From: Pseudomonas laurentiana
GTDB lineage: Bacteria > Pseudomonadota > Gammaproteobacteria > Pseudomonadales > Pseudomonadaceae
Assembly (NCBI RefSeq): GCF_014648275.1
Contig: NZ_BMQU01000018.1
Coordinates: forward strand, 1 to 64,000
Direction: 5' to 3'
Length of the DNA: 64,000 bases
The notes beneath the pieces are model-generated. The model ran no database searches and was not told where the DNA came from. It worked only from the letters and a program-made list of their open reading frames with translations. Both the position numbers and the translations under genes were made by a program. Shown here piece by piece: positions 1 through 64,000 of the stretch. The stretch's first letter is position 1. The number at the start of each line of letters is the position of its first letter.

Positions 1-43
1 GACGTACGTGTTCAAGCTCTGCCTGACTGGCTTCCTGATTCAT
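1..43 (-). CDS. 5' end of a minus-strand gene, cut by the window edge
   Basis: On the minus strand an ATG at 43-41 opens a frame reading MNQEASQAELEHVR before the window ends. An AAGGA Shine-Dalgarno lies seven bases upstream, so this looks like a genuine gene start. Only 14 codons are visible and no family can be named. Confidence 0.5.
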   Translation of the reverse strand, partial: MNQEASQAELEHVR

Positions 44-254
44 GTTGCATCCTTGTCTAATTCCCTGTCCTTTTTGCAGGGGCAATAACCGGGCGCTCGC
101 GTATCGCGAAACACCCCGAGTACAAAGGACTCGAACGCTAGCAGATGCACTTCTGGAGGGATGTAGGACGCTTCCGAAAGTTGTTACAAAGCCGGTGTCG
201 GCAGCGCCGTCTCACATTGCCGGGCGAGAGTCGGAAGGGGAGCAAGCGCCAAGG

Positions 255-458
255 TTACCGTCTGGGCAATGATTGAATGCGAGGCTCAAGCTGTTGCCGG
301 GGGATGAGCTTGTACCCTGTCCGGTTGTTACCGGTATCCACTGAGGATGGGGTTTGCCGGTCACTGGCGCGGTCATCTTTGCCATAGTCATGGCAGGACG
401 ATCCACCCAATACAATGGCAAGGGCAATCATGACGAGCGGTAACGTAGGCTTGAGCAT
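255..458 (-). CDS. small exported protein, possibly a lipoprotein
   Basis: A 67-residue protein with a hydrophobic N-terminus (residues about 5-18) followed by GGSSC and a polar tail, suggesting Sec export. The cysteine could be lipidated, but the -3 position is Gly rather than Leu/Val/Ile, so the lipobox is poor. I chose the ATG at 458 over the TTG six bases upstream because GGGAG sits about seven bases before this ATG. No domain is recognised and it stands alone. It is either a small envelope protein or a chance ORF, and the ribosome binding site favours a real gene. Confidence 0.45.
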   Translation of the reverse strand: MLKPTLPLVMIALAIVLGGSSCHDYGKDDRASDRQTPSSVDTGNNRTGYKLIPRQQLEPRIQSLPRR

Positions 459-883
459 GGACAATCTCCCGCTCGATGAGATCAGAGGGCTGAGTCGCCG
501 GGGCAGAGCATCGCCTGCCCCTTGTTGTCACTGAGCACGCCAGCACCCGCAGGTGCTCATCCCTGCAGAGTAGCGTACCCAGTGCGGTGTATCGGGAGAG
601 GAAGACGAACCGACAAGGCGCTCAAGCGGCCTGTGCAGGATGATGTTTCCTAGAGCGGCTCCACGAGCCATTCGTTGGCCTTCGCGCTCGACGCTTAAAG
701 CCTTTACATGACTATTTTGGGGCTGGCTATAGTGCGAATCGCTGAAAATCAATCATTCAGGCGAGAGCCTCGACAGGGCATTGCAGCTTTTACAGTACAG
801 CGAAACCACATAGTAACCCTGTCGAAGCAGCACGACGCTATGCCATGCTGCCTTTCCCATGTGCAGGTGTGATGCCAATAGGA
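459..883. other. gene-free stretch
   Basis: About 425 bases with no convincing gene. Short ORFs here have no ribosome binding site and implausible composition. Two weak inverted repeats can be seen (AGCACC/GGTGCT at 542-557; CGACAGGG at 771-778 with CCCTGTCG at 817-824), neither followed by a T-run. The promoter of the exported protein at 255-458 should lie at its left end. Confidence 0.4.
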
Positions 884-1441
884 CTACTTCAGGCGAACCT
901 GCTCCGGCAGCATGCGCTTGAGGGTGTTGTCGCGGTTGACGTAGTGGTGGAACAACCCTGCCACGGCATGCAAGCCAATCAACCAGTAACCCGCGGAGCC
1001 TGCCAGTTCGTGCCACTCCTTGATTTCACCTGCCAGATCAGGGTTCTTGCCAATCAGGGGGGGCAATTCCAGGCCGAAGAACGGGATGGGTTTACCGGCA
1101 GCGCTCAACACCAGCCAGCCGGCCAGCGGTGCGCCGATCATCAATGCATACAGGGCCAGGTGCATGAGATGGGAGAGTGCCGTCTGCCATTGCGGCGGTC
1201 TCGGGGTGATTTTCGGTGTTGGGGCAATCAGGCGGCTGAGCAGGCGTATCCAGACCAGTGCAAAGATGCCAAGGCCCAGCATGAAGTGCCATTGTTTGAG
1301 CAACTCACGAGGCTCGCTGCCCTTGGGAAAGTTGCCTTTGAGTTCTATACAGGCGTATACGCCAACCATTAGCACCAGCATCAGCCAGTGCAGGGCAATG
1401 GTGAGGCGACCATAACGCTGTTCATTGTTGTTCCGCGTCAT
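884..1441 (-). CDS. cybB: cytochrome b561 family protein
   Basis: A 185-residue inner-membrane di-heme b-type cytochrome of the bacterial CybB family. Such proteins take electrons from ubiquinol, some passing them to superoxide. Four hydrophobic segments are visible. Conserved histidines fall in the first helix (IALHWLM), the second (QWHFMLG), after the third, and near the C-terminus (WHELAGSAGYWLIGLHA). The length matches the family (about 175-190 residues). It is a single gene with no clear operon partner, and the neighbours do not reveal the physiological donor. Confidence 0.85.
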   Translation of the reverse strand: MTRNNNEQRYGRLTIALHWLMLVLMVGVYACIELKGNFPKGSEPRELLKQWHFMLGLGIFALVWIRLLSRLIAPTPKITPRPPQWQTALSHLMHLALYALMIGAPLAGWLVLSAAGKPIPFFGLELPPLIGKNPDLAGEIKEWHELAGSAGYWLIGLHAVAGLFHHYVNRDNTLKRMLPEQVRLK

Positions 1442-1555
1442 AACGATTCCCTAGTCTTGCGCGATTGTGGATGGATTCGCCGCAGACGGTAATCGGATGA
1501 GCTTAAGCATAGCTTAAGGCCAGGGGTGATCGGGTGGCGGCGGGAGGCCTCAACC

Positions 1556-2254
1556 CTAGCGCGGCATGTAGCGCAGTTGCCAGCGCCGAGGAATTTTCAA
1601 CGAGATCAAGCCGAGGCTGAGTGTCAGTAACGCGCTGAACAGCATGGCGCCCAGGCCAAAGGTCGTTTCCAGCAGAGCGCCGATGACTGCGCCGACGAAC
1701 ATGCCGGTCCAGGGTACCAACTGCACGCGCCAACCGTGTCGACGCTCACCGAGCACCCGGCGGCCCAGGCCTCGGCCGAATCGCGACAGAGCGCCAGTGA
1801 CATAGGTCAGCCCGATGGGGAGACCGTTCACTTCCTCGACGACGGTGTTCACCAGGCCCATGGCAACCACCGCGATGACCAGCCCCAGCAGTTGCAGGGA
1901 CGCTGGCAAGAGGGCCGTCAGGCAGAGCAGGGCGGCAATCGTCAGCAGCAGTGGCCAGGGCCGACGACCGCTAAGGCGGGCGGCGATGACACCCAAGGCA
2001 TTACCCAGCACGAAGGCCACGATCAGCAGCACGATACGCAGTGCCGGGCCAAACTGCTGTTCGCCCAGTGAAACGGCGAGGCGGGTCGTGTTGCCACTCA
2101 TGAAGGAGACAAAGTCACCGGTGGCCATGAACCCGATGGCGTCTGTCATCCCGGCGAGTACCGACAGGCAGGCGACGAAATAGAGGCCCACACGGCCGCG
2201 CAACTTCGCTGCATGAACCGTTCGGGCTGATTTAAAGGTTGAACCTGGCAGCAT
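1556..2254 (-). CDS. DUF1275 (YoaK-type) membrane protein
   Basis: An integral membrane protein of 232 residues with about six hydrophobic helices. It carries the DUF1275 hallmarks: an N-terminal helix ending AGMTDAIGF, then FVSFMSGNTTRLAVSLG. The family is widespread and its transport or other role is unproven. I use the ATG at 2254 because GGGGGAA precedes it at good spacing. The longer reading from 2308 adds an 18-residue extension of unlikely composition. It is monocistronic. Confidence 0.8.
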   Translation of the reverse strand: MLPGSTFKSARTVHAAKLRGRVGLYFVACLSVLAGMTDAIGFMATGDFVSFMSGNTTRLAVSLGEQQFGPALRIVLLIVAFVLGNALGVIAARLSGRRPWPLLLTIAALLCLTALLPASLQLLGLVIAVVAMGLVNTVVEEVNGLPIGLTYVTGALSRFGRGLGRRVLGERRHGWRVQLVPWTGMFVGAVIGALLETTFGLGAMLFSALLTLSLGLISLKIPRRWQLRYMPR

Positions 2255-2369
2255 TGTTCCCCCGAGTGAGCCTTGCGGATGAGTTGTGCCACGCAGATTA
2301 CAAGGCACGTTTGCTAGATTGCGTGGCCATTTACACCTCTAGAGGGATCTAAGATGTTGATGCTCAAGC

Positions 2370-2468
2370 ATGATGACCATGCCGATGTGCTGGAGCCTGG
2401 CACTGTTCATCGCACCGCTCGGGCTGGCCTACCTGTATTTCTACCACAGCCGCGCAGCCCAGGCGTAA
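2370..2468 (+). CDS. possible 32-residue single-helix membrane peptide
   Basis: Starting at ATG 2370, this frame reads MMTMPMCWSLALFIAP, then a hydrophobic run ending AYLYFYHSRAAQA and a TAA stop. That is one transmembrane helix with a short polar tail. A good GAGGG ribosome binding site lies nearby but is best placed for ATG 2354, which opens a different frame with unlikely composition. Translation of the peptide might use reinitiation. Composition supports a small membrane protein; start assignment is weak. Confidence 0.35.
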   Translation: MMTMPMCWSLALFIAPLGLAYLYFYHSRAAQA

Positions 2469-2587
2469 GACCTTGGTCTATTGATTCGGCTCACCGAGCC
2501 GGTACGTCCCCCGTGCATGCCGCCCGTGGAACTTAAGCGGTAAATAATGATCGATTGGCTGGCTGATCATCTGCACGCGGGGAACAC

Positions 2588-3553
2588 ATGTTCAAAAAAA
2601 TAGCGGCTTCCCTACTGGTGGCCGGGTCCATCCTGCTGGCGGGCTGTGGCAAAAGCATCGAGTTTCGCAATACCGAAATCGTCAATGGCGCCGTCTACGA
2701 AAAGGGTGCCAACCAGCCTTTGACCGGTGAAGTCACCAACTTTCCTGAGCGTTTGCTGGCCTTTCAGGTCGGGCACAATGACCTGTTCGATACGTTGAAC
2801 CGGCTGTTGAGCCTGATCGGGAATACAACCGATGGCGTGCTCGGGCAAAACCTGCTGTGCACCATTACGGTCGACAAAGGCCGGCTTGATGGCCCGGTGA
2901 CCTGTTTCACGCCGCGGTCCACGGTTGTGCGTTATCAGGCCCGGTATGCTGGCGGTACCTTCGAGGGCGAGACCACGGTTTTCAGCCAGGACGGTAAACG
3001 CACCCTTGCCATAGGTCATCTGAAGGGCGGCTTGCTCGACGGTGAATTGGAAGTGCTCCACCCGGAGACCGGCAAACCGCTGTACCGCGCGGACTACAAG
3101 GCCAACCAGACCGAAGGCACGATTGAGAGTTTCAGTGCCAAGACCGGCAAGCGGGTGCTGTCTGCAGGTTCGGTGGCGGGCAAGTATGACGGTCAGATGC
3201 AGCGTTACAGCGAGCAGGGCGAACTGATTTATCGCGGCACTTATGCCAGCGGGGTAAAGGTCGGCCTGCATGAAGAGTTCTACCCCGACAGCGGCAAGCC
3301 ATCGGTTTCGGCCGAATGGGCCAACGGTCAGCTCAATGGCGTGGTCAAGCAGTGGAATGCCCAAGGCACGCTGGTGGAAGAGGCCACTTACAAGGACGGC
3401 GTCAAAGTCGTCGCTCGGCCAGAGCCTCGCACCGCCGGCAGTGATGATTGCGTCAGCAAGATGGCGGCTGAGTACCGTAAGGAAGCGGGTAAGGCGGCGG
3501 TGGTACGGGCTGGCATGCTGGATGAGTGGGCTGCCATGTGCCGTCAGCTGTGA
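2588..3553 (+). CDS. YwqK/MORN-repeat lipoprotein
   Basis: A 321-residue lipoprotein. The signal peptide ends in lipobox LLAGC (cysteine at residue 20), so the mature protein should be lipidated. From about residue 110 to 275 it carries successive MORN-type repeats of the YwqK kind (GGTFEGETTVF, GGLLDGELEVL, GKYDGQMQRY, GVKVGLHEEFY, GQLNGVVKQW). A charged tail with two cysteines follows. YwqK proteins are labelled antitoxins in Bacillus, but a lipidated form in a Gram-negative more likely has a structural or binding role in the envelope. It is monocistronic and convergent with fdhE. Confidence 0.75.
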   Translation: MFKKIAASLLVAGSILLAGCGKSIEFRNTEIVNGAVYEKGANQPLTGEVTNFPERLLAFQVGHNDLFDTLNRLLSLIGNTTDGVLGQNLLCTITVDKGRLDGPVTCFTPRSTVVRYQARYAGGTFEGETTVFSQDGKRTLAIGHLKGGLLDGELEVLHPETGKPLYRADYKANQTEGTIESFSAKTGKRVLSAGSVAGKYDGQMQRYSEQGELIYRGTYASGVKVGLHEEFYPDSGKPSVSAEWANGQLNGVVKQWNAQGTLVEEATYKDGVKVVARPEPRTAGSDDCVSKMAAEYRKEAGKAAVVRAGMLDEWAAMCRQL

Positions 3554-3567
3554 GACCTGAAAATACC

Positions 3568-3591
3568 CCCTTCGGCGCTGACGTCGAAGGG
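3568..3591. terminator. small hairpin between convergent genes
   Basis: CCCTTCG (3568-3574) pairs with CGAAGGG (3585-3591) between the end of the MORN lipoprotein and the end of fdhE. There is no T-run on either strand, so it is at best a weak or rho-assisted terminator. Confidence 0.35.
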
Positions 3592-3614
3592 CGCATTGCT
3601 CAGGCAGGCAGCGC

Positions 3615-4526
3615 CTAGCCAGGAAACAGGAAGGGATTCAGCGCACTGCGCCCGAACCCTTCACGCTCCAGTTCCGCATCCAGCCCCAGTGATGCCAGGT
3701 CATCGGCCACCAGCTCCAGGTCGCGGTCACGTTCTGGATAGAACACCTTGAGGTAGCTTTGGCAGTCGTCACAGCTCTCGGCCTTGATCGGTGCTTCCTT
3801 GTTCTCCAGCGACCAGTAGTCGAGTGCGCCGGTGGCTTCGCAGTTGCTGCATTTCAGGCGCACCATGTGCCAACGACTTTCGCACAGGCCGCATTGCAGG
3901 TAGCGCAGCCCGGCCTGGGCGCCGGTCATGATCACACTGGCGACTGGCGCGCTGGCGCACACCGGGCAATGCTGGCGTGCCTCACCCGGCAGGGCCTTGG
4001 CCGAGGCGGGCAGGTGCGCCGCCAACTGGGTGAAGTACAGCGACAACGCAGCCCAAAGGAATACAGCCTGGCCACTGTCGACCGCCGCGTAGTCCCCAGC
4101 GAGCAGGGCGCTGGCCTGCTGCTCCCGTTGCCCGGGCGTTTGCGTGCGCAAGGTCTCCAGGGCCGTCCTTACGGCCGGTGTGGCCTCGGCAGTCAGCAGA
4201 TCGATCAGTTGCTCAAGCAGTGCTTGCCAATAAGGGTCGCGCGGGTAGTCATGGTACGCCAGCGGTGGTTGCGCGCGGCCCAAGCGTCCGGCCAGGTCGT
4301 TGATGCAGGCCGCCGGTAACGGTTGCTCGTCGAGTACACGTTGTTGGGCGGCAGCAACGTTGGCGGCGAAGCTCAGGTAATCGGCCATCGCATGCCCTTC
4401 AGCCAACTGACGCAGGCGCGCGGCGCGTTGAGCGTAGCGTTGCTTGAGGTGTGGCAGCAGTACGGCGGGGATCTCGGTGATGCCCGGCGAGCGCGGCTCG
4501 ACCGGGGTCAGTTGAATGCTGCTCAT
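3615..4526 (-). CDS. fdhE: formate dehydrogenase accessory protein FdhE
   Basis: A 303-residue cytoplasmic protein needed for maturation of respiratory formate dehydrogenase; family members bind iron and interact with the catalytic subunit. The C-terminal half carries the rubredoxin-like cysteine pairs of FdhE: CPVCAS near residue 190, CGLC near 213, CSNC near 230 and CDDC near 255. The start overlaps the fdnI stop by four bases, so the two are translationally coupled. It is the last gene of the operon; selA/selB, which follow fdhE in several pseudomonads, are absent. Confidence 0.95.
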   Translation of the reverse strand: MSSIQLTPVEPRSPGITEIPAVLLPHLKQRYAQRAARLRQLAEGHAMADYLSFAANVAAAQQRVLDEQPLPAACINDLAGRLGRAQPPLAYHDYPRDPYWQALLEQLIDLLTAEATPAVRTALETLRTQTPGQREQQASALLAGDYAAVDSGQAVFLWAALSLYFTQLAAHLPASAKALPGEARQHCPVCASAPVASVIMTGAQAGLRYLQCGLCESRWHMVRLKCSNCEATGALDYWSLENKEAPIKAESCDDCQSYLKVFYPERDRDLELVADDLASLGLDAELEREGFGRSALNPFLFPG

Positions 4527-5170
4527 TGCTTGCGACCGCTCCCTGGTTGCTTGTTGCTGATCTGTCGGTACCAGCGATCATGGTGGGTCTTGGCCCAGCG
4601 ACGCGAGACATAACCGGTGACCATGCCACGGATCGAGCCTTTTACCCAGAACGCCAGGTAGGCGTGGCCGATGATCAGCAGGATCAGGCTGATGCCGGCC
4701 AGGGCATGGACGAACAGGCCGATGCGAATCATCGGGATCGAGAACAGCGGCGCGAAGTACGGTCGCCAGATCACCACGCCACTGATCAACAGCAGGGTAA
4801 TCAGGGCCATGATGCCCCAGAACAGCACTTTCTGGCCGGCATTGTATTTACCGATCTGCAGCGCCGGCTCATGTTTCCCGGCCAGTACCTGCTTGATGTT
4901 CTTGAACCAGGTCAGGTCCTCGCGCTCCGGCAGGTTGTATTTGACGAAGCGGATGAACAGGAACATCAGCAACAAGAACACCACTACCCCGAAGAAAGGG
5001 TGCAGGATGCGCGCCAGTTGCGGTGTGCCAAACACCGCGTTCAGGCCGTTGAGCGACGGGAAGAACCACGACAGCCCCGACAGCGCTACGGCAAAGAAGC
5101 AGATGACCATGAACCAGTGGCTGGCACGCTCGATGAAACGGGTGCGCAGGATCAGTTTGTCCTTGTTCAT
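4523..5170 (-). CDS. fdnI: formate dehydrogenase cytochrome b556 (gamma) subunit
   Basis: A 215-residue membrane subunit that anchors the formate dehydrogenase complex, binds two b hemes and hands electrons to the quinone pool. Four hydrophobic helices are evident. Histidines suited to heme ligation lie in helix I (ERASHWFMV), helix II (LHPFFGV) and the last helices ([16 protein letters not shown]). Length is typical (E. coli FdnI is about 217). It overlaps fdnH by four bases upstream and fdhE by four downstream. Confidence 0.95.
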
Positions 5171-6063
5171 GCGTGGGTGTCCTCTTCGTGCGTTTCGTCC
5201 TGTTCGTCCACCTCGTTCGGCCCGACGCCAACGTAGTGGAAGAGGGTGCCGGCCAGCGTGGCGAAGAACGCCACTGCGGCAGCAGGCTTGAGCCAGCCTT
5301 TCCAGCCATGAATGGCGCTGCTGATACGCGGGTCGGTCGGCAGCTTGTGGTACAGGTGCGGTTTGTCGGCATGTTGCAGCACATACATCACGTGGGTGCC
5401 GCCGACGCCTTGCGGGTCATAGAGACCGGCCCCGGCGAAGCCGCGCCCCTGCAACTCGACCACCCGTTCGCTGGCCAGGTGCTGCATGTCCTGCTTGCTG
5501 CCGAAGTTGATCGCACCGGTGGGGCAGGTCTTCACGCAGGCCGGCTCCTGGCCGACCGAGACGCGGTCGACGCACAGTGTGCACTTGTAGGCCTTGTTGT
5601 CCTTCTGGCTGATGCGCGGCACATCGAACGGGCAGCCGGCGATGCAATAGCCGCAACCGATGCAGTGTTCGGACTGGAAGTCGACGATGCCATTGGCGTA
5701 CTGGATGATTGCCCCCGGCTGTGGGCAGGCCTTCAGGCAGCCCGGGTCGGCGCAGTGCATGCAACCGTCCTTGCGGATCAGCCACTCCAGCTTGCCGCTC
5801 TCGTCTTCGACTTCGTCGAAACGCATCAGCGTCCAGGTCTCAGCCGAGAGGTCGGCCGGGTTGTCGTAGACGCCGACGTTGTGGCCGACCTCGTCACGCA
5901 GGTCGTTCCACTCGTTGCAGGCGACCTGGCAGGCCTTGCAGCCGATGCAGATACTGACATCGATCAGCTTGGCCACTTCGGCCTGGTGATCGCGGGTATG
6001 TGGCGCCGGGGTCAGGGCGTTGGTGGCGGAGCGCCTGACGATGTCTTGGGATTGCATGGACAT
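5167..6063 (-). CDS. fdnH: formate dehydrogenase iron-sulfur (beta) subunit
   Basis: A 298-residue electron-transfer subunit carrying four [4Fe-4S] clusters between the catalytic and cytochrome subunits. Cysteine groups are visible in order: [11 protein letters not shown] (about residues 39-49), [13 protein letters not shown] (about 101-113), [11 protein letters not shown] (about 134-144) and CTLC...CVKTC (about 160-185). A single hydrophobic helix near residues 255-275 anchors it in the membrane, as in E. coli FdnH. It starts 12 bases after fdnG. The final dozen residues are very acidic ([13 protein letters not shown]). Confidence 0.95.
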
Positions 6064-6075
6064 GGGTTCGCTCCG

Positions 6076-9000
6076 TTACACCTTTTCAATATTCACGAGA
6101 AACGCCTTGTACTCCGGCGTATGGGTATTCGACTCGCCGACACCCGGGGTCAGGGTGTTGGCCAGGAACCCCTTGCGTGTGCTGCCTTCGTAGCCCCAGT
6201 GGCAGGGGATGCCGATGGTGTCGACGTCCTGGCCGTCAATGGTCAGGCGGCGGATACGCTTGGTCACCACGGCCTTGGCCTTGATGTAACCGCGCTTGGT
6301 GCTGACCTTGACCGTATCGCCCTGAACGATGCCTTTGTCATTGGCCAGTCTTTCGCCGATTTCGATGAACTGCTCTGGTTGGACGATGGCATTCAGCCGT
6401 GAGTGTTTGGTCCAGTGACGGAACAGCTCGGTGATCGAGTAGGTGGTCGCCACGTAGGGGAACTCTTCACGGGTGCCCATGCGCTGGCGGTCGCTTTCGT
6501 ACAGCCGTGCCGTTGGGCTGTAGGTGACGTTGGGGTGCAGCGGGTTTTTCGCCAGCGGGCTTTCGGTCGGCTCGTAGTGTTCCGGGAACGGTCCGTCGTT
6601 CATGGCACCGACCGAAAAGAGTCGGCCAAGGCCTTCGGGCAGCATGATGAACGGGTTGGTGTTGCTGCCCGGTGCGGCGGTAACGGCAAAGTCCGGCACG
6701 TCGACACCGCTCCAGCGTGTGCCGTCCCAACCGATCAGTTTGCGCTTGGCATCCCAAGGGTTGCCCTGCGGGTCAGCCGAGGCACGGTTATAGAGGATGC
6801 GGCGGTTCTGCGGCCACGCCCAGGCCCAGCCGGGCGTGCAACCGAGGCCACTGTCGGCATTGTCCCGTCGGGCCATCTGGTTGCCTTGCTCGGTCCAGGA
6901 GCCGGCAAAGATCCAGTTGAAGCAACTGGTGCTGCCGTCGTCGCGCAACTGCGAGAAGTCGTTGAGTAACTGGCCCTTGCGCAGGATCAGGTTGCCTTGG
7001 TCATCGTGCAGGTCAGCAAGGGCGCGACCGTTGGACTCCTTTGCCACCTCTTCGGGTTTCGGGTCCAACGGGTCGGCATAGTCCCAGGCCATGTTGAGAA
7101 TCGGTGCCGGGTTGGCGCCGCCTTCCTTCTCGTACAGCTCGCGGATCTTGAGGAACAAGTGACCGAGAATCTTGCCGTCGTGCCAGGCTTCTCCGGGCGG
7201 TGCGGCACCGGCCCAGTGCCATTGCAACCAGCGTCCGGAGTTGACGATAGAGCCGTCTTCTTCGGCGAAGCAGGACGAGGGCAGGCGGAACACCTCGGTC
7301 TGGATCGAGGCGGTATCGACGTCATGCTGTTCGCCGTGGTTCTGCCAGAAACTTGAGGTTTCGGTGGCCAGCGGGTCGATGATTACCAGGAACTTCAGCT
7401 TGGCCAGGGCGGCCTGGGCCTTGTTCTTGTCCGGGAACGCCGCGACCGGGTTGAAGCCTTGGGCGATGTAGCCGTTGACCTTGCCTTCATACATGCGGTT
7501 GCTGAAGTTGAGCACGTCATAGCTGTCGTCCCACTTCGGCAACCAGTCAAAGCCCCAGCTGTTTTCCCGGGTCGCCTTGTCGCCCCAGAGGCTTTTCATC
7601 AGGCTGACGAAGAACTTCGGCGTGTGCTTGTAGTAGTTGACCTGATCAGGCAGCAGCGCCGTCGGGGTGATCTGCTTGAGGTAGGTGTCAAGGTCGGTTT
7701 GTGCGTCGGACGGCAGGTTCATGTAGCCGGGCAGGCGCAGCGAGAGCAGACCCAGGTCGGTGTAGCCCTGAATGTTGGAGTGGCCGCGCAAGGCGTTGAC
7801 CCCACCACCGGCCATGCCAATGTTGCCCAGCAGCAACTGGATCATGCCCGAACCACGGATCATCTGCGCGCCGTTGGTGTGGTGAGTCCAGCCCAGGGCG
7901 TAGAGGAAGGTAGCGGTCTTGTCCGGGGCGCTGGTCTCGCCGAGGATCGCGCAAATCTTCAGGAAATCATCCTTCGGTGTGCCGCAAACCGTGGTGACCA
8001 TCTCCGGGGTATAGCGGCTGACATGTGCCTTGAGCAGGTTCCATACGCACCGTGGGTGGCTCAGGGTCAGGTCGCGCTTGGCATAGCCCTGTGCGTCCAG
8101 TTCGTACGTCCAGGAACTGCGGTCGTAAGCCCGTTTCTGGGCGTCGTAGCCGCTGAACAGGCCATCGTCGAAGTGGTAGTCCTCGCGAACGATCAGGCTG
8201 GCGTTGGTGTAGGCGCGTACGTATTCATGCTGGATCTTGTCGTGGCTGATCAGGTAGTTGACCACCCCCATCAGGAAGGTCACGTCAGAGCCGGCGCGGA
8301 TCGGAGAATAGATGTCGGCCACCGCGGCGCTGCGGTTGAACCGTGGGTCGACCACGATGACCTTGGCGCCATTGCGGATCTTCGCCTCGATGACCCACTT
8401 GAAGCCTACCGGGTGTGCTTCGGCAGGGTTGCCCCCCATGATCAGCACCACGTTGGCGTTCTTGATATCGACCCAGTTGTTGGTCATTGCGCCACGGCCA
8501 AAGGTCGGCGCCAGGGCCGATACGGTCGGGGCGTGGCAGACCCGCGCCTGGCTGTCGGTGCCGAGGATGCCCAAGGCGCGGGTGAAGCGCTGATCCAGCG
8601 AGCCGGTTTCGCTGCTGGCCGCCGAGGAGCAGAGCATGCCGGTACTCAGCCAACGGTTGACCGTGGTGCCCTTGGCATTCTTCTCGATGAAGTTGGCGTC
8701 GCGGTCGTCCTTCATCAGGCGGGCGATGCGCTCGATGGCGTGTTCCCAGGTGATACGCTGCCATTTGTCCGAGCCCGGTGCGCGGTACTCGGGGTAGAGC
8801 AGGCGTTGTTCGCTGTGGATGTAGTCCACCAGCCCGGCCCCTTTCGGGCACAACGAGCCGCGGCTGACCGGGTGGTCCGGGTCGCCTTCGATGTGGAAAA
8901 TGCGGGCCTTGGCGTTTTTTGCGCCGTCACCCAGGCTGTACATGAGGACGCCGCAACCCACCGAGCAGTAGGTGCAGTTGTTGCGGGTTTCCTTGGCGCG

Positions 9001-9126
9001 CAGCAGCTTGTACTGCCGCGACTGGGTCGCTTGTGCTACGCCGGGGGCGAAGCCGAGGGTGGCACAAGTGGCGGTGGCAGCGCCGACGGTACAGAGCTTG
9101 AAGAACTGTCTTCTGCCAAGACCCAT
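6076..9126 (-). CDS. fdnG: formate dehydrogenase catalytic subunit, cysteine form
   Basis: A 1016-residue periplasmic molybdopterin (bis-MGD) enzyme oxidising formate to CO2. A twin-arginine signal (GRRQFFKL, residues 4-11) directs Tat export. Cys51, Cys54, Cys58 and Cys93 bind the N-terminal [4Fe-4S] cluster. The active-site stretch reads DSQARVCHAPTV: residue 197 is cysteine (TGC, codon at 8538-8536), where E. coli FdnG has selenocysteine encoded by TGA. The whole frame is therefore open without UGA recoding. The next residue, His, is kept as in active enzymes. AAGGAG precedes the ATG at good spacing. It is first in the operon fdnG-fdnH-fdnI-fdhE. Confidence 0.95.
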   Translation of the reverse strand: MGLGRRQFFKLCTVGAATATCATLGFAPGVAQATQSRQYKLLRAKETRNNCTYCSVGCGVLMYSLGDGAKNAKARIFHIEGDPDHPVSRGSLCPKGAGLVDYIHSEQRLLYPEYRAPGSDKWQRITWEHAIERIARLMKDDRDANFIEKNAKGTTVNRWLSTGMLCSSAASSETGSLDQRFTRALGILGTDSQARVCHAPTVSALAPTFGRGAMTNNWVDIKNANVVLIMGGNPAEAHPVGFKWVIEAKIRNGAKVIVVDPRFNRSAAVADIYSPIRAGSDVTFLMGVVNYLISHDKIQHEYVRAYTNASLIVREDYHFDDGLFSGYDAQKRAYDRSSWTYELDAQGYAKRDLTLSHPRCVWNLLKAHVSRYTPEMVTTVCGTPKDDFLKICAILGETSAPDKTATFLYALGWTHHTNGAQMIRGSGMIQLLLGNIGMAGGGVNALRGHSNIQGYTDLGLLSLRLPGYMNLPSDAQTDLDTYLKQITPTALLPDQVNYYKHTPKFFVSLMKSLWGDKATRENSWGFDWLPKWDDSYDVLNFSNRMYEGKVNGYIAQGFNPVAAFPDKNKAQAALAKLKFLVIIDPLATETSSFWQNHGEQHDVDTASIQTEVFRLPSSCFAEEDGSIVNSGRWLQWHWAGAAPPGEAWHDGKILGHLFLKIRELYEKEGGANPAPILNMAWDYADPLDPKPEEVAKESNGRALADLHDDQGNLILRKGQLLNDFSQLRDDGSTSCFNWIFAGSWTEQGNQMARRDNADSGLGCTPGWAWAWPQNRRILYNRASADPQGNPWDAKRKLIGWDGTRWSGVDVPDFAVTAAPGSNTNPFIMLPEGLGRLFSVGAMNDGPFPEHYEPTESPLAKNPLHPNVTYSPTARLYESDRQRMGTREEFPYVATTYSITELFRHWTKHSRLNAIVQPEQFIEIGERLANDKGIVQGDTVKVSTKRGYIKAKAVVTKRIRRLTIDGQDVDTIGIPCHWGYEGSTRKGFLANTLTPGVGESNTHTPEYKAFLVNIEKV

Positions 9127-9287
9127 GGTTATCTCCTTATACAGACGACGTCAGGCATTGCAGGTCAGGGCTGAGCCCGACCGCAACGTGTCGATAGTGG
9201 TCTTCGGTTTACAGGCTGGAAATCAGAGGGTGCGCCGGCGCCCATTCTGTGCAGGGCTGAGTGCGCGCTTGCGGCGCAGTCTATTGC

Positions 9288-9302
9288 CTTACTAAATGTA
9301 AG
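9288..9302. promoter_or_regulatory. short dyad upstream of the formate dehydrogenase operon
   Basis: CTTAC-TAAAT-GTAAG forms a perfect five-base dyad about 160 bases upstream of the fdnG start, in an AT-rich patch. It could be an operator or part of the promoter region, but nothing identifies a regulator. Confidence 0.25.
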
Positions 9303-9443
9303 ACTAATCGACCTTGTTGATGGCGCCATCGACGCTGTCTATCAGTGGCGAATGTGCAGGGCAGGCAGGAGGTTTTGACTGGCAGCCACTCTCTTCGGCG
9401 CCCGGGCAGTGATACAGTCGCGTTTTCTCAAAGAGGATGGACC

Positions 9444-9794
9444 ATGCGGGTAGTCATCGCGGTTGTTGCCGCAGCGTTGTTGGCGGGCTGTGCGTCCTCG
9501 ACGATGGATGAAGCACGAAGCAAGACACCGGGCAAAACGTTTTCTTCAGCCAAATCGGCGGACGTCGTTGCCCAGTGCATTCAGTTTTCCTGGCAGGACG
9601 AAGCGGTGTTCGGTGTCGATGCCAGTGGTTACCTGGAGCCTGGCAAACCGGGCAGCTTTACTGTCTACACCCGGGGTGCGGAGTCGTTTGCGGACATCCA
9701 GAGCCAGGGGGCGGCCTCCCGCGTCAACTACTACGCGGTGAAGCCTGACGCGGTTGCCCAGCGTCGCATGGCCGCCTTGGCCACCTGCCTCTGA
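9444..9794 (+). CDS. small lipoprotein of unknown function
   Basis: A 116-residue protein with a signal peptide ending in a clear lipobox (ALLAGC, cysteine at residue 15). The start at 9444 is preceded by AGAGG; an in-frame upstream ATG at 9345 would bury the signal peptide and is rejected. The mature part holds two further cysteines (near residues 51 and 115) that may form a disulfide. No domain is recognised. It ends six bases before the end of the convergent HTH-PAS gene. Confidence 0.75.
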   Translation: MRVVIAVVAAALLAGCASSTMDEARSKTPGKTFSSAKSADVVAQCIQFSWQDEAVFGVDASGYLEPGKPGSFTVYTRGAESFADIQSQGAASRVNYYAVKPDAVAQRRMAALATCL

Positions 9795-9800
9795 ACGGGC

Positions 9801-10883
9801 TCAGCGTGTTGCCGCCAACTGGGTTTCCAGGTCGGCAATCCGTGCCTGCAGGCGAGCCTGCTCTTCGCGCTGGGCACTGATGTCTTCGAACACACTGATC
9901 AGTTGTTCCGGCTCACCGTTCTGGCGGCGTTGCAGGGCGGTACGCGCCCGTACCCAGACATAATGCCCGTCGTGATGGCGCACGCGCTTTTCCACGACAT
10001 AGCGGTCGATCTCGCCGGCCAACAGGCGCTCTAGCAGTGCCAGGTTGGTCGCCAGGTCGTCGGGGTGGGTGAGTTGCTGGAAGGTCATGCCATAGAGCGC
10101 TTCGGCACGGTAGCCCAACAGCTCGCAGAAACTGCTGTTGACCCGCTTCCAGGTGCCGTCCAGATCAATGTAGGCGAGGGCGCCCCAGGCCAGCTCGAAG
10201 ATCGCCCGAAAGCGTTCTTCACTGTTGCGCAACGCTTCTTCGGCAACCTTGCGATCCGTGTTGTCCATGCTGATGCCGACCATCCTGATCGAGCGTCCGG
10301 CGCTGTCGCGGACCACCGTGGCACGGGACGAGATCCAACGCATCTCGCCGTCGGGTTGGTAGATACGGAAGTCACACTCGCAGCCCGTGCCTTCAGCCAC
10401 CGCCTGGGCGTACATGGCCTGCATGTTGAGGACATCCTCTTCGGGCAGGTGAACCCAGAAGTCCTCGTTGCGATTGACTTGCCAGCCGTAGACCACTTCG
10501 ACGTTGGGTGAATAGGTGACTTCGTCGCTGATCAGGTTCCATTCCCAGGTCACGATACGGGCGCCTTCCTGGGCCAGCTTCATGCGGGTTTCGCTTTCCA
10601 TGATCTCGGCGGTGTAGCGACGACGCAGATCGGTCATCGGCAGTTCGACTACCTGGGTGGTCTGCACATCCTGCAGCGCGTCCTCGCCGTAACGCAGCCA
10701 GATCCAGTTGACCTTGAGGAAGGCCGCCAGCTTGCGCAGGTTGTCGTAATCGATTTCACCGCCACGGGTCCATTTGTGTACCGCCGTACGCGAAATGCCC
10801 AATGCCGTACCCACCGCCTGCAAGGTGAGTTTGTGGTGCTCAAGCAATTCTTTCAGGCGAAACGCGAAGCTGTTTTCCATCAT
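9801..10883 (-). CDS. HTH-PAS-PAS one-component regulator
   Basis: A 360-residue cytoplasmic protein. Residues about 5-70 form an XRE/Cro-type helix-turn-helix (LTLQAVGTALGISRTAVHKWTRGG). Two PAS domains follow at about 95-215 and 220-340, the first ending VGISMDNTDRK and the second FEDISAQREEQ, typical of PAC motifs. A coiled coil closes the protein (about 335-358). There is no kinase, GGDEF or EAL output, so DNA binding is the likely output, with small-molecule or redox sensing by the PAS domains. It lies just downstream of cntB on the same strand with a hairpin between them. Whether it regulates the carnitine genes cannot be told. Confidence 0.75.
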   Translation of the reverse strand: MMENSFAFRLKELLEHHKLTLQAVGTALGISRTAVHKWTRGGEIDYDNLRKLAAFLKVNWIWLRYGEDALQDVQTTQVVELPMTDLRRRYTAEIMESETRMKLAQEGARIVTWEWNLISDEVTYSPNVEVVYGWQVNRNEDFWVHLPEEDVLNMQAMYAQAVAEGTGCECDFRIYQPDGEMRWISSRATVVRDSAGRSIRMVGISMDNTDRKVAEEALRNSEERFRAIFELAWGALAYIDLDGTWKRVNSSFCELLGYRAEALYGMTFQQLTHPDDLATNLALLERLLAGEIDRYVVEKRVRHHDGHYVWVRARTALQRRQNGEPEQLISVFEDISAQREEQARLQARIADLETQLAATR

Positions 10884-10988
10884 GCGCAGGGGTGTCCTGG
10901 TCAGGTACAGAGCCCGCAGTATACCTAAGCTGTCAACTTGAGGTTGACGGTGTGCGCCAGTGCCAGTCGCGGTGGGGGGCTTGCATCG

Positions 10989-11034
10989 CCGGCACGCCAG
11001 CCCCCTGCATCACAGGATCGGGCTGGCGTGCCGG
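10989..11034 (-). terminator. strong GC-rich hairpin after cntB
   Basis: A perfect 15-base inverted repeat (arms 10989-11003 and 11020-11034, core GGCACGCCAGCCC) with a 16-base loop sits ten bases beyond the cntB stop. No T-run follows on the minus strand, so it may act as a rho-dependent stop, an mRNA 3'-end stabiliser or a REP-like element. Confidence 0.55.
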
Positions 11035-11044
11035 TGAGGCAGTG

Positions 11045-12016
11045 TTACAGGTCCAGCACCAGGCGTGCCGATTTGGCCCGCGATACACAGACCATCAGGC
11101 TCTGCTGGGCGGCTTTTTCTTCATCGCTCAGGTACTGGTCGAAGTGCTCGGCCTCGCCGTCGATGATCCGCGTTTCGCAGGTACCGCATACGCCTTCGCG
11201 GCACAGGCACTCGACGTTGGCGGCCTTGGACTTCTGGATGGCCTGGAGGATGCTCATGCCTTCTTCCACCAGCAGCTCCTGACCGGAACGGGCCAGTACC
11301 ACGGTGAATGCCGCGCCGGTAACCGGGGTGGCGGCAAATTGTTCCCAATGCACGCGCTGCTCGGCGATCCCGGCCTTGGCGGCAGTGGCGATCACGGCAT
11401 CGATCAGAGGCTTGGGTCCGCAGACATAGAGGTGGGCGTCTTCCGCCAGGTCGGCGCAGAGTGCGACCAGGTCGAGTTTGCGCGCCAGGCTGTCAATGTA
11501 GAACCGGGTGCGCCCGGCATGGGGCCCGGCCGAAAGGTCATCCTGAAAGGCGCCGTGCTCTGGGCTGCGGAAGGCGTAGTGCAGTTCGTAGTCGGTGTCG
11601 CCACCTTCCAGTTCATGCAGTTGTGCCAGGAATGGTGTGATGCCGATACCGCCGGCAATCAGCACGTGGCGTCCGGCTGTCGGGTCCAGGGCGAACAGGT
11701 TGTTCGGGCTGGAGATGGTCAAGGTGCTGCCGACCTCGACCTGCTGGTGCATGAACGCCGAACCACCCTTGGACTGCTCTTCCAGGCGTACGCCGATCTG
11801 GTAGCTGCGGGTGTCGCGCGGGTCGCTCATCAGCGAGTAGGCATTGCTGAACTGGCTGCCGTCGGCACCCTGCATTTGTACGATGATGTGGCTACCACCG
11901 GTGAAGGCCGGCATCGCTGCGCCATCGTCGCGCGCCAGGGTGAAGCGCTTGATCAGTGGTGTTGCTTGTTCTACCGCGGTTACCCGCACGTTGAACATTT
12001 CATATGTGTTGGCCAT
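11045..12016 (-). CDS. cntB: carnitine monooxygenase reductase CntB
   Basis: A 323-residue flavin/iron-sulfur reductase of the phthalate dioxygenase reductase type, predicted to pass NAD(P)H electrons to the Rieske oxygenase CntA. The N-terminal flavin-binding barrel is at about 1-105, then the nucleotide-binding domain (VLIAGGIGITPFL near 118-130; YVCGPKPLID near 197-206). The C-terminal plant-type [2Fe-2S] domain has Cys272, Cys277, Cys280 and Cys310 (C-x4-C-x2-C-x29-C). Length matches E. coli YeaX (321). GAGGTG precedes the ATG. The C-terminal placement of the 2Fe-2S domain would also suit other Rieske partners, but the neighbouring cntA decides the call. Confidence 0.88.
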   Translation of the reverse strand: MANTYEMFNVRVTAVEQATPLIKRFTLARDDGAAMPAFTGGSHIIVQMQGADGSQFSNAYSLMSDPRDTRSYQIGVRLEEQSKGGSAFMHQQVEVGSTLTISSPNNLFALDPTAGRHVLIAGGIGITPFLAQLHELEGGDTDYELHYAFRSPEHGAFQDDLSAGPHAGRTRFYIDSLARKLDLVALCADLAEDAHLYVCGPKPLIDAVIATAAKAGIAEQRVHWEQFAATPVTGAAFTVVLARSGQELLVEEGMSILQAIQKSKAANVECLCREGVCGTCETRIIDGEAEHFDQYLSDEEKAAQQSLMVCVSRAKSARLVLDL

Positions 12017-12078
12017 GGTTCACCTCGACTGCAGCAACGCGCGGCAGGCCCTGCCGCACGCTGTAACTCAATGCCCGG

Positions 12079-13527
12079 TTAAACGGCCAGGCACAGGTAC
12101 TTGATTTCCAGATAATCCTCGATGCCGTACTTCGAGCCTTCGCGGCCCAGGCCGGATTGCTTGACCCCGCCAAAGGGGGCGACTTCGTTGGAGATCAGCC
12201 CGGTATTGACCCCGACCATGCCGTACTCCAGGCGTTCGGCCACCTTGAAGACCCGCGCCAGGTCGCGGCTGTAGAAGTACGCCGCCAGGCCATACAGGGT
12301 GTCATTGGCCAGGGTGATGACTTCGTCATCACTGGAAAAACGCACCAGTGCTGCCACCGGGCCGAAGATTTCCTCGTCCAGCAGCTCCATGCCCGGGCCG
12401 ATGTTGGCCAGCACGGTCGGCTCGAAGAAGTTTCCGCCCAGGGCATGGGCCTTGCCACCAAGCACTACCTCGGCGCCTTTGCTCACCGCGTCGTCGATCA
12501 GGCTCTGGACCTTGGCCACCGCCTTGTCGCTGATCAGCGGGCCGACCTGCGTGCCTTCGCTTTGGCCATGGCCGACGCCCAGGGCGCGCACGCGCTCGAC
12601 GAAGCGTTCGGTGAATTGCGCATACACACGGTCATGCACATAGAAGCGGTTCACGCAGACGCAGGTTTGCCCGGCGTTGCGGTACTTGGCGATCAGGGCA
12701 CCTTCCACGGCGGCATCGATGTCGGCATCTTCAAACACAATGAACGGCGCGTTGCCGCCCAGTTCGAGTGACACCTTCTTGATGGTTTCGGCGCATTGGC
12801 CCATCAGCAGGCGACCAACCGGGGTCGAACCGGTGAAGCTGAGCTTGCGCACGGACGGGTGACCGGTCAGTTGCGCGCCGATGGCTGGCGCATCACCGGT
12901 GACCACGCTGAACACACCCGCCGGTACGCCCGCACGCTCGGCCAGTTCGGCCAGGGCCAAAGCCGAGAAGGGGGTTTCGTTGGCCGGCTTGACCACGATG
13001 GTGCAGCCTGCAGCCAGTGCCGGGGCGACTTTGCGCGTGATCATCGCCGCCGGGAAGTTCCACGGGGTGATGGCGGCACAGACACCGATGCCTTGCTTGA
13101 TCACCAGCAGACGCTTGTCGCTGGCCGGGCTTGGAATGACGTCGCCATAGACGCGTTTGCCTTCCTCGGCGAACCACTCGACAAACGAGGCCGCGTAGCG
13201 AATTTCACCCAGGGCTTCGTGCAGCGGCTTGCCTTGTTCCAGAGTCATCAACCGGGCCAGGTCTTGCTCATGCTCGAGCAATAGCTCGAACCAGCGGCGC
13301 AGCACCTGTGCGCGGTCCTTGGCGGTGCGTCCGCGCCAGCCGTCCAGTGCGGCTTCAGCGGCTTCGATGGCCCGCACCGCTTCGGCGCCGCCCATCAGCG
13401 GTACATGGCCGAGCACGTTGCCATTGGCCGGATCAGTCACGGCCAGGTGGCGACCGTCATCGGCCTCGCACCAGGCGCCAGCGATATAGGCTTGCTGGCG
13501 GAACAGTTTGGAATCGTTAAGTTTCAC
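12079..13527 (-). CDS. GabD-like aldehyde dehydrogenase, predicted malic semialdehyde dehydrogenase
   Basis: An NAD(P)-dependent aldehyde dehydrogenase of 482 residues, the same length as E. coli succinate semialdehyde dehydrogenase GabD. I prefer the GTG at 13527 (MKLNDSKLFRQQ, aligning with GabD) with GGAG eight bases upstream, over the GTG at 13536. Catalytic residues: Asn157 (PWNFPA), Glu255 (LELGG) and Cys289 in GQTCVC, followed by Cys291 as in the GabD redox pair. It sits between cntA and cntB, so I infer oxidation of malic semialdehyde, the carbon product of carnitine cleavage, to malate. Activity on succinate semialdehyde cannot be excluded. Confidence 0.85.
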   Translation of the reverse strand: MKLNDSKLFRQQAYIAGAWCEADDGRHLAVTDPANGNVLGHVPLMGGAEAVRAIEAAEAALDGWRGRTAKDRAQVLRRWFELLLEHEQDLARLMTLEQGKPLHEALGEIRYAASFVEWFAEEGKRVYGDVIPSPASDKRLLVIKQGIGVCAAITPWNFPAAMITRKVAPALAAGCTIVVKPANETPFSALALAELAERAGVPAGVFSVVTGDAPAIGAQLTGHPSVRKLSFTGSTPVGRLLMGQCAETIKKVSLELGGNAPFIVFEDADIDAAVEGALIAKYRNAGQTCVCVNRFYVHDRVYAQFTERFVERVRALGVGHGQSEGTQVGPLISDKAVAKVQSLIDDAVSKGAEVVLGGKAHALGGNFFEPTVLANIGPGMELLDEEIFGPVAALVRFSSDDEVITLANDTLYGLAAYFYSRDLARVFKVAERLEYGMVGVNTGLISNEVAPFGGVKQSGLGREGSKYGIEDYLEIKYLCLAV

Positions 13528-13578
13528 GCAAGGCACTCCGTATACCGCCGCCGACCCGTAGGCCGGCGGCTGGCAGGG

Positions 13579-14700
13579 TCAGTCGTTGATATGGGCGACG
13601 GCGATCAGGTTGTGGAAGTGGGCAATGCCGTGCTCGCTCATGCCGCTGCGCTGACGGTCGGCCATGATCCGGCCCTGGCCACGGTAGCCACGGGACTTCA
13701 GGCCCTTCTGCACGCTTTCCACCAGACGCAGGTCTTCAGGGCGGAACACTTCGCGGTACCAGTCGATCAGCTTCTGCTGCTCTTCGGTGATGTCCTTGTT
13801 CAGGAAGTAGATGTCGTAATGCTGCAGCGTGGTCTCGGCATCGACCGGGAACTCATAGATCACGGTCATGAAGTTCGCGCCTGGCGGTACGTTGAACATG
13901 GTGCATGGCCAGGTCCAGAAACCGGCGAAGGATGGGTCTTTCACCGACTCATCGAACGTGAAGGACTGCTCCGAGGGTTTGGCCAGGCCGTACTGCAAGG
14001 TCCAGTTACCAAAGGTGGTATGGGTGTACTGGCCCACGTCTACCGAATCGGCGAAGCCTGGGTGGGCCGGCGCGCAGTGGTAGCACTCCAGGTAGTTGTC
14101 GACGATCGACTTCCAGTTGGCCGGGGTGTCGCTGACGAAGCGGGCGGCCAGGTGCAAGTCATCGATCACTGCACAGGCTTGACGCATGCGCGCTTCCAGG
14201 CCCGGCAGCTGTTCTTCAACGGTGCCGGCCTCCATGTCCATGTTGATGAAGATGAAGCCGGCGTATTCCTCGACGCGCAACTGCACCAGGGTGGAGTTTT
14301 CCTTGTCGAAGTTCACCACGTTTTCGCAGTTACGGGCATGGGCCAGCTCGCCATCGAGCTTGAAGGTCCAGGCGTGGTAAGGGCAGGTGATGACGTTCTT
14401 GGCCTTGCCGCTGCCACTGAGCAGCTGATGACCACGGTGTGGGCAGACGTTGTAGAAGGCGCGCAGCACGCTGTCACGACCACGAACAACGATGATGCTT
14501 TCGCCGATCACTTCACGGGTGATGTAAGCGTTGTTCTCGGCGACTTCACTGCGGTGGCCTACACAGATCCAGCTATGGGCGAAGATCGCTTCTTTCTCAT
14601 GTTCAAACACCGATTGCTGGGTGTAGAAATTCGCCGGAATGGTAAAGGCTTCATCGGCGTTGCTGCAGAAGTCGGCGGGCAGACGTTTGAAATCATTCAT
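13579..14700 (-). CDS. cntA: carnitine monooxygenase oxygenase subunit CntA
   Basis: A 373-residue Rieske non-heme iron oxygenase predicted to hydroxylate L-carnitine at C4, releasing trimethylamine and malic semialdehyde. The Rieske cluster ligands are Cys86, His88, Cys106 and His109. The mononuclear iron ligands are His208, His213 and Asp323. The residue bridging the two centres is Glu205 (NYLECYHC), where most Rieske oxygenases have Asp; Glu205 and Asp323 coincide in numbering with Acinetobacter CntA. Length fits CntA/YeaW (371-374), whereas glycine betaine monooxygenase GbcA is longer. The context (BCCT transporter, D-malate dehydrogenase, CntB) agrees. It has its own promoter region after a terminator. 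Confidence 0.92.
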   Translation of the reverse strand: MNDFKRLPADFCSNADEAFTIPANFYTQQSVFEHEKEAIFAHSWICVGHRSEVAENNAYITREVIGESIIVVRGRDSVLRAFYNVCPHRGHQLLSGSGKAKNVITCPYHAWTFKLDGELAHARNCENVVNFDKENSTLVQLRVEEYAGFIFINMDMEAGTVEEQLPGLEARMRQACAVIDDLHLAARFVSDTPANWKSIVDNYLECYHCAPAHPGFADSVDVGQYTHTTFGNWTLQYGLAKPSEQSFTFDESVKDPSFAGFWTWPCTMFNVPPGANFMTVIYEFPVDAETTLQHYDIYFLNKDITEEQQKLIDWYREVFRPEDLRLVESVQKGLKSRGYRGQGRIMADRQRSGMSEHGIAHFHNLIAVAHIND

Positions 14701-14751
14701 GGTGTTTTCCTCTTACAGGCACGGACGCGTCAGCGGCGTACTTTTTACTTA

Positions 14752-14778
14752 TTGGTTAACGAGTATCTGTTGGTTAAC
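14752..14778 (-). promoter_or_regulatory. GTTAAC-N12-GTTAAC operator-like element upstream of cntA
   Basis: Two TTGGTTAAC copies (14752-14760 and 14770-14778) are spaced 18 bases start to start, 50-80 bases upstream of cntA and just after the transporter's terminator. The GTTAAC pair with a 12-base spacer recurs upstream of the BCCT gene at 16535-16558, with 7 of 12 spacer bases shared, suggesting one regulator for both units. Confidence 0.6.
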
Positions 14779-14787
14779 AGCCTGGGC

Positions 14788-14829
14788 AAAAAAATAGCCT
14801 GCCGCCTCGATCCCTGAGGGCGAGCAGAC
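14788..14829 (-). terminator. rho-independent terminator after the BCCT transporter
   Basis: Read on the minus strand: GTCTGC-T-CGCC-C-TC pairs with GA-GGCG-GCAGGC around a short loop, followed by TATTTTTTT. It lies 12 bases past the transporter stop and separates its transcript from that of cntA. Confidence 0.8.
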
Positions 14830-14840
14830 AGTTGCCGTGG

Positions 14841-16445
14841 TTATGGCGTTGCGACTGCCGCAGGCGCTGGGGCTTTTTCTTCAGGTGATTCGCCTGCCAG
14901 TCGTGCTGCTTCTTCTTCGATGCGGTACGCCGGCACGTGGCTGTAGTCCTGAAGCATCCATTTGAAGAAGCCGTAGATCTTCACCAGCAGGATCAGCATG
15001 AAAGGGATCGCAGTGAGCACGACGGCGGTTTTCATGGTCGACAGCGAGGCCTTGGCGAACAGCATGGCCAGTGGCACCAGGGTCAACACCAGGCACCAGA
15101 ACAGACGGTGAGTTGGCGTTGGGTCTTCACCTTCGCGCAGGTTCGGGGTACTGGTGGCCGCGACGGCATAGGCGGCGGCGTCCATGTGCGAGGCGCAGAA
15201 CACGGCCATGATGAACAGGTACACGGCGAGGAATACCTTGCCCAGCGGCAGGGCGGTCAGCAGCGCACTCACCGCGCTTTCACCACCTTGTTCCGTGAGG
15301 ATCTTCGGTACGTCAATGGCGCCTGTGATGAACTGGTGCATGCTGTAGCTTTCCAGTGCGCCGAAGAAGAACCAGCACCCGAAGCTGCCACCCAGCAGCA
15401 GGGCGAAGACCACTTCCTTGATCTGCCGACCACGGGAAACGCGGGTCACGAACATGGCCACGCCCGGAGCGTAGGACACCCACCACAACCAGTAGAACAC
15501 CGTCCAGTTGCGGGTGAAGGCACCGTCACCGGCAGGGTCGGTGAACAGGCTCATGTGCACGTAGTTCTGAATCATGACGCCGACGGCATTGGCCGTGTTG
15601 TTGATGGTGAACTGCGTTGGGCCGACCAGCAGTACCACCCCGGCAAACACCAGCGCACCGATGCAGACCATCTTGCTCAGGCGCTGCAGGCCGCCGTCGA
15701 TACCGATGTAGGAACTGAGCGAGAACAGCACCGCCACGCCACCGATCACCATCAGTTGCACGGTAAAGGTGTTGGGCGTGCCCGCCAGGTCAGACAGGCC
15801 ACGGGTCAGGGTCGAGGCGGTCAGGGCCAGGGATACGGTCAGTGCGCCCATCATGGTCAGCAGGAAGATCAGGTCCACGGTGCGGCCGACCGGGCCGGTG
15901 GCCTTGAAGCCGGTTACCGCTTCAACGATCGAGGCCAGGTTCAGGCCGCTCTTCTTGCGGACATGGAAGTGGTAGGCCATGGCCAGGGAGGCCAGCGCGT
16001 AGATCGACCAGGCGCTGATGCCCCAGTGGAAGAACGAGTAGCTGACGCTGTATTCCAGTGCCTGGCGCGACTGCGGAACGATGTTCAAGCCCGGCGTCTG
16101 GTAGTAGTAGGCCCATTCCATGACGCCCCAGTAGAGGGTCGAAGAGCCCATGCCGGCGCAGATGAACATGAACACCCACGTGGTCGTGGAGTATTCCGGT
16201 TTACCACTGCCGAAGCGGATGTTGCCGTACTTGCTGAATGCCAGGTACAGCACCGCCAGAGAGCTGATGAACACCAGCAACTGCACGCTGGTACCGAAGG
16301 TGCGGGTAGAAAACTCGAACAACTGGTTGGCCGTGGTTTCGGCCTGGGTGGGGAACAAGGCTAACCCGATGACAGTGAGCAGCACGGCTATAAGGCTCAC
16401 GGTAATCAGAAACACATCAATCTTTTTATTTTTGTGGGACATCAT
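14841..16445 (-). CDS. BCCT-family transporter, predicted carnitine/betaine uptake
   Basis: A 534-residue betaine/carnitine/choline transporter with about 12 membrane helices and a charged, proline-rich C-terminus. The family signature [17 protein letters not shown] is followed by [10 protein letters not shown]. The segment [12 protein letters not shown] resembles the CaiT/YeaV branch. At the position of CaiT Met331, which allows sodium-free antiport, this protein has Val, as in ion-coupled BetP, so ion-driven import seems more likely than exchange. Its place matches E. coli yeaV, between D-malate dehydrogenase and the Rieske oxygenase. It has a separate promoter and terminator. Carnitine as substrate is inferred from context. 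Confidence 0.85.
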
Positions 16446-16523
16446 CGTCTCCTGGACGTTGGCGTACGTAGTGCTTGGCCCGGTGCAAGTCCGGGGTACT
16501 GCGGTACCTCTACTCTCCTTGTC

Positions 16524-16558
16524 GTTAACCGAAAGTTAACATGAATCTTTCGGTTAAC
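16524..16558 (-). promoter_or_regulatory. 12-bp inverted repeat with embedded GTTAAC pair upstream of the BCCT gene
   Basis: GTTAACCGAAAG (16524-16535) and its exact reverse complement CTTTCGGTTAAC (16547-16558) flank an 11-base centre containing another GTTAAC (16535-16540). The 18-base-spaced GTTAAC pair (16535 and 16553) is the same arrangement as upstream of cntA. It lies 80-115 bases before the transporter start, a suitable place for an activator or repressor. Confidence 0.65.
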
Positions 16559-16636
16559 AGTTTGCATAGAATCGTCGTGGACTGCAAGCACGCGAAAGCC
16601 GGTTGTCGGACAATCCTGACAACCGGCCCTGGGTGA

Positions 16637-17728
16637 TCAGGCCCCGATCAGTTCGGCGATGGCCTTGCCAACCTGTTGGGTGGACGCGCTGCCGCCCATG
16701 TCGCGGGTGGTGTCACCGTCGGCGATGACCTGTTCGATGGCCTTGAGGATGTCGTCGTGTGCAGCGCGATAGCGCCGGTCGGCACCGTCGTTGCCGAGGA
16801 ATTCCAGCATCAGTGCACCGGACCAGATCATGGCGATCGGGTTGGCGATGTTCTGCCCGAAGATGTCTGGCGCCGAACCGTGTACCGGCTCGAACAGTGA
16901 CGGGAACGTGCGCTCCGGGTTGAGGTTGGCCGACGGCGCGATACCGATGGTGCCGGCACAGGCCGGGCCCAGGTCGGAGAGAATGTCGCCGAACAGGTTA
17001 GAGGCTACGACCACGTCGAAGCGCTCGGGTTGCAGTACGAAGCGTGCACAGAGGATGTCGATGTGCTGCTTGTCCCAACTCACCTCGGGGTAGTGCGCAG
17101 CCATGGCGGCGGTGCGCTCGTCCCAGTACGGCATGCTGACCGCCATGCCATTGGATTTGGTCGCCGAAGTCAGGTGCTTGCGCTCGCGGGTCTGGGCCAG
17201 GTCGAAGGCGTACTTGAGGATACGGTCGACGCCACGGCGGGTGAACACCGACTCCTGCAGGACGAACTCATTCTCGGTGCCTTCGAACATCCGTCCACCC
17301 AGCGACGAGTATTCGCCTTCGGTGTTTTCGCGGATCACCACGAAGTCGATATCGCCTGGCTGGCGTCCGGCCAGCGGGCACGGCACGCCAGGGAACAGGC
17401 GAACCGGGCGGATGTTCACGTACTGGTCGAAGTCGCGGCGGAACTTGAGCAGCGAACCCCACAGGGAAATATGGTCCGGTACTTTGTCCGGCCAGCCGAC
17501 CGCGCCGAAGTACAGTGCATCGAACCCTTTGAGCTGCTCGAACCAGTCGTCCGGCATCATCTTGCCGTGGGCCAGGTAGTAATCGCAGCTGGCCCACTCG
17601 AAGAATTCGAACTCAAGGTTCAGGCCGTGTTTTCGCGCAGCCGCCTCGACCACACGAATACCTTCTGGGAGAACTTCGTTACCGATGCCATCGCCAGGGA
17701 TTGCGGCGATACGGAATGTCTTGCTCAT
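16637..17728 (-). CDS. dmlA: D-malate dehydrogenase (tartrate dehydrogenase family)
   Basis: A 363-residue NAD-dependent decarboxylating dehydrogenase of the isocitrate/isopropylmalate superfamily, predicted to turn D-malate into pyruvate and CO2. Motifs: IPGDGIGNEV at the N-terminus, VIRENTEGEYSSLGGR mid-protein, and the metal/substrate segment VVASNLFGDILSDLGPA. Length equals E. coli DmlA (361). I take the ATG at 17728 over the GTG at 17737. Family members also accept tartrate or isopropylmalate. It sits next to a divergent LysR regulator, as in E. coli dmlR-dmlA, and beside the cnt genes, which should generate D-malate from L-carnitine. Confidence 0.88.
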   Translation of the reverse strand: MSKTFRIAAIPGDGIGNEVLPEGIRVVEAAARKHGLNLEFEFFEWASCDYYLAHGKMMPDDWFEQLKGFDALYFGAVGWPDKVPDHISLWGSLLKFRRDFDQYVNIRPVRLFPGVPCPLAGRQPGDIDFVVIRENTEGEYSSLGGRMFEGTENEFVLQESVFTRRGVDRILKYAFDLAQTRERKHLTSATKSNGMAVSMPYWDERTAAMAAHYPEVSWDKQHIDILCARFVLQPERFDVVVASNLFGDILSDLGPACAGTIGIAPSANLNPERTFPSLFEPVHGSAPDIFGQNIANPIAMIWSGALMLEFLGNDGADRRYRAAHDDILKAIEQVIADGDTTRDMGGSASTQQVGKAIAELIGA

Positions 17729-17787
17729 GGGGGGCACACTCGTTGTCTAGGGAACAGGTGCGGACCATGCTATAAGGGCTGTGTTCA

Positions 17788-17798
17788 GAGATAATCTC
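17788..17798. promoter_or_regulatory. palindrome in the dmlA/LysR divergent promoter
   Basis: GAGAT-A-ATCTC is a perfect 11-base palindrome in the 99-base gap between the divergent dmlA and lysR starts, 30 bases before the regulator gene. Dyads of this size at this place are typical LysR-type binding sites. Confidence 0.45.
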
Positions 17799-17827
17799 GT
17801 CAATCATGGATTCTTAGTGCACGTATC

Positions 17828-18739
17828 GTGAATAATATGCCCAGCCTTGAAGACCTGACGATTTTTGTCCAGGTCGCCAAACGTGCCAGCTTTGCGGCGG
17901 TTGCCGATGAGTTGGGAATGTCAGCCGCGTTCATCAGCAAGCGCATTCGCGTGCTTGAACAAAACCTGGGCGTGCGCTTGCTGCACCGCACCACCCGGCG
18001 CGTGTCGGTGAGCGAAGAGGGCGAGCGCGTGTACCGGTGGGCACTGCATATCTTTGACGCGGTGCAGCGTATGGGGGACGACATCAGTGCCCAGCACCGT
18101 GAGCCGGTAGGGCAGCTGCGTATTGCCAGCAGCCTGGGGCTGGGCAGGCGCTTCGTTGCCCCGGCCTTGTCGGAGCTGGCCGAACGTTACCCGAAGCTGG
18201 ATATCCGTCTGGACGTGCATGACCGGCTGGTTGACTTGATCGATGAAGGGGTCGACCTGGATATCCGCGTGGGCAACACCATCGCCCCCAACCTGATCGC
18301 CAAACCGCTGGCGAAGAACCGCCGTGTGCTCTGTGCCTCCCCAGACTACCTTGAGCGCTGTGGCACCCCCCGGACCCTGGCGGAGTTGGCCAGCCATGAC
18401 TGCCTGGTGATCAAGGAGCGCGACCACCCGTTCGGGATCTGGCAACTGGAAGGCCAGCAGGGCGAGGAGAGCGTGCGTGTGACCGGTACATTGTCGACCA
18501 ACCATGGTGAAGTGGCCCACCAGTGGTGCCTGGATGGTCGGGGGATACTGCTGCGCTCCTGGTGGGACCTGCACGACAGCCTGGCGGCAGGGCGGTTGGT
18601 GCAGGTGCTGAGCGACTACCATCAGCCCGCAGATATCTGGGCGGTGTATGCCTCGCCACTGGCCAGTTCGGCGAAGGTTCGCGTTGCGGTGGAGTTTTTC
18701 CGTCAATACTTTGCCGAACGCTACACCTTGCCTGCGTAG
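17828..18739 (+). CDS. dmlR: LysR-family regulator, DmlR-like
   Basis: A 303-residue transcription factor. An N-terminal winged helix-turn-helix (residues 5-65, with ASFAAVADELGMSAAFISKRIRVLE) is followed by a type 2 periplasmic-binding-like effector domain. It is transcribed away from dmlA, the usual arrangement for a LysR factor controlling its neighbour. By analogy with E. coli DmlR it should activate dmlA when a C4 hydroxyacid is present; the ligand is inferred. The GTG at 17828 or the ATG at 17837 may be the start, and neither has a strong ribosome binding site. Confidence 0.8.
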   Translation: MNNMPSLEDLTIFVQVAKRASFAAVADELGMSAAFISKRIRVLEQNLGVRLLHRTTRRVSVSEEGERVYRWALHIFDAVQRMGDDISAQHREPVGQLRIASSLGLGRRFVAPALSELAERYPKLDIRLDVHDRLVDLIDEGVDLDIRVGNTIAPNLIAKPLAKNRRVLCASPDYLERCGTPRTLAELASHDCLVIKERDHPFGIWQLEGQQGEESVRVTGTLSTNHGEVAHQWCLDGRGILLRSWWDLHDSLAAGRLVQVLSDYHQPADIWAVYASPLASSAKVRVAVEFFRQYFAERYTLPA

Positions 18740-18797
18740 CCCTTGTGTTCTCACGCTTCATGCGCGGCGCCGGGACCACCAGTAAGGCTGGGGTTCC

Positions 18798-19820
18798 CTA
18801 TCGACGCCGTAGCAGGGCGATGAAGAACACTCCGCCAATCGCTGCCGTGGCGATGCCGATGGGCAAGTCTTGCGGTGCGATCAGTGTACGGGCGGCGACG
18901 TCCACCCAGACCAGAAACAAACCGCCGAGCAAGGCGCTGACCGGCAACAGTCGCCGGTGTTCGGCGCCCACCAGACGCCGGGCCAGGTGGGGCAGCATCA
19001 AGCCGACAAAGCCAATCGCCCCGGACAACGCTACCAGCACCCCGGTCAGCAATGCGGTGCAGACGAACACCTGCACGCGCACGGCCTGGACATTGAACCC
19101 CAGGCTCACTGCCGTGTGTTCTCCGCTCATCAATGCGTTCAAACCACGGGCCAGAGCCAACAAGGCGAGCAGGCCGAGTAGCAGGCACAAGGCCGGTAAC
19201 CAGAGTATCTCCCAGCGCGCCAGGCCAAGCCCGCCGAGCATCCAGAACATCACCGAATTGCTGGCGTGTTGGTCGCCGGTGTACAGCAGCAGGTTGACCA
19301 GTGCCATCAGCACGAACGACACCGCCACCCCAGCCAGCAATAACCGTTCGCTGCTCAACCGGCCTTGTTGATTGGCCACCGCCAGCACCAGGGTCATGCT
19401 GCCCAAGGCACCGATGAAGGCGGCCAGGGGCAGGCTGAACACCCCGGCAAAATCGCCGAGGAACAGCACCACCAGCACGGCGCCCAGCGCCGCACCGGAA
19501 CTGACGCCAAGCAGGTGCGGGTCGGCCAGCGGGTTGCGGGTCACGGCCTGCAGGGCGGTGCCGACCAGGGCCAGGCCCGCGCCAACCAGTGCGCCCAGTA
19601 ACACCCGTGGCGCACGAATCAACCAGACGATGCGCGACTGGCCCTGTGTCCAGTCACCGCCACTGCGTAACCCCAACTGCTCGCCAACAATTCCCCAGAC
19701 GTTCGACACGGGCACGCTCGCCGGGCCAAAGGCCAACGCCGTCATGCACGACACCAGCAGCACGCCCAGTAATCCAAGCACCAACAGGCGGTACGCCGCC
19801 ACGCTACGGATCGGCATCAC
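18798..19820 (-). CDS. FecCD/BtuC-type ABC transporter permease
   Basis: A 340-residue inner-membrane permease with about nine or ten helices, of the family importing cobalamin, heme and ferric siderophores. Typical blocks are visible: RAPRVLLGALVGAGLALVG with GTALQAVTRNPLADPHLLG, and near the end GFVGLMLPHLARRLVG followed by LIAPQDLPIGIATAAIGG. It overlaps the binding-protein gene by four bases and is last in a receptor-ATPase-binding protein-permease operon. The riboswitch upstream of the operon points to a corrinoid or related cargo. Confidence 0.9.
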   Translation of the reverse strand: MMPIRSVAAYRLLVLGLLGVLLVSCMTALAFGPASVPVSNVWGIVGEQLGLRSGGDWTQGQSRIVWLIRAPRVLLGALVGAGLALVGTALQAVTRNPLADPHLLGVSSGAALGAVLVVLFLGDFAGVFSLPLAAFIGALGSMTLVLAVANQQGRLSSERLLLAGVAVSFVLMALVNLLLYTGDQHASNSVMFWMLGGLGLARWEILWLPALCLLLGLLALLALARGLNALMSGEHTAVSLGFNVQAVRVQVFVCTALLTGVLVALSGAIGFVGLMLPHLARRLVGAEHRRLLPVSALLGGLFLVWVDVAARTLIAPQDLPIGIATAAIGGVFFIALLRRR

Positions 19821-20788
19821 TGACCTGCCTGCGCCAGGGGCTGTGGATGCAGGGCATTGGCGATGGTTTCGATGGCCTCGGCGTTGTCCACGGACGGTGT
19901 CACTGCCACATAAGGCAGCACGATAAAGCGCTGCTCGCGGATTGCACGCACGCCCTGTAGCGCCGGGTGCTGCAGCAGGAAATCACGCTTCTGTTGCCAG
20001 GTGCGTGGGCCGTAGTCGACGATCAGGATGACCTCGGGGTCGCGCTCGACCACACTTTCCCAGTTGACCTGGGTCCAACTGGCGGCGATATCGTCCATGA
20101 CGTTGTGGCCACCCGCCGTCGTCAACAGCGCTTGCGGTATACCGAGTCGTCCAGAGGTCATGGGGCGGTCTTCGCCGCTGTCATAGAGGAATACGCGCGG
20201 TGTTTCGTGTGTTGCCGCCAGCCTCGTCTGAACCCGGGCGATACGTTGGCGCAGGGTGTTGATCAACGTTTCGGCGCGGGCTTCGACCGAGAAAATCCGC
20301 CCGAGATTGGCCAGGTCGCGGTACAGGTCGTCAAGGCTGGCCTCGCGTTGCGGCATGATCCGCGAGCAGGACTCGCTCAGTTCATAGACCTTGATCCCCA
20401 GCGGCTCCAGGCTGGCCGGGGTGACCGGGCCGCCAATCCGCATGCCATAGCCCCAGCCGGCGAAAAAAAAGTCGGCGCCCGCGTTCAGCAGGTTCTCTTC
20501 GCTGGCGTAGTGGCTGGCGAGCTCTGGCACACCGTCGAGGGCCGTGCTGAGTTTCGGGTCAAGGGTTTTCCAGCCGCTGATGCCGGTGTAGCCGACCATA
20601 TGTTCGCGCAGGCCGAGGGCAAGCAACATTCCGGTCAGGTTGATGTCGTGGCTGACCACATGCTGTGGCGCCTGTTCGAACGTGACCTGGCGGTTGCAAC
20701 TCTGCACACCAAGCGGGTAGGTGCTGGCATGGGTCGAGAGGGCCGGCAGCAGCGCAAGCCAGGCCAGGTAGGGACGTTGTCGTTTCAT
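19817..20788 (-). CDS. periplasmic binding protein of the BtuF/FepB class
   Basis: A 323-residue protein with a signal peptide (residues 1-22, cleaved after STHA) and two lobes joined by a long helix (about residues 160-200), the class III fold. Early lobe: VVSHDINLTGMLLALGLREHMVGYTG. Late lobe: DPEVILIVDYG. It should deliver cargo to the permease encoded just downstream (four-base overlap) and starts within the end of the ATPase gene (four-base overlap). Relatives in pseudomonads are often annotated as F420-0 transporters, a label carried over from actinobacteria that I do not adopt. Confidence 0.85.
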   Translation of the reverse strand: MKRQRPYLAWLALLPALSTHASTYPLGVQSCNRQVTFEQAPQHVVSHDINLTGMLLALGLREHMVGYTGISGWKTLDPKLSTALDGVPELASHYASEENLLNAGADFFFAGWGYGMRIGGPVTPASLEPLGIKVYELSESCSRIMPQREASLDDLYRDLANLGRIFSVEARAETLINTLRQRIARVQTRLAATHETPRVFLYDSGEDRPMTSGRLGIPQALLTTAGGHNVMDDIAASWTQVNWESVVERDPEVILIVDYGPRTWQQKRDFLLQHPALQGVRAIREQRFIVLPYVAVTPSVDNAEAIETIANALHPQPLAQAGQ

Positions 20789-21570
20789 GGTTCGGTGATC
20801 CAGGTAATGCGCGGGTAGCCGGCCAGTGGGTGAGTGTCGACCAGTGCGTGCACACCGAACACCTGATGCAGGCGCTCGGCAGTCAGCACTTCAGCGGGTG
20901 TCCCGCTGGCGACAAGGCAGCCGTTGTCGATGACGTAGAGGCGGTCGCAGAATGCCGCAGCCAGGTTCAGGTCGTGGAAACTGGCCAGGGTGCTCAAACC
21001 CAGGCGGCGCAAGTGGCCCAGTAGTTCCAGTTGGTAGCGAGGGTCGAGGTGGTTGGTCGGTTCGTCGAGTATCAGCAGGCGGGGTTGCTGCACCAATGCA
21101 CGGGCCAGCAGCACGCGCTGCTTCTCGCCGCCGGACAGGGTGGCGAAATCATGCTGATGAACGTCCCCCAGGCCAACGGCGTCGAGGGTCTGCTCGATCA
21201 ACTGGCGGTCTGCCTCGTTGTCGCCGGCAAACATCCCCTGGTGGGGCGTGCGGCCCATGGCCACGACATCGGCCACGGTGAGGCCGAAGGCTTGAGGAAA
21301 TTCCTGCAGGACCACGGCGATGCGTTGCGCACTCCAGCGCGGACGTTGCTGCCAAAGGTCATTGCCGTCCAGGCTGACCTGACCGGCCAAGGGTGGGTTG
21401 AAGCGGTAGGCACAGCGCAACAGGCTGGTCTTGCCACTGCCATTGGGACCGATCAGGCCGACGAACTCACCGGCGGCCACGTGCAGGTCGATGCCGTTCA
21501 GCAACCAGTGCTGACGACGCTCGAGTGCTGTCGGCGTCCAGCGCAGTTGGTGGATAGTCAATGCGGTCAT
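20785..21570 (-). CDS. ABC transporter ATP-binding protein (BtuD/FecE type)
   Basis: A 261-residue ATPase energising the adjacent permease. Walker A GPNGSGKTS (near residue 47), Q-loop VLQEFPQAFG, signature LSGGEKQR, Walker B LLILDEPTNHLD and the H-loop SFHDLNLA are all intact. I chose the ATG at 21570 (MTALTIHQ): the longer frame to 21645 runs back into the receptor gene and has no family support. It follows the receptor stop by 20 bases. Confidence 0.9.
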   Translation of the reverse strand: MTALTIHQLRWTPTALERRQHWLLNGIDLHVAAGEFVGLIGPNGSGKTSLLRCAYRFNPPLAGQVSLDGNDLWQQRPRWSAQRIAVVLQEFPQAFGLTVADVVAMGRTPHQGMFAGDNEADRQLIEQTLDAVGLGDVHQHDFATLSGGEKQRVLLARALVQQPRLLILDEPTNHLDPRYQLELLGHLRRLGLSTLASFHDLNLAAAFCDRLYVIDNGCLVASGTPAEVLTAERLHQVFGVHALVDTHPLAGYPRITWITEP

Positions 21571-21590
21571 GATCGGCGGTTCCTTGTGCC

Positions 21591-23732
21591 TTAGAAGCGG
21601 TAATCGAGGGTGGCGAAGTACGAGCGCGGCGCCCCCATCAGCCATTGCTCAGCGCTATGGGCGGTGACGGCATAGCGGCGATCGAGCAGGTTGTTCACCT
21701 GCAGGCCCAAACGCACCTCCGGTAGCAGTTGCCAGCCGAGATTCCCATCGACCACGGTGTAGCCCGGTACCGTCGCCTGGTTGGCCGTGTCGGCATAGCG
21801 CGCATCAACGTAACGCAGGCCAAGGCCGGCATCCAGGTCATTGCGCAGGGCCTTGCGGAGCCAGAGGTTGGCGGTGCGCCGTGGCACATTGATCGGTCGG
21901 TTGCCCACGCGGGACACGATAGTGCCGGCAACCACCTCGTCGAAATCATCATACGCCGCACGCACTACCGAGGCGTTTGCCGAGACGTGCCACTGTTGCG
22001 CGAGGGCCAGCTCAAGGGTTGCCTCCAGGCCTTCGGAGGACTGCTGGCCGACTTGCTGGGTGAGTCGCGTGTGGCTGTCGGTGACCACCGGCAGCTTCTT
22101 CTTCACGATCTGATAAGCCGCCAGTGTCCACTCGCCACGGCCGTTCCAGAACTGCTGCTTGAGGCCGAGCTCGGTTTGCTTCGACTCGGTCAGGTCCATC
22201 TGCTGCGCGGCCGGGCTGAGGCTGATCAGGTCGCCAACCCCATCTTCACTGGTGGAGTACTGGCCGTACAGCGACAGCTGCTCGGTGACTGCGTACACCA
22301 GCCCGGCACGCCAGTTGCCACCGTCGAGGCTGCGGTCGCTGTGCGTGCCGTCGACCCGGTTGTCACGGTCGATGTGGTTCTGGTCACGGCGAATACCGGT
22401 GACCAACGACCAGCGCTCTGACAATTGTGTGCGGTTTTCCGCAAACAGGGCAAAGGTCTGGGTGGTGCTGTGGGTTTGCGGGCGGGTGGGGTCCTGGCTG
22501 CCGAAGTAACCCGGGGCCGGTTGCCACGGGTCGATGTAGTCGCCGCCGTTGTCGGTGTAGGGCGCGTTGCTGTCGACGTCGAAACGAATCCGGTTGTACT
22601 CGGCACCGACCACGGTCTTGCTCGTCAGGCCGAACAGCCCATGGTCGAGGGTGAAGCTTTGCCGGTCGCCGATTTGCTCCTGGTCATGCTTGATGTGCAG
22701 GTAGCTCTGGCGCAGCAGCTGGTCGCGGCCGCTGTCCCAGCTATAGTCCTCGGCATTGCGCCAGTGTCGGCGGCTCTTGATGTAGTAGAGCTGGTTGCTG
22801 GCGGTCAGGTTTTCGTTGATCGTCCAGTCGCTGTTCAGTCGTGTCCACTCATCGTGGTAGCGCTGTACCGCGTCGTGGAGGTTGTAGTTCTTTTTGCGCA
22901 GGCTGTCGCGGTAGCGGCCGTCGATCAGCGGGGTGCCGAAGTCGTTCATCGGCTCACTGTCACCACGTTCGTGGGCGAGGGTGAAGCTCAGGTCATCGCT
23001 GGCATCCCAGCGCAGCGCTGCACTCAGGCTGAGGTTTTCTGAGTCGCCGCGATCAATCCAGCCGTTGCTTTGCTCACGGTTGAGGGTAAGCCGGTAGCTC
23101 AGCCGCTCGCTTAACGAACCGCCGCTGTCCAGGCCCAATTGCTGGCGGTCATACGAGCCGTAGCCCAGGCGCAGGTGGTTTCGAATCTCTCCGGCAAAGG
23201 GCTTCTTCGGGATCACGTTGATCACCGCCCCGGTTGCTCCCTCGCCATACAGCACCGAGGCCGGGCCGCGAAGGATGTCGATGCGCTCGACCATCCACGG
23301 GTCTACCGGGAAGCTCTGGGTGCCCGCACCGGTGTACAACCGCGAGCCGTCGAACAGGGTCATCACCGAGCTGTGACCGCTGAAGCCTCGGGCAGAGAGG
23401 GCCGTGTTGCCGTTGCCCGGGGTGCCCACGGAGGTGATGCCCGGTGAGCGGCTGACCGCCTCCTGCACACTGCGGTTGTTGCGCCCGTCGATGGCCTCGG
23501 CATCGAGGCTGCTGGTGCTGGCGGGTGTCTCCAGTGCACTGAGGTTCAGTCGGGAACCGGCCGGCAGTGGTGTCGCCAGAGTGATGGCTTCTCGCTCGCT
23601 ATCAAGGTCGCCAGTGATGGCGGTCGAGGGCAGGGCAAGGATGTGTTCGGTGTCGTCAGTGGCCAGTGACGGCAGTGAAAGCGAGAGGCAAGCAGAGGAC
23701 ACAAGGGTGTGAAACAGGTAAGTGCGGGACAT
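21591..23732 (-). CDS. TonB-dependent receptor under cobalamin riboswitch control
   Basis: A 713-residue outer-membrane receptor. A signal peptide (1-24) precedes a plug domain (about 65-175, with VQEAVSRSPGITSVG and RIDILRGPASVLYGEGATGAVINVIPK split by a short spacer) and a 22-strand barrel ending in phenylalanine (ATLDYRF). In size and motifs it resembles ferrichrome/ferrioxamine-type siderophore receptors rather than the shorter BtuB (about 600 residues). The cobalamin riboswitch in its leader and the BtuCDF-like genes behind it suggest a corrinoid, cobalt complex or related ligand. The start has only a weak GGA ribosome site, fitting a controlled translation start. Confidence 0.88.
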   Translation of the reverse strand: MSRTYLFHTLVSSACLSLSLPSLATDDTEHILALPSTAITGDLDSEREAITLATPLPAGSRLNLSALETPASTSSLDAEAIDGRNNRSVQEAVSRSPGITSVGTPGNGNTALSARGFSGHSSVMTLFDGSRLYTGAGTQSFPVDPWMVERIDILRGPASVLYGEGATGAVINVIPKKPFAGEIRNHLRLGYGSYDRQQLGLDSGGSLSERLSYRLTLNREQSNGWIDRGDSENLSLSAALRWDASDDLSFTLAHERGDSEPMNDFGTPLIDGRYRDSLRKKNYNLHDAVQRYHDEWTRLNSDWTINENLTASNQLYYIKSRRHWRNAEDYSWDSGRDQLLRQSYLHIKHDQEQIGDRQSFTLDHGLFGLTSKTVVGAEYNRIRFDVDSNAPYTDNGGDYIDPWQPAPGYFGSQDPTRPQTHSTTQTFALFAENRTQLSERWSLVTGIRRDQNHIDRDNRVDGTHSDRSLDGGNWRAGLVYAVTEQLSLYGQYSTSEDGVGDLISLSPAAQQMDLTESKQTELGLKQQFWNGRGEWTLAAYQIVKKKLPVVTDSHTRLTQQVGQQSSEGLEATLELALAQQWHVSANASVVRAAYDDFDEVVAGTIVSRVGNRPINVPRRTANLWLRKALRNDLDAGLGLRYVDARYADTANQATVPGYTVVDGNLGWQLLPEVRLGLQVNNLLDRRYAVTAHSAEQWLMGAPRSYFATLDYRF

Positions 23733-23854
23733 GTCGTTCCAGGCTGAAACAGGAATGAATGAATCCCGGGGGAATAACGCATAGAGGCATGACGAGCACG
23801 CAGGCGCCCGCCAACCGGCCTGCGCCCGCCCACCGCGGGGTTGCCAAACAAGGC

Positions 23855-24035
23855 TTCAGGCCGGTCTCCGGGCTTGCGAGGGTCATGAGGCCTTCACCTT
23901 CCCATGCCATGGCACAGTGGTCTGTCGAAGGCCTCGCTCGCTTACCGTTGCGGGGGCAGCGCCGGACTGGTCAAAAGACGCACCGGCTTCCCGTTTCACC
24001 CTGCGCACGGCGGCGCAGGACACCTGAAACTGGCG
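23855..24035 (-). promoter_or_regulatory. cobalamin (B12) riboswitch
   Basis: Read on the minus strand in 5' to 3' order: GGGTGAAACGGGAAGCCGGTG, split around 24001 and 23980, then GCTGCCCCCGCAACGGTAA (about 23963-23943). Next come CCACTG (about 23920) and GGGAAGG (about 23910), and finally the B12 box GCCCGGAGACCGGCC (about 23873-23859). These are the conserved core blocks of the cobalamin aptamer in correct order. It lies about 120 bases upstream of the TonB receptor start and should repress the transport operon when the corrinoid is abundant. Boundaries are approximate. Confidence 0.92.
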
Positions 24036-24071
24036 CGCATCTGAACATCGAACGCCAGCTCAGTCAATCAC

Positions 24072-25472
24072 TTAGCCGCGTTGCGCGGCGGCAGGGGCGG
24101 GTGTTGCCGTGGCCGATTTACGCACCAGGCTGATCATCAGGACGATGCCGGCCACGGCTGCGGTCATCAGGGTTTCATAGCGATACGCGGCGCTGAACAA
24201 CATGTAGCCGAGCACGCTGCAGATCAAGGCGATGACGAACCAGGTCAGCCATGGGAACAGCCACATCCGGAATACCGGGGTCTGGCCTTTTTGCTCCAGC
24301 TGTTTACGCATGCGCAGTTGTGACACCGCGATCACCAGGTACACCAGCAGGGCGATGGCGCCGGTGGTCGAGAGCAGGAAGCCAAAGACCTTGCCCGGCA
24401 ACAGGTAGTTGATCAGGCAGCCGACGAAGCCTGCCAGGGTGGACATCAGCACGGCCACGGTCGGCACGCCGCTGCGCGAAATGTAGCGGGTTGCAGTCGG
24501 TGCTTCGCCGCGTGCACCCAGCGAGTACAGCATGCGCGAGGCGGTGTACAGGCCCGAGTTCATGCAACTGGTCACGGCGACGAACACTACCAGGTCAACG
24601 ATCAGTTTCGCCCCTGGCACGTTGAGCACTTCCAGTGCGCGCTGGAACGAGCCGACTTGCAGCAACCGTGGGTCGTTCCAGGCAACCAGCGAGACGATGA
24701 AGAAAATCGAGAAGATGTAGAAGATCGCAATGCGGTAGATCACCAGGTTGGTGGCGCGGCGGATCTTCTCTTTGGGGTTCTCGGTTTCGTCGGCGGCGAT
24801 GGTGACGATTTCGGCGCCGAAGAACGAGAAGATGGTCACCAGAATACCGCCCAGCACCGCACCAAAGCCATTCGGCATGAAGCCGCCATTGCTCAGCAGT
24901 TGGCCGACACCCGAGACTTCAGCCAGCGGCCAGTAGCCCAGCACGGCCGCGCTGCATACGCCGATGAAGGCCAGGATGGCGATGATCTTGATCAGGGCGA
25001 ACCAGTACTCGAAGGTGCCGAAATTGCGCACGCTGATCAGGTTGGTGGCCGACAGGGTGATCATGATCAGGAAGGTGAAGGCCCAGGACGGGATGGCGGG
25101 GTACCAGGCATGCAGGATGTCGGCACCGGCGATGGCTTCCACCGGGATGATCAACACCCAGAACCACCAGTACAGCCAACCGATGGTGAAGCCGGCCCAA
25201 GGGCCAATGGCCTCGCCGGCGTAGGTGGAGAACGAGCCGCTGTTCGGGTTTGCGACGGCCATTTCGCCGAGCATGCGCATCACCAACAGCACCAGCAGAC
25301 CGGTCAGTGCGTAGGAGATCAGGATGGCCGGGCCAGCGGTGGCGATGGCGTTGGAGGAGCCGATGAACAAGCCTGCACCGATGATGCCCGCGATGGAAAT
25401 CATCGAGACCTGGCGTGTGGTCAGACCATGCTTGAGCGAGCGTTGCCCGCGGTTGTTATTGTTTGAAGTCAT
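24072..25472 (-). CDS. gabP: GABA permease
   Basis: A 466-residue APC-superfamily amino acid permease with 12 membrane helices. It matches E. coli GabP closely along its length: SIAGIIGAGLFIGSS in helix I, MRMLGEMAVANPNSGSFSTY, GWLYWWFWVL, SGGFMPNGFGAVL-like, FGAEIVTIAADE, NSGLYTASRMLYSL and LVYLVIAVSQLRMRK. It should import 4-aminobutyrate, perhaps also 5-aminovalerate. It is divergent from the aminotransferase at 25860, its likely functional partner. A poly-Asn stretch (NNNN) and an Ala/Pro-rich tail lie at the two cytoplasmic ends. Confidence 0.88.
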   Translation of the reverse strand: MTSNNNNRGQRSLKHGLTTRQVSMISIAGIIGAGLFIGSSNAIATAGPAILISYALTGLLVLLVMRMLGEMAVANPNSGSFSTYAGEAIGPWAGFTIGWLYWWFWVLIIPVEAIAGADILHAWYPAIPSWAFTFLIMITLSATNLISVRNFGTFEYWFALIKIIAILAFIGVCSAAVLGYWPLAEVSGVGQLLSNGGFMPNGFGAVLGGILVTIFSFFGAEIVTIAADETENPKEKIRRATNLVIYRIAIFYIFSIFFIVSLVAWNDPRLLQVGSFQRALEVLNVPGAKLIVDLVVFVAVTSCMNSGLYTASRMLYSLGARGEAPTATRYISRSGVPTVAVLMSTLAGFVGCLINYLLPGKVFGFLLSTTGAIALLVYLVIAVSQLRMRKQLEQKGQTPVFRMWLFPWLTWFVIALICSVLGYMLFSAAYRYETLMTAAVAGIVLMISLVRKSATATPAPAAAQRG

Positions 25473-25859
25473 GCATCAACCCTCGGTTCAGCAGTCCCTT
25501 GGCTCACAGGTCCGAACGGGGGTGAGCCGGCGCTGAACAATCGTTAGTAAGGAAACCTTCCGTGTCGGTACCGCATCTGAGTCCTGGTTATTGATCCAGA
25601 TCAGTATTGGTCGACCCGCGGCGCATCAACAAACGAGCAATACTCAGAACATCATTCCGTGGAGGAATCCAGTGTTTGCCTGGGACGGTCGTGCGAGGTC
25701 TTAAGGGAAACCTTCTTACGGTATTGCCTGTAGTGGGTAACGTTGGATTCGATAATTTTAGGAATGACAGTAGAATTTTTATTCGCTTGTGCCAGGCCAC
25801 CGTCACTCGCTTAGATAGCCGCCATACACGACCCTCAAGACACGGGAGCGGCGCTTTTC
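25473..25859. other. divergent promoter region, gabP / aminotransferase
   Basis: 387 bases without a gene between two divergent starts. It should carry both promoters. I found no convincing -24/-12 (sigma-54) element with the required spacing and no long dyad. A short ORF on the minus strand (25588-25806) lacks a ribosome site and a plausible composition. Confidence 0.5.
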
Positions 25860-27113
25860 ATGCCTGCGCAAACCATTAGCAAGTCCATCGCAATTGTTCA
25901 CCCGATCGAGCTCGACCACGGCCGTAATGCCGAGGTCTGGGATGTCGATGGCAAGCGTTACATCGACTTTGTCGGCGGTATCGGCGTGCTCAACCTGGGC
26001 CATTGCAACCCGGCGGTGGTGGCGGCGATTCAGGCGCAAGCGACACGCTTGACCCACTCGGCATTCAACGCTGTACCGCACACGCCTTACGTTCAGTTGA
26101 TGGAGCGGCTTGTGGCGTTCGTCGGCCTGAGCTACCCGGCCAGTGGCATGCTCACCAACAGCGGTGCCGAAGCGGCCGAGAATGCCCTGAAAATCGCCCG
26201 TGGCGTCACCCGGCGCACTGCGGTGGTGGCGTTCGATGGTGGTTTTCATGGGCGTACCCTGGCCACCCTGAACCTCAATGGCAAGGTTGCCCCCTACAAA
26301 CAGGGCATTGGTGTGTTGCCGGGGCCGGTCTATCACTTGCCGTACCCCAGCCCGGACAACAACGTCACTGTCGACGAGGCGCTGAAGGCCATGGAGCGCC
26401 TGTTCAGTGTCGAAATCGACGTCAACGAGGTGGCCTGCTTCATCCTGGAGCCGGTTCAGGGCGAGGGGGGGTTCCTGGCGCTGGAGCCTGCGTTTGCCCA
26501 GCACCTGCGTCAGTTCTGCGATGAACGCGGGATCTTGCTGATTGTCGATGAAATTCAGTCTGGTTTCGGCCGCACGGGCCAACGTTTCGGCTTTGCTCGC
26601 CTGGGTATCGAGCCGGACCTGCTGCTGCTCGGCAAGAGCATTGCTGGCGGGGTGCCGCTGGGCGCAGTGGTGGGCCGTCGGCAATTGATGGACACGCTGC
26701 AGCGCGGCGCATTGGGGGGGACCTATTCGGGTAACCCGATTGCCTGTGCGGCGGCGTTGGCCAGCCTGGAGCAAATGAGCGACACCAACCTTTCTACCTG
26801 GGGCGAGCGGCAGGAGCGGGCGATTGTCGAGCGTTATCAGCGCTGGAAAGCGTCCGGTCTGTCCGCTCATTTGGGGCGCTTGACCGGCACGGGCGCCATG
26901 CGGGGCATCGAGTTGGTAAATGCGGACGGCTCGCCAGCGCCTCAGCTGCTGGCCACGTTGTTGCAAACCACCCGCGAGGCAGGGCTGTTGATCATGCCGA
27001 GTGGCAAATACCGGCATATCGTGCGTCTGCTTGCGCCGCTGACCATCGAGCCAGACGTGTTCGAGGAAGGCCTGGATATTTTCGAACGTTGCCTGGCTGG
27101 ACTCCGCGCCTGA
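25860..27113 (+). CDS. class III omega-aminotransferase (GABA / aminovalerate / aminoadipate type)
   Basis: A 417-residue PLP enzyme. The PLP lysine is in LLGKSIAGGVPLGAV (about residue 262), the cofactor aspartate in IVDEIQSGFGRTGQ, and the substrate-facing loop LTNSGAEAAENALKIAR binds phosphate. It removes the terminal amino group from an omega-amino acid to 2-oxoglutarate. The sequence resembles the P. putida enzyme that acts on 4-aminobutyrate and 2-aminoadipate, as I remember it, more than the GabT of a gabDT operon. No gabD is adjacent. The divergent GABA permease supports 4-aminobutyrate or 5-aminovalerate as substrate. Confidence 0.85.
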   Translation: MPAQTISKSIAIVHPIELDHGRNAEVWDVDGKRYIDFVGGIGVLNLGHCNPAVVAAIQAQATRLTHSAFNAVPHTPYVQLMERLVAFVGLSYPASGMLTNSGAEAAENALKIARGVTRRTAVVAFDGGFHGRTLATLNLNGKVAPYKQGIGVLPGPVYHLPYPSPDNNVTVDEALKAMERLFSVEIDVNEVACFILEPVQGEGGFLALEPAFAQHLRQFCDERGILLIVDEIQSGFGRTGQRFGFARLGIEPDLLLLGKSIAGGVPLGAVVGRRQLMDTLQRGALGGTYSGNPIACAAALASLEQMSDTNLSTWGERQERAIVERYQRWKASGLSAHLGRLTGTGAMRGIELVNADGSPAPQLLATLLQTTREAGLLIMPSGKYRHIVRLLAPLTIEPDVFEEGLDIFERCLAGLRA

Positions 27114-27137
27114 CATCACTCCCCGCCTGACTGCTCA

Positions 27138-27157
27138 CAGCGGCCCTCGGGCCGCTG
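27138..27157 (+). terminator. GC hairpin after the aminotransferase gene
   Basis: CAGCGGCC and GGCCGCTG form a perfect eight-base stem with a CTCG loop, 25 bases beyond the stop codon. No T-run follows, so termination may be rho-assisted. Confidence 0.5.
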
Positions 27158-27337
27158 TACCACGACGCGACGACCCCAAGGCCCTGATCCGGCGGGTGCC
27201 CCCGTCGGTTTTGTAAAAATGCCCTTCGCCCCATGAACCTTGTGCAGCCGCTCCAGTCTTAGGCCCTGCCTTGGCGTGTCATGCCTTGGCTGCGTTACTG
27301 CCTTTTCTGTCGTCCTCTCTTCAGAGCTGTCTGCCTC

Positions 27338-28198
27338 ATGCGCCAAGCCGTTCGCTGTTCCCGCGTTGCCTCGCTCTGCCTCATGCCCTTGTTGCCTTTG
27401 TTCGCTGGCCCTGCCGAGGCGGGTGGAGAACGGCAGTTGGCAGAGGCGATCAACGACTACCGTGCCCACCCCCAGCGTTGCAACAGAAGCGCCGGCCGTG
27501 CCTTACCGCCACTGGCGTTGAAGTCGAGCCTGGCATTGCCGATTCGCTATCGCGGTGAAATGCGCGAGGCGTTGAAGGACTCCGGCTATCGAGCCGTTGC
27601 AGTGCGGAGCATTCGATTGGTGGGTGCCTACGATGCCGAAGAGGCGTTTGATCAATTGCAGAGTGATTACTGCGCAGCCTTGCTTGATAACCAGTACACC
27701 GATATAGGCGTCCGTCGCGACGACGGTGAGTGGCGAGTCGTGCTGGCGCGCCCCTTGTTCGAGGGTCACCTGGAGGATCGGCGTGCGGCGGGTACGACCT
27801 TGCTGGCACAGGTCAACGCGGCGCGGGCAAAGCCGCGCCTCTGTGGTCGTAAACGTTTTGCCGCCGCCCGGCCGCTCACGTGGAGCAGCGCCCTGGGCGC
27901 CGCAGCCCAAGGGCATAGCCGGTCGATGGCCAGCGGCAGCTACCTGTCCCATCGCGACCTTGAGGGCGATATGCCCGCTGATCGGGCATGGGCGGCCGGC
28001 TACCGCGGCCGGCAGATTGGCGAGAACATCGCCGCCGGGCAGGGCTCGGCGAACAAGGCATTGGCGGGCTGGCTGGCCAGCCCAGGCCACTGCGCCAACC
28101 TGATGAACCCGATGTTTACTCAGGTTGGCGCAGCCTATGCGACAAACGCGCGCAGCGATGCCGGGGTCTACTGGACGATGCTGTTTGGTGCACCTTGA
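27338..28198 (+). CDS. secreted CAP-domain (SCP/PR1) protein, first of a tandem pair
   Basis: About 286 residues with an N-terminal signal peptide ending near GPAEA, placing it in the periplasm or outside. Two parts are seen: an N-terminal region (about 30-150) with paired cysteines, and a C-terminal CAP domain (about 155-286) with HSRSMASGSYLSH, GENIAAG and GWLASPGHCANLMNP, covering the conserved His/Glu residues of the CAP cleft. The start is uncertain: 27338 (MRQAVRCSR) gives a normal signal peptide, 27281 a longer one. It is paralogous to the next gene. Bacterial CAP proteins have no settled function. Confidence 0.78.
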   Translation: MRQAVRCSRVASLCLMPLLPLFAGPAEAGGERQLAEAINDYRAHPQRCNRSAGRALPPLALKSSLALPIRYRGEMREALKDSGYRAVAVRSIRLVGAYDAEEAFDQLQSDYCAALLDNQYTDIGVRRDDGEWRVVLARPLFEGHLEDRRAAGTTLLAQVNAARAKPRLCGRKRFAAARPLTWSSALGAAAQGHSRSMASGSYLSHRDLEGDMPADRAWAAGYRGRQIGENIAAGQGSANKALAGWLASPGHCANLMNPMFTQVGAAYATNARSDAGVYWTMLFGAP

Positions 28199-28266
28199 GT
28201 AAAGCCCTTGTGCCGTAGGGGGGGATTTCGCGCATTATTAGCACCATCAGTAAAAGGGAGAGTTAC

Positions 28267-29118
28267 ATGCGCGTCCTATCATTCGCTATGGGTGTTGCCG
28301 CGGTGTCTGCGGGGCTGGTGTCGGTTGCTGCCGCTGCAGCAACCGAGGAGACGCAACTGGTCGAGTCGATCAATGCCTACCGCGGCCAGGTGCAGCGCTG
28401 TGCGGGGCAGGCTTCGCAGGAGTTGCCACCGCTTGCAGCCGATCCGCGTCTGGTGTTGTCCGCCAGTGGTGTTGGCGACCTGCAGCAGGCGCTGGCCCGA
28501 GCGTCCTACCCGATGGTCAATGTACAGGCGATCAGCTTGTCCGGGCCGCGTGATGCGCAGGCCGCGATGAAGGCGGTGCAGGAGAGTTTCTGCCAGATCG
28601 TGCTGGACCCGCAGTTCGTCGATATCGGTGTCAGCCGGGAGGACCGTGCCTGGCGCATCGTGCTGGCTCGACCGCTGTTGGCCGGTCGACTGGGCGACTG
28701 GCAGGCCGAGGGCCAGAAGCTCCTTGAACAGGTCAATAGCGCACGTGGTCAGGCCCGCCAGTGCGGCACTCAGCCCTTTAGCGCGACAACGCCGTTGGCC
28801 TGGAATGTGACACTGGCGACAGCGGCTGAGGGCCATACCCGCTCCATGGCCAACCACAACTTCTTCGATCACAAGGACCGCGAGGGTCGTACACCGGGTG
28901 ACCGGGCTGAACTGGCAGGTTACAGCGGCCAACTGATTGGCGAGAACATTGCCGCCGGGCAAGACACCGTACGCAAGGTGGTCGACGGCTGGCTGGCCAG
29001 CCCTGGCCACTGTGCCAACCTGATGAACCCGCGGTTCCGCGAACTGGGCGCAGCCTATGCGGTTGACCCCAAGAGTGATGCAGGCATCTACTGGACGGCG
29101 ATGTTCGGTACGCCGTGA
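28267..29118 (+). CDS. secreted CAP-domain (SCP/PR1) protein, second of a tandem pair
   Basis: A 283-residue exported protein (signal peptide about 1-25, cleaved near AAAA). It shares the two-part layout of its upstream neighbour: an N-terminal region beginning ETQLVESINAYRGQVQRC, then a CAP domain with HTRSMANHNFFDH, GENIAAG and GWLASPGHCANLMNP. AAAAGGGAG precedes the ATG. It lies 68 bases after the first copy, so the two may be co-transcribed. The pair arose by tandem duplication; the C-terminal domains are much more alike than the N-terminal halves. Confidence 0.82.
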   Translation: MRVLSFAMGVAAVSAGLVSVAAAAATEETQLVESINAYRGQVQRCAGQASQELPPLAADPRLVLSASGVGDLQQALARASYPMVNVQAISLSGPRDAQAAMKAVQESFCQIVLDPQFVDIGVSREDRAWRIVLARPLLAGRLGDWQAEGQKLLEQVNSARGQARQCGTQPFSATTPLAWNVTLATAAEGHTRSMANHNFFDHKDREGRTPGDRAELAGYSGQLIGENIAAGQDTVRKVVDGWLASPGHCANLMNPRFRELGAAYAVDPKSDAGIYWTAMFGTP

Positions 29119-29165
29119 ATGCCTGAAACGCTCAACACGGCAACCGCTGCGGTCTTATGGGGTTT

Positions 29166-29203
29166 CTGTGGGATGCAGGCTTGCCAGCGATGGCGTCGGC
29201 GTG
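29166..29203. repeat. REP-like element, degenerate
   Basis: CAGGCTTGCCAGCGATGGCG matches the core of two other elements in this window (52750-52776, 60301-60335), sharing GCTTGCC-x-GCGAT. Such intergenic palindromes are abundant in Pseudomonas genomes. It lies just past the second CAP gene, where REP elements commonly stabilise mRNA 3' ends. Confidence 0.5.
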
Positions 29204-29255
29204 GGTGTCAGTGCCTGCGCGGCGCTTGCATCGTTGGCTTGAAAGCGAAGGCCAC

Positions 29256-29438
29256 TCAAGAGCGTTTCTTTTGCAGGCCTTTCAGGCGCTGGGTTGCGCG
29301 CTGTACGGCGGCCATCTTTTCCGGTCGCTTCATGCGCTTCCATTTCTTGATCTCCTCCTTGCTGCGACCACAACTCAGGCACAGGTCACCGCTGAGTTGG
29401 CAGACGGAGATACACGGGTTCTCGATATCCTTGGCCAT
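29256..29438 (-). CDS. DUF1289 small zinc-ribbon-like protein
   Basis: A 60-residue cytoplasmic protein with the DUF1289 pattern: NPCISVCQLSGDLCLSCGRS supplies four cysteines likely to bind a metal, followed by a basic helix (EEIKKWKRM). Length and motif are typical. Function is unknown. It starts three bases after the stop of the upstream gene at 29442-29798 and is probably co-transcribed with it. Confidence 0.85.
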   Translation of the reverse strand: MAKDIENPCISVCQLSGDLCLSCGRSKEEIKKWKRMKRPEKMAAVQRATQRLKGLQKKRS

Positions 29439-29441
29439 GCT

Positions 29442-29798
29442 TCAACCCCGCGCCAGACGCTGCTGCCAGTTTCCCGCATGGGTGCGCTGGCATTGTTCTT
29501 CCGTGTCGTAGTGCACATGTGTCGACACCGGGCTGAGGGCGATCCCGGCTTCGACCAGCGCCGCTGCAGTCAGCTCAACCATGCGCGCGCCTTGCCCGCT
29601 GGCCAAAGCTTGTTGCTTGTGGGTCAGGGTATCGAAGACCCAGGTAACCCTCAGGCTGGAGGGGAACGCCCTGTAATCCACTGTGTGGGTCAGCCAGCAG
29701 AATCCGACGATTTCCGCTTTTGCTGTCTCGCAGGCCTCAGTCAGGGTCGCCACCAGGCGGCGTTCGGTATGCGCCTGGTCGCGTTTGTTGAGCAACAT
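29442..29798 (-). CDS. conserved hypothetical cytoplasmic protein
   Basis: A 118-residue protein without signal or membrane segment. I chose the ATG at 29798 because AAGGA lies seven bases upstream; the longer frame to 29900 adds residues unlike a protein. It has an alpha/beta-looking composition with LRVTWVFDTL in the middle and STHVHYDTEEQC near the end. No family is recognised. It is co-oriented and nearly contiguous with the DUF1289 gene. Confidence 0.65.
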   Translation of the reverse strand: MLLNKRDQAHTERRLVATLTEACETAKAEIVGFCWLTHTVDYRAFPSSLRVTWVFDTLTHKQQALASGQGARMVELTAAALVEAGIALSPVSTHVHYDTEEQCQRTHAGNWQQRLARG

Positions 29799-29992
29799 GG
29801 GGTGATCCTTGTGTGTGTCGTAGAACGGCCTCGTTGGTGAAACGATTTTTGCACCAATGGGTGACTTGTTCCGTTTGGCCGTCATCTCTGCATGCATCAT
29901 AAGCGATGTCCTGATGCCACGAGCACAGGATGCGTATGCTTTGGGTGGGCCGAGGAGTGTAGGCCGGTTGCTCTCGCGCAGAGCATTTCAAC

Positions 29993-31567
29993 TTGGAAGT
30001 GGACTTTCCGTTTGGTGCATACGTGAAACGTGATATTCGCCTGGCTGTATTGCTGCTGTTCGTTGTGTGCTTTTCCTTGGCGTTGCTGACGGTCTGGAAG
30101 GTGTGGTCGTCTCGCGAACGGGCGTTGAATGAGGTCAATTTCCATAGCCTCAACCTGACTCAAGCACTGGATACCTACGCTGAAGGCATCATCAACCAGA
30201 GTTCAATGTTGCTGCTTGGCTTGGTGGAGCGCCTGGAGATCGATGGGAGCGGGCCGCAGCAGATCGAGCGGTTGCGTGCGTTGGTCAGTAACCAGCAGTA
30301 CCTGCTGAGCCAACTGAGCGGCATCACGATCTACAACCAGGCGGGCGATTGGCTCATGTCCTCGAACAGGCCCGTCAAGGTTGGCGCCAACAGCAGTGAC
30401 CGGGCGTTTTTCATTCATCACCGGGAAAATCCATCCCGTGAGATTTTCATCGGTCTACCCATCCGAAGCCGTTCCACCCACGAATGGGTGATTACGGTCA
30501 GCAGACGTTTTGATCACAGTGATGGGCGGTTCGCGGGTGTCGTTGCAGTGACCCTGGGTATCGAAAACTTCCTGAATGTGTTCGGCAAGCTAGACCTTGG
30601 ACAGGAGGGTGCCATTGGCTTGTCGTATGCTGATGGCCAACTGCTGGTTCGTTACCCGTTTCGTGAGCAGGACATGGGGCGCAACTTCTCCACGTCACCC
30701 ATCTACACCCGGTACCTCGTTGACCGCTCTGTCGGGACGGCGTCCTTTGCCTCAAGCCTTGACGGGGTCGAGCGACTCTATGCGTTCCGCAAGAATGAGC
30801 ATTTGCCGTTGGTCACCACCGTGGCGATGGGCAAGAACGAAGCCCTTGCGACCTGGCGCATGGAGGCCTGCCTCTCGGCGGGTGTTGTGTTGACCTTGTT
30901 GTTTGTGATCGGCGGGATAGGGTTGCGCCTGATCCGCGATATCAACCGCAGGGCCGAGGCAGAAGCCCAACTGGTGATTGCCCGTGAGGCGCTGTTGCAA
31001 ACCAACGAACGCCTGGAACTGCTGGCTTCCATGGATCAGTTGACCGGACTGGCTAATCGCAGGCGTTTCGAGGAGGTACTTGGCACAGAGGTGAAGCGCG
31101 CTAACCGAGAGCGCACGCCGCTTTCTCTGTTGCTGATCGATATCGATTACTTCAAGTTGTTCAACGATACCTATGGGCATGTTGCCGGGGACGAGGGCCT
31201 GAGAGTGGTCAGCCGCGTGCTTCAGCAGTGTGTCAAGCGGCCCTCCGATCTGGCTGCGCGCTACGGAGGAGAAGAGTTGGCGGTGATTCTGCCGAACACC
31301 ACGGAGGCCGGAGCAGTTGCCGTTGCCGAGCGTGTACTTGAGCGCCTGAGCCACTCGAACATTGCCCACCGCAGCAGCCCGTATGGTCGGCTGACCGTGA
31401 GCATCGGTGTTGCCGTGATGCCGGTCGCGCAAGCGCAGGACGCCGCGCTTGCGCTGGTTGAGGCTGCGGACCAGGCGTTGTATGAGGCAAAAGCCGAAGG
31501 CCGCAATCGAGTGGCTGTTTACTTGGCGCTACAGCAGGAGCAGCAGCCCCCCGGCTGCCAGGCCTAG
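29993..31567 (+). CDS. membrane diguanylate cyclase with extracytoplasmic Cache sensor
   Basis: About 524 residues. A membrane helix (about 15-37) is followed by a periplasmic dCache-like sensor (about 45-280, with VVAVTLGIENFLNVFG), a second helix (about 285-308), a short coiled coil and a GGDEF domain (about 345-505). The active site reads GGEEL, still within the active GG[DE]E[FL] pattern, and an RPSD product-inhibition site stands five residues before it. It should make c-di-GMP in response to a periplasmic ligand. The start is uncertain (TTG 29993, GTG 29999 or GTG 30023). Its 3' end overlaps the convergent gene by 39 bases. Confidence 0.85.
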   Translation: MEVDFPFGAYVKRDIRLAVLLLFVVCFSLALLTVWKVWSSRERALNEVNFHSLNLTQALDTYAEGIINQSSMLLLGLVERLEIDGSGPQQIERLRALVSNQQYLLSQLSGITIYNQAGDWLMSSNRPVKVGANSSDRAFFIHHRENPSREIFIGLPIRSRSTHEWVITVSRRFDHSDGRFAGVVAVTLGIENFLNVFGKLDLGQEGAIGLSYADGQLLVRYPFREQDMGRNFSTSPIYTRYLVDRSVGTASFASSLDGVERLYAFRKNEHLPLVTTVAMGKNEALATWRMEACLSAGVVLTLLFVIGGIGLRLIRDINRRAEAEAQLVIAREALLQTNERLELLASMDQLTGLANRRRFEEVLGTEVKRANRERTPLSLLLIDIDYFKLFNDTYGHVAGDEGLRVVSRVLQQCVKRPSDLAARYGGEELAVILPNTTEAGAVAVAERVLERLSHSNIAHRSSPYGRLTVSIGVAVMPVAQAQDAALALVEAADQALYEAKAEGRNRVAVYLALQQEQQPPGCQA

Positions 31568-32779
31568 CAGGAAGCACAGGCTTTCCAGGCCTGTTTTGCG
31601 CGGTGCCAGGGTGAAGGCATAGATACCTTTGACCAGGTTGTTGCTGGAGGTTGCAACGATAATGGCAGAGGCCGCGACCGACAGCGGCGTACTGCTCGCG
31701 GCAGACTGCGTCATGCCGAGAATGAACGGGTCTACATCGGTGACGCCCATCACCGTTGCCAGCGAGTAGATGCCCACGGCCCCCAAGTATTCGATCGCCA
31801 GGTGTGTCGCCACCAGCATGCCCACAAACAGAAATGCAAACAGCAGCGCGGCACTGATCTCCAGCGGGTTTTTGGGTTCAAGTGGCTTCATCGTCGCCGC
31901 CCCGGCATATCCTCTTCGTGACCATAGCCAACCGACGAGTATCGCCAGACCGCCCAGGACAATGAAGGGAAGTGCCAGGCGGCTCATAAGATCGCGGTTG
32001 AACAGGGCCAGGAGGACCGCCAGGCGCAAGTACATCGCGCCAGACGCAATCAGGATGGCGCCAGAATAGAGGTGCGTCTGTTCTTCCTGTTGCGAGCGCC
32101 TGGCGAGTACCACCGTCGTCACGGTCGACGAATAGGCGCCGCCCACGAGTGCCGACATCAGCACGCTGCTCTGGTTTTTGGTTACCCGCTGCAGCACATA
32201 GCTGCCGTACGACAGGGCGCTCACCGCAACCACGACAAGCCAACTGGTGAAGGGGTTGATCTTGAACGGGGTGAGCGGGGTGTTCGGCAACAGCGGCAAG
32301 ATCACCGCAGATAACAGAAGGAATTTTGCGAAGGTCAGAATGTCCGTGGCTTGAATGCGCTTTGCCAGGTTTTCCAGCTGTGTCTTCAGTTCCAGCAGGA
32401 TGATGCTGGAGACGGTCAGTGCGGTAGCCAGCCAGAACATCTCGTGATAGATCAGGGCGCCCACCAGGTAGGTGGCCAGCCCGGACATTTCCGAGGTGAT
32501 GCCGGGCGCCCCTGTAGAGGAAAGCCGGTGCCAGTAGGCCAGCAACAGGAAGGCCGCCACCACGGCAAAACCCAGCGCCTGCGGTAGCACTTCACCGCTG
32601 TTCAGCACCGCAATGGAATAGCCGATGAGCCCTATCAACGGATAGGTACGCACGCCGCCAAAGGCATACGGTTCATTGTTGGTCTTATGTTCTTCACGCT
32701 CCAGCCCGATGAGAAAAGACAGGAACAGTACAAAGAAAAGGTGGATGGCGTCGGTGGGTAGCCAGTCAAAGATGTTCAT
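31529..32779 (-). CDS. MgtC/SapB-DUF4010 membrane protein
   Basis: A 416-residue integral membrane protein with about 11-12 helices. The N-terminal third has the MgtC/SapB signature (FLIGLEREE, GGVRTYPLIGLIGY) and the rest is DUF4010 (TSWLVVVAVSALSYGSYVLQR, SSTVTTVVLARRS, MGVTDVDPFILGMTQSA). Family members are of unproven function, with suggested roles in ion homeostasis. The extreme C-terminus (GLLLLL) is encoded within the overlap with the convergent GGDEF gene. It has no operon partner. Confidence 0.82.
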   Translation of the reverse strand: MNIFDWLPTDAIHLFFVLFLSFLIGLEREEHKTNNEPYAFGGVRTYPLIGLIGYSIAVLNSGEVLPQALGFAVVAAFLLLAYWHRLSSTGAPGITSEMSGLATYLVGALIYHEMFWLATALTVSSIILLELKTQLENLAKRIQATDILTFAKFLLLSAVILPLLPNTPLTPFKINPFTSWLVVVAVSALSYGSYVLQRVTKNQSSVLMSALVGGAYSSTVTTVVLARRSQQEEQTHLYSGAILIASGAMYLRLAVLLALFNRDLMSRLALPFIVLGGLAILVGWLWSRRGYAGAATMKPLEPKNPLEISAALLFAFLFVGMLVATHLAIEYLGAVGIYSLATVMGVTDVDPFILGMTQSAASSTPLSVAASAIIVATSSNNLVKGIYAFTLAPRKTGLESLCFLLGLAAGGLLLLL

Positions 32780-32992
32780 CGGATCCCATCAAGGCAGGTG
32801 GCAAGAAACCCTCACACTATAGTCTCAACCGAGTGCACCGTGTTGGTGCATTGCATGCTGTTCAAAGTGGATAGATCAAACCTCGACAGCTCGCCCAAGA
32901 TAGCCCTCAACGCGTTAAAGGGGACGTCATGCACCCCGTGATGCGTAGAGGGCGCCATTCCTGGTGCTACCCAAAACAACAACGAGGTTTTT

Positions 32993-34351
32993 ATGAATAC
33001 CCCTTTCGATCAGCTGTCCGCCTGGCTGAAAGAACACAAGATTACTGAAGTGGAGTGCGTGGTCAGCGATTTGACCGGGATTGCCCGTGGCAAGATCGCG
33101 CCCACCAACAAGTTCCTGCATGAACGGGGCATGCGCCTGCCGGAAAGTGTGTTGCTGCAGACGGTGACCGGCGATTTCGTCGACGACGATATCTACTACG
33201 ACCTGCTCGACCCGGCGGATATCGACATGATCTGCCGGCCAGACTCAACGGCCATCTATGCCGTGCCGTGGGCCATCGAGCCGACCGCCATTGTGATTCA
33301 CGACACCTTCGACAAGTCTGGCAATCCGATCGAGCTGTCGCCGCGCAACGTCCTGAAGAACGTCTTGAAGCTGTATGCCGACAAAGGCTGGCAGCCCATT
33401 GTCGCGCCCGAGATGGAGTTCTACCTGACCCAGCGTTGTGACGACCCCGATCTGCCGCTGCAAGCGCCACTGGGGCGTTCGGGCCGTGCCGAGAGTGGTC
33501 GGCAGTCGTTTTCAATCGATGCTGCAAACGAATTCGACCCGCTGTTTGAAGACGTCTATGACTGGTGCGAAGCCCAAGGCCTGGACCTCGACACACTGAT
33601 CCATGAAGACGGCCCGGCACAGATGGAAATCAACTTCCGTCATGGCGATGCGCTGGACCTGGCCGACCAGATCACCGTGTTCAAGCGCACGATGCGCGAG
33701 GCTGCGCTCAAGCACAACGTCACCGCCACGTTCATGGCCAAGCCGGTAGGGGATGAGCCAGGCAGTGCGATGCACCTGCACCAGAGCGTGGTGGACATCG
33801 CCAGCGGAAAACCGATCTTCGTCGATGCCGACGGGAAGATGAGCGAACTGTTCCTCCATCACATTGGCGGCTTGCAGAAGTACATCCCGAAAGTGCTGCC
33901 AATGTTCGCGCCCAACGTCAACTCGTTCCGCCGCTTCCTGCCGGACACCTCGGCGCCAGTGAATGTGGAGTGGGGCGAAGAGAACCGCACAGTGGGCCTG
34001 CGTGTGCCGACCTCCAGCCCCGAAGCCATGCGTGTGGAGAACCGCCTGCCGGGGGCCGATGCCAACCCGTACCTGGCCATTGCCGCCAGCTTGCTCTGTG
34101 GCTATCTGGGCATGGTCGAGCAGATCACCCCGAGCGCCGCCGTTCAGGGCCGGGCCTACGAGCGCCGCAACCTGCGCCTGCCGATCACCATCGAGGACGC
34201 GCTGGCACACATGGAGGACTGCCCGACCATCGAGCGCTACCTGGGTAGCAAGTTCGTGCGCGGTTATGTCGCGGTGAAACGTGCCGAGCATGAGAACTTC
34301 AAGCGGGTCATCAGCTCATGGGAGCGTGAATTCCTGTTGCTCAGCGTCTGA
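32993..34351 (+). CDS. puuA: gamma-glutamylputrescine synthetase (glutamine synthetase family)
   Basis: A 452-residue ATP-dependent ligase joining glutamate to putrescine, the first step of the gamma-glutamylated polyamine pathway. Glutamine-synthetase motifs are present: APEMEFYL and EDGPAQMEINFRHGD for metal binding, GSAMHLHQS for ATP, NSFRRFLPDTSAPVNVEWG for substrate, and RVENRLPGADANPYLA. The tyrosine adenylylation segment of true GlnA is lacking. CGAGG precedes the ATG. It heads a three-gene operon with a putrescine-binding protein and a PuuB-type oxidase. Other polyamines are possible substrates. Confidence 0.88.
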   Translation: MNTPFDQLSAWLKEHKITEVECVVSDLTGIARGKIAPTNKFLHERGMRLPESVLLQTVTGDFVDDDIYYDLLDPADIDMICRPDSTAIYAVPWAIEPTAIVIHDTFDKSGNPIELSPRNVLKNVLKLYADKGWQPIVAPEMEFYLTQRCDDPDLPLQAPLGRSGRAESGRQSFSIDAANEFDPLFEDVYDWCEAQGLDLDTLIHEDGPAQMEINFRHGDALDLADQITVFKRTMREAALKHNVTATFMAKPVGDEPGSAMHLHQSVVDIASGKPIFVDADGKMSELFLHHIGGLQKYIPKVLPMFAPNVNSFRRFLPDTSAPVNVEWGEENRTVGLRVPTSSPEAMRVENRLPGADANPYLAIAASLLCGYLGMVEQITPSAAVQGRAYERRNLRLPITIEDALAHMEDCPTIERYLGSKFVRGYVAVKRAEHENFKRVISSWEREFLLLSV

Positions 34352-34378
34352 TTTCGGCCACGTCATACCCATCGATAA

Positions 34379-36798
<2,420 letters not shown>

Positions 36799-36820
36799 GC
36801 CCTTTACGTTGTCGGCCATT

Positions 36821-38146
36821 TCAGATCACCTCTGTCGTGGGCTTGATCAGTGGCGCTTTGGGATTGACCTCGAAGCGCACTTCAGCGACCCGAATCGTGT
36901 CGGTGAGCGGCAGGCTGATGCGGTGAGTGAGCGACACGGTCAGCGCATCGGTGTCGATACACAGGGTGTCGGTGAGCAGGGGCAGCGGCAGGAGCGCGCC
37001 GCTGCGAAGGCGCAGCAGCACAAAGGGGCGATGGCCAGGCAGCTCGATGCACGCGCGACCGTTCCGGCTGAGCGCAGGTGCTATCAGGTTGAACAGCTCA
37101 ATCTGCAGGTCTGGCGGCGCAAACGGGATCTGTTGATCTGCCGGGGCAGCATTCCAGTAACCAAAATCGAAGTCCTTCGGAGGGCTGGGCCAGCGCTCTC
37201 GCATCCAGGTCTCGTCATAGGTGCCAGCCAGCACCAGGCGTGGCGCCCAGGCGCGGCCAACAATACCGAAGCCGGCTGGTGTGTAGCGGTAGGTTGCCGC
37301 TACCTGCGCGATCTGGCGTGCGTCCAACGTAGCGCTTGGGTGATCCCCTATGCTCAGGCGCTCTATGGGGTCGCTCAGGTGCTCAATCTGCGGGGCCGGT
37401 AGCTGGTGCAATGAGGTATCGAGCTGCCAGGCCAGCTGTTCATGGCGTTTCTCGATCCAGCCACAACCCAGCGGGTTGCTGAAACAGACTTCGTTGAGTA
37501 GATACGCCGGGGCGGTTTGATCGTGCGCGTGTTCCGGGTTCTTCACGACACTGCTGCCACCGAAGGCGTGTTCCCAGCGCAGGGGTACGCGCAAGGCCGG
37601 TTCCGGCTCGCTCAGTTGCCAGCCCAGCAGGCCGCGCCTGAAGTGTCGCGGCCCGGTGAAACGCAGGTGTTTTTCGAGCAATACCTGCCGGGTAGGGGCA
37701 TCGCGATGTTGCCGCGCGGCATGCTCACGCGCCGCTTGCCCGTCCCTCAGTTGCTGTTCTGTCAGGCACTCGCCGGGAGGCAGCGGTGCATGAACCACAG
37801 GGCGAGCCGGGATGCTCAGCCGCACGCCGGCTTCCCAACAGGCTGTCGGCTGCCCGAACGGGGCATGGGCATGCCCCATCACCAGCACATCGCAGCGGGG
37901 TTTGAAGGGTACAAGGTCACTCTCGGCCCGGACACTGCTCTGGCCTTCCTCGCCGTAATAGTCATCGGCATAGGTCAGCGAAATCGGGTCGCTATCCATC
38001 ACTTCAGCATTGAATGTGCCGGGTGCCTGGGTCATCGGCCTCAACCGATAGGCGACTTTCATGGCTATGATCGAGTGTTCCACGTCATGCAGGTCAAGTG
38101 CGCTGAAGCACAGGGCATGGAACGGGGTCAGGTTACGAAATTCCAT
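36821..38146 (-). CDS. DUF2169 protein, usually T6SS-associated, here an orphan
   Basis: A 441-residue cytoplasmic protein of the DUF2169 family: the N-terminus MEFRNLTPFHALCFSALD, then SDLVPFKPRCDVLVMGHAHAP and PLRWEHAFGG are the family landmarks. DUF2169 proteins normally sit in type VI secretion clusters beside VgrG and effectors, where they are thought to act as effector adaptors. None of those genes is present within 20 kb here. I use the ATG at 38146, with GAG six bases upstream, in preference to 38173, whose AAGG directly abuts it. The C-terminal half is less conserved. Confidence 0.75.
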   Translation of the reverse strand: MEFRNLTPFHALCFSALDLHDVEHSIIAMKVAYRLRPMTQAPGTFNAEVMDSDPISLTYADDYYGEEGQSSVRAESDLVPFKPRCDVLVMGHAHAPFGQPTACWEAGVRLSIPARPVVHAPLPPGECLTEQQLRDGQAAREHAARQHRDAPTRQVLLEKHLRFTGPRHFRRGLLGWQLSEPEPALRVPLRWEHAFGGSSVVKNPEHAHDQTAPAYLLNEVCFSNPLGCGWIEKRHEQLAWQLDTSLHQLPAPQIEHLSDPIERLSIGDHPSATLDARQIAQVAATYRYTPAGFGIVGRAWAPRLVLAGTYDETWMRERWPSPPKDFDFGYWNAAPADQQIPFAPPDLQIELFNLIAPALSRNGRACIELPGHRPFVLLRLRSGALLPLPLLTDTLCIDTDALTVSLTHRISLPLTDTIRVAEVRFEVNPKAPLIKPTTEVI

Positions 38147-38369
38147 TTCAATCTCATCAGTTGATATCGACATCCTTGCCGTGTGGTGGTGCAGGGTGTG
38201 TGCTGATGTGAAGCAGGGCTTCGATAGATGCTTAGCGTATGCCTCTGAACGGAAGCGTGCGTGGCGCGGCTAAATTGTTGATATAGGAAATTTCCTATAG
38301 AGAAGAGGGAATTGTCTCTTTCTGCTTAAATCGACGGGCGACTTGATCAGGTGCCGCACTCAGGGGCGT

Positions 38370-39569
38370 TTACTCGGCCGCAACCACCTGATTGCGACCG
38401 AGGGCCTTGGCGCGGTACATGGCTTTGTCGGCACTGTTGAGCAGATCGTGCAGGTCCATATCCTCGGCACTGGCCGACGCCACACCCAGGCTGGCGGTCA
38501 TGCGCTGGGGCTGTGTGTTGCCGAGCACCAACGGCATTTCGGCAATCGACTGGCCAAGCTGTTCAGCAATGCGCAGGGCCGCCTCCATCGAGGTGTCCGC
38601 CAGCAGCACGGCGAACTCTTCACCCCCCAGCCTGCCGTAGACGTCCGACTCACGGAAAGACGCTCGGATCACTGCCCCTATCTGGCGCAGTACCTCATCA
38701 CCGGCCTGATGGCCGTACGTGTCGTTGATGCGCTTGAAGTGGTCGATGTCCAGCACCAGGGCGCAGAGGGGGCGCTGATTGCGCTTGCAGTAGCTGTAGA
38801 GTTGTTGGGCGTGCTCGAAAAATGCTCGGCGATTTTTCAGGCCGGTCAGTTCGTCGGTCTGCGCGGCGTAGCTGGCAATGCTGTGTGCATGTTCCATTTC
38901 ATGGGTTAAGCGAAAGGCTTTCTCCAGCGCCTCGGAGAGTTCGCGTGTTGCCCGCACGATGGATGCCGAGAACAGCAGGGCGGCGATGGCCATGCCGACC
39001 TGCATCGCCGATGGCTGAAACAGTAGCCAGAGCGTGCATGGCAGCAAGACCAGGGCCATGGCCGACAAGGTCATGGATCGATACGCCGAGTAACAGGACA
39101 CCGCGCTGCCGGCCATGCCGACGGTAAACAGCAGTACGATCGCCTGTGCCAGGAGGTCATCGCTGGGCATTACGGCCAGTGCGCCGAGCCCCCAGAGGCC
39201 GGCAGAGAGCACCAGGGTGATCCAGTATTTGCCTTCCCAGCGGTTAGGAATGCGTTCGCGTTCATGGCTGCGAAAGTAGGCCAGGAACAAGCCGATGCGC
39301 AGCAGCGTCGCACCACCCAGCAGCGATATCCATAACAAGATGACGGATTGATCCGCACGCTCCCAGCACAGCCAGCAGAGCAGACAGGCGGCAATGAAGC
39401 TGCCGACTACCGCCGTTACAGACTGACGAAAGAGTAAATGCAAGCGGTCGGTGCGTACTTGCTCGGCAATGAGCACATTTTGGTCATGCTGTAGTGCAAA
39501 AGGATTCATTCGCGCCGCCCAATCATGACACTGCTCCGTCAGCGCAGTCGGGGGAGGGTTGACGGCCAT
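38370..39569 (-). CDS. membrane-bound GGDEF diguanylate cyclase
   Basis: A 399-residue protein: an N-terminal membrane module with about six helices (residues 50-205), a linker helix, and a GGDEF domain (about 235-395). The active site is GGEEF, preceded at five residues by RESD, the product-inhibition motif. It should synthesise c-di-GMP. The membrane module is unidentified and may sense membrane or redox state. The start could be the ATG at 39569 or, 20 codons on, 39509 (MNPFALQHD); neither has a good ribosome site. Confidence 0.85.
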   Translation of the reverse strand: MAVNPPPTALTEQCHDWAARMNPFALQHDQNVLIAEQVRTDRLHLLFRQSVTAVVGSFIAACLLCWLCWERADQSVILLWISLLGGATLLRIGLFLAYFRSHERERIPNRWEGKYWITLVLSAGLWGLGALAVMPSDDLLAQAIVLLFTVGMAGSAVSCYSAYRSMTLSAMALVLLPCTLWLLFQPSAMQVGMAIAALLFSASIVRATRELSEALEKAFRLTHEMEHAHSIASYAAQTDELTGLKNRRAFFEHAQQLYSYCKRNQRPLCALVLDIDHFKRINDTYGHQAGDEVLRQIGAVIRASFRESDVYGRLGGEEFAVLLADTSMEAALRIAEQLGQSIAEMPLVLGNTQPQRMTASLGVASASAEDMDLHDLLNSADKAMYRAKALGRNQVVAAE

Positions 39570-39670
39570 CCACCCAGGCGCGCGAGTACTAAAAACCTTA
39601 CGATTATGAAGGATAACCCAGAGAAGTAACTATGCAATCCCGGGACCAGTTGCAAAATGCCAGCCTGGCG

Positions 39671-41002
39671 TCAGGTATAAGCCTCTATCACCCATTTCAC
39701 CTTCATCAGCGCTTCGCCAAGGGTGTCCATGTCCACAGAGCCTAGTGCCAATCGAATGGCATGTGGTACATGAACTGAGGTTGAAAAAGGTTCGGCGGTG
39801 GATACCAGGATGTGCTCGCGCATCAAGGCCATGGCGATCTGGTCTGCCCGTGCATCTTCCGACAAGGGTAGCCAAAGAAAGTAGGCGCACGGATGACCAA
39901 TGTATCCAAGCCCCGCCAGCAGTTTGCGAGCCATGGCTTGCCTTGCCTGTGCGTCGGCGCGCTTTTGCGTTTCCAGTGCGTTGACGGTCCCGTCGTCGAG
40001 CCAGGTGCTGGCAATCGCCGTCATTACCCCGGGTGTGTTCCAGGTGGTTGCCCTGATCGTGCGCTCCAGCGCCGGTATCCATTGAGCGGGGGCGGCGATA
40101 AATCCGACCCGCAACCCGGTGGCCACACTTTTGGATAAGCCTGACACATACACCGTCCGTTCGGGTGCCAGTTCAGCCAACGGCGGCGGGGCTTCTTTTG
40201 CCAGAAAGGCGTACGCGGCATCCTCAATGATATGCAGTGCATGCTTGCGTGCGATCGACACGAGCTGGTCACGTTGATCTGCACTCATCACCCAGCCTAA
40301 CGGATTATGCAGTGTCGGCATTGAATAGATGGCACGTACCGGTCTATCCCGGCACAGCCTTTCCAGGGCATCGAGATCGGGTCCATTGCTTGTGGTGGGA
40401 ATCGGCACGAGTTCAAGGTGCAGTGTTTCCGCCAACACCTTGAAGCCTGGGTAGGTCAGTGCGTCAGCGGCGACCACGTCTCCGGGTTTCAACAGCGCCA
40501 TCATGGCCACCGCCAGGCCTTGTTGAGCACCGTTGACGATCAGCACCTGTTCGGCATGCACGGTCAGTCCACGGCTCAGCAGGTGGCGTGCTACCGCTGC
40601 ACGTTCATGCGGGCGCCCGCCATGAGGCTGGTAGCGCAGCAGCGACTCAAGGTCGCCAGACAGCGCCAGTTGACGCAGCGCATTGCGCAACAACTCTGCT
40701 TGCCCCGGCAAGGAAGGGTAGTTGAAGTTGAGATCGATCATACCCGTAGCAACGGCGTGCTGGTCGATGCCCAGGCCAGGGGGAAGCGAGGTTTCCCTCA
40801 CGAAGGTACCGCGCCCTGTTTCCCCGCTGACCAGTCCCATGGCTTCGAGCTCCGCATAGACCCGGCTTGCCGTGACCAAGGCCAGGCCTTGCGAGGCGGC
40901 AAGTTGGCGGTGTGTCGGCAGGCGTGTACCCGGTTGCAAACGCCCTGAGCGGATATCGGCTGCAAACGTATCGACCAGTGACTTGTAGCGAGAGCGGGGC
41001 AT
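39671..41002 (-). CDS. MocR-type transcription regulator (GntR-aminotransferase fusion)
   Basis: A 443-residue protein fusing a GntR winged helix (about 5-70: YKSLVDTFAADIRSGRLQPGTRLPTHRQLA) to a class I aminotransferase-like domain. The PLP lysine is expected in YVSGLSKSVATGLRVG and the cofactor aspartate/tyrosine in IIEDAAYAFLA. I start it at 41002 (MPRSRYK); 45 extra codons upstream run into the promoter. It is divergent from an EamA exporter, a classical MocR pairing, and probably controls it in response to an amino compound bound with PLP. Confidence 0.87.
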   Translation of the reverse strand: MPRSRYKSLVDTFAADIRSGRLQPGTRLPTHRQLAASQGLALVTASRVYAELEAMGLVSGETGRGTFVRETSLPPGLGIDQHAVATGMIDLNFNYPSLPGQAELLRNALRQLALSGDLESLLRYQPHGGRPHERAAVARHLLSRGLTVHAEQVLIVNGAQQGLAVAMMALLKPGDVVAADALTYPGFKVLAETLHLELVPIPTTSNGPDLDALERLCRDRPVRAIYSMPTLHNPLGWVMSADQRDQLVSIARKHALHIIEDAAYAFLAKEAPPPLAELAPERTVYVSGLSKSVATGLRVGFIAAPAQWIPALERTIRATTWNTPGVMTAIASTWLDDGTVNALETQKRADAQARQAMARKLLAGLGYIGHPCAYFLWLPLSEDARADQIAMALMREHILVSTAEPFSTSVHVPHAIRLALGSVDMDTLGEALMKVKWVIEAYT

Positions 41003-41027
41003 GTCGAGATGTATCCATGACAATTTT

Positions 41028-41058
41028 TTGATTGTATCAATCGTCGGCCATACGATGG
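41028..41058. promoter_or_regulatory. candidate MocR operators
   Basis: Two dyads lie between the MocR gene and the exporter: GATTG-TAT-CAATC (41030-41042, also read as TTGAT-TGT-ATCAA at 41028-41040) and CCAT-ACG-ATGG (41048-41058). They are 26-56 bases upstream of the regulator start, suiting control of both divergent genes. Confidence 0.5.
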
Positions 41059-41124
41059 CTTCACGCAACCTTAAGTGTGAAGGGGGCGCCAAACCCTCAA
41101 GACAATCCGTTGAGTGTGACCGAA

Positions 41125-42021
41125 ATGGAACGTGCATCGAAGTTGAGCGACTCGGCGATGGAAAACACCACCCGAGGCTGGATCAATGGCTTTATCGGCG
41201 TGTTGATCTTCAGTGGCTCGTTGCCCGCGACCCGGGTGGCGGTTCTGGCGTTCGACCCGGTGTTCCTGACGGTAGCCCGGGCAAGTATTGCCGGTGTGCT
41301 TGCCCTGTGTGTGCTCTTGCTCTTCAAAGAGCGACGTCCTGCCCGGCACCAGCTTCTGCCCTTGCTCGTCGTGGCGCTGGGCGTTGTTGCCGGGTTTCCG
41401 TTACTGACAGCCCTGGCACTTCAGTACGTGACGTCGGCACATTCGATTGTCTTTCTCGGCATGCTACCGCTGGCGACTGCTGTGTTTGCGGTCATGCGCG
41501 GTGGTGAGCGCCCGCGGCCGGCGTTCTGGTGTTTTTCGGTCTTGGGCAGCCTGCTGGTGGTGGGGTTCGCCATCAGGCAGGGGCTGACCGCATCCCCTCA
41601 AGGCGACATCCTGATGCTGCTGGCAATCCTGGCCTGTGGTCTGGGTTATGCCGAAGGGGCGAAGCTATCCAGAACCCTGGGTGGTTGGCAGGTGATCTCC
41701 TGGGCATTGGTGCTGTCGTTGCCGGTCATGGTGCCGCTGGCCTGGCTGTTGATGCCGCTGTCGTTTTCACAGGTCAGCACGCCGGCATGGCTGGGCCTGG
41801 CTTACGTCTCGCTCTTCAGCATGCTGATCGGTTTCGTGTTCTGGTATCGCGGGCTTGCCCAAGGGGGGATTGCCGCCGTTGGCCAGCTTCAGCTTCTCCA
41901 GCCTTTCTTCGGGTTGGCACTGGCAGCCACCGTGCTGCATGAGCAGGTCAGCATGGGCATGCTTGGGGTAACCGTTGCAGTAATCCTGTGCGTTGTTGGC
42001 GCGAGAAAGTGCGCGAAGTAG
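41125..42021 (+). CDS. EamA/DMT-family exporter
   Basis: About 298 residues with ten membrane helices in two EamA repeats (first about 15-150, second about 160-295; the second begins LLAILACGLGYAEGAKL and includes GLAYVSLFSMLIGFVFWYRGLA). Family members export amino acids and metabolites. The start is uncertain: ATG 41125 (MERASKL) or ATG 41158 (MENTTRG). It is divergent from the MocR regulator, which probably controls it. Confidence 0.82.
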   Translation: MERASKLSDSAMENTTRGWINGFIGVLIFSGSLPATRVAVLAFDPVFLTVARASIAGVLALCVLLLFKERRPARHQLLPLLVVALGVVAGFPLLTALALQYVTSAHSIVFLGMLPLATAVFAVMRGGERPRPAFWCFSVLGSLLVVGFAIRQGLTASPQGDILMLLAILACGLGYAEGAKLSRTLGGWQVISWALVLSLPVMVPLAWLLMPLSFSQVSTPAWLGLAYVSLFSMLIGFVFWYRGLAQGGIAAVGQLQLLQPFFGLALAATVLHEQVSMGMLGVTVAVILCVVGARKCAK

Positions 42022-42039
42022 CCGCTCGTTTGCGCACCC

Positions 42040-42444
42040 TCAGTAATCCGGGAAGTCACTCAGGTAGCAGGTCGGTGAACTCGCACTGGCGTATCGATCA
42101 AGCGCTTCCTCCAGCCAATGGGCGAGGACCACGGCATTGTTTGCCTGCGGATCCTTGGCTGCGAACACCAGGGTAAGCGTACCCTTTTCGGCATAGGGCA
42201 AGAGCGTTTGCCAGTACTCCGGATGTGCGGCCAGCTCTTGCCGATACGCTGCGGTGAACTGGGTAAAATCCAGTTCACCGGACTTGAATGCCTTGCGTAA
42301 GTGAGTAGAGGGTGCCACGTCTTGCAACCATGCGTTCAGCGAAAGCTGGTCTTTCCGACAATTTCGTGGCCACAGCCGGTCAACCAGGACGCGATACCCG
42401 TCTTCCCTGGTTGCGGGGGTGTAGGCGCGCTTGCACTGAATCAT
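42040..42444 (-). CDS. DUF488 (YeaO-like) protein
   Basis: A 134-residue cytoplasmic protein with the DUF488 landmarks: YRVLVDRLWPRN near the start, LRKAF, and LTLVFAAKDPQANNAVVLAHWLEEAL toward the end. Length and motifs are typical of the short YeaO branch. Function is unknown. It begins 10 bases after the DoxX gene and is probably co-transcribed with it. Confidence 0.85.
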   Translation of the reverse strand: MIQCKRAYTPATREDGYRVLVDRLWPRNCRKDQLSLNAWLQDVAPSTHLRKAFKSGELDFTQFTAAYRQELAAHPEYWQTLLPYAEKGTLTLVFAAKDPQANNAVVLAHWLEEALDRYASASSPTCYLSDFPDY

Positions 42445-42454
42445 GGTGAGCAGG

Positions 42455-42868
42455 CTATCGTCGATCGACCGAGTATTTGCCAGCGCCTGTCACGCTGAGC
42501 AGCAACAAGCCTCCCATGATGCTGATGTTCTTGTAGAACTGGATCATGTTAGCGGCCTTGTCGGGCTCAGGCATGCTCCAGAAGTGATGGCCAATGAGTG
42601 CTGTCCCCAGCACAAACAGCGCCATCAATGCCGCCAGTGGCCGGGTAAAAAAACCGACGACAAGGGCAATGCCGACGAAGAACTCCATCAGTATTGCAAT
42701 CCCGGCCGCCAGGCTCGGCATCGGTGCACCAAGGGAGGCGAGATAGCCTGCAGTACCTGCGAAGTTTGTCAGTTTGCTCCAGCCAGACATGACAAACAGG
42801 GTCATCAGCAAAAGGCGTGCGATGAGGATGATCAAGTCTTTCTGATGCTCAAACAGGGTGTAACGCAT
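42455..42868 (-). CDS. DoxX-family membrane protein
   Basis: A 137-residue inner-membrane protein with four helices, of the DoxX type (LLLMTLFVMSGWSKLTNFAGTAGYLASLG, then FFVGIALVVGFFTRPLAALMALF). I use the ATG at 42868 (MRYTLFEHQ), with AAAGGG upstream; the longer frame to 42988 is not protein-like. DoxX relatives take part in quinone- or thiol-linked redox chemistry, but most are uncharacterised. It precedes the DUF488 gene in a two-gene unit. Confidence 0.82.
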   Translation of the reverse strand: MRYTLFEHQKDLIILIARLLLMTLFVMSGWSKLTNFAGTAGYLASLGAPMPSLAAGIAILMEFFVGIALVVGFFTRPLAALMALFVLGTALIGHHFWSMPEPDKAANMIQFYKNISIMGGLLLLSVTGAGKYSVDRR

Positions 42869-43045
42869 GGTCTTGACCCTTTGCTGATGTGCGCTGACGT
42901 TGGCAACACGCTCGTCTTGATAGTGAGCCATTTTACGTTCGTAGCCATCACGACCCGATGCTGAACGTAATGCGCTAAGTCTAGACACTGCATGGCCGGG
43001 TGCCAGTGCGCGCCAAGTCCAACGGGATCTCCTCCAGTCAGCCCG

Positions 43046-45250
43046 TTACCGCGCCTCGAAGCAGTTCGCTGCGTTGAACAGGCGCTGTACCTGGTCGGCC
43101 GGCCGTGGCTGGCTGAACCAAAAGCCTTGGGCATAATGGCAGCCTTCACCGAGCACAAAGTCGAGTTGTGCCGGGGTTTCGATGCCCTCAGCGACGACTT
43201 CCAGGCCGAGGTTACGGCCAAGGCCTATGATCGCCTGGCTGATCATGCCCTGCTTGCTATCGAGGGGGATACCGCCGATAAAGCTCTTGTCCAGTTTGAG
43301 AATGTGCAACGGAAAGCGCGTGAGGTAGCCCAGTGACGAGTATCCGGTGCCAAAGTCGTCCAGCGCCAGCAACACGCCCAGGCTGGCCAGTTCGTTCAGG
43401 CAGGCCAGGGTGTTCAAGTCGTCATTGATCAATTGGCTTTCAGTAATTTCCAGGATCAGGCTGGCGGGTGGCAGGCCGCTTTGCTGCAGGATGTCGATCA
43501 GCCTGGGGGTAAAGTCGGCTTGCTGCAGTTGAAGGCTGGAGATGTTTACCGAACAGCGTATGTGCTCATGTCCCGACAGTTGCCAGGCGCGGGTTTGTTG
43601 GCAGGCCTGGCGCAGTACCCATTCGCCAACGGGGATGATTTCCCCTGATTCCTCCAGCGCGGGAATGAACTCCAGGGGTGAGATCAAGCGATCACCCTGG
43701 CGCCAACGTAACAGCGCTTCAACGCCGCACACCTGGTGTGTCCCTTCGTTGAGACGATAGATCGGTTGGTAGTGCAGTTCGAATTCACCTTGCCGGAGCG
43801 CCTGGCCCAGGGCGGACTCCAGTTCCAGGTGGTGTTGCGCGTCGTCTTGCAAGGTTTCACTGTAGTGCGCGAACCGTGCCTTGCCGGCAGATTTGGCGCT
43901 GTAGAGTGCAAGATCGGCAGCCTGCACGACATCCAGCGCCTTGCCATCCTTGTGCATCGGGGCGATACCGATGCTGGCACTGACAACCAAGGTGTGACCG
44001 TCCACGTGCAGGGGTTGATGCAGGCTGTCCAGGATGCGTTGGGATATGTGCTCGGCGTCCAGGCCGCTGGTGAGGTCATTGAGCAAGACGATGAATTCGT
44101 CTCCTCCGAAGCGAAACAGCTGATCGCTGGGGCGCAGCGCGTTTCTCAGCCGCTGTGCCACTTCGACCAGGACACGATCTCCAACGCTGTGGCCGAGGCT
44201 ATCGTTGATCAGCTTGAAGCGGTCGAGGTCGATGAACAGCAGCGCTTCGTGAGCACCGCCCTTGCGCTCTTTCAGGATGGTTTTTTGCATTTGCTCATCA
44301 AGACGCATGCGGTTGGCCAGGCCGGTCAGCGGGTCATGGTGGGCGGCATGCATCAGGCGTTGCTCTGCGTCCTTGCGGGCACTGATATCGGACTGCGAGC
44401 CGGCCATGCGTAGCTGGCCCGGTGTCGTGACTTCGGCGATCCCCCGTACCAGCACCCAGGTATAGTCACCGTCTCTTTGGCGAATGCGGTACTCATGGTG
44501 TACGAACGGTGTGCGCCCTTGCAGGTGGGCATCGAGGGCTTGGCGAAAGTCTGGCAGGTCGTCCGGGTGAACACGGCTGAACCAACTGGCGCTGCTCTCA
44601 CCGATGCTGTCGCGACTGAGGCCGAGCATGCTGGCCCAGCGTTCGGACACATACAGCCGATCCTGATCCACATGCCAGTCCCAGATGCCGTCGTTGGCGC
44701 CGCGCAGCGCCCGTGCGAAGCGGGCTTCGCTGTCCTCCAGTGCTTTGTGTTGCGCGGCACTGTACGTGTCGATGGCCAGGGTCATGTCGAAGAACACGGC
44801 CTTCAGCAGGCTTGAGTAAAGCGCGGTCTGCTCGCTGTCACCAAACACCTTTGCAACCATATCGTCGAGGTACAGGCGGTAAGTGCCAAGGTACCATTTC
44901 AACTCCAGGCCGACCTGCTGGTGAATGACACCAATGCGCAGGCGGCTGTTGATATAGGCATCGTCGTAATCAGCGGCCCACAAGCGTTGGTAGTACTCTG
45001 CCTGGCTGTGTTTCAGACGGGTAGTGATCTCAGGCGTACGCAGCAGTGCCGATGGGGTGGAAAATTGTTCCAGGTGGCAATAAAGCCGATTGATGAACGT
45101 CGGCTGAGCAGGGGCCATAGCTGCTGCGGCTGCGCTGAGACGCTCGGCATCTTCGGCACTCCAGTCGAGAAAGCGGAAGCGCTCAGCGATTTCCGCCCGG
45201 TCAAGTCGGATACGTTTGAGCAACTCCGTCAGATCTGCGGTCACCTTCAT
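43046..45250 (-). CDS. globin-coupled PAS-GGDEF-EAL c-di-GMP enzyme
   Basis: A 734-residue cytoplasmic signalling protein. Residues about 10-155 form a globin-coupled-sensor domain with His110 (RIGVIHQQVGLELKWYLGTY) as the expected heme ligand, so it likely senses oxygen. A PAS domain follows (about 175-300). The GGDEF domain (about 305-465) has an intact GGDEF and an RPSD inhibition site. The EAL domain (about 480-725) keeps EALLRW, the DDFGTGYSSL loop and LEVVAEGIET. Both making and breaking of c-di-GMP are possible; balance is probably set by oxygen. It is monocistronic. Confidence 0.9.
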   Translation of the reverse strand: MKVTADLTELLKRIRLDRAEIAERFRFLDWSAEDAERLSAAAAAMAPAQPTFINRLYCHLEQFSTPSALLRTPEITTRLKHSQAEYYQRLWAADYDDAYINSRLRIGVIHQQVGLELKWYLGTYRLYLDDMVAKVFGDSEQTALYSSLLKAVFFDMTLAIDTYSAAQHKALEDSEARFARALRGANDGIWDWHVDQDRLYVSERWASMLGLSRDSIGESSASWFSRVHPDDLPDFRQALDAHLQGRTPFVHHEYRIRQRDGDYTWVLVRGIAEVTTPGQLRMAGSQSDISARKDAEQRLMHAAHHDPLTGLANRMRLDEQMQKTILKERKGGAHEALLFIDLDRFKLINDSLGHSVGDRVLVEVAQRLRNALRPSDQLFRFGGDEFIVLLNDLTSGLDAEHISQRILDSLHQPLHVDGHTLVVSASIGIAPMHKDGKALDVVQAADLALYSAKSAGKARFAHYSETLQDDAQHHLELESALGQALRQGEFELHYQPIYRLNEGTHQVCGVEALLRWRQGDRLISPLEFIPALEESGEIIPVGEWVLRQACQQTRAWQLSGHEHIRCSVNISSLQLQQADFTPRLIDILQQSGLPPASLILEITESQLINDDLNTLACLNELASLGVLLALDDFGTGYSSLGYLTRFPLHILKLDKSFIGGIPLDSKQGMISQAIIGLGRNLGLEVVAEGIETPAQLDFVLGEGCHYAQGFWFSQPRPADQVQRLFNAANCFEAR

Positions 45251-45288
45251 TCACATGGCCCTGTACTTTTACAGATACGTTTCTGCTG

Positions 45289-45345
45289 AAAAAAAAAAGC
45301 GCCGTGACAACGCGCTCTGTTCAAGAACGCATTGTCACGGCGCTT
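45289..45345 (-). terminator. rho-independent terminator
   Basis: A perfect 14-base inverted repeat (AAGCGCCGTGACAA, 45297-45310, with its complement at 45332-45345) is followed on the minus strand by a run of ten or more T. It ends the transcript of the small gene at 45437-45733 before the globin-coupled gene. Confidence 0.88.
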
Positions 45346-45436
45346 CGTCTTTCAGGCCCAATGTCCTGCTCGGCAAAGCCGGTTCCCGCCTATCGCGGAA
45401 CCTACTAATGGCATAATTACATCATTCTGGATTGTC

Positions 45437-45733
45437 TTACAACTTTTCCAGCAGCCCCACCAGGCGTCGCCTTAGCAGCCCCAGTTCGCGGGACTTGAAG
45501 GCATGTCGTGTCTGCTCCAGAACCTCGGTTGTCTCGATCAAGGCCGCGTGTATTTGTCCTGTCGACCCCAAATGCGCATCGCCCAGCCAGCGGCAAAGGG
45601 GGGCTGAGCTGCAATCACTCGGTACAACCAGCACCTGGCAATCCGGAGCGATGTTAGCCAACAGCGGACGCAGTTGGTCAGCCAGCACCTGGTCGTTGCA
45701 AATAATTCGGGCGGCCTGATTGGATTCGTACAT
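45437..45733 (-). CDS. conserved hypothetical, 98 residues
   Basis: A small cytoplasmic protein without signal or membrane helix. The N-terminal half looks alpha/beta (ARIICNDQVLADQLRPLLANI, then CQVLVVPSDC); the C-terminal half is a basic helix (SRELGLLRRRLVGLLEKL). AGGGA lies about ten bases upstream of the ATG, and a strong terminator follows. No family recognised. Confidence 0.6.
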   Translation of the reverse strand: MYESNQAARIICNDQVLADQLRPLLANIAPDCQVLVVPSDCSSAPLCRWLGDAHLGSTGQIHAALIETTEVLEQTRHAFKSRELGLLRRRLVGLLEKL

Positions 45734-46025
45734 GGCACTGCATCCCTACAAGGTGGACGGGCTATTTACAGCAGTGCCTTTAGTCGTTCACTGACGTGGA
45801 TCAACATTTAAATCGGCCATGCTGAATCGCTGCCGCTTTGCATGTACGACTGCCGTATGGTTGATAAGGGAATTGAATACTTGGATGATGGCTGATTGAT
45901 GTCAATGCGGCGTCAGCGCGACGCATTTAAAATCCACCGATGCGATCAAGGTGCACCCACTCAGGCCCGCGTTTTGATTACTGACACCATGACGGTTGGC
46001 ACACGGGTGCCTAGGAGCGGTTGCG

Positions 46026-47114
46026 ATGTTTAGTGCTAAATGGCGAACGCGAGTTGCCGAGCAAGACCACGATCTGCTTGCACTGCGTAGAGAAAATGAG
46101 GCGTTGCGGCAGGAAAACCGGCAACTGGCCGATCTGGTCGCCCAGACCCAGGCCGAACAGGCTGTGCTTAACGGTTATAGCCGTTACCAGAATGAGCTGC
46201 ATGGCAAGTTGGGCATGTTCGACGACTCCATGAAGCAGACCCGTGATGGCGTTGTCCATCAGGCAGAGGTCTTGCGTGGCGAAGTGGATCACCTCAAGGC
46301 CAACAGTGGCGTGTTTGCGCAAACCTCCGAATTGCTGTCCTCGTTCTCCAGTTCACTTACCGGCATGGCGGAGCAGGGCGTTAGCAGCGTGGAGAGCGTC
46401 AGCCAACTCAAGACCCGCGTCAGTGAAATCAGCAACATCGTTGGCTTGATCAAGGCGATTTCTGACCAGACCAACTTGCTGGCCCTGAACGCGGCCATCG
46501 AGGCCGCACGTGCCGGAGAACAGGGCCGTGGTTTTGCGGTGGTTGCCGATGAGGTTCGTGCGTTGGCACAGCGCACCCATCAGGCGACCCAGGACATCAG
46601 CGTCCTGGTGGATGGCATCAACACGGACACGGCGGCGGCCAGTGCCTCTATTGGCAACCTGTCCACCGAGGCAACCCGCCTGGCCAGCGATGTATCGTCA
46701 TCGGCGCAGACCTTGGATGAAATGGTGGTGATGGGCGACCACATGACCGGTCTGATCGAGAACATCGCGCTCAGTTCCTTCTGCGAAGCGGTCAAGCTCG
46801 ATCACCTGTTGTTCAAGTTGATGGTCTACCTGCGCCTGTTCAATCAAGACCAAAATCTTGAACTCTCCGACCACAAGAACTGCCGTCTCGGGAAGTGGTA
46901 CCTCACCTCTGAAACCCAGGAAGCCTACAAGAATGATCGGGCATTCAGCCAGCTCGATGATCCGCACCGTCTCTGCCACGAATCGGCCAGCGAAGCGCTA
47001 CACAAGGCTCAGCACAAGGACTGGAATGCCGTGGTGCAGTCGTTGAACAACATGGAAGTCGCCAGCTTGAAGGTTAACCAGGTTCTGGTTGCATTGGCTA
47101 ACCGGGACGCTTAG
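46026..47114 (+). CDS. soluble chemoreceptor with C-terminal CZB zinc-binding domain
   Basis: A 362-residue cytoplasmic methyl-accepting chemotaxis protein with no membrane segment. A coiled coil (about 10-50) leads to the signalling domain (about 85-250), whose hairpin tip reads [38 protein letters not shown]. The C-terminal CZB domain (about 253-360) has His260, Cys286 ([10 protein letters not shown]), His314 and His318 as the expected zinc ligands. CZB receptors respond to hypochlorous acid or zinc. AGGAG precedes the ATG. A 121-base stretch of the 3' end is repeated beyond the next gene. Confidence 0.9.
46990..47110 (+). repeat. 121-bp direct repeat, copy 1 (3' end of chemoreceptor gene)
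   Basis: Nearly identical to 48881-49001: I count five differences in 121 bases, and the central 80 or so bases are identical. This copy encodes about the last 40 residues of the CZB domain. The repeats flank the SulP gene. Confidence 0.92.
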
Positions 47115-47183
47115 CAGAGGATTGCCTCATACGGGTCGCACTCATGCTAATAGTATGAACATGCGGCGGTTAAGGAGCCTGGC

Positions 47184-48830
47184 ATGATTGCGATACGTGA
47201 AGCGTGGAAGGCCGGTTTGCTCGGGCGCGAACACTGGATTGGCAATCTGGTGTCCGGAGTGATTGTCGGGGTGGTTGCATTGCCGTTGGCCATGGCATTT
47301 GCCATCGCCTCGGGTGTCAAACCCGAGCAAGGTATCTACACCGCAATCATTGGCGGCCTGCTCGTGTCGCTCTTTGGCGGCAGTCGGCTGCAGATTGCCG
47401 GGCCGACGGGGGCATTCATCGTCATCCTGGCAGGGGTTACCGCGACCCACGGTGTCGAGGGCCTGCACATTGCCACGATGATGGCGGGCGTCATCCTGCT
47501 GTTGCTCGGCATCACCCGCCTGGGTGCAATCATCAAGTTCATCCCGGACCCGGTGATCGTCGGTTTTACCGCAGGCATCGGCGTGATCATCTGGGTTGGT
47601 CAGTGGAAGGATTTCTTCGGCTTGCCGACCATTACCGGCGAGTATTTCCACGAGAAATTCTGGCATTTGCTGCTGGCGCTGCCGCACCTGCACCTGGCGA
47701 CGACGTCGTTGGCTTTGCTCAGTCTGTTTCTGGTGCTGGTCACCTCTAGAATTGCACTGCTCAAACGCTTTCCCGGGCCACTGGTGGCCATGGTGGTCGC
47801 GACGTTGGTGCAGTCGCTGTTCCACTTCGATGGCGTCGCCACGATTGGCAGTGCCTTTGGCGGCATCCCTCAGGGTTTTCCCGACTTCAATCCGCCGCAG
47901 ATCACGCTGTCACGTGTCATTGACCTGATTGGGCCGGCATTCGCGATCGCCATGCTGGGGGCCATCGAATCACTGCTTTCCGCCGTGGTCGCCGATGGAA
48001 TGGCCGGCACTCGGCATGACTCCAATCAGGAGCTGATCGGCCAGGGTATCGCCAACCTGGCAACCCCTCTGTTTGGTGGATTCGCTGCGACCGGTGCGAT
48101 TGCCCGTACGGCGACCAATATCCGCAATGGTGGTACAAGCCCGCTGGCCGGCATTGCCCATGCCATTACCCTGGTCTTGATCATTCTGTTCCTGGCGCCC
48201 CTCGCCTCGAACATTCCACTGTGCGCCCTGGCGGCGATCCTGTTCGTCGTCGCCTACAACATGAGCGAGTTGAAGCACTTCAAACGCATGGTCCAACGTG
48301 CCCCGCGTGCCGATGTGGCGATTCTGCTCATCACGTTTATCCTTACCGTGTTCAGCGATCTGGTGATTGCCGTGAACATCGGCGTGATTCTGGCGATGCT
48401 GCAGTTTATGCGCCGTATGGCGTCGTCCGTCGAGGTGCAGCAGGTCGTCGAGCACGAGCTTGAACATGAGTTGCGCCAGAATGGTCACCAGCACCTGCCG
48501 CCTGGCGTATTGATCTACACCGTCGAGGGGCCGCTGTTCTTTGGTGCGGCGGAAACCTTTGAGCGTGCCCTGGCCCAGACGCATACCGATCCCGTGGTGC
48601 TGGTCCTGCGCCTCAAACATGTGCCGTTCATGGACATCACCGGCCTGCAAATGCTGGAGGAAGTCATCCAGCAACTGCACAAGCGGCACATCGTCGTAAA
48701 GCTCTGTGAAGCCAATGCCAAGGTGTTGGGTAAGCTCGGCAAGGTCGGCATCCTGCACACCATCGGCACCCAGCATTACCATGCAGCGTTCAGTGATGCA
48801 CTTGCCGACGCCGCCGAGCTTGTGCGCTGA
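47184..48830 (+). CDS. SulP/SLC26-family anion transporter with STAS domain
   Basis: A 548-residue membrane protein: a transmembrane domain of about 12-14 helices (10-410; family block AIASGVKPEQGIYTAIIGGLL near 42-62, with GPTGAF) and a cytoplasmic STAS domain (about 435-545; VLRLKHVPFMDITGLQMLEE). The layout resembles E. coli DauA, a C4-dicarboxylate transporter; sulfate or bicarbonate are equally possible. AAGGAG precedes the ATG. It lies between the two 121-base repeats, so it may have been placed here by a rearrangement. Confidence 0.85.
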   Translation: MIAIREAWKAGLLGREHWIGNLVSGVIVGVVALPLAMAFAIASGVKPEQGIYTAIIGGLLVSLFGGSRLQIAGPTGAFIVILAGVTATHGVEGLHIATMMAGVILLLLGITRLGAIIKFIPDPVIVGFTAGIGVIIWVGQWKDFFGLPTITGEYFHEKFWHLLLALPHLHLATTSLALLSLFLVLVTSRIALLKRFPGPLVAMVVATLVQSLFHFDGVATIGSAFGGIPQGFPDFNPPQITLSRVIDLIGPAFAIAMLGAIESLLSAVVADGMAGTRHDSNQELIGQGIANLATPLFGGFAATGAIARTATNIRNGGTSPLAGIAHAITLVLIILFLAPLASNIPLCALAAILFVVAYNMSELKHFKRMVQRAPRADVAILLITFILTVFSDLVIAVNIGVILAMLQFMRRMASSVEVQQVVEHELEHELRQNGHQHLPPGVLIYTVEGPLFFGAAETFERALAQTHTDPVVLVLRLKHVPFMDITGLQMLEEVIQQLHKRHIVVKLCEANAKVLGKLGKVGILHTIGTQHYHAAFSDALADAAELVR

Positions 48831-48876
48831 CCTCGGGCACAGGACCCTGCGCTTACTGCGTCATTTTTGTATCTAC

Positions 48877-49086
48877 ATGGGGGAAGCGCCACACAAGGCA
48901 CAGCACAAGGATTGGAATGCCGTGGTGCAGTCGTTGAACAACATGGAAGTCGCCAGCTTGAAGGTTAACCAGGTTCTGGTTGCATTGGCTAACCGGGATG
49001 CCTGGCTCAAGCTCCCGGTCGACCGCTTTCTGGGATGCGCGTCAACGTGCTCACGGGTGCAGCCCTGCCTAGTCCCGCTGCAATAA
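48877..49086 (+). pseudogene. fragment of a chemoreceptor (CZB domain 3' end)
   Basis: An open frame beginning ATGGGGGAAGCGCC carries the last 40 codons of the chemoreceptor CZB domain ([12 protein letters not shown] onward, through LANRDA). It then reads on into WLKLPVDRF and unrelated residues to a stop at 49086. There is no signalling domain and no ribosome site. Three of the five differences from the intact gene are silent third-base changes, suggesting it descends from a once-functional relative. Its end overlaps the convergent lipoprotein gene by 18 bases. Confidence 0.8.
48881..49001 (+). repeat. 121-bp direct repeat, copy 2
   Basis: Second copy of the stretch at 46990-47110, in the same orientation, beginning 50 bases after the SulP stop. 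Homology stops abruptly at both ends. Confidence 0.92.
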
Positions 49087-49557
49087 TCCGTTCTGGATCC
49101 TGACACGGTCGCCAACTTTCAGACCGCCCGTCGAGCTTTGGTTCAGGGTCTGGTAGGAGCCGTTGTCCATGCGGATGGTAATCGCGTAGCTGGCAGGTTG
49201 CTGATTACGCTGTTCCAGTTGGTGTCCAACGTAGGCGCCGCCTGCTGTGCCCGCGACCATTGCAACCGTTTTGCCGGTGCCTGACCCTACTTGGCTGCCG
49301 GCAAGGCCACCGGCGAGGGCACCGATCAGTGTCCCTAGCCCGTAACCCGTACCCGCCAAGCCCTGGTAGCCCTGATTGGCTGGGACAATGGATTGCACGA
49401 CACCACGGCCAGAATAGGCTGATGTTGTCTGGGTGACTTCTGGGCTGTTGTAGATCGGGGTTGAGGTGTTGTTTGGGGGATAGAGTTCAGCGCATGCGCT
49501 GAGAGTCAAGCCGCAGACCAGGCCAACGATGGCGTTGAACGTGTTCAGGGTACTCAC
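49069..49557 (-). CDS. glycine-zipper outer-membrane lipoprotein (SlyB-like)
   Basis: A 162-residue lipoprotein starting at GTG 49557 with AGGAG seven bases upstream. The signal peptide ends in lipobox LSAC. A glycine-zipper region (about 82-120: GTLIGALAGGLAGSQVGSG, TAGGAYVGHQLEQ) can span a membrane as a hairpin, and the C-terminal part (YAITIRMDNGSYQ...VGDRVRIQNG) resembles SlyB/OsmB relatives. It probably supports outer-membrane integrity. Confidence 0.82.
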   Translation of the reverse strand: MSTLNTFNAIVGLVCGLTLSACAELYPPNNTSTPIYNSPEVTQTTSAYSGRGVVQSIVPANQGYQGLAGTGYGLGTLIGALAGGLAGSQVGSGTGKTVAMVAGTAGGAYVGHQLEQRNQQPASYAITIRMDNGSYQTLNQSSTGGLKVGDRVRIQNGLLQRD

Positions 49558-49775
49558 TTCACATCTCCTCTTGTGTTGATTGCTGAGCGCGTAGGGCGTA
49601 CAGAAAGGGCTTGGAATACGCGACCACACGCCATTCAACGACTGTGATCAACATTGCGCTCAATACCCGGAAACGTCGGTGCGGTAGCGCACAATTCGGG
49701 AAGGTGTTGAGTGCCTTGGGCGGACAGATAGCGCTACGCTTGTACAGCGCTTGTGTTCTGCATAGGGAGTCACTC

Positions 49776-50465
49776 ATGAGGCACATTGAAGTCCATAAAA
49801 CTCACCGTACCGGGTGGCTGCGTGCTGCAGTGCTTGGTGCCAATGACGGTATCGTCTCCACCGCCAGCCTGATCCTGGGTGTGGCGGCGGCCGGCGGCAG
49901 CGCCGCAAGTATTCTGGTCGCCGGTGTGGCGGGTCTTGTTGCCGGTGCGATGTCGATGGCCGCAGGTGAGTATGTGTCGGTCAGTTCGCAGGCGGATACC
50001 GAGCGTTCCGACCTGGAGAGGGAACGTAAAGAGCTGGCGGCGGATCCTGCACATGAACACGCCGAGCTGACTGATATCTATGTTGGCCGTGGGCTCGATA
50101 AGGAACTGGCCAGTCGCGTCGCTACACAGTTGATGGCGCACGATGCGCTGGGTGCGCATGGTCGCGACGAACTGGGTATCTCCGAGACATTGGCCGCGCG
50201 ACCGGTGCAAGCTGCCCTGGCCTCGGCAGGTACGTTTGCAGTCGGTGCAGCATTGCCATTGTTGACCGTTCTGTGGGCACCGGAGTCGCTGTTGATGTAT
50301 GCCGTGGCAGGCAGTTCGCTGCTGTTCCTGATGCTTCTGGGGGTGCTGGCAGGCTACACCGGCGGTGCCTCTGTGGTGACGGCCGCTGCCCGCGTGACCT
50401 TTTGGGGCGCTCTGGCCATGGGCTTGACGGCGGGCGTTGGCGTTTTGTTTGGCGTCACGGCCTGA
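49776..50465 (+). CDS. VIT1/CCC1-family iron/manganese transporter
   Basis: A 229-residue membrane protein with five helices. The family hallmark AAVLGANDGIVSTASLILGVA opens helix I, followed by AGAMSMAAGEYVSVSSQADTE. A charged cytoplasmic segment (about 65-130) rich in Glu and His (RERKELAADPAHEHAEL) can bind metal. It should move Fe2+ or Mn2+ out of the cytoplasm. AGGGAG precedes the ATG at 49776; upstream in-frame codons are not protein-like. Confidence 0.88.
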   Translation: MRHIEVHKTHRTGWLRAAVLGANDGIVSTASLILGVAAAGGSAASILVAGVAGLVAGAMSMAAGEYVSVSSQADTERSDLERERKELAADPAHEHAELTDIYVGRGLDKELASRVATQLMAHDALGAHGRDELGISETLAARPVQAALASAGTFAVGAALPLLTVLWAPESLLMYAVAGSSLLFLMLLGVLAGYTGGASVVTAAARVTFWGALAMGLTAGVGVLFGVTA

Positions 50466-50497
50466 CGCGCGTGCGCCAGGCTATGGGGCAGCCGTAA

Positions 50498-51064
50498 TCA
50501 ACGGCCGCGACGTCGAGACACCACCGCTTCGATATTCTTGCGGCCAATCAGCTTTGGCTGTTCATGCAGCACGCGCTCACCCAGCCATTTGTACATCACC
50601 AGGCAGTCGACCAGGCCCAGGCGCGCGTGCTGGTACGCCTTGGGCAGGCGCCCGACGACCTCGAAGCCAAGCCGTTGCCAGAGGGCCACGGCCACTTCGT
50701 TGCTCGACACCACCGAGTTGAACTGCATCGCCATAAAGCCGCTATCGCGGGCCAGTTGCTGGGAGTGTTCGCACAGTGCCCGTGCTACGCCTTTACCCCG
50801 TGCTGCCTCGGTGACCATGTAGCCGCAATTGCACACATGGGCGCCTGGGCCGGCGGCGTTGGCCTTCAGGTAGTAGGAGCCAAGCAGCTCGCCGTTCTCC
50901 TCCGCTACGAGGGTATGCAAGGGCATTTCCAACCACAGTTGGCGTGCCTGCTCGTACGTGATGGCGGGGTCGAAGGCATAGGTTTCGCGGGCGCTGACGA
51001 TGGCCTTGAAGGTCGGCCAGAAGTGCTCGAAGTCGGCGGCGGTCATGGGGCGGATGTGAATCAT
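50498..51064 (-). CDS. GNAT-family N-acetyltransferase
   Basis: A 188-residue cytoplasmic acetyltransferase. The acetyl-CoA binding motif is VTEAARGKGVARALCEHS (about 88-105), followed by the GNAT motif B FNSVVSSNEVAVALWQRLGFEVVG. The start at 51064 (MIHIRPMTAADFEHFW) has GAGAA five bases upstream and aligns with the family; the longer frame to 51298 is rejected. The substrate is unknown. A basic C-terminus (RKNIEAVVSRRRGR) is unusual. Confidence 0.85.
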   Translation of the reverse strand: MIHIRPMTAADFEHFWPTFKAIVSARETYAFDPAITYEQARQLWLEMPLHTLVAEENGELLGSYYLKANAAGPGAHVCNCGYMVTEAARGKGVARALCEHSQQLARDSGFMAMQFNSVVSSNEVAVALWQRLGFEVVGRLPKAYQHARLGLVDCLVMYKWLGERVLHEQPKLIGRKNIEAVVSRRRGR

Positions 51065-51135
51065 GCTGTTCTCGGCGGGGGCGTGCGGGTGGGCTGGCTG
51101 CAACTGACGTGCGCGCCAGCCTGGCGATGCCGGGA

Positions 51136-51474
51136 TTATTGCTCGACCTTGCCTACCGCATCCAGTGCCCGTGCCGAGTAAACCAGTGCGGCACCCGCGT
51201 TCATCGCGACGGCAACACCCAGCGCTTCGGCAATTTCTTCCCGGGTGGCACCGTGTTTCACGGCCTGAGCCGAATGCACGGCGATGCAGCCATCGCAACG
51301 GGTCGTGACGGCCACGGCCAGCGAGATCAGTTCACGGGTTTTGGCGTCGAGGTGGTTGGTTTTTTCGCCGGCAGCGCTGGCGGTCAGGTAGCCGCTGACC
51401 GTGTCCGGGGAGAGTTGCTTGAGGTCGCGAATGCCGGCCGTCAGCTGTTTACGGTACTCGTTCCAGTCCAACAT
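51136..51474 (-). CDS. carboxymuconolactone decarboxylase / AhpD-like protein
   Basis: A 112-residue helical protein. The CxxC-x3-H motif of AhpD-like enzymes is seen in TTRCDGCIAVHSAQA, with the helix LISLAVAV before it. Such proteins act as peroxidase-coupled thiol reductases or have unknown redox roles. AGGTG precedes the ATG at 51474. Monocistronic. Confidence 0.85.
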   Translation of the reverse strand: MLDWNEYRKQLTAGIRDLKQLSPDTVSGYLTASAAGEKTNHLDAKTRELISLAVAVTTRCDGCIAVHSAQAVKHGATREEIAEALGVAVAMNAGAALVYSARALDAVGKVEQ

Positions 51475-51633
51475 GGTGTTCACCTTGTGTGTTTCGACAA
51501 AATGAACAGTGAAGCTAGTTTTTCGGCCGTTGCTGTGCCGTTGGTCGATAGGCGCAGGGCAGGGACGTAGGTCGTCATGGCAAGGCGCGGCACAACCTGA
51601 GGGCGCCGGCCATGCCGACACCCCCGCAACGGG

Positions 51634-52533
51634 TCAGATGTAAATGAAGATCAGCGCCAACACGGCCACTACCGCCCATTTCTCGGCGTAGTAACGTGCG
51701 CGGTTGCGCTTCTTCAGCGCTTTGCCGCGCTCGCGGATCTTGTAGATGCGGGTGAACAGGCGGTTGATACCGCCGGTCTTGTCCCCGTCAGCATTTGGCG
51801 CAGCAGCGGCGGCCATGACATTGCGGCTGAACCAGCGGTTGAACGCCGTGGCCCAGCGGTACTTCAGGGGCCGCTCGATGTCGCAGAACAGGATGATACG
51901 GTTTTGATCCGTCTGGTTGGCGGCATAGTGGATATAGGTTTCATCGAACACGACACCTTCGCCATCACGCCAGTGGTACTTCTCACCGTCCACGTCGATA
52001 TAGCAGTCCGGGCTGTTGGGGGTGTCCAGGCCCAGGTGATAACGGTAAGAGCCGGCATACGGGTCGCGGTGGCGAACCAGTTTAGAGCCTGGCGGCAGGG
52101 TGGCGAACATGGCCGCTTTGACCGTGCCGATACCTTGCAGCAGTTCTGTGGTACGCGGGCACAGCTTCATGGCCGAAGGGTGGCTCTCGCCGTACCACTT
52201 CAGGTAGAAGCGTTTCCAGCCACTTTTGAAAAAGGAGTTGAAACCCACATCGTCATAGCGCTGCGAACTTTTGATTTCGCCGACATTCAGGAGTTGTTGG
52301 GCCTCTTCGCGGATGGCTTCCCAGTTGTCCTGCAGGGGCTTGAGCTCGGGAAATGAGTCTGTGCTGAGGTAGGGCCGGGCGGGCAGCCTGGAGAACAGGT
52401 AGAGGAAAACGTTGACGGGCGCGAGGAAGCTGGAGTGGTCGCCCAACTGGCGGGTCAGTTTGTGCCGAACACGGCCGCGCAGGTGAACATAGGCAATCGA
52501 AAAGACGAACAGAAGAACGAGAAATAGTTTCAT
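51634..52533 (-). CDS. lpxO: lipid A 2-hydroxylase LpxO (aspartyl/asparaginyl beta-hydroxylase family)
   Basis: A 299-residue Fe(II)/2-oxoglutarate dioxygenase anchored by N- and C-terminal helices (2-17 and about 283-298), predicted to 2-hydroxylate a lipid A acyl chain on the inner leaflet. The iron ligands are His155 and Asp157 (VRHRDP) and His202 (TYIHYAANQT), and Arg212 nearby should bind 2-oxoglutarate. The membrane anchors and length separate LpxO from soluble family members. It stands alone. Confidence 0.85.
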   Translation of the reverse strand: MKLFLVLLFVFSIAYVHLRGRVRHKLTRQLGDHSSFLAPVNVFLYLFSRLPARPYLSTDSFPELKPLQDNWEAIREEAQQLLNVGEIKSSQRYDDVGFNSFFKSGWKRFYLKWYGESHPSAMKLCPRTTELLQGIGTVKAAMFATLPPGSKLVRHRDPYAGSYRYHLGLDTPNSPDCYIDVDGEKYHWRDGEGVVFDETYIHYAANQTDQNRIILFCDIERPLKYRWATAFNRWFSRNVMAAAAAPNADGDKTGGINRLFTRIYKIRERGKALKKRNRARYYAEKWAVVAVLALIFIYI

Positions 52534-52749
52534 GCGGGCTTACTTGTCGGTGTGGCTATGAGCCATGGCGTAAGCGCGCCAGCATAAACAATCGCATCTT
52601 GTCTTTGAACAAATTGTTACCGTTTGGCAGGTCGACTTATGTGCAATACCCAGTCGGGATTTACCCGATAGTCCTGCGCATTCGACGATGCCTGAACCCA
52701 CTTTCGAGCGCCGTACTGCGTGTGGCAAATCAGTCATTGGAGAAGCCCG

Positions 52750-52776
52750 CTTGCCGGCGATGCTATCGCCGGCAAG
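52750..52776. repeat. REP-like palindrome
   Basis: CTTGCCGGCGAT and its exact complement ATCGCCGGCAAG flank a three-base GCT loop, just past the azlD stop. It is the most perfect of three related elements in the window and can act as a transcript 3'-end hairpin. Confidence 0.7.
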
Positions 52777-52787
52777 TCCCCAGGACG

Positions 52788-53111
52788 TCATGCCGCGCCG
52801 TTCAACCACCAGCGAAAGACGAAGAAAAACACCATGCTCAACAGCATGCTGATCAAGGTATTGCGGGTCAGTAGCACCAGCACGACCGCCACCAACGAAC
52901 CCAACAGGTACGGGTTGGCAGGGTTCAGGTCAAGCTGATGCTCGGGCATGAAGATAATCGGCCCGCAGATAGCGGTGAGCATGCCGGGTACCGCAAAACC
53001 AAGGAACTGCCGGGCATTGGAGCTCAAGCGCAGCGGCAGGCGGGGTTCGAGAAAGGCGTAGCGGTTGAGAAACACCACCAGCCCCATGCCGACGATCAGC
53101 AGGAACATCAT
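52788..53111 (-). CDS. azlD: branched-chain amino acid exporter small subunit AzlD
   Basis: A 107-residue membrane protein with about four helices, typical of AzlD (FLNRYAFLEPRLPLRLS, FAVPGMLTAICGPIIF, RNTLISMLLSMVFFF). The start at 53111 overlaps the azlC stop (TGATG), so translation is coupled. Together with AzlC it exports branched-chain amino acids or similar compounds. Confidence 0.9.
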   Translation of the reverse strand: MMFLLIVGMGLVVFLNRYAFLEPRLPLRLSSNARQFLGFAVPGMLTAICGPIIFMPEHQLDLNPANPYLLGSLVAVVLVLLTRNTLISMLLSMVFFFVFRWWLNGAA

Positions 53112-53806
53112 GCGCGACCTCCGCTCAGTTTCTGGCAGATAAACCCGGCGCTCATGCCCAGCAGGCCGGCCAGCACCAGTGCGGTCTCCCAGTGCCAGAA
53201 ACTGAACAGTACCGAACTGAACAGCGAAACTGCGACGCACACCACCGTTGGCAGGTTACGTACCAGTGGCGCAATCAAGGCCACGAAGGTGGCGACGATG
53301 GAAAAATCCAGGCCCAGCTTGTCCAGGTGCGGAATGTTCTGGCCCAGCACGATGCCGGCCAGGGTGAACAGGTTCCAGGCCACATAGAAGGTCAGGCCTA
53401 CGCCCAGTGCGTACCAGCGGTTGAACTGTTGTTTGTCGTACTGGCTGGTGAGGGCGAAGAATTCGTCGGTGAGCAGAAAGCCCAGGCCCAGCCGCCAGCG
53501 CGCAGGCAGATCGGAAATCACGGGGCGCATCGACAGGCCGTAAAGCAGGTGCTGTGAGGTCAGCAGCAGGGTGGTCAGAATGATCGAGAACAGATTCGCG
53601 CCGCCCTTGAGCATACCGATGGCGACCAGTTGTGCCGCACCGGCGAAGACGATTGCCGAGAGGCCTTGACCTTCAAGCGGTGTCAGGTTGGCTTCGATGG
53701 CCATCGAGCCGGCCAGCAGGCCCCAGGGGGCAACTGCCAATGACAACGGCAGGATGGCAATGGCGCCATGGATAAATGCCTGGCGGGGGAGGTGTGGGTG
53801 AGTCAT
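53108..53806 (-). CDS. azlC: branched-chain amino acid exporter large subunit AzlC
   Basis: A 232-residue membrane protein with six to seven helices. AzlC landmarks include AVAPWGLLAGSMAIEANLTPLEGQGLSAIVFAGAAQ in two blocks, LLTSQHLLYGLSMRP and FLLTDEFFALTSQY. It forms the exporter with AzlD downstream. No Lrp-type regulator lies beside it. Confidence 0.92.
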   Translation of the reverse strand: MTHPHLPRQAFIHGAIAILPLSLAVAPWGLLAGSMAIEANLTPLEGQGLSAIVFAGAAQLVAIGMLKGGANLFSIILTTLLLTSQHLLYGLSMRPVISDLPARWRLGLGFLLTDEFFALTSQYDKQQFNRWYALGVGLTFYVAWNLFTLAGIVLGQNIPHLDKLGLDFSIVATFVALIAPLVRNLPTVVCVAVSLFSSVLFSFWHWETALVLAGLLGMSAGFICQKLSGGRA

Positions 53807-53908
53807 GGTCTACAAACGCGACGTGAAAGGGGGGCATAGCATGCCAGAGAGCCTGCCCCACGGGTTGAATGATGTTGCCAGGGCGCAAGGTGACTGCCGA
53901 GCGCCTGC

Positions 53909-54595
53909 TCAGCGTTGGCTGGTCAGGCGATGCTGGGCGGTTGCGCAGCCATTGGCATCGACTGCCTTGCGGTACCACATCTGGCGCTGCGGTCGGTCGA
54001 CGGCGCCGAGCAGTCGATAGACCTCGGCCTGGAAGTCACGTTGCTGGCCCCATTGCAGGGTCAGGCCCTGATTGCCTTGGGGACGGCACTCCAGGCGCAC
54101 GGCAGGTTGCGGGTAGTAGGTGGCATAGCGCGTGGCATCCTGTACGGTTTTCTTCAGGGCCGCCCGATAGGCACTGCTGTCGCGGTACTCGGTACACAGC
54201 GAGTTGATCTGCAGCGAGGCCGGTGCGAAACCCTGGCTAAGGCTGGCTGCCAGTAACGGGCAGGCCAGTGCCGGCACCTCGTCGGGGCTCAGGTAGGTCA
54301 TGTAGTAGAGCGCCAGTCGGTACTCGGCGACCGGGTGATCGAGGGCAACGGCTTTGCGCAGCAGTTCCACACCCGGTGCCAGGGTTTGCACCAGTGCCGT
54401 GCCCTGGCGAAGCAGGTCGTCCTTGGTCGTGCTGGCTTGTGGGCTGAACGTACTGGCCTCAGTGTCAGCCTGTTCCAGAAACGGCAGGGCCTGGCGATAC
54501 AGCAGGTCGGCGTGAGGGTCGATAGGGGCATCGGCCCAAGCCACGCAGGGTGCCAATGCCGAATACACCGTCAGCACACGTAGGCAACGTTTCAC
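53909..54595 (-). CDS. exported hypothetical protein, Sel1/TPR-like
   Basis: A 228-residue protein with a signal peptide (1-22, cleaved after AWA). The middle (about 70-135) is helical with a Sel1-like run (LLRKAVALDHPVAEYRLALYY, then ASLSQGFAPASLQIN). The last third includes MWYRKAVDANGCATAQHRL. Four cysteines could form disulfides. No family assignment is secure. It lies between the azl and polB genes without clear partnership. Confidence 0.65.
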   Translation of the reverse strand: MKRCLRVLTVYSALAPCVAWADAPIDPHADLLYRQALPFLEQADTEASTFSPQASTTKDDLLRQGTALVQTLAPGVELLRKAVALDHPVAEYRLALYYMTYLSPDEVPALACPLLAASLSQGFAPASLQINSLCTEYRDSSAYRAALKKTVQDATRYATYYPQPAVRLECRPQGNQGLTLQWGQQRDFQAEVYRLLGAVDRPQRQMWYRKAVDANGCATAQHRLTSQR

Positions 54596-54865
54596 TGGGC
54601 TGAACCTGTGATCAGGAGGACGTGGTCCACTGGGGCAGGCCAGAGCAGGGTAGAAGAGCTGATGACGGTGTGCATGGTTCGATCCGGTGGTCCCGCAGGG
54701 AAAAGGATGTTTCCTGACGGCGCTATTCTAGCGGTTGCAGCCTGGCAGCTGAAGTGATGGCTCAAGCCTTGGACGCGATGTTGTCGGGATCGGGGTACCG
54801 GAATACGACGGTGCAGGTGGCCGCTCGGGTAGAATCGACGCTTACGAGTCCGTTCGGGGGTTGCA

Positions 54866-57229
54866 GTGGTGGATGTACAACAGGGCTTCGTCCTGACCCG
54901 GCATTGGCGGGATACGCCTGACGGTACCCTGGTGGAATTCTGGCTGGCGACCGATGCCGGCCCCCGACATGTACGCCTGCCGGTGCAGACGTCGGTGGCC
55001 TTTGTCCCGGCCGAGCAGCGGGCCCGGGTCGAGGCCTTGCTGGCTGGCGAGCGTGATGTCGAACTGCGCCCGCTGGGCCTCTGTGATTTCCAGCACCGCC
55101 CGGTACTGGGCCTGTATTGCCGCCAGCACCGTCAGTTGATGCAACTGGACAAGCGTTTGCGGGCGGCCGGCATCGAGCTGCTGGAGGCTGATGTCCGCCC
55201 GCCCGAGCGCTACCTGATGGAGCGCTTCATCACCGCCCCGGTGAGTTTCACCGGGCGAGTCGACGCCAGCGGTGTATGGCTGGATGCTCAGCTCAGGCCC
55301 GAATCGGACTATCGCCCGCCGTTGAAGCTGGTATCGCTGGACATCGAAACCACCGAGCGCGGTGAGTTGTACTCCATTGCCCTGGAAGGCTGTGGCCAGC
55401 GCCAGGTGTACATGCTGGGGCCGGCCAACGGCGATGACCAGGCCGTGGATTTTGACTTGGAGTACTGTGCCAGCCGTGCGCAATTGCTTGAGCGGCTGAA
55501 TACCTGGTTGGCCCGTCACGACCCGGACGCGATCATTGGCTGGAACCTGGTGCAGTTCGACCTGCGGGTGCTCCATGAGCATGCCCAGCGGCTGAAGGTT
55601 CCTTTGATCCTCGGGCGAGGCGGCGAGCCGATGGAGTGGCGCGAGCATGGCAGTCGTTCTCATTTTTTTGCCGGTGCCGCCGGGCGGTTGATCATCGACG
55701 GCATCGAAGCGCTGCGCTCGGCCACCTGGAGTTTTCCGTCGTTCAGCCTGGAAAACGTTGCCCAGACCTTGCTCGGCGAGGGCAAGGCAATCGACACGCC
55801 CTACCAGCGTATGGATGAAATCAATCGCATGTTTGCCGAGGATAAGCCGGCCCTGGCCCGCTATAACCTCAAGGACTGCGAACTGGTGACGCGGATTTTC
55901 GCCAAGACCGAACTGCTGACCTTCCTGCTGGAGCGCGCCAGCGTTACCGGCTTGCCCGCTGACCGCAGTGGTGGTTCGGTGGCGGCGTTCTGTCACCTGT
56001 ACATGCCACTGATGCACCGTCAGGGCTTTGTGGCGCCCAATCTCGGCGGCCGTCCGGACGAAGCCAGCCCAGGGGGCTTTGTCATGGACTCGCGGCCCGG
56101 CCTGTACGAGTCAGTACTGGTGCTGGATTACAAGAGCCTGTACCCATCGATCATCCGGACCTTCCTGATCGACCCGATCGGGTTGGTCGAGGGCCTGCGC
56201 GAACCAGGCGATGCCACGTCGGTGGCAGGTTTTCGGGGGGCGCGGTTTTCGCGTACCCGGCACTGCCTGCCCTCGATTGTCGAACGGGTGTGGCAGGGGC
56301 GTGAAGCGGCCAAGCGAGAACGCAATGCCCCGTTGTCCCAAGCCTTGAAGATCATCATGAACGCGTTCTACGGGGTACTCGGTTCCAGCGGTTGCCGGTT
56401 CTTCGACCCACGGCTGGCATCGTCGATCACGATGCGCGGCCACGAAATCATGCGTCGTACCCGCGAACTGATCGAGGCTCAAGGGTATGAAGTGATCTAT
56501 GGCGATACCGACTCGACCTTCGTCTGGCTCAAACGTACCCACAGTGAAGACGATGCAACGGCCATCGGCCGACGCCTGGTGCAGCAGGTCAACCTGTGGT
56601 GGCAAGCACATCTGCAGGCGGAGTATGGGCTGACAAGTGCATTGGAATTACAGTTTGAAACCCACTACCAACGCTTTCTGATGCCAACCATTCGTGGTGC
56701 CGAGGAGGGCAGCAAGAAGCGTTATGCAGGCTTGGTGCGCCGTGCAGATGGGCATGACGAGATGGTCTTCAAGGGCCTGGAAACCGTGCGTACCGATTGG
56801 TCGCCGCTGGCCCGGCAGTTCCAGCAGGAACTCTACCAACGGATCTTCTTGCGCCAGCCTTACCAGGCTTATCTGCGTGAGTATGTGCGGCAAACGCTGG
56901 CCGGTGAACGGGACGAGCAACTGATCTATCGCAAGCGCCTGCGTCGACCGCTGGCGGACTATCAGCGTAATGTCCCGCCACACGTGCGCGCCGCGCGGCT
57001 GGCCGATGACTATAACGACCGCCAGGGACGTCCACGCCAGTACCAGAACGGTGGCTGGATCAGCTACGTGATCACCTTGGCCGGGCCTGAACCCTTGGAG
57101 AGCCGCAACGCGATGATCGATTACGATCATTACCTGACCAAGCAGTTGCAGCCAATCGCCGATGCAATCCTGCCGTTTGTAGGCGATAGCTTCAGTGCCT
57201 TGATTGACCGGCAGATGGGCCTGTTCTAA
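54866..57229 (+). CDS. polB: DNA polymerase II
   Basis: A 787-residue family B DNA polymerase (E. coli Pol II is 783) used in replication restart and lesion bypass. The proofreading exonuclease has Asp159 and Glu161 ([10 protein letters not shown]). Polymerase motif A is [13 protein letters not shown] (Asp421), motif [16 protein letters not shown], motif C YGDTDST (Asp547, Asp549). All catalytic acids are intact. It starts at GTG 54866, or GTG 54869, after GGGGG. I see no LexA box in the 270 bases upstream, unlike SOS-controlled polB of E. coli. Confidence 0.95.
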
Positions 57230-57477
57230 CGCCGGGTGTCCGCGCGCGGATTAGATGAAACTCGATGCGCGAGCCGATGGACGGCAGCAAAGTGCAGACC
57301 ATCAGCTATCCTCTGGTTCAATGGATTCAGCCTTTTCATAGCGCGTCGGGTGGGGCTTGGTCATCGGAAGTTACCGTTGTCTTGCGTACATGGTCGGTAC
57401 AGTCGTTTAGGCTCGCAGGTCGGATCTTTCTTCAGGATTCGTAGCCTATGGAGCATTGAAACAAGAAGGAGAGGCGT

Positions 57478-58041
57478 ATGCTCGTTCGTTCACTGACCCT
57501 TGCCACCCTGCTGGCTGTTGCCTGCCCCTTGATGGCTGCCGACAGCGACGGCCCCCTCGCCCTGGAGCGGGGTAGAACCCGACCCTTGATCATCATTGCG
57601 CCCAGTACGGTAGACCCGACGCTGGTCAGCCTGAAAAAGGCCCTGGATGAACCGGCCAACCGTCAGGCGTTCACTGAGCGCAACATGGTGCTGTTCACCA
57701 TCGCCAACACCATCGGTCAACGCGAAGGCAAGAACATGGACCCGCAAACCACCATGGCCTTGATTCGCGAGCTCAAGCTTGGTGCCAGCGTGGGGACCAA
57801 GGTGATTCTGATGGGCAAGGATGGCGAGAAAAAGCTTGAGCGCATCGGTGCGGTTGACCCCAAGGAAATTTTCAGCACCATCGATCAGTTGCCGGCCAGC
57901 GAAAAAGAAATGGTTACGACGACACCTGTCGTGACAGAGGCTGCGCCAGGCAAGGAGGGCAAGGAGGGCAAGGAGGGCAAACCGGGAAAACCGGCGAAGC
58001 CTGCAAAACCGGCAGCACCGCCCAAGCCTCTGGAAGATTGA
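57478..58041 (+). CDS. exported DUF4174 protein with Gly/Lys/Pro-rich repeat tail
   Basis: A 187-residue protein: signal peptide (1-20), a DUF4174 domain (about 28-140; TRPLIIIAPSTVDPTL, ANRQAFTERNMVLFTIANT, TKVILMGKDGEKKLE) with thioredoxin-like composition but no CxxC, and a low-complexity tail (155-183) made of GKEG-type triplets followed by PAKPAKPA. The tail is collagen-like in period (Gly every third residue for about six turns) and strongly basic. AGAAGGAG precedes the ATG. Function unknown. Confidence 0.8.
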   Translation: MLVRSLTLATLLAVACPLMAADSDGPLALERGRTRPLIIIAPSTVDPTLVSLKKALDEPANRQAFTERNMVLFTIANTIGQREGKNMDPQTTMALIRELKLGASVGTKVILMGKDGEKKLERIGAVDPKEIFSTIDQLPASEKEMVTTTPVVTEAAPGKEGKEGKEGKPGKPAKPAKPAAPPKPLED

Positions 58042-58112
58042 TCTCCCCCCGGTAAAGCGACAACCAGGTGCCTGCGGCAATGCTGCAGGCCTTCACCCTC
58101 ACTCAATTTCCC

Positions 58113-58131
58113 GTGAATGATTCTCGCTAAG
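58113..58131. promoter_or_regulatory. candidate Fur box
   Basis: GTGAATGATTCTCGCTAAG matches 11 of 19 positions of the Fur consensus GATAATGATAATCATTATC, with the AATGAT core intact. It lies 59-77 bases upstream of a TonB-dependent siderophore receptor, as expected for iron control. Confidence 0.45.
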
Positions 58132-58189
58132 CAGTAGGATATTGCTCACTTTATTGTTATGTTATTACATAGTAAATAAAGGAGCCCCC

Positions 58190-60283
58190 ATGAATCACCC
58201 GCTAGGAAGGTTGTACCTTGGCCTGTCGGCAGGCCTGCTGAGCGTGCCCGCCACCGCCGAACAAACCGTAGTCCTCGATGCCGTCACGGTCAGTGACAGT
58301 CGTTTTGAAGAGCGTGCCGATGGCCCCGTACAGGGTTACCGGGCCACGCGCTCCAGCACCGCGACCAAGACTGATACCGACATCCGCGACACCCCGCAGA
58401 GCATCAGCGTGGTACCCGCCCAAGTGCTCAAGGATCTCAACAGCACACGTATTGATCGCGCACTGGATTTTGCCGGGGGGGTATCGCGGCAGAACAATTT
58501 TGGCGGCTTGACCTTCCTTAACTACAGCGTGCGGGGGTTCACCACCGGCGAGTTGTACAAGAATGGTTTTGCCGTCAACCGGGGCAGCTACAGTGCGCCG
58601 GATACCTCGAACATCGAGCGTATCGAAGTGCTCAAGGGGCCTGCTGCCAGCCTGTATGGGCGAGGCGACCCCGGCGGGTTGGTGAACATCGTGACCAAAC
58701 GGCCCGAGGCCGACGTCTTCACCCGGTTCAAGGCCAGTGCCGGCAGCTGGGACCGCTATCGCAGCAGCCTGGATGTGAACACCCCGCTCAATGACGACGG
58801 TTCACTGCTGTCGCGGGTTAACCTGGCGGTGGAAGACAACGGCAGCTTCCGTGACCATGTCGACAGCCAGCGACGGATTGTCAGCCCGTCGCTGAGTTGG
58901 CAGCTCAATCCGGACACACAACTGTTTGTCGATGCAGAGTTCTCCCGTACCGAGGCGGTGTTCGACCGTGGCATTGCGGCCGTGAACAACGAACTGGGCT
59001 CAGTAAAACGCTCGACCTTCCTGGGCGAACCCAACGATGGCCGTATCCGCAATGACAATCAGACGCTGGACCTGGCGCTGGAGCACTACCTCAATGACAG
59101 TTGGAAGCTGCGTCTGGCCAACCATTACACCCAGGGCAGCCTCAACGGTGACAGCTCGGAAGCCTCGCGGGTGGTTGGAACGGCCGTCAGCCGGTTCTAC
59201 CGTCAGCGGGACTTCGAGTGGAACGACAACATCACCCAGGCTGAACTGCATGGCCGTTTCGAGGTGGGCAACTGGCAACACCAGACACTGATTGGCCTGG
59301 AGTACGAGAACTACCGCAACAGCCAGAAGTATCCGCAAAGCGCAACGTCACTCGACTATGGCCTGGATGTTTACAACCCGGTCTATGGCCAGCCCAAGCC
59401 TGCCATCGTCAAAGCCAACGACTTCTTCGAGCGCACCGAAAGCTACGCCCTGAACCTGCAGGACCAGATCGTCTTCACCGAACGGCTGCGGGGGTTGCTC
59501 GGCGTTCGTCTTGAGCATATCGAACAGACCGCACAGAACCGCACCACTCAGGTCAGCAACACCCAGGAAAAAGATGCCGTTACGCCTCGGCTAGGCCTGC
59601 TGTACCAACTGACACCGCAGGTGGGGGTGTTCGCCAACGCGTCGACCTCGTTCAAGCCCAACGGCATAGGCACACAGGGCGAGGTCTACACACCGGAGAA
59701 AGGCCTGGGTTATGAAACCGGGGTCAAGCTCGACCTGTTCGACAGCCGCTTGGGCGCGACGATTGCGTTGTTCCAGATCGACAAGGAAAACGTCATCACC
59801 ACCGATGCCAATGGCGACAGCATCGCGGCGGGCAAGGCACGCAGCCAGGGCCTGGATGTACAGTTCAGTGGCCAGTTGAGCGATGCCGTGCGCGTGATTG
59901 GGGCCTATGCCTACATCGACGCTGAAGTCACCAAGGGCGATGCCAACGTGCCCAAGGGCAGTGACTTACTGGGGATTCCCCAGCACAGCGGTAGCCTGAT
60001 GGCGGTGTATGAATTCCAGGACGGTGCCTTGCGTGGCGCTGACGTTGGTGCCGCAGCCAACTATGTCGGTGAGCGTTCAGGACTTGCCGGTGGCGATTTC
60101 CGGTTGCCGGGTTACAGCACGGTCGATCTGTTGGCTCACTACAAGGCGACCGAGAACCTCACACTCGGTTTGAACCTCAACAACCTGTTCGACCGCACCT
60201 ATTACGAGCGCAGCTACAACGCGGCGTGGGTCATGCCGGGTGATCCCCGCAACATCAGCCTGAGCCTGGCCTTGAGCCTTTGA
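58190..60283 (+). CDS. TonB-dependent siderophore receptor
   Basis: A 697-residue outer-membrane receptor of the TIGR01783 class. Signal peptide (1-23), TonB box near LDAVTVSD (about 29-36), plug domain (about 55-165; DTPQSISVVPAQVLKD, ERIEVLKGPAASLYGRGDPGGLVNI split over one segment) and a 22-strand barrel ending SLALSL. There is no N-terminal signalling domain, so it is not a FecA/FpvA-type transducer. AAGGAG precedes the ATG at 58190. No sigma factor, anti-sigma factor or ABC genes lie beside it; probably a xenosiderophore receptor. Confidence 0.9.
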   Translation: MNHPLGRLYLGLSAGLLSVPATAEQTVVLDAVTVSDSRFEERADGPVQGYRATRSSTATKTDTDIRDTPQSISVVPAQVLKDLNSTRIDRALDFAGGVSRQNNFGGLTFLNYSVRGFTTGELYKNGFAVNRGSYSAPDTSNIERIEVLKGPAASLYGRGDPGGLVNIVTKRPEADVFTRFKASAGSWDRYRSSLDVNTPLNDDGSLLSRVNLAVEDNGSFRDHVDSQRRIVSPSLSWQLNPDTQLFVDAEFSRTEAVFDRGIAAVNNELGSVKRSTFLGEPNDGRIRNDNQTLDLALEHYLNDSWKLRLANHYTQGSLNGDSSEASRVVGTAVSRFYRQRDFEWNDNITQAELHGRFEVGNWQHQTLIGLEYENYRNSQKYPQSATSLDYGLDVYNPVYGQPKPAIVKANDFFERTESYALNLQDQIVFTERLRGLLGVRLEHIEQTAQNRTTQVSNTQEKDAVTPRLGLLYQLTPQVGVFANASTSFKPNGIGTQGEVYTPEKGLGYETGVKLDLFDSRLGATIALFQIDKENVITTDANGDSIAAGKARSQGLDVQFSGQLSDAVRVIGAYAYIDAEVTKGDANVPKGSDLLGIPQHSGSLMAVYEFQDGALRGADVGAAANYVGERSGLAGGDFRLPGYSTVDLLAHYKATENLTLGLNLNNLFDRTYYERSYNAAWVMPGDPRNISLSLALSL

Positions 60284-60300
60284 TCCTGACGTGGCCCCGT

Positions 60301-60335
60301 GTGCCAGGCTTGCCTGCGATAGTATCAACTCGGTT
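60301..60335. repeat. REP-like element
   Basis: CCAGGCTTGCCTGCGATAGT shares its GCTTGCC-x-GCGAT core with elements at 29166-29203 and 52750-52776. It lies between the convergent ends of the receptor and the MFS transporter. Confidence 0.5.
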
Positions 60336-60355
60336 CGCGTGCGTATCTGATGCCG

Positions 60356-61756
60356 TCAGGCGGTAACGGCCTGTCCGGGAGGCGCAACCCGCGCTGTCTG
60401 TTTCAACTGCTGCCGATAACGCGGCAGTGCCAGGGCCAGGAAAACCGCAGCCAGTACCAGCAGTGAGACGGAAGAGGCGAGGGCATAGCGCAGTGATTCA
60501 CCCCCCAGGGTCGGGACGAAGAAGTCACTGAGCATGCCAATCAGCAGCGGACCGACACCCACACCGAGCAAGGTCATCGACATCACAAAAATAGCGGTGG
60601 CCTGGGCCAGGCGCGAGGCCGGGAACAGGTGGGTGATCGCACTCAGGCAAGGTGTTGCCCACCACACGCCGAAGAACCCGAAGGCGCTGTAGAACAGGAA
60701 CGCTTGCGGTACGGCGATGCTGCCGATGTGGAAGGCGACGCCTTGTGGCCAGAGGAAGTAGGCCAGTGCAAAGGGGATGCTGATGAGTGTGCCCAGCAGT
60801 GGTACACCGATTTGCCAGCCGACATCGCGCCGTGCCATTCGGTCGGTCAGCAGGCCGCAGGTCAGGGTGCCGATAGTCGAGCCGGTGCCGCCGACCACAC
60901 CTACCAGGAAGCCGGCTTCCTGCAGGTTCAGGCCATGGGAGCGAATGAGGAAACTCGGGCTCCAGGTACCGATTGCGTAGCCGGCAATCGCTGCAGCGCC
61001 ACCGGTCAGCACCAGCCACAGGAATGATGGCATCTGGAACAACTCGACCAGCGTCTTGAACCAGCCTTCCTGCTGCAATGTCGCGTTGTCCAGGTGCGCT
61101 GGCGGCAGGGCAGGTTTTGGGGCGCGTACGGTCAACAGCAGGAGCAGGCCAAGGAAGATACCGGGGGCGCCGATCAGCAAGAAGGCGTAGCGCCAGCCAT
61201 GGTGCTGGGCAATCCAGCCACCCAAACCGAGGCCGACGATTGCACCCAGGCTTGAGCCCAGCATCAGCACGGCCAGTGCTGTCGAGCGGCGCCGTGCCGG
61301 GTACAGGTCCGAGACCATGGCTACTGAAGGCGCGGTACCGCCGGCTTCACCGACGGCTACGCCGATCCGTGCCAGCACCAGTGTCAGAAAGCTGCCAGCC
61401 ATCCCGCAGAGCATGGTCATCAGGCTCCAGGCGATGCAACTGAAGGCAATGACCGGTTTGCGCCCGATGCGATCCGACAGGCGCCCCAGGGGGAAGCCAA
61501 AAACCGTATAGAACACCGCGAAGGTCACGCCCGACAGTAAGCCGATGCCGGTGTCCGAGATGCCGAATTCGAGCTTCACCGGTTCGATCAGAATCGCCAT
61601 CAACTGGCGGTCGATGTAGTTGAAAACGTAGATGCTGGCGAGCACGAAAAGCGCGTAATGCGTTCGCCATGTCACGGGGTTGGATGCGTTCACTGCGGGT
61701 GCTCCCGGTCTTGTTCTAGTGGGCTTGATCGTCAGTGCATCCTGCTGTTTTTTCAT
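60356..61756 (-). CDS. MFS transporter
   Basis: A 466-residue 12-helix major facilitator. The loop 2-3 signature GRLSDRIGRKPVI, the helix IV/V element GVAVGEAGGTAPSVAMVSDLYPARRR and YIDRQLMAILIEPVKLEFG near the start place it with the Spinster-like/aromatic-or-lipid transporter branch. It is divergent from an Old Yellow Enzyme-acyl-CoA ligase pair and probably imports the substrate they act on. Substrate unknown. Confidence 0.85.
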   Translation of the reverse strand: MKKQQDALTIKPTRTRPGAPAVNASNPVTWRTHYALFVLASIYVFNYIDRQLMAILIEPVKLEFGISDTGIGLLSGVTFAVFYTVFGFPLGRLSDRIGRKPVIAFSCIAWSLMTMLCGMAGSFLTLVLARIGVAVGEAGGTAPSVAMVSDLYPARRRSTALAVLMLGSSLGAIVGLGLGGWIAQHHGWRYAFLLIGAPGIFLGLLLLLTVRAPKPALPPAHLDNATLQQEGWFKTLVELFQMPSFLWLVLTGGAAAIAGYAIGTWSPSFLIRSHGLNLQEAGFLVGVVGGTGSTIGTLTCGLLTDRMARRDVGWQIGVPLLGTLISIPFALAYFLWPQGVAFHIGSIAVPQAFLFYSAFGFFGVWWATPCLSAITHLFPASRLAQATAIFVMSMTLLGVGVGPLLIGMLSDFFVPTLGGESLRYALASSVSLLVLAAVFLALALPRYRQQLKQTARVAPPGQAVTA

Positions 61757-61777
61757 CGTCCGTTCAGACCATTTTTC

Positions 61778-61791
61778 CCGTAGTTACGGGC
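61778..61791. promoter_or_regulatory. palindrome between MFS and OYE genes
   Basis: CCCGTA-GT-TACGGG is a perfect 14-base palindrome 22 bases upstream of the MFS start within the 199-base divergent region, where an operator controlling both units would be expected. No regulator gene is in view. Confidence 0.45.
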
Positions 61792-61955
61792 ATTTGGCTG
61801 CGATGTCCGGGCAGGCAAATCTAGTCTTGTCGGACGATGTTTCAGTCTCGCTCAGGGTGAATCATTCAGCCCATATCCGGTTTTGCGCAATCCCTGGCCG
61901 CCTTTCGGTGAGCAGCCTGGCATCGCCGGAAACAATAAGACGTAAAGGAGCTGAC

Positions 61956-63041
61956 ATGAGCATCTTGTTCGAGCCGGTGTGCCTCGGTGAACTGCAGCTG
62001 GCCAATCGTATCGTCATGGCGCCGATGACCCGCAGTCGTGCCGATGCAGGTGCGGTACCAAGCGCTGACATGGTCGAGTACTACCGCCAGCGCGCCAGCG
62101 CCGGGTTGATTGTTGCCGAGGGTACGGCGCCGTCGGCCAGTGGCCTTGGCTATTGCCGTACACCGGCGATCTACACCGGCGAACAGATTACCGCATGGCG
62201 CCAGGTGACCCGCGCCGTGCATGACGCAGGCGGTCGTATCGTACTGCAACTGATGCATGTGGGACGCGCTGCCAGCCATTACAACAAACCCGGCGGTGCT
62301 GCCACTGTGGGCCCTTCGGCAGTACGCGCACGCACTCAAGTGTTCAGCGATGCCGTTGGCCTGGTCGATACCGACAGCCCGCAGGCGTTGACCCTGGAAG
62401 GCATCGCCGCTGTGATCGAGGATTACCGTCAGGCGGCGTTGAATGCACGTGAAGCCGGTTTCGATGGCGTCGAGTTGCATTGCACCAGCGGTTACCTGCC
62501 GATGCAGTTCATGGCGGCGGGCAGCAACCAGCGTACCGATGCCTACGGCGGCTCGGCGAGCAACCGGGTGCGGTTTGCCAAGGAGGTGATCGAGGCCATG
62601 GCCGCAGCAATCGGCGCCGGCCGTGTGGGCTTTCGGATGTGCCCGGGCAACCCCTACAACGATATCGACGACCTCGACCCGGCAGGCACCGCTGCCGCTC
62701 TTTGTGCTGCCGTGGCACCGCTGGGCCTGGCGTACCTGCACATCATGCGTTCGCCTGTGGCGGGTCTCGATGCCTTTGCCCTGGCGCGTGAGCACAGTGC
62801 TCTTGGGCTGATCCTCAACGATGGCTTTGATGGCGCATCGGCCAGCGCCGCGCTGGAGGCGGGCGAGGGGGCAGCGGTGTCCTTCGGGCGACATTTCATT
62901 GCCAACCCCGACCTGGTCGAGCGTTTGAAGCGCGGCGTGCCATTGGCCGGGTTTGACCGCAAGACGCTCTACACCTCTGGCCCTCGTGGCTATACGGACT
63001 ATCCCACCTATCAGGCCGATGTTCTGGAGGTGACGCCATGA
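61956..63041 (+). CDS. Old Yellow Enzyme family NADH:flavin oxidoreductase
   Basis: A 361-residue FMN-dependent ene-reductase-type barrel. Family landmarks: NRIVMAPMTRSRAD, AEGTAPSASGLGY, QLMHVGR, NQRTDAYGGSASNRVRF and SFGRHFIANPDLVERL. The catalytic segment reads GVELHCTSGYLPMQF: the usual His-x-x-Asn or His-x-x-His pair is His-x-x-Ser, though the proton-donor Tyr is kept. AAAGGAG precedes the ATG at 61956; earlier in-frame codons belong to the promoter. Its stop overlaps the next start (ATGA). It may reduce an unsaturated substrate before or after CoA activation. Confidence 0.87.
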   Translation: MSILFEPVCLGELQLANRIVMAPMTRSRADAGAVPSADMVEYYRQRASAGLIVAEGTAPSASGLGYCRTPAIYTGEQITAWRQVTRAVHDAGGRIVLQLMHVGRAASHYNKPGGAATVGPSAVRARTQVFSDAVGLVDTDSPQALTLEGIAAVIEDYRQAALNAREAGFDGVELHCTSGYLPMQFMAAGSNQRTDAYGGSASNRVRFAKEVIEAMAAAIGAGRVGFRMCPGNPYNDIDDLDPAGTAAALCAAVAPLGLAYLHIMRSPVAGLDAFALAREHSALGLILNDGFDGASASAALEAGEGAAVSFGRHFIANPDLVERLKRGVPLAGFDRKTLYTSGPRGYTDYPTYQADVLEVTP

Positions 63042-64000
63042 GCCGGAGTAACCTGGCCGGCGTCCTGTCGAGTGACCCCGTACCCCGTGAGCAGACCCAG
63101 GCGATTCTGGATCGACGCTCGGCTGCCAGTGCGCAGATCAAGCCCCGTGATCACTACACCCTGGCCGATCGGCTGGAGCAGCAGGCCATCCGCCATGCCG
63201 ATCGAACATTCCTGATCTATGGCGAAGAAGCCCTGAGCTACGCCGAAGTCGATGCCCGCGCGAACCAGATGGCCCATACCTTTTACGCCAATGGCCTGCG
63301 CGTCGGTGATGTCTGCGCCATCGTGATGGAGAACCGTCCGGCGTTCTTTTGCACCTGGTTCGGCCTGGTCAAGCTGGGGGTGGTGGTCGCGTTCATCAAC
63401 ACCCAGGTCAATGGTCGACCGCTGTTGCATGCGCTGGAAACCACCGGCGCCAAGGCACTGGTGGTTGGAGAAGAGTGCCTGGCCAATATCCAGGTTACCG
63501 AAGGCCTGCCGGAACTGGACTACTGGCTGATACGCGATCCGGAGACCCCATGGCCCGGTGTGCTTCCCAAAGGTGTTGATGGGCATTTCGCTGCCCGCCT
63601 GGACAGTGCGCCGCGCAGCCCTTTCCCCAGGGATGAGCGTGCGGGCGTCGAGGCCCAGGCCCCGACCCTGCTGATATTTACCTCCGGTACTACCGGCTTG
63701 CCCAAGGCTGCACGCTACAGCCACATGCGCTGGATGTCGTCTGGCGATGTGATGGACGTGACCCTTGAGGCCACCTGCGACGACGTATTTTATTGCTGCC
63801 TGCCGCTTTACCACGGCGCTGCCGCCACCTCGGTAACCTCCACCGCGCTGCGTGCCGGCGCCAGTATTGTGGTACGCCGCAAGTTCAGCGTGCGTGAGTT
63901 CTGGAGCGACGTTGCCCGTCATCGCATCAGCGTGTTCCAGTACATCGGTGAAATCTGCCGCTACCTGCTCAACCGGCCAGTCGCCCCGGGTGAGCGCCAG
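63038..64000 (+). CDS. AMP-forming acyl-CoA synthetase, 3' end beyond window
   Basis: An open frame from ATG 63038 runs through the right edge (321 codons visible). It shows the AMP-binding P-loop LLIFTSGTTGLPKAARYSH (about residues 210-228) and YCCLPLYHGAAATSVT. The N-terminus (HADRTFLIYGEEALSYAEVDARANQMAH) resembles the very-long-chain/FATP-like branch that activates fatty, bile or steroid side-chain acids. It is translationally coupled to the Old Yellow Enzyme gene, so both should act on one compound. The C-terminal domain is not visible. Confidence 0.87.
   Translation, partial: MSRSNLAGVLSSDPVPREQTQAILDRRSAASAQIKPRDHYTLADRLEQQAIRHADRTFLIYGEEALSYAEVDARANQMAHTFYANGLRVGDVCAIVMENRPAFFCTWFGLVKLGVVVAFINTQVNGRPLLHALETTGAKALVVGEECLANIQVTEGLPELDYWLIRDPETPWPGVLPKGVDGHFAARLDSAPRSPFPRDERAGVEAQAPTLLIFTSGTTGLPKAARYSHMRWMSSGDVMDVTLEATCDDVFYCCLPLYHGAAATSVTSTALRAGASIVVRRKFSVREFWSDVARHRISVFQYIGEICRYLLNRPVAPGERQ

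Follow-up and report, generated by a model that had tools for sequence, protein, structure and literature searches.

The window analysed here is a 64,000-nucleotide stretch of Pseudomonas laurentiana (contig NZ_BMQU01000018.1, positions 1 to 64,000 of the forward strand). All six open reading frames that a preliminary description had placed at 11045-18739 were found, on the strands it gave. The minus strand carries cntB (11045..12016), coding for the carnitine monooxygenase reductase (flavin/NAD, plant-type [2Fe-2S]), msadh (12079..13536) for a malic semialdehyde dehydrogenase (MSA-DH), cntA (13579..14700) for the oxygenase subunit of carnitine monooxygenase (Rieske group Va), bcct (14841..16445) for a carnitine/choline transporter of the YeaV/Aci01347 type and mdh (16637..17728) for a decarboxylating D-malate dehydrogenase of the DmlA/TtuC type (MDH), and a CarR/DmlR-like lysR (17828..18739, plus strand) diverges from mdh. 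For mdh, the ATG at 17728 is preferred over the GTG at 17737, and this ATG is kept in 25 aligned gaps. A seventh and conserved gene, pas (9801..10883, minus strand), was overlooked in the preliminary description; it follows cntB and codes for an HTH(XRE)-PAS-PAS protein that we predict to be a second regulator.

Homology gives good support to the assignment of the enzymes. The match of CntA to A. baumannii CntA (6y8j) spans residues 3-370 (E 3.9e-199), and every published ligand and pocket residue that was checked is present. The Rieske ligands Cys86, His88, Cys106 and His109, the iron triad His208, His213 and Asp323 with the bridging Glu205, and the Cys206/Cys209 pair occur in the window and in 136/136 rows of an alignment in which some genomes are counted twice; position 203 is Tyr in 135 of these rows and Phe in one. 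Glu205 and Asp323 thus stand where they had been claimed to be. The carnitine-pocket residues Tyr203, Tyr225, Phe258, Asn270, Tyr295, Tyr315 and Phe319 are identical to the published set, and CntA, with its group Va residues, is predicted to be a carnitine monooxygenase that would cleave carnitine to trimethylamine. Profile searches revealed Rieske oxygenase and ferredoxin-NAD reductase domain matches in the cluster, CntB itself containing FAD_binding_6, NAD_binding_1 and Fer2 domains. The transporter scores 906.1 bits against the YeaV-type model NF007412 (cut-off 647) and MDH 567.2 bits against the tartrate dehydrogenase model TIGR02089 (cut-off 470.4).

The aldehyde dehydrogenase exceeds the cut-off of the succinic semialdehyde dehydrogenase (SSADH) model TIGR01780 (719.8 against 646.35 bits) and falls narrowly below that of the GabD model NF008415 (814.5 against 828 bits). 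Cys292, Glu258, Arg168, Arg286, Ser449 and Asn186, numbered through the A. nosocomialis enzyme, are all present; however, the catalytic Cys and Glu and the substrate-binding Arg, Arg and Ser are common to SSADH (PMC11353897) and are consequently not diagnostic. The cofactor residue Asn184, associated with NAD/NADP tolerance, is found here and in 13/13 chosen cluster enzymes but in none of the 13 GabD-type enzymes compared, out of the 17 on our tree. In this tree 29 chosen cluster enzymes, including five from Acinetobacter species other than A. baumannii, lie on one side of a branch with SH-aLRT 98 and the 17 GabD-type enzymes lie apart. The window enzyme groups with the cluster enzymes, and its identification as an ordinary GabD was rejected. 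The cluster enzymes form one clade, and the CntA tree, many forks of which are weak, calls for at least 13 changes of msadh presence. Rather than having been added to an E. coli-type gene order, as the preliminary description had it, msadh was probably lost repeatedly elsewhere. Its repeated absence within one genus provides natural pairs for comparing growth on carnitine with mere cleavage.

The conversion of L-carnitine to trimethylamine and malic semialdehyde, then D-malate, then pyruvate was rebuilt in 2024 by Piskol et al., who used genes of the A. baumannii operon to reconstitute the D-malate route both in vitro and in E. coli (PMC11353897). The pathway proposed for the locus holds as a gene assignment, but its chemistry, D-malate included, was already published and no new chemistry is seen here; likewise, the argument from R configuration that L-carnitine should yield D-malate is correct and already in print (PMC11353897). 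By homology with the A. baumannii enzymes, for which the steps were demonstrated, we infer that BCCT would import L-carnitine, that CntA/CntB would use NADH and O2 to cleave it into trimethylamine and (R)-malic semialdehyde, that MSA-DH would convert the latter to D-malate, and that MDH would release pyruvate and CO2.

The A. baumannii cluster, carR / mdh-bcct-hyd-cntA-msadh-cntB (PMC11353897), shares all six genes, their order and orientation and the D-malate route, but its bcct and cntA genes flank hyd, which codes for an acylcarnitine hydrolase and is lacking at that place in the window. Unlike the Pseudomonas locus, the four Acinetobacter genomes searched carry no HTH-PAS gene. The order had previously been likened to E. 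coli dmlR-dmlA-yeaV-yeaW-yeaX with an aldehyde dehydrogenase in addition. It is indeed equal, with identities of 62, 79, 62, 73 and 59% to DmlR, DmlA, YeaV, YeaW and YeaX, respectively, although Acinetobacter, in which all six genes had been described, is the closer match. Neither msadh nor an HTH-PAS gene lies in the 13-kb annotated stretch of E. coli, three strains of which are reported not to grow on carnitine in the sections of PMC11353897 consulted. A divergent LysR gene also precedes the five-gene carnitine (CAR) module of Psychrobacter plasmid pP32BP2, which includes a malate dehydrogenase; this module is plasmid-borne, and its LysR gene is the only putative regulator named in the part of the source available to us (PMC6514802).

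The LysR protein, 43-47% identical to the LysR proteins of Acinetobacter clusters, scores 353.6 bits against the TtdR model NF007315, below its cut-off of 398. In keeping with the CarR-type arrangement, its gene diverges from mdh, and the intervening gap contains a conserved box. This candidate LysR box, TTCACGATACGTG, lies at the lysR start codon (17820..17832), where we predict that the protein binds; similar TTCAYG-N3-CGTG-like dyads lie between lysR and mdh in Pseudomonas as well as in Acinetobacter, Serratia and E. coli, the box region being shared with Acinetobacter species other than A. baumannii. Downstream, mdh and bcct are separated by 191 bases and bcct and cntA by 140 bases, both gaps with hairpins, whereas the A. 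nosocomialis genes are almost contiguous (11-42 bases apart). The terminator-like hairpin 3' of mdh (16592..16636, minus strand), followed by a weak T run, is unusually stable (-23.9 kcal/mol, z -4.3, 0/200 shuffles as stable). The stem-loop 3' of bcct (14776..14842, minus strand) is not (z -1.1, 30/200 shuffles as stable); it is followed by seven T, a run kept in the alignment, and may be a terminator. These hairpins were judged by folding and alignment, a scan for sigma-70 promoters and terminators having given no excess over shuffles. In 8 of the 35 loci of the genus, cntA and pas occur without lysR-mdh in front. The bcct and cntA genes appear to be separate transcription units.

The pas product contains an HTH_3 domain (PF01381) and two PAS_3 stretches, all above cut-off in the profile search, and this combination of HTH_3 with PAS sensor domains makes it an XRE-type one-component sensor regulator by domain content. 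Its structure model (mean pLDDT 86.9, pTM 0.48, leaving the placement of domains uncertain) shows an N-terminal domain made up entirely of helices, together with two alpha/beta domains that resemble PAS. Among 399 genomes of the genus, pas is found in exactly the 35 that encode CntA, 10 of which carry it away from the cluster. A draw across the Pseudomonadaceae gave pas in 18/21 genomes with CntA and 0/127 without, these loci being related by descent so that neither the co-occurrence nor the site counts below are independent observations; two of the three exceptions are nearly alike. The gene is absent from the searched Acinetobacter, Serratia and Aquitalea genomes carrying carnitine clusters. 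A class-wide draw (369 genomes for each protein) was too sparse to be informative: the P. laurentiana genome aside, CntA-like proteins were found in one genome (40-41% identity) and HTH-PAS-like proteins in two (40-43% identity), none having both. Our literature search, of incomplete coverage, recognised nothing that links this gene with carnitine.

A 17-bp dyad, GTYAAC-N5-GTTRAC, stands before both pas and bcct, and cntA is preceded by a tandem relative. The predicted pas promoter (10918..10948) consists of the exact dyad GTCAAC-N5-GTTGAC (10932-10948) and then TATACT (10918-10923). The putative operators before bcct (16524..16558) combine a tandem GTTAAC-N12-GTTAAC (16535-16558) with the exact dyad GTTAAC-N5-GTTAAC (16524-16540), and the one before cntA is a tandem GTTAAC-N12-GTTAAC (14755..14778). 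Within the 1.25 Mb scanned of the 5.2-Mb genome, the exact dyad occurs twice, both times at this locus, GTHAAC-N12-GTTAAC occurs only at 14755 and 16535, and nine one-mismatch dyad matches lie elsewhere. A site precedes bcct or cntA in 52/52 Pseudomonadaceae clusters with pas against 0/3 without, counts that depend in part on the motif definition since the motif was first seen in alignments of this family; none of 43 clusters has one upstream of mdh. Outside the family, where the pas promoters were already in view before sites were counted, 17 of 19 loci with linked pas have a site against 3 of 28 with no pas in the fetched stretch (11 of these 28 whole genomes were searched and none had pas), the three being two-mismatch sites before bcct. 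Allowing one mismatch, these figures become 8/19 and 0/28, and permuted motifs gave a mean of 0.55 and a maximum of 5/19 in 300 trials. The three 6-mers with the greatest discriminating power in these loci are GGTTAA, AGTTAA and GTTAAC. In 19 Acinetobacter loci, the regions upstream of bcct and cntA contain no GTTAAC-type site at up to two mismatches. Upstream of unlinked pas the site was found in 13/13 loci at up to one mismatch; among 38 promoters of linked pas, it was missed in 20.

Based on these observations, we propose that control of the cluster is split. LysR, to which the preliminary description attributed regulation, is present and divergent but unlikely to be the sole regulator, because pas tracks CntA and the sites lie before bcct and cntA, not mdh. 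LysR would act as an activator at the lysR-mdh gap, thereby governing D-malate oxidation, while the HTH-PAS-PAS protein would control uptake and cleavage by binding GTTAAC-N5-GTTAAC-type sites in the pas promoter and in front of bcct and cntA. We consider this overall picture, from the carnitine-to-pyruvate pathway to split control with its predicted binding, ligand and sign, to be quite probable. With somewhat less assurance, yet still as the favoured reading, we suggest that the pas protein is an undescribed, dedicated CntA regulator in Pseudomonas, Aeromonas and several beta-proteobacteria; its first PAS domain, which is strongly conserved, may sense carnitine or one of its breakdown products, and the protein may thereby time trimethylamine release. 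A ligand-relieved repressor is more likely than an activator, because the predicted site covers the -35 region of the pas promoter. The enzymes being already known, the new element is a candidate regulator with an explicit DNA motif: deletion of pas is predicted to alter bcct and cntA expression and to leave mdh unchanged, and pas with its sites could mark possible control of trimethylamine release in environmental bacteria.

We regard it as unlikely that LysR alone runs one operon, as in A. baumannii, with pas a hitch-hiker of unrelated function. CarR of that species is reported to respond to L-carnitine by binding between carR and the operon (PMC11353897), and the LysR box is kept both here and in clusters lacking pas; yet pas and CntA co-occur even where pas is unlinked, and the predicted sites, the wide hairpin-bearing gaps and the eight loci without lysR-mdh all speak against this reading. 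It is about equally doubtful that a different regulator binds the GTTAAC sites and that the HTH-PAS protein is merely a target. Co-occurrence is what ties this protein to the sites, which stand before pas as well, but they track pas presence across families, autoregulation would account for the one before pas, and a 17-bp dyad fits an XRE-type dimer.

Piskol et al. propose that clusters lacking msadh and/or mdh trim the carnitine that cells keep as a compatible solute (PMC11353897), but the cluster described here has both genes and falls outside that kind, making trimming, rather than growth on carnitine, an improbable main role. Least credible is another quaternary amine (gamma-butyrobetaine, choline or glycine betaine) as main CntA substrate: A. 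baumannii CntA also accepts gamma-butyrobetaine and medium activity toward glycine betaine is cited in the available text of PMC9508527, but all named pocket residues are those of carnitine monooxygenase and MSA-DH and MDH fit the carnitine product.

The carnitine dehydrogenase (cdh) route of Pseudomonas also uses L-carnitine but first oxidises its hydroxyl to 3-dehydrocarnitine, as reported in the part of PMC2131755 available to us. The contrast drawn earlier with this route applies to the source genome, since no carnitine dehydrogenase was detected in P. laurentiana at E <= 1e-100, a threshold used because the cut-off of model NF005716 was reached in 0/55 genomes. It does not extend to the genus: 29 of the 35 CntA-encoding species have a match, and replacement of carnitine dehydrogenase by CntA in the genus was rejected. 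In one locus (L120) the match sits between a short thioesterase-like open reading frame and one for a putative beta-keto acid cleavage enzyme. A probable dimethylamine monooxygenase gene set was also found.

The six ORFs that the preliminary description had assigned to the conversion of L-carnitine into trimethylamine and pyruvate are borne out in position and strand: cntB, msadh, cntA, bcct and mdh lie on the minus strand and lysR diverges on the plus strand (together 11045-18739). Family searches identified them as ferredoxin-NAD reductase, GabD-type aldehyde dehydrogenase, Rieske oxygenase, BCCT transporter, tartrate/D-malate dehydrogenase and LysR, respectively; the conserved start codon of mdh is the ATG at 17728. 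Among named relatives, Pseudomonas defluvii WCHP16 ranks first (L035; CntA 99%). Window CntA can be aligned across residues 3-370 with the carnitine monooxygenase of A. baumannii (6y8j). The published residues of the Rieske centre, the iron site, the bridge and the cysteine pair, whose roles are taken from PMC7948474 and PMC10952381, are all present in it and in 136/136 aligned rows, some genomes being represented twice. At position 203, 135 of these rows have Tyr and one has Phe, and the pocket residues Tyr225, Asn270, Tyr295 and Tyr315 also occur in window CntA.

Our analysis makes the carnitine pathway assignment highly probable. The pathway as first described was right but already known: Piskol et al. 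2024 (PMC11353897) reconstituted the route from L-carnitine to trimethylamine, D-malate and pyruvate from the A. baumannii operon and attribute D-malate formation to the untouched stereocentre, the same explanation that the preliminary description had deduced. An Acinetobacter pan-genome study (PMC9162365) also describes the carnitine cluster, and a Psychrobacter plasmid carries a carnitine module of five genes along with a LysR gene (PMC6514802). No report of such a Pseudomonas CntA cluster was found among the titles and abstract openings of open-licence papers. What is new on the pathway side is Pseudomonas as its home, i.e., a new member of a known pathway, whose steps in this strain would run as in A. 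baumannii.

Every residue named for the malic semialdehyde dehydrogenase of A. baumannii, with numbering transferred via the A. nosocomialis enzyme, is found in the window aldehyde dehydrogenase. At the cofactor position, Asn occurs in 13/13 chosen cluster enzymes and in the window enzyme, against 0/13 GabD compared. The window enzyme passes the general NCBIfam succinate semialdehyde dehydrogenase model and narrowly misses the GabD model, so automatic annotation would name it succinate semialdehyde dehydrogenase. When 29 chosen cluster enzymes were placed in one tree with 17 GabD-type enzymes, the cluster set fell entirely on one side of a branch (SH-aLRT 98), its clade being adjoined by a long-branched GabD-type enzyme (L194).

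CntA was detected in 35/399 drawn same-genus genomes (E <= 1e-80) and 21/148 family genomes, own genome included in both. The six-gene block is complete in 12/35 and 13/21 of these, respectively, and in 51 of the 80 top-ranked among 583 named loci; 14/35 CntA-positive genus genomes carry E. coli-like five-gene sets without msadh. The presence or absence of msadh requires at least 13 changes on the CntA tree (104 rows; 39/95 inner branches open), and because the cluster enzymes form one clade, repeated loss appears more plausible than repeated gain. In two genus genomes lacking msadh (G321 and G359; loci L152 and L153), a different aldehyde dehydrogenase (36% identity) lies immediately 3' of cntB and is a possible replacement. 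In E. coli, cntA matches occur in 4326/5426 genomes, annotated yeaW in the five rows shown. Four Paraburkholderia/Burkholderia loci (L082, L084-L086) carry a second, distant CntA-like ORF (26-32%) upstream of the cluster on the opposite strand. The textbook carnitine route in Pseudomonas is the dehydrogenase route (PMC2131755). Carnitine dehydrogenase (NF005716, E <= 1e-100) was not detected in the own genome, where the best matches reach about 97 bits; it was matched in 29/35 CntA-positive genomes and 16/20 CntA-negative genomes, the latter being the first listed.

The gene that follows cntB on the minus strand, pas (9801-10883), encodes a 360-residue protein in which an XRE-type HTH and two PAS stretches were recognised. 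Its AlphaFold model (mean pLDDT 86.9; pTM 0.48, domain placement uncertain) predicts an N-terminal domain made of helices and two alpha/beta domains with long helices between. An alignment of 27 chosen proteins shows strong conservation of the HTH and of the first PAS domain, but not of the second. Two HTH-PAS proteins (L071, L267) are about 90 residues longer at the C-terminus (454 and 457 aa, stop included). The protein occurs in 35/399 same-genus genomes (E <= 1e-70), the identical 35 that have CntA, five matches (G278, G093, G333, G359, G321) spanning just 61-76% of it. In the family draw it was found in 18/148 (E <= 1e-40), every one CntA-positive, and was missing from three CntA-positive genomes (G824, G885, G904). 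Whole-genome searches of 19 genomes behind named CntA-positive loci found it in 7 and not in 12 (four Acinetobacter, three Aquitalea, two Serratia, one P. alcaligenes, two Neisseriaceae); these sets probably overlap, L048, L059 and L070 being the likely counterparts of G170, G911 and G824. Placement differs by lineage: pas may follow cntB, in Cupriavidus it follows lysR and shares its strand, in L080 it lies between mdh and bcct, and it is outside the cluster stretch covered in 13/35 genus genomes, three of which (G226, G089, G157) have contig ends, so that the distance may be short. Since 8/35 genus loci have cntA and pas but no usual lysR-mdh unit in front, pas tends to move together with cntA, and lysR with mdh. 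A small lipoprotein-like ORF (9345-9794) is convergent with pas; apparently the same gene, judged by eye in another frame, adjoins an unlinked pas (L156).

Alignment of the gaps of 25 Pseudomonadaceae clusters revealed two kinds of element. TTCACG-N3-CGTG, in the lysR-mdh gap, is likely the LysR box; it is found in Acinetobacter too and, slightly altered, in Serratia and E. coli. GTTAAC-type half sites lie in the mdh-bcct and bcct-cntA gaps and the pas promoter. The window has two exact copies of GTYAAC-N5-GTTRAC, one beginning 65 bases ahead of pas and the other 95 ahead of bcct, and its GTHAAC-N12-GTTAAC matches are confined to the regions preceding bcct and cntA. No further exact copy of either pattern turned up in 1,258,880 scanned bases of the own genome (1.25 Mb distinct; one stretch shares 4 kb with the window), which hold nine one-mismatch dyad matches, one between two ORFs (L271). 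At <=2 mismatches the window has 10 dyad matches where 4.5 would be expected, so a lone weak match carries little weight.

At that threshold, and searching the 250 bases that precede bcct or cntA, 52/52 Pseudomonadaceae clusters whose genome has pas carry the site, against 0/3 without (two nearly alike); before mdh it occurs in 0/43. Among 47 loci outside the family, it occurs in 17/19 with linked pas vs 3/28 without, 19 of the 28 being Acinetobacter and hence not independent; the three exceptions (L077, L092, L111) each have a two-mismatch copy in front of bcct. With one mismatch allowed, the counts are 8/19 vs 0/28, and 300 permuted motifs gave a mean of 0.55 and a maximum of 5/19 among loci with linked pas. 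Of all 6-mers, those that best told the two groups of loci apart were GGTTAA (16 vs 2), AGTTAA (17 vs 4) and GTTAAC (15 vs 2). Where pas is unlinked, the site immediately precedes it in 13/13 cases at <=1 mismatch (10 exact); for linked pas the count is 18/38 at two mismatches. We consider it likely that the HTH-PAS protein controls bcct and cntA via these predicted sites. The pas dyad (10932-10948) lies over the -35 position of the pas promoter (TATACT, 10918-10923), which favours repression, and we lean towards regarding the protein as a repressor.

There is a hairpin after mdh (z -4.3) and another, trailed by seven T, after bcct (z -1.1), and the mdh-bcct and bcct-cntA gaps measure 191 and 140 bases, whereas mdh, bcct, hyd (acylcarnitine hydrolase) and cntA of A. 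nosocomialis are spaced by 11-42 bases. We infer three transcription units: mdh, bcct and cntA-msadh-cntB.

Some genes outside the cluster were also noted. Beside lysR, 18798-23732 holds an iron-uptake-like set named by eye (FecCD-type permease, substrate-binding protein, ABC ATPase, TonB-dependent receptor). A formate dehydrogenase alpha-subunit-like ORF (6076-9126), likewise named by eye, has Cys at the position of the selenocysteine in E. coli FdnG. Elsewhere in the own genome (G000), a PF11927 heme-dependent N-demethylase family gene (L249, C3:45186-46007) is flanked by a CntB-resembling reductase and a protein that looks GcvT-like by eye; this is probably a dimethylamine monooxygenase set, and the strain may use part of the methylamine nitrogen. 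A second PF11927 match lies at C1:75577.
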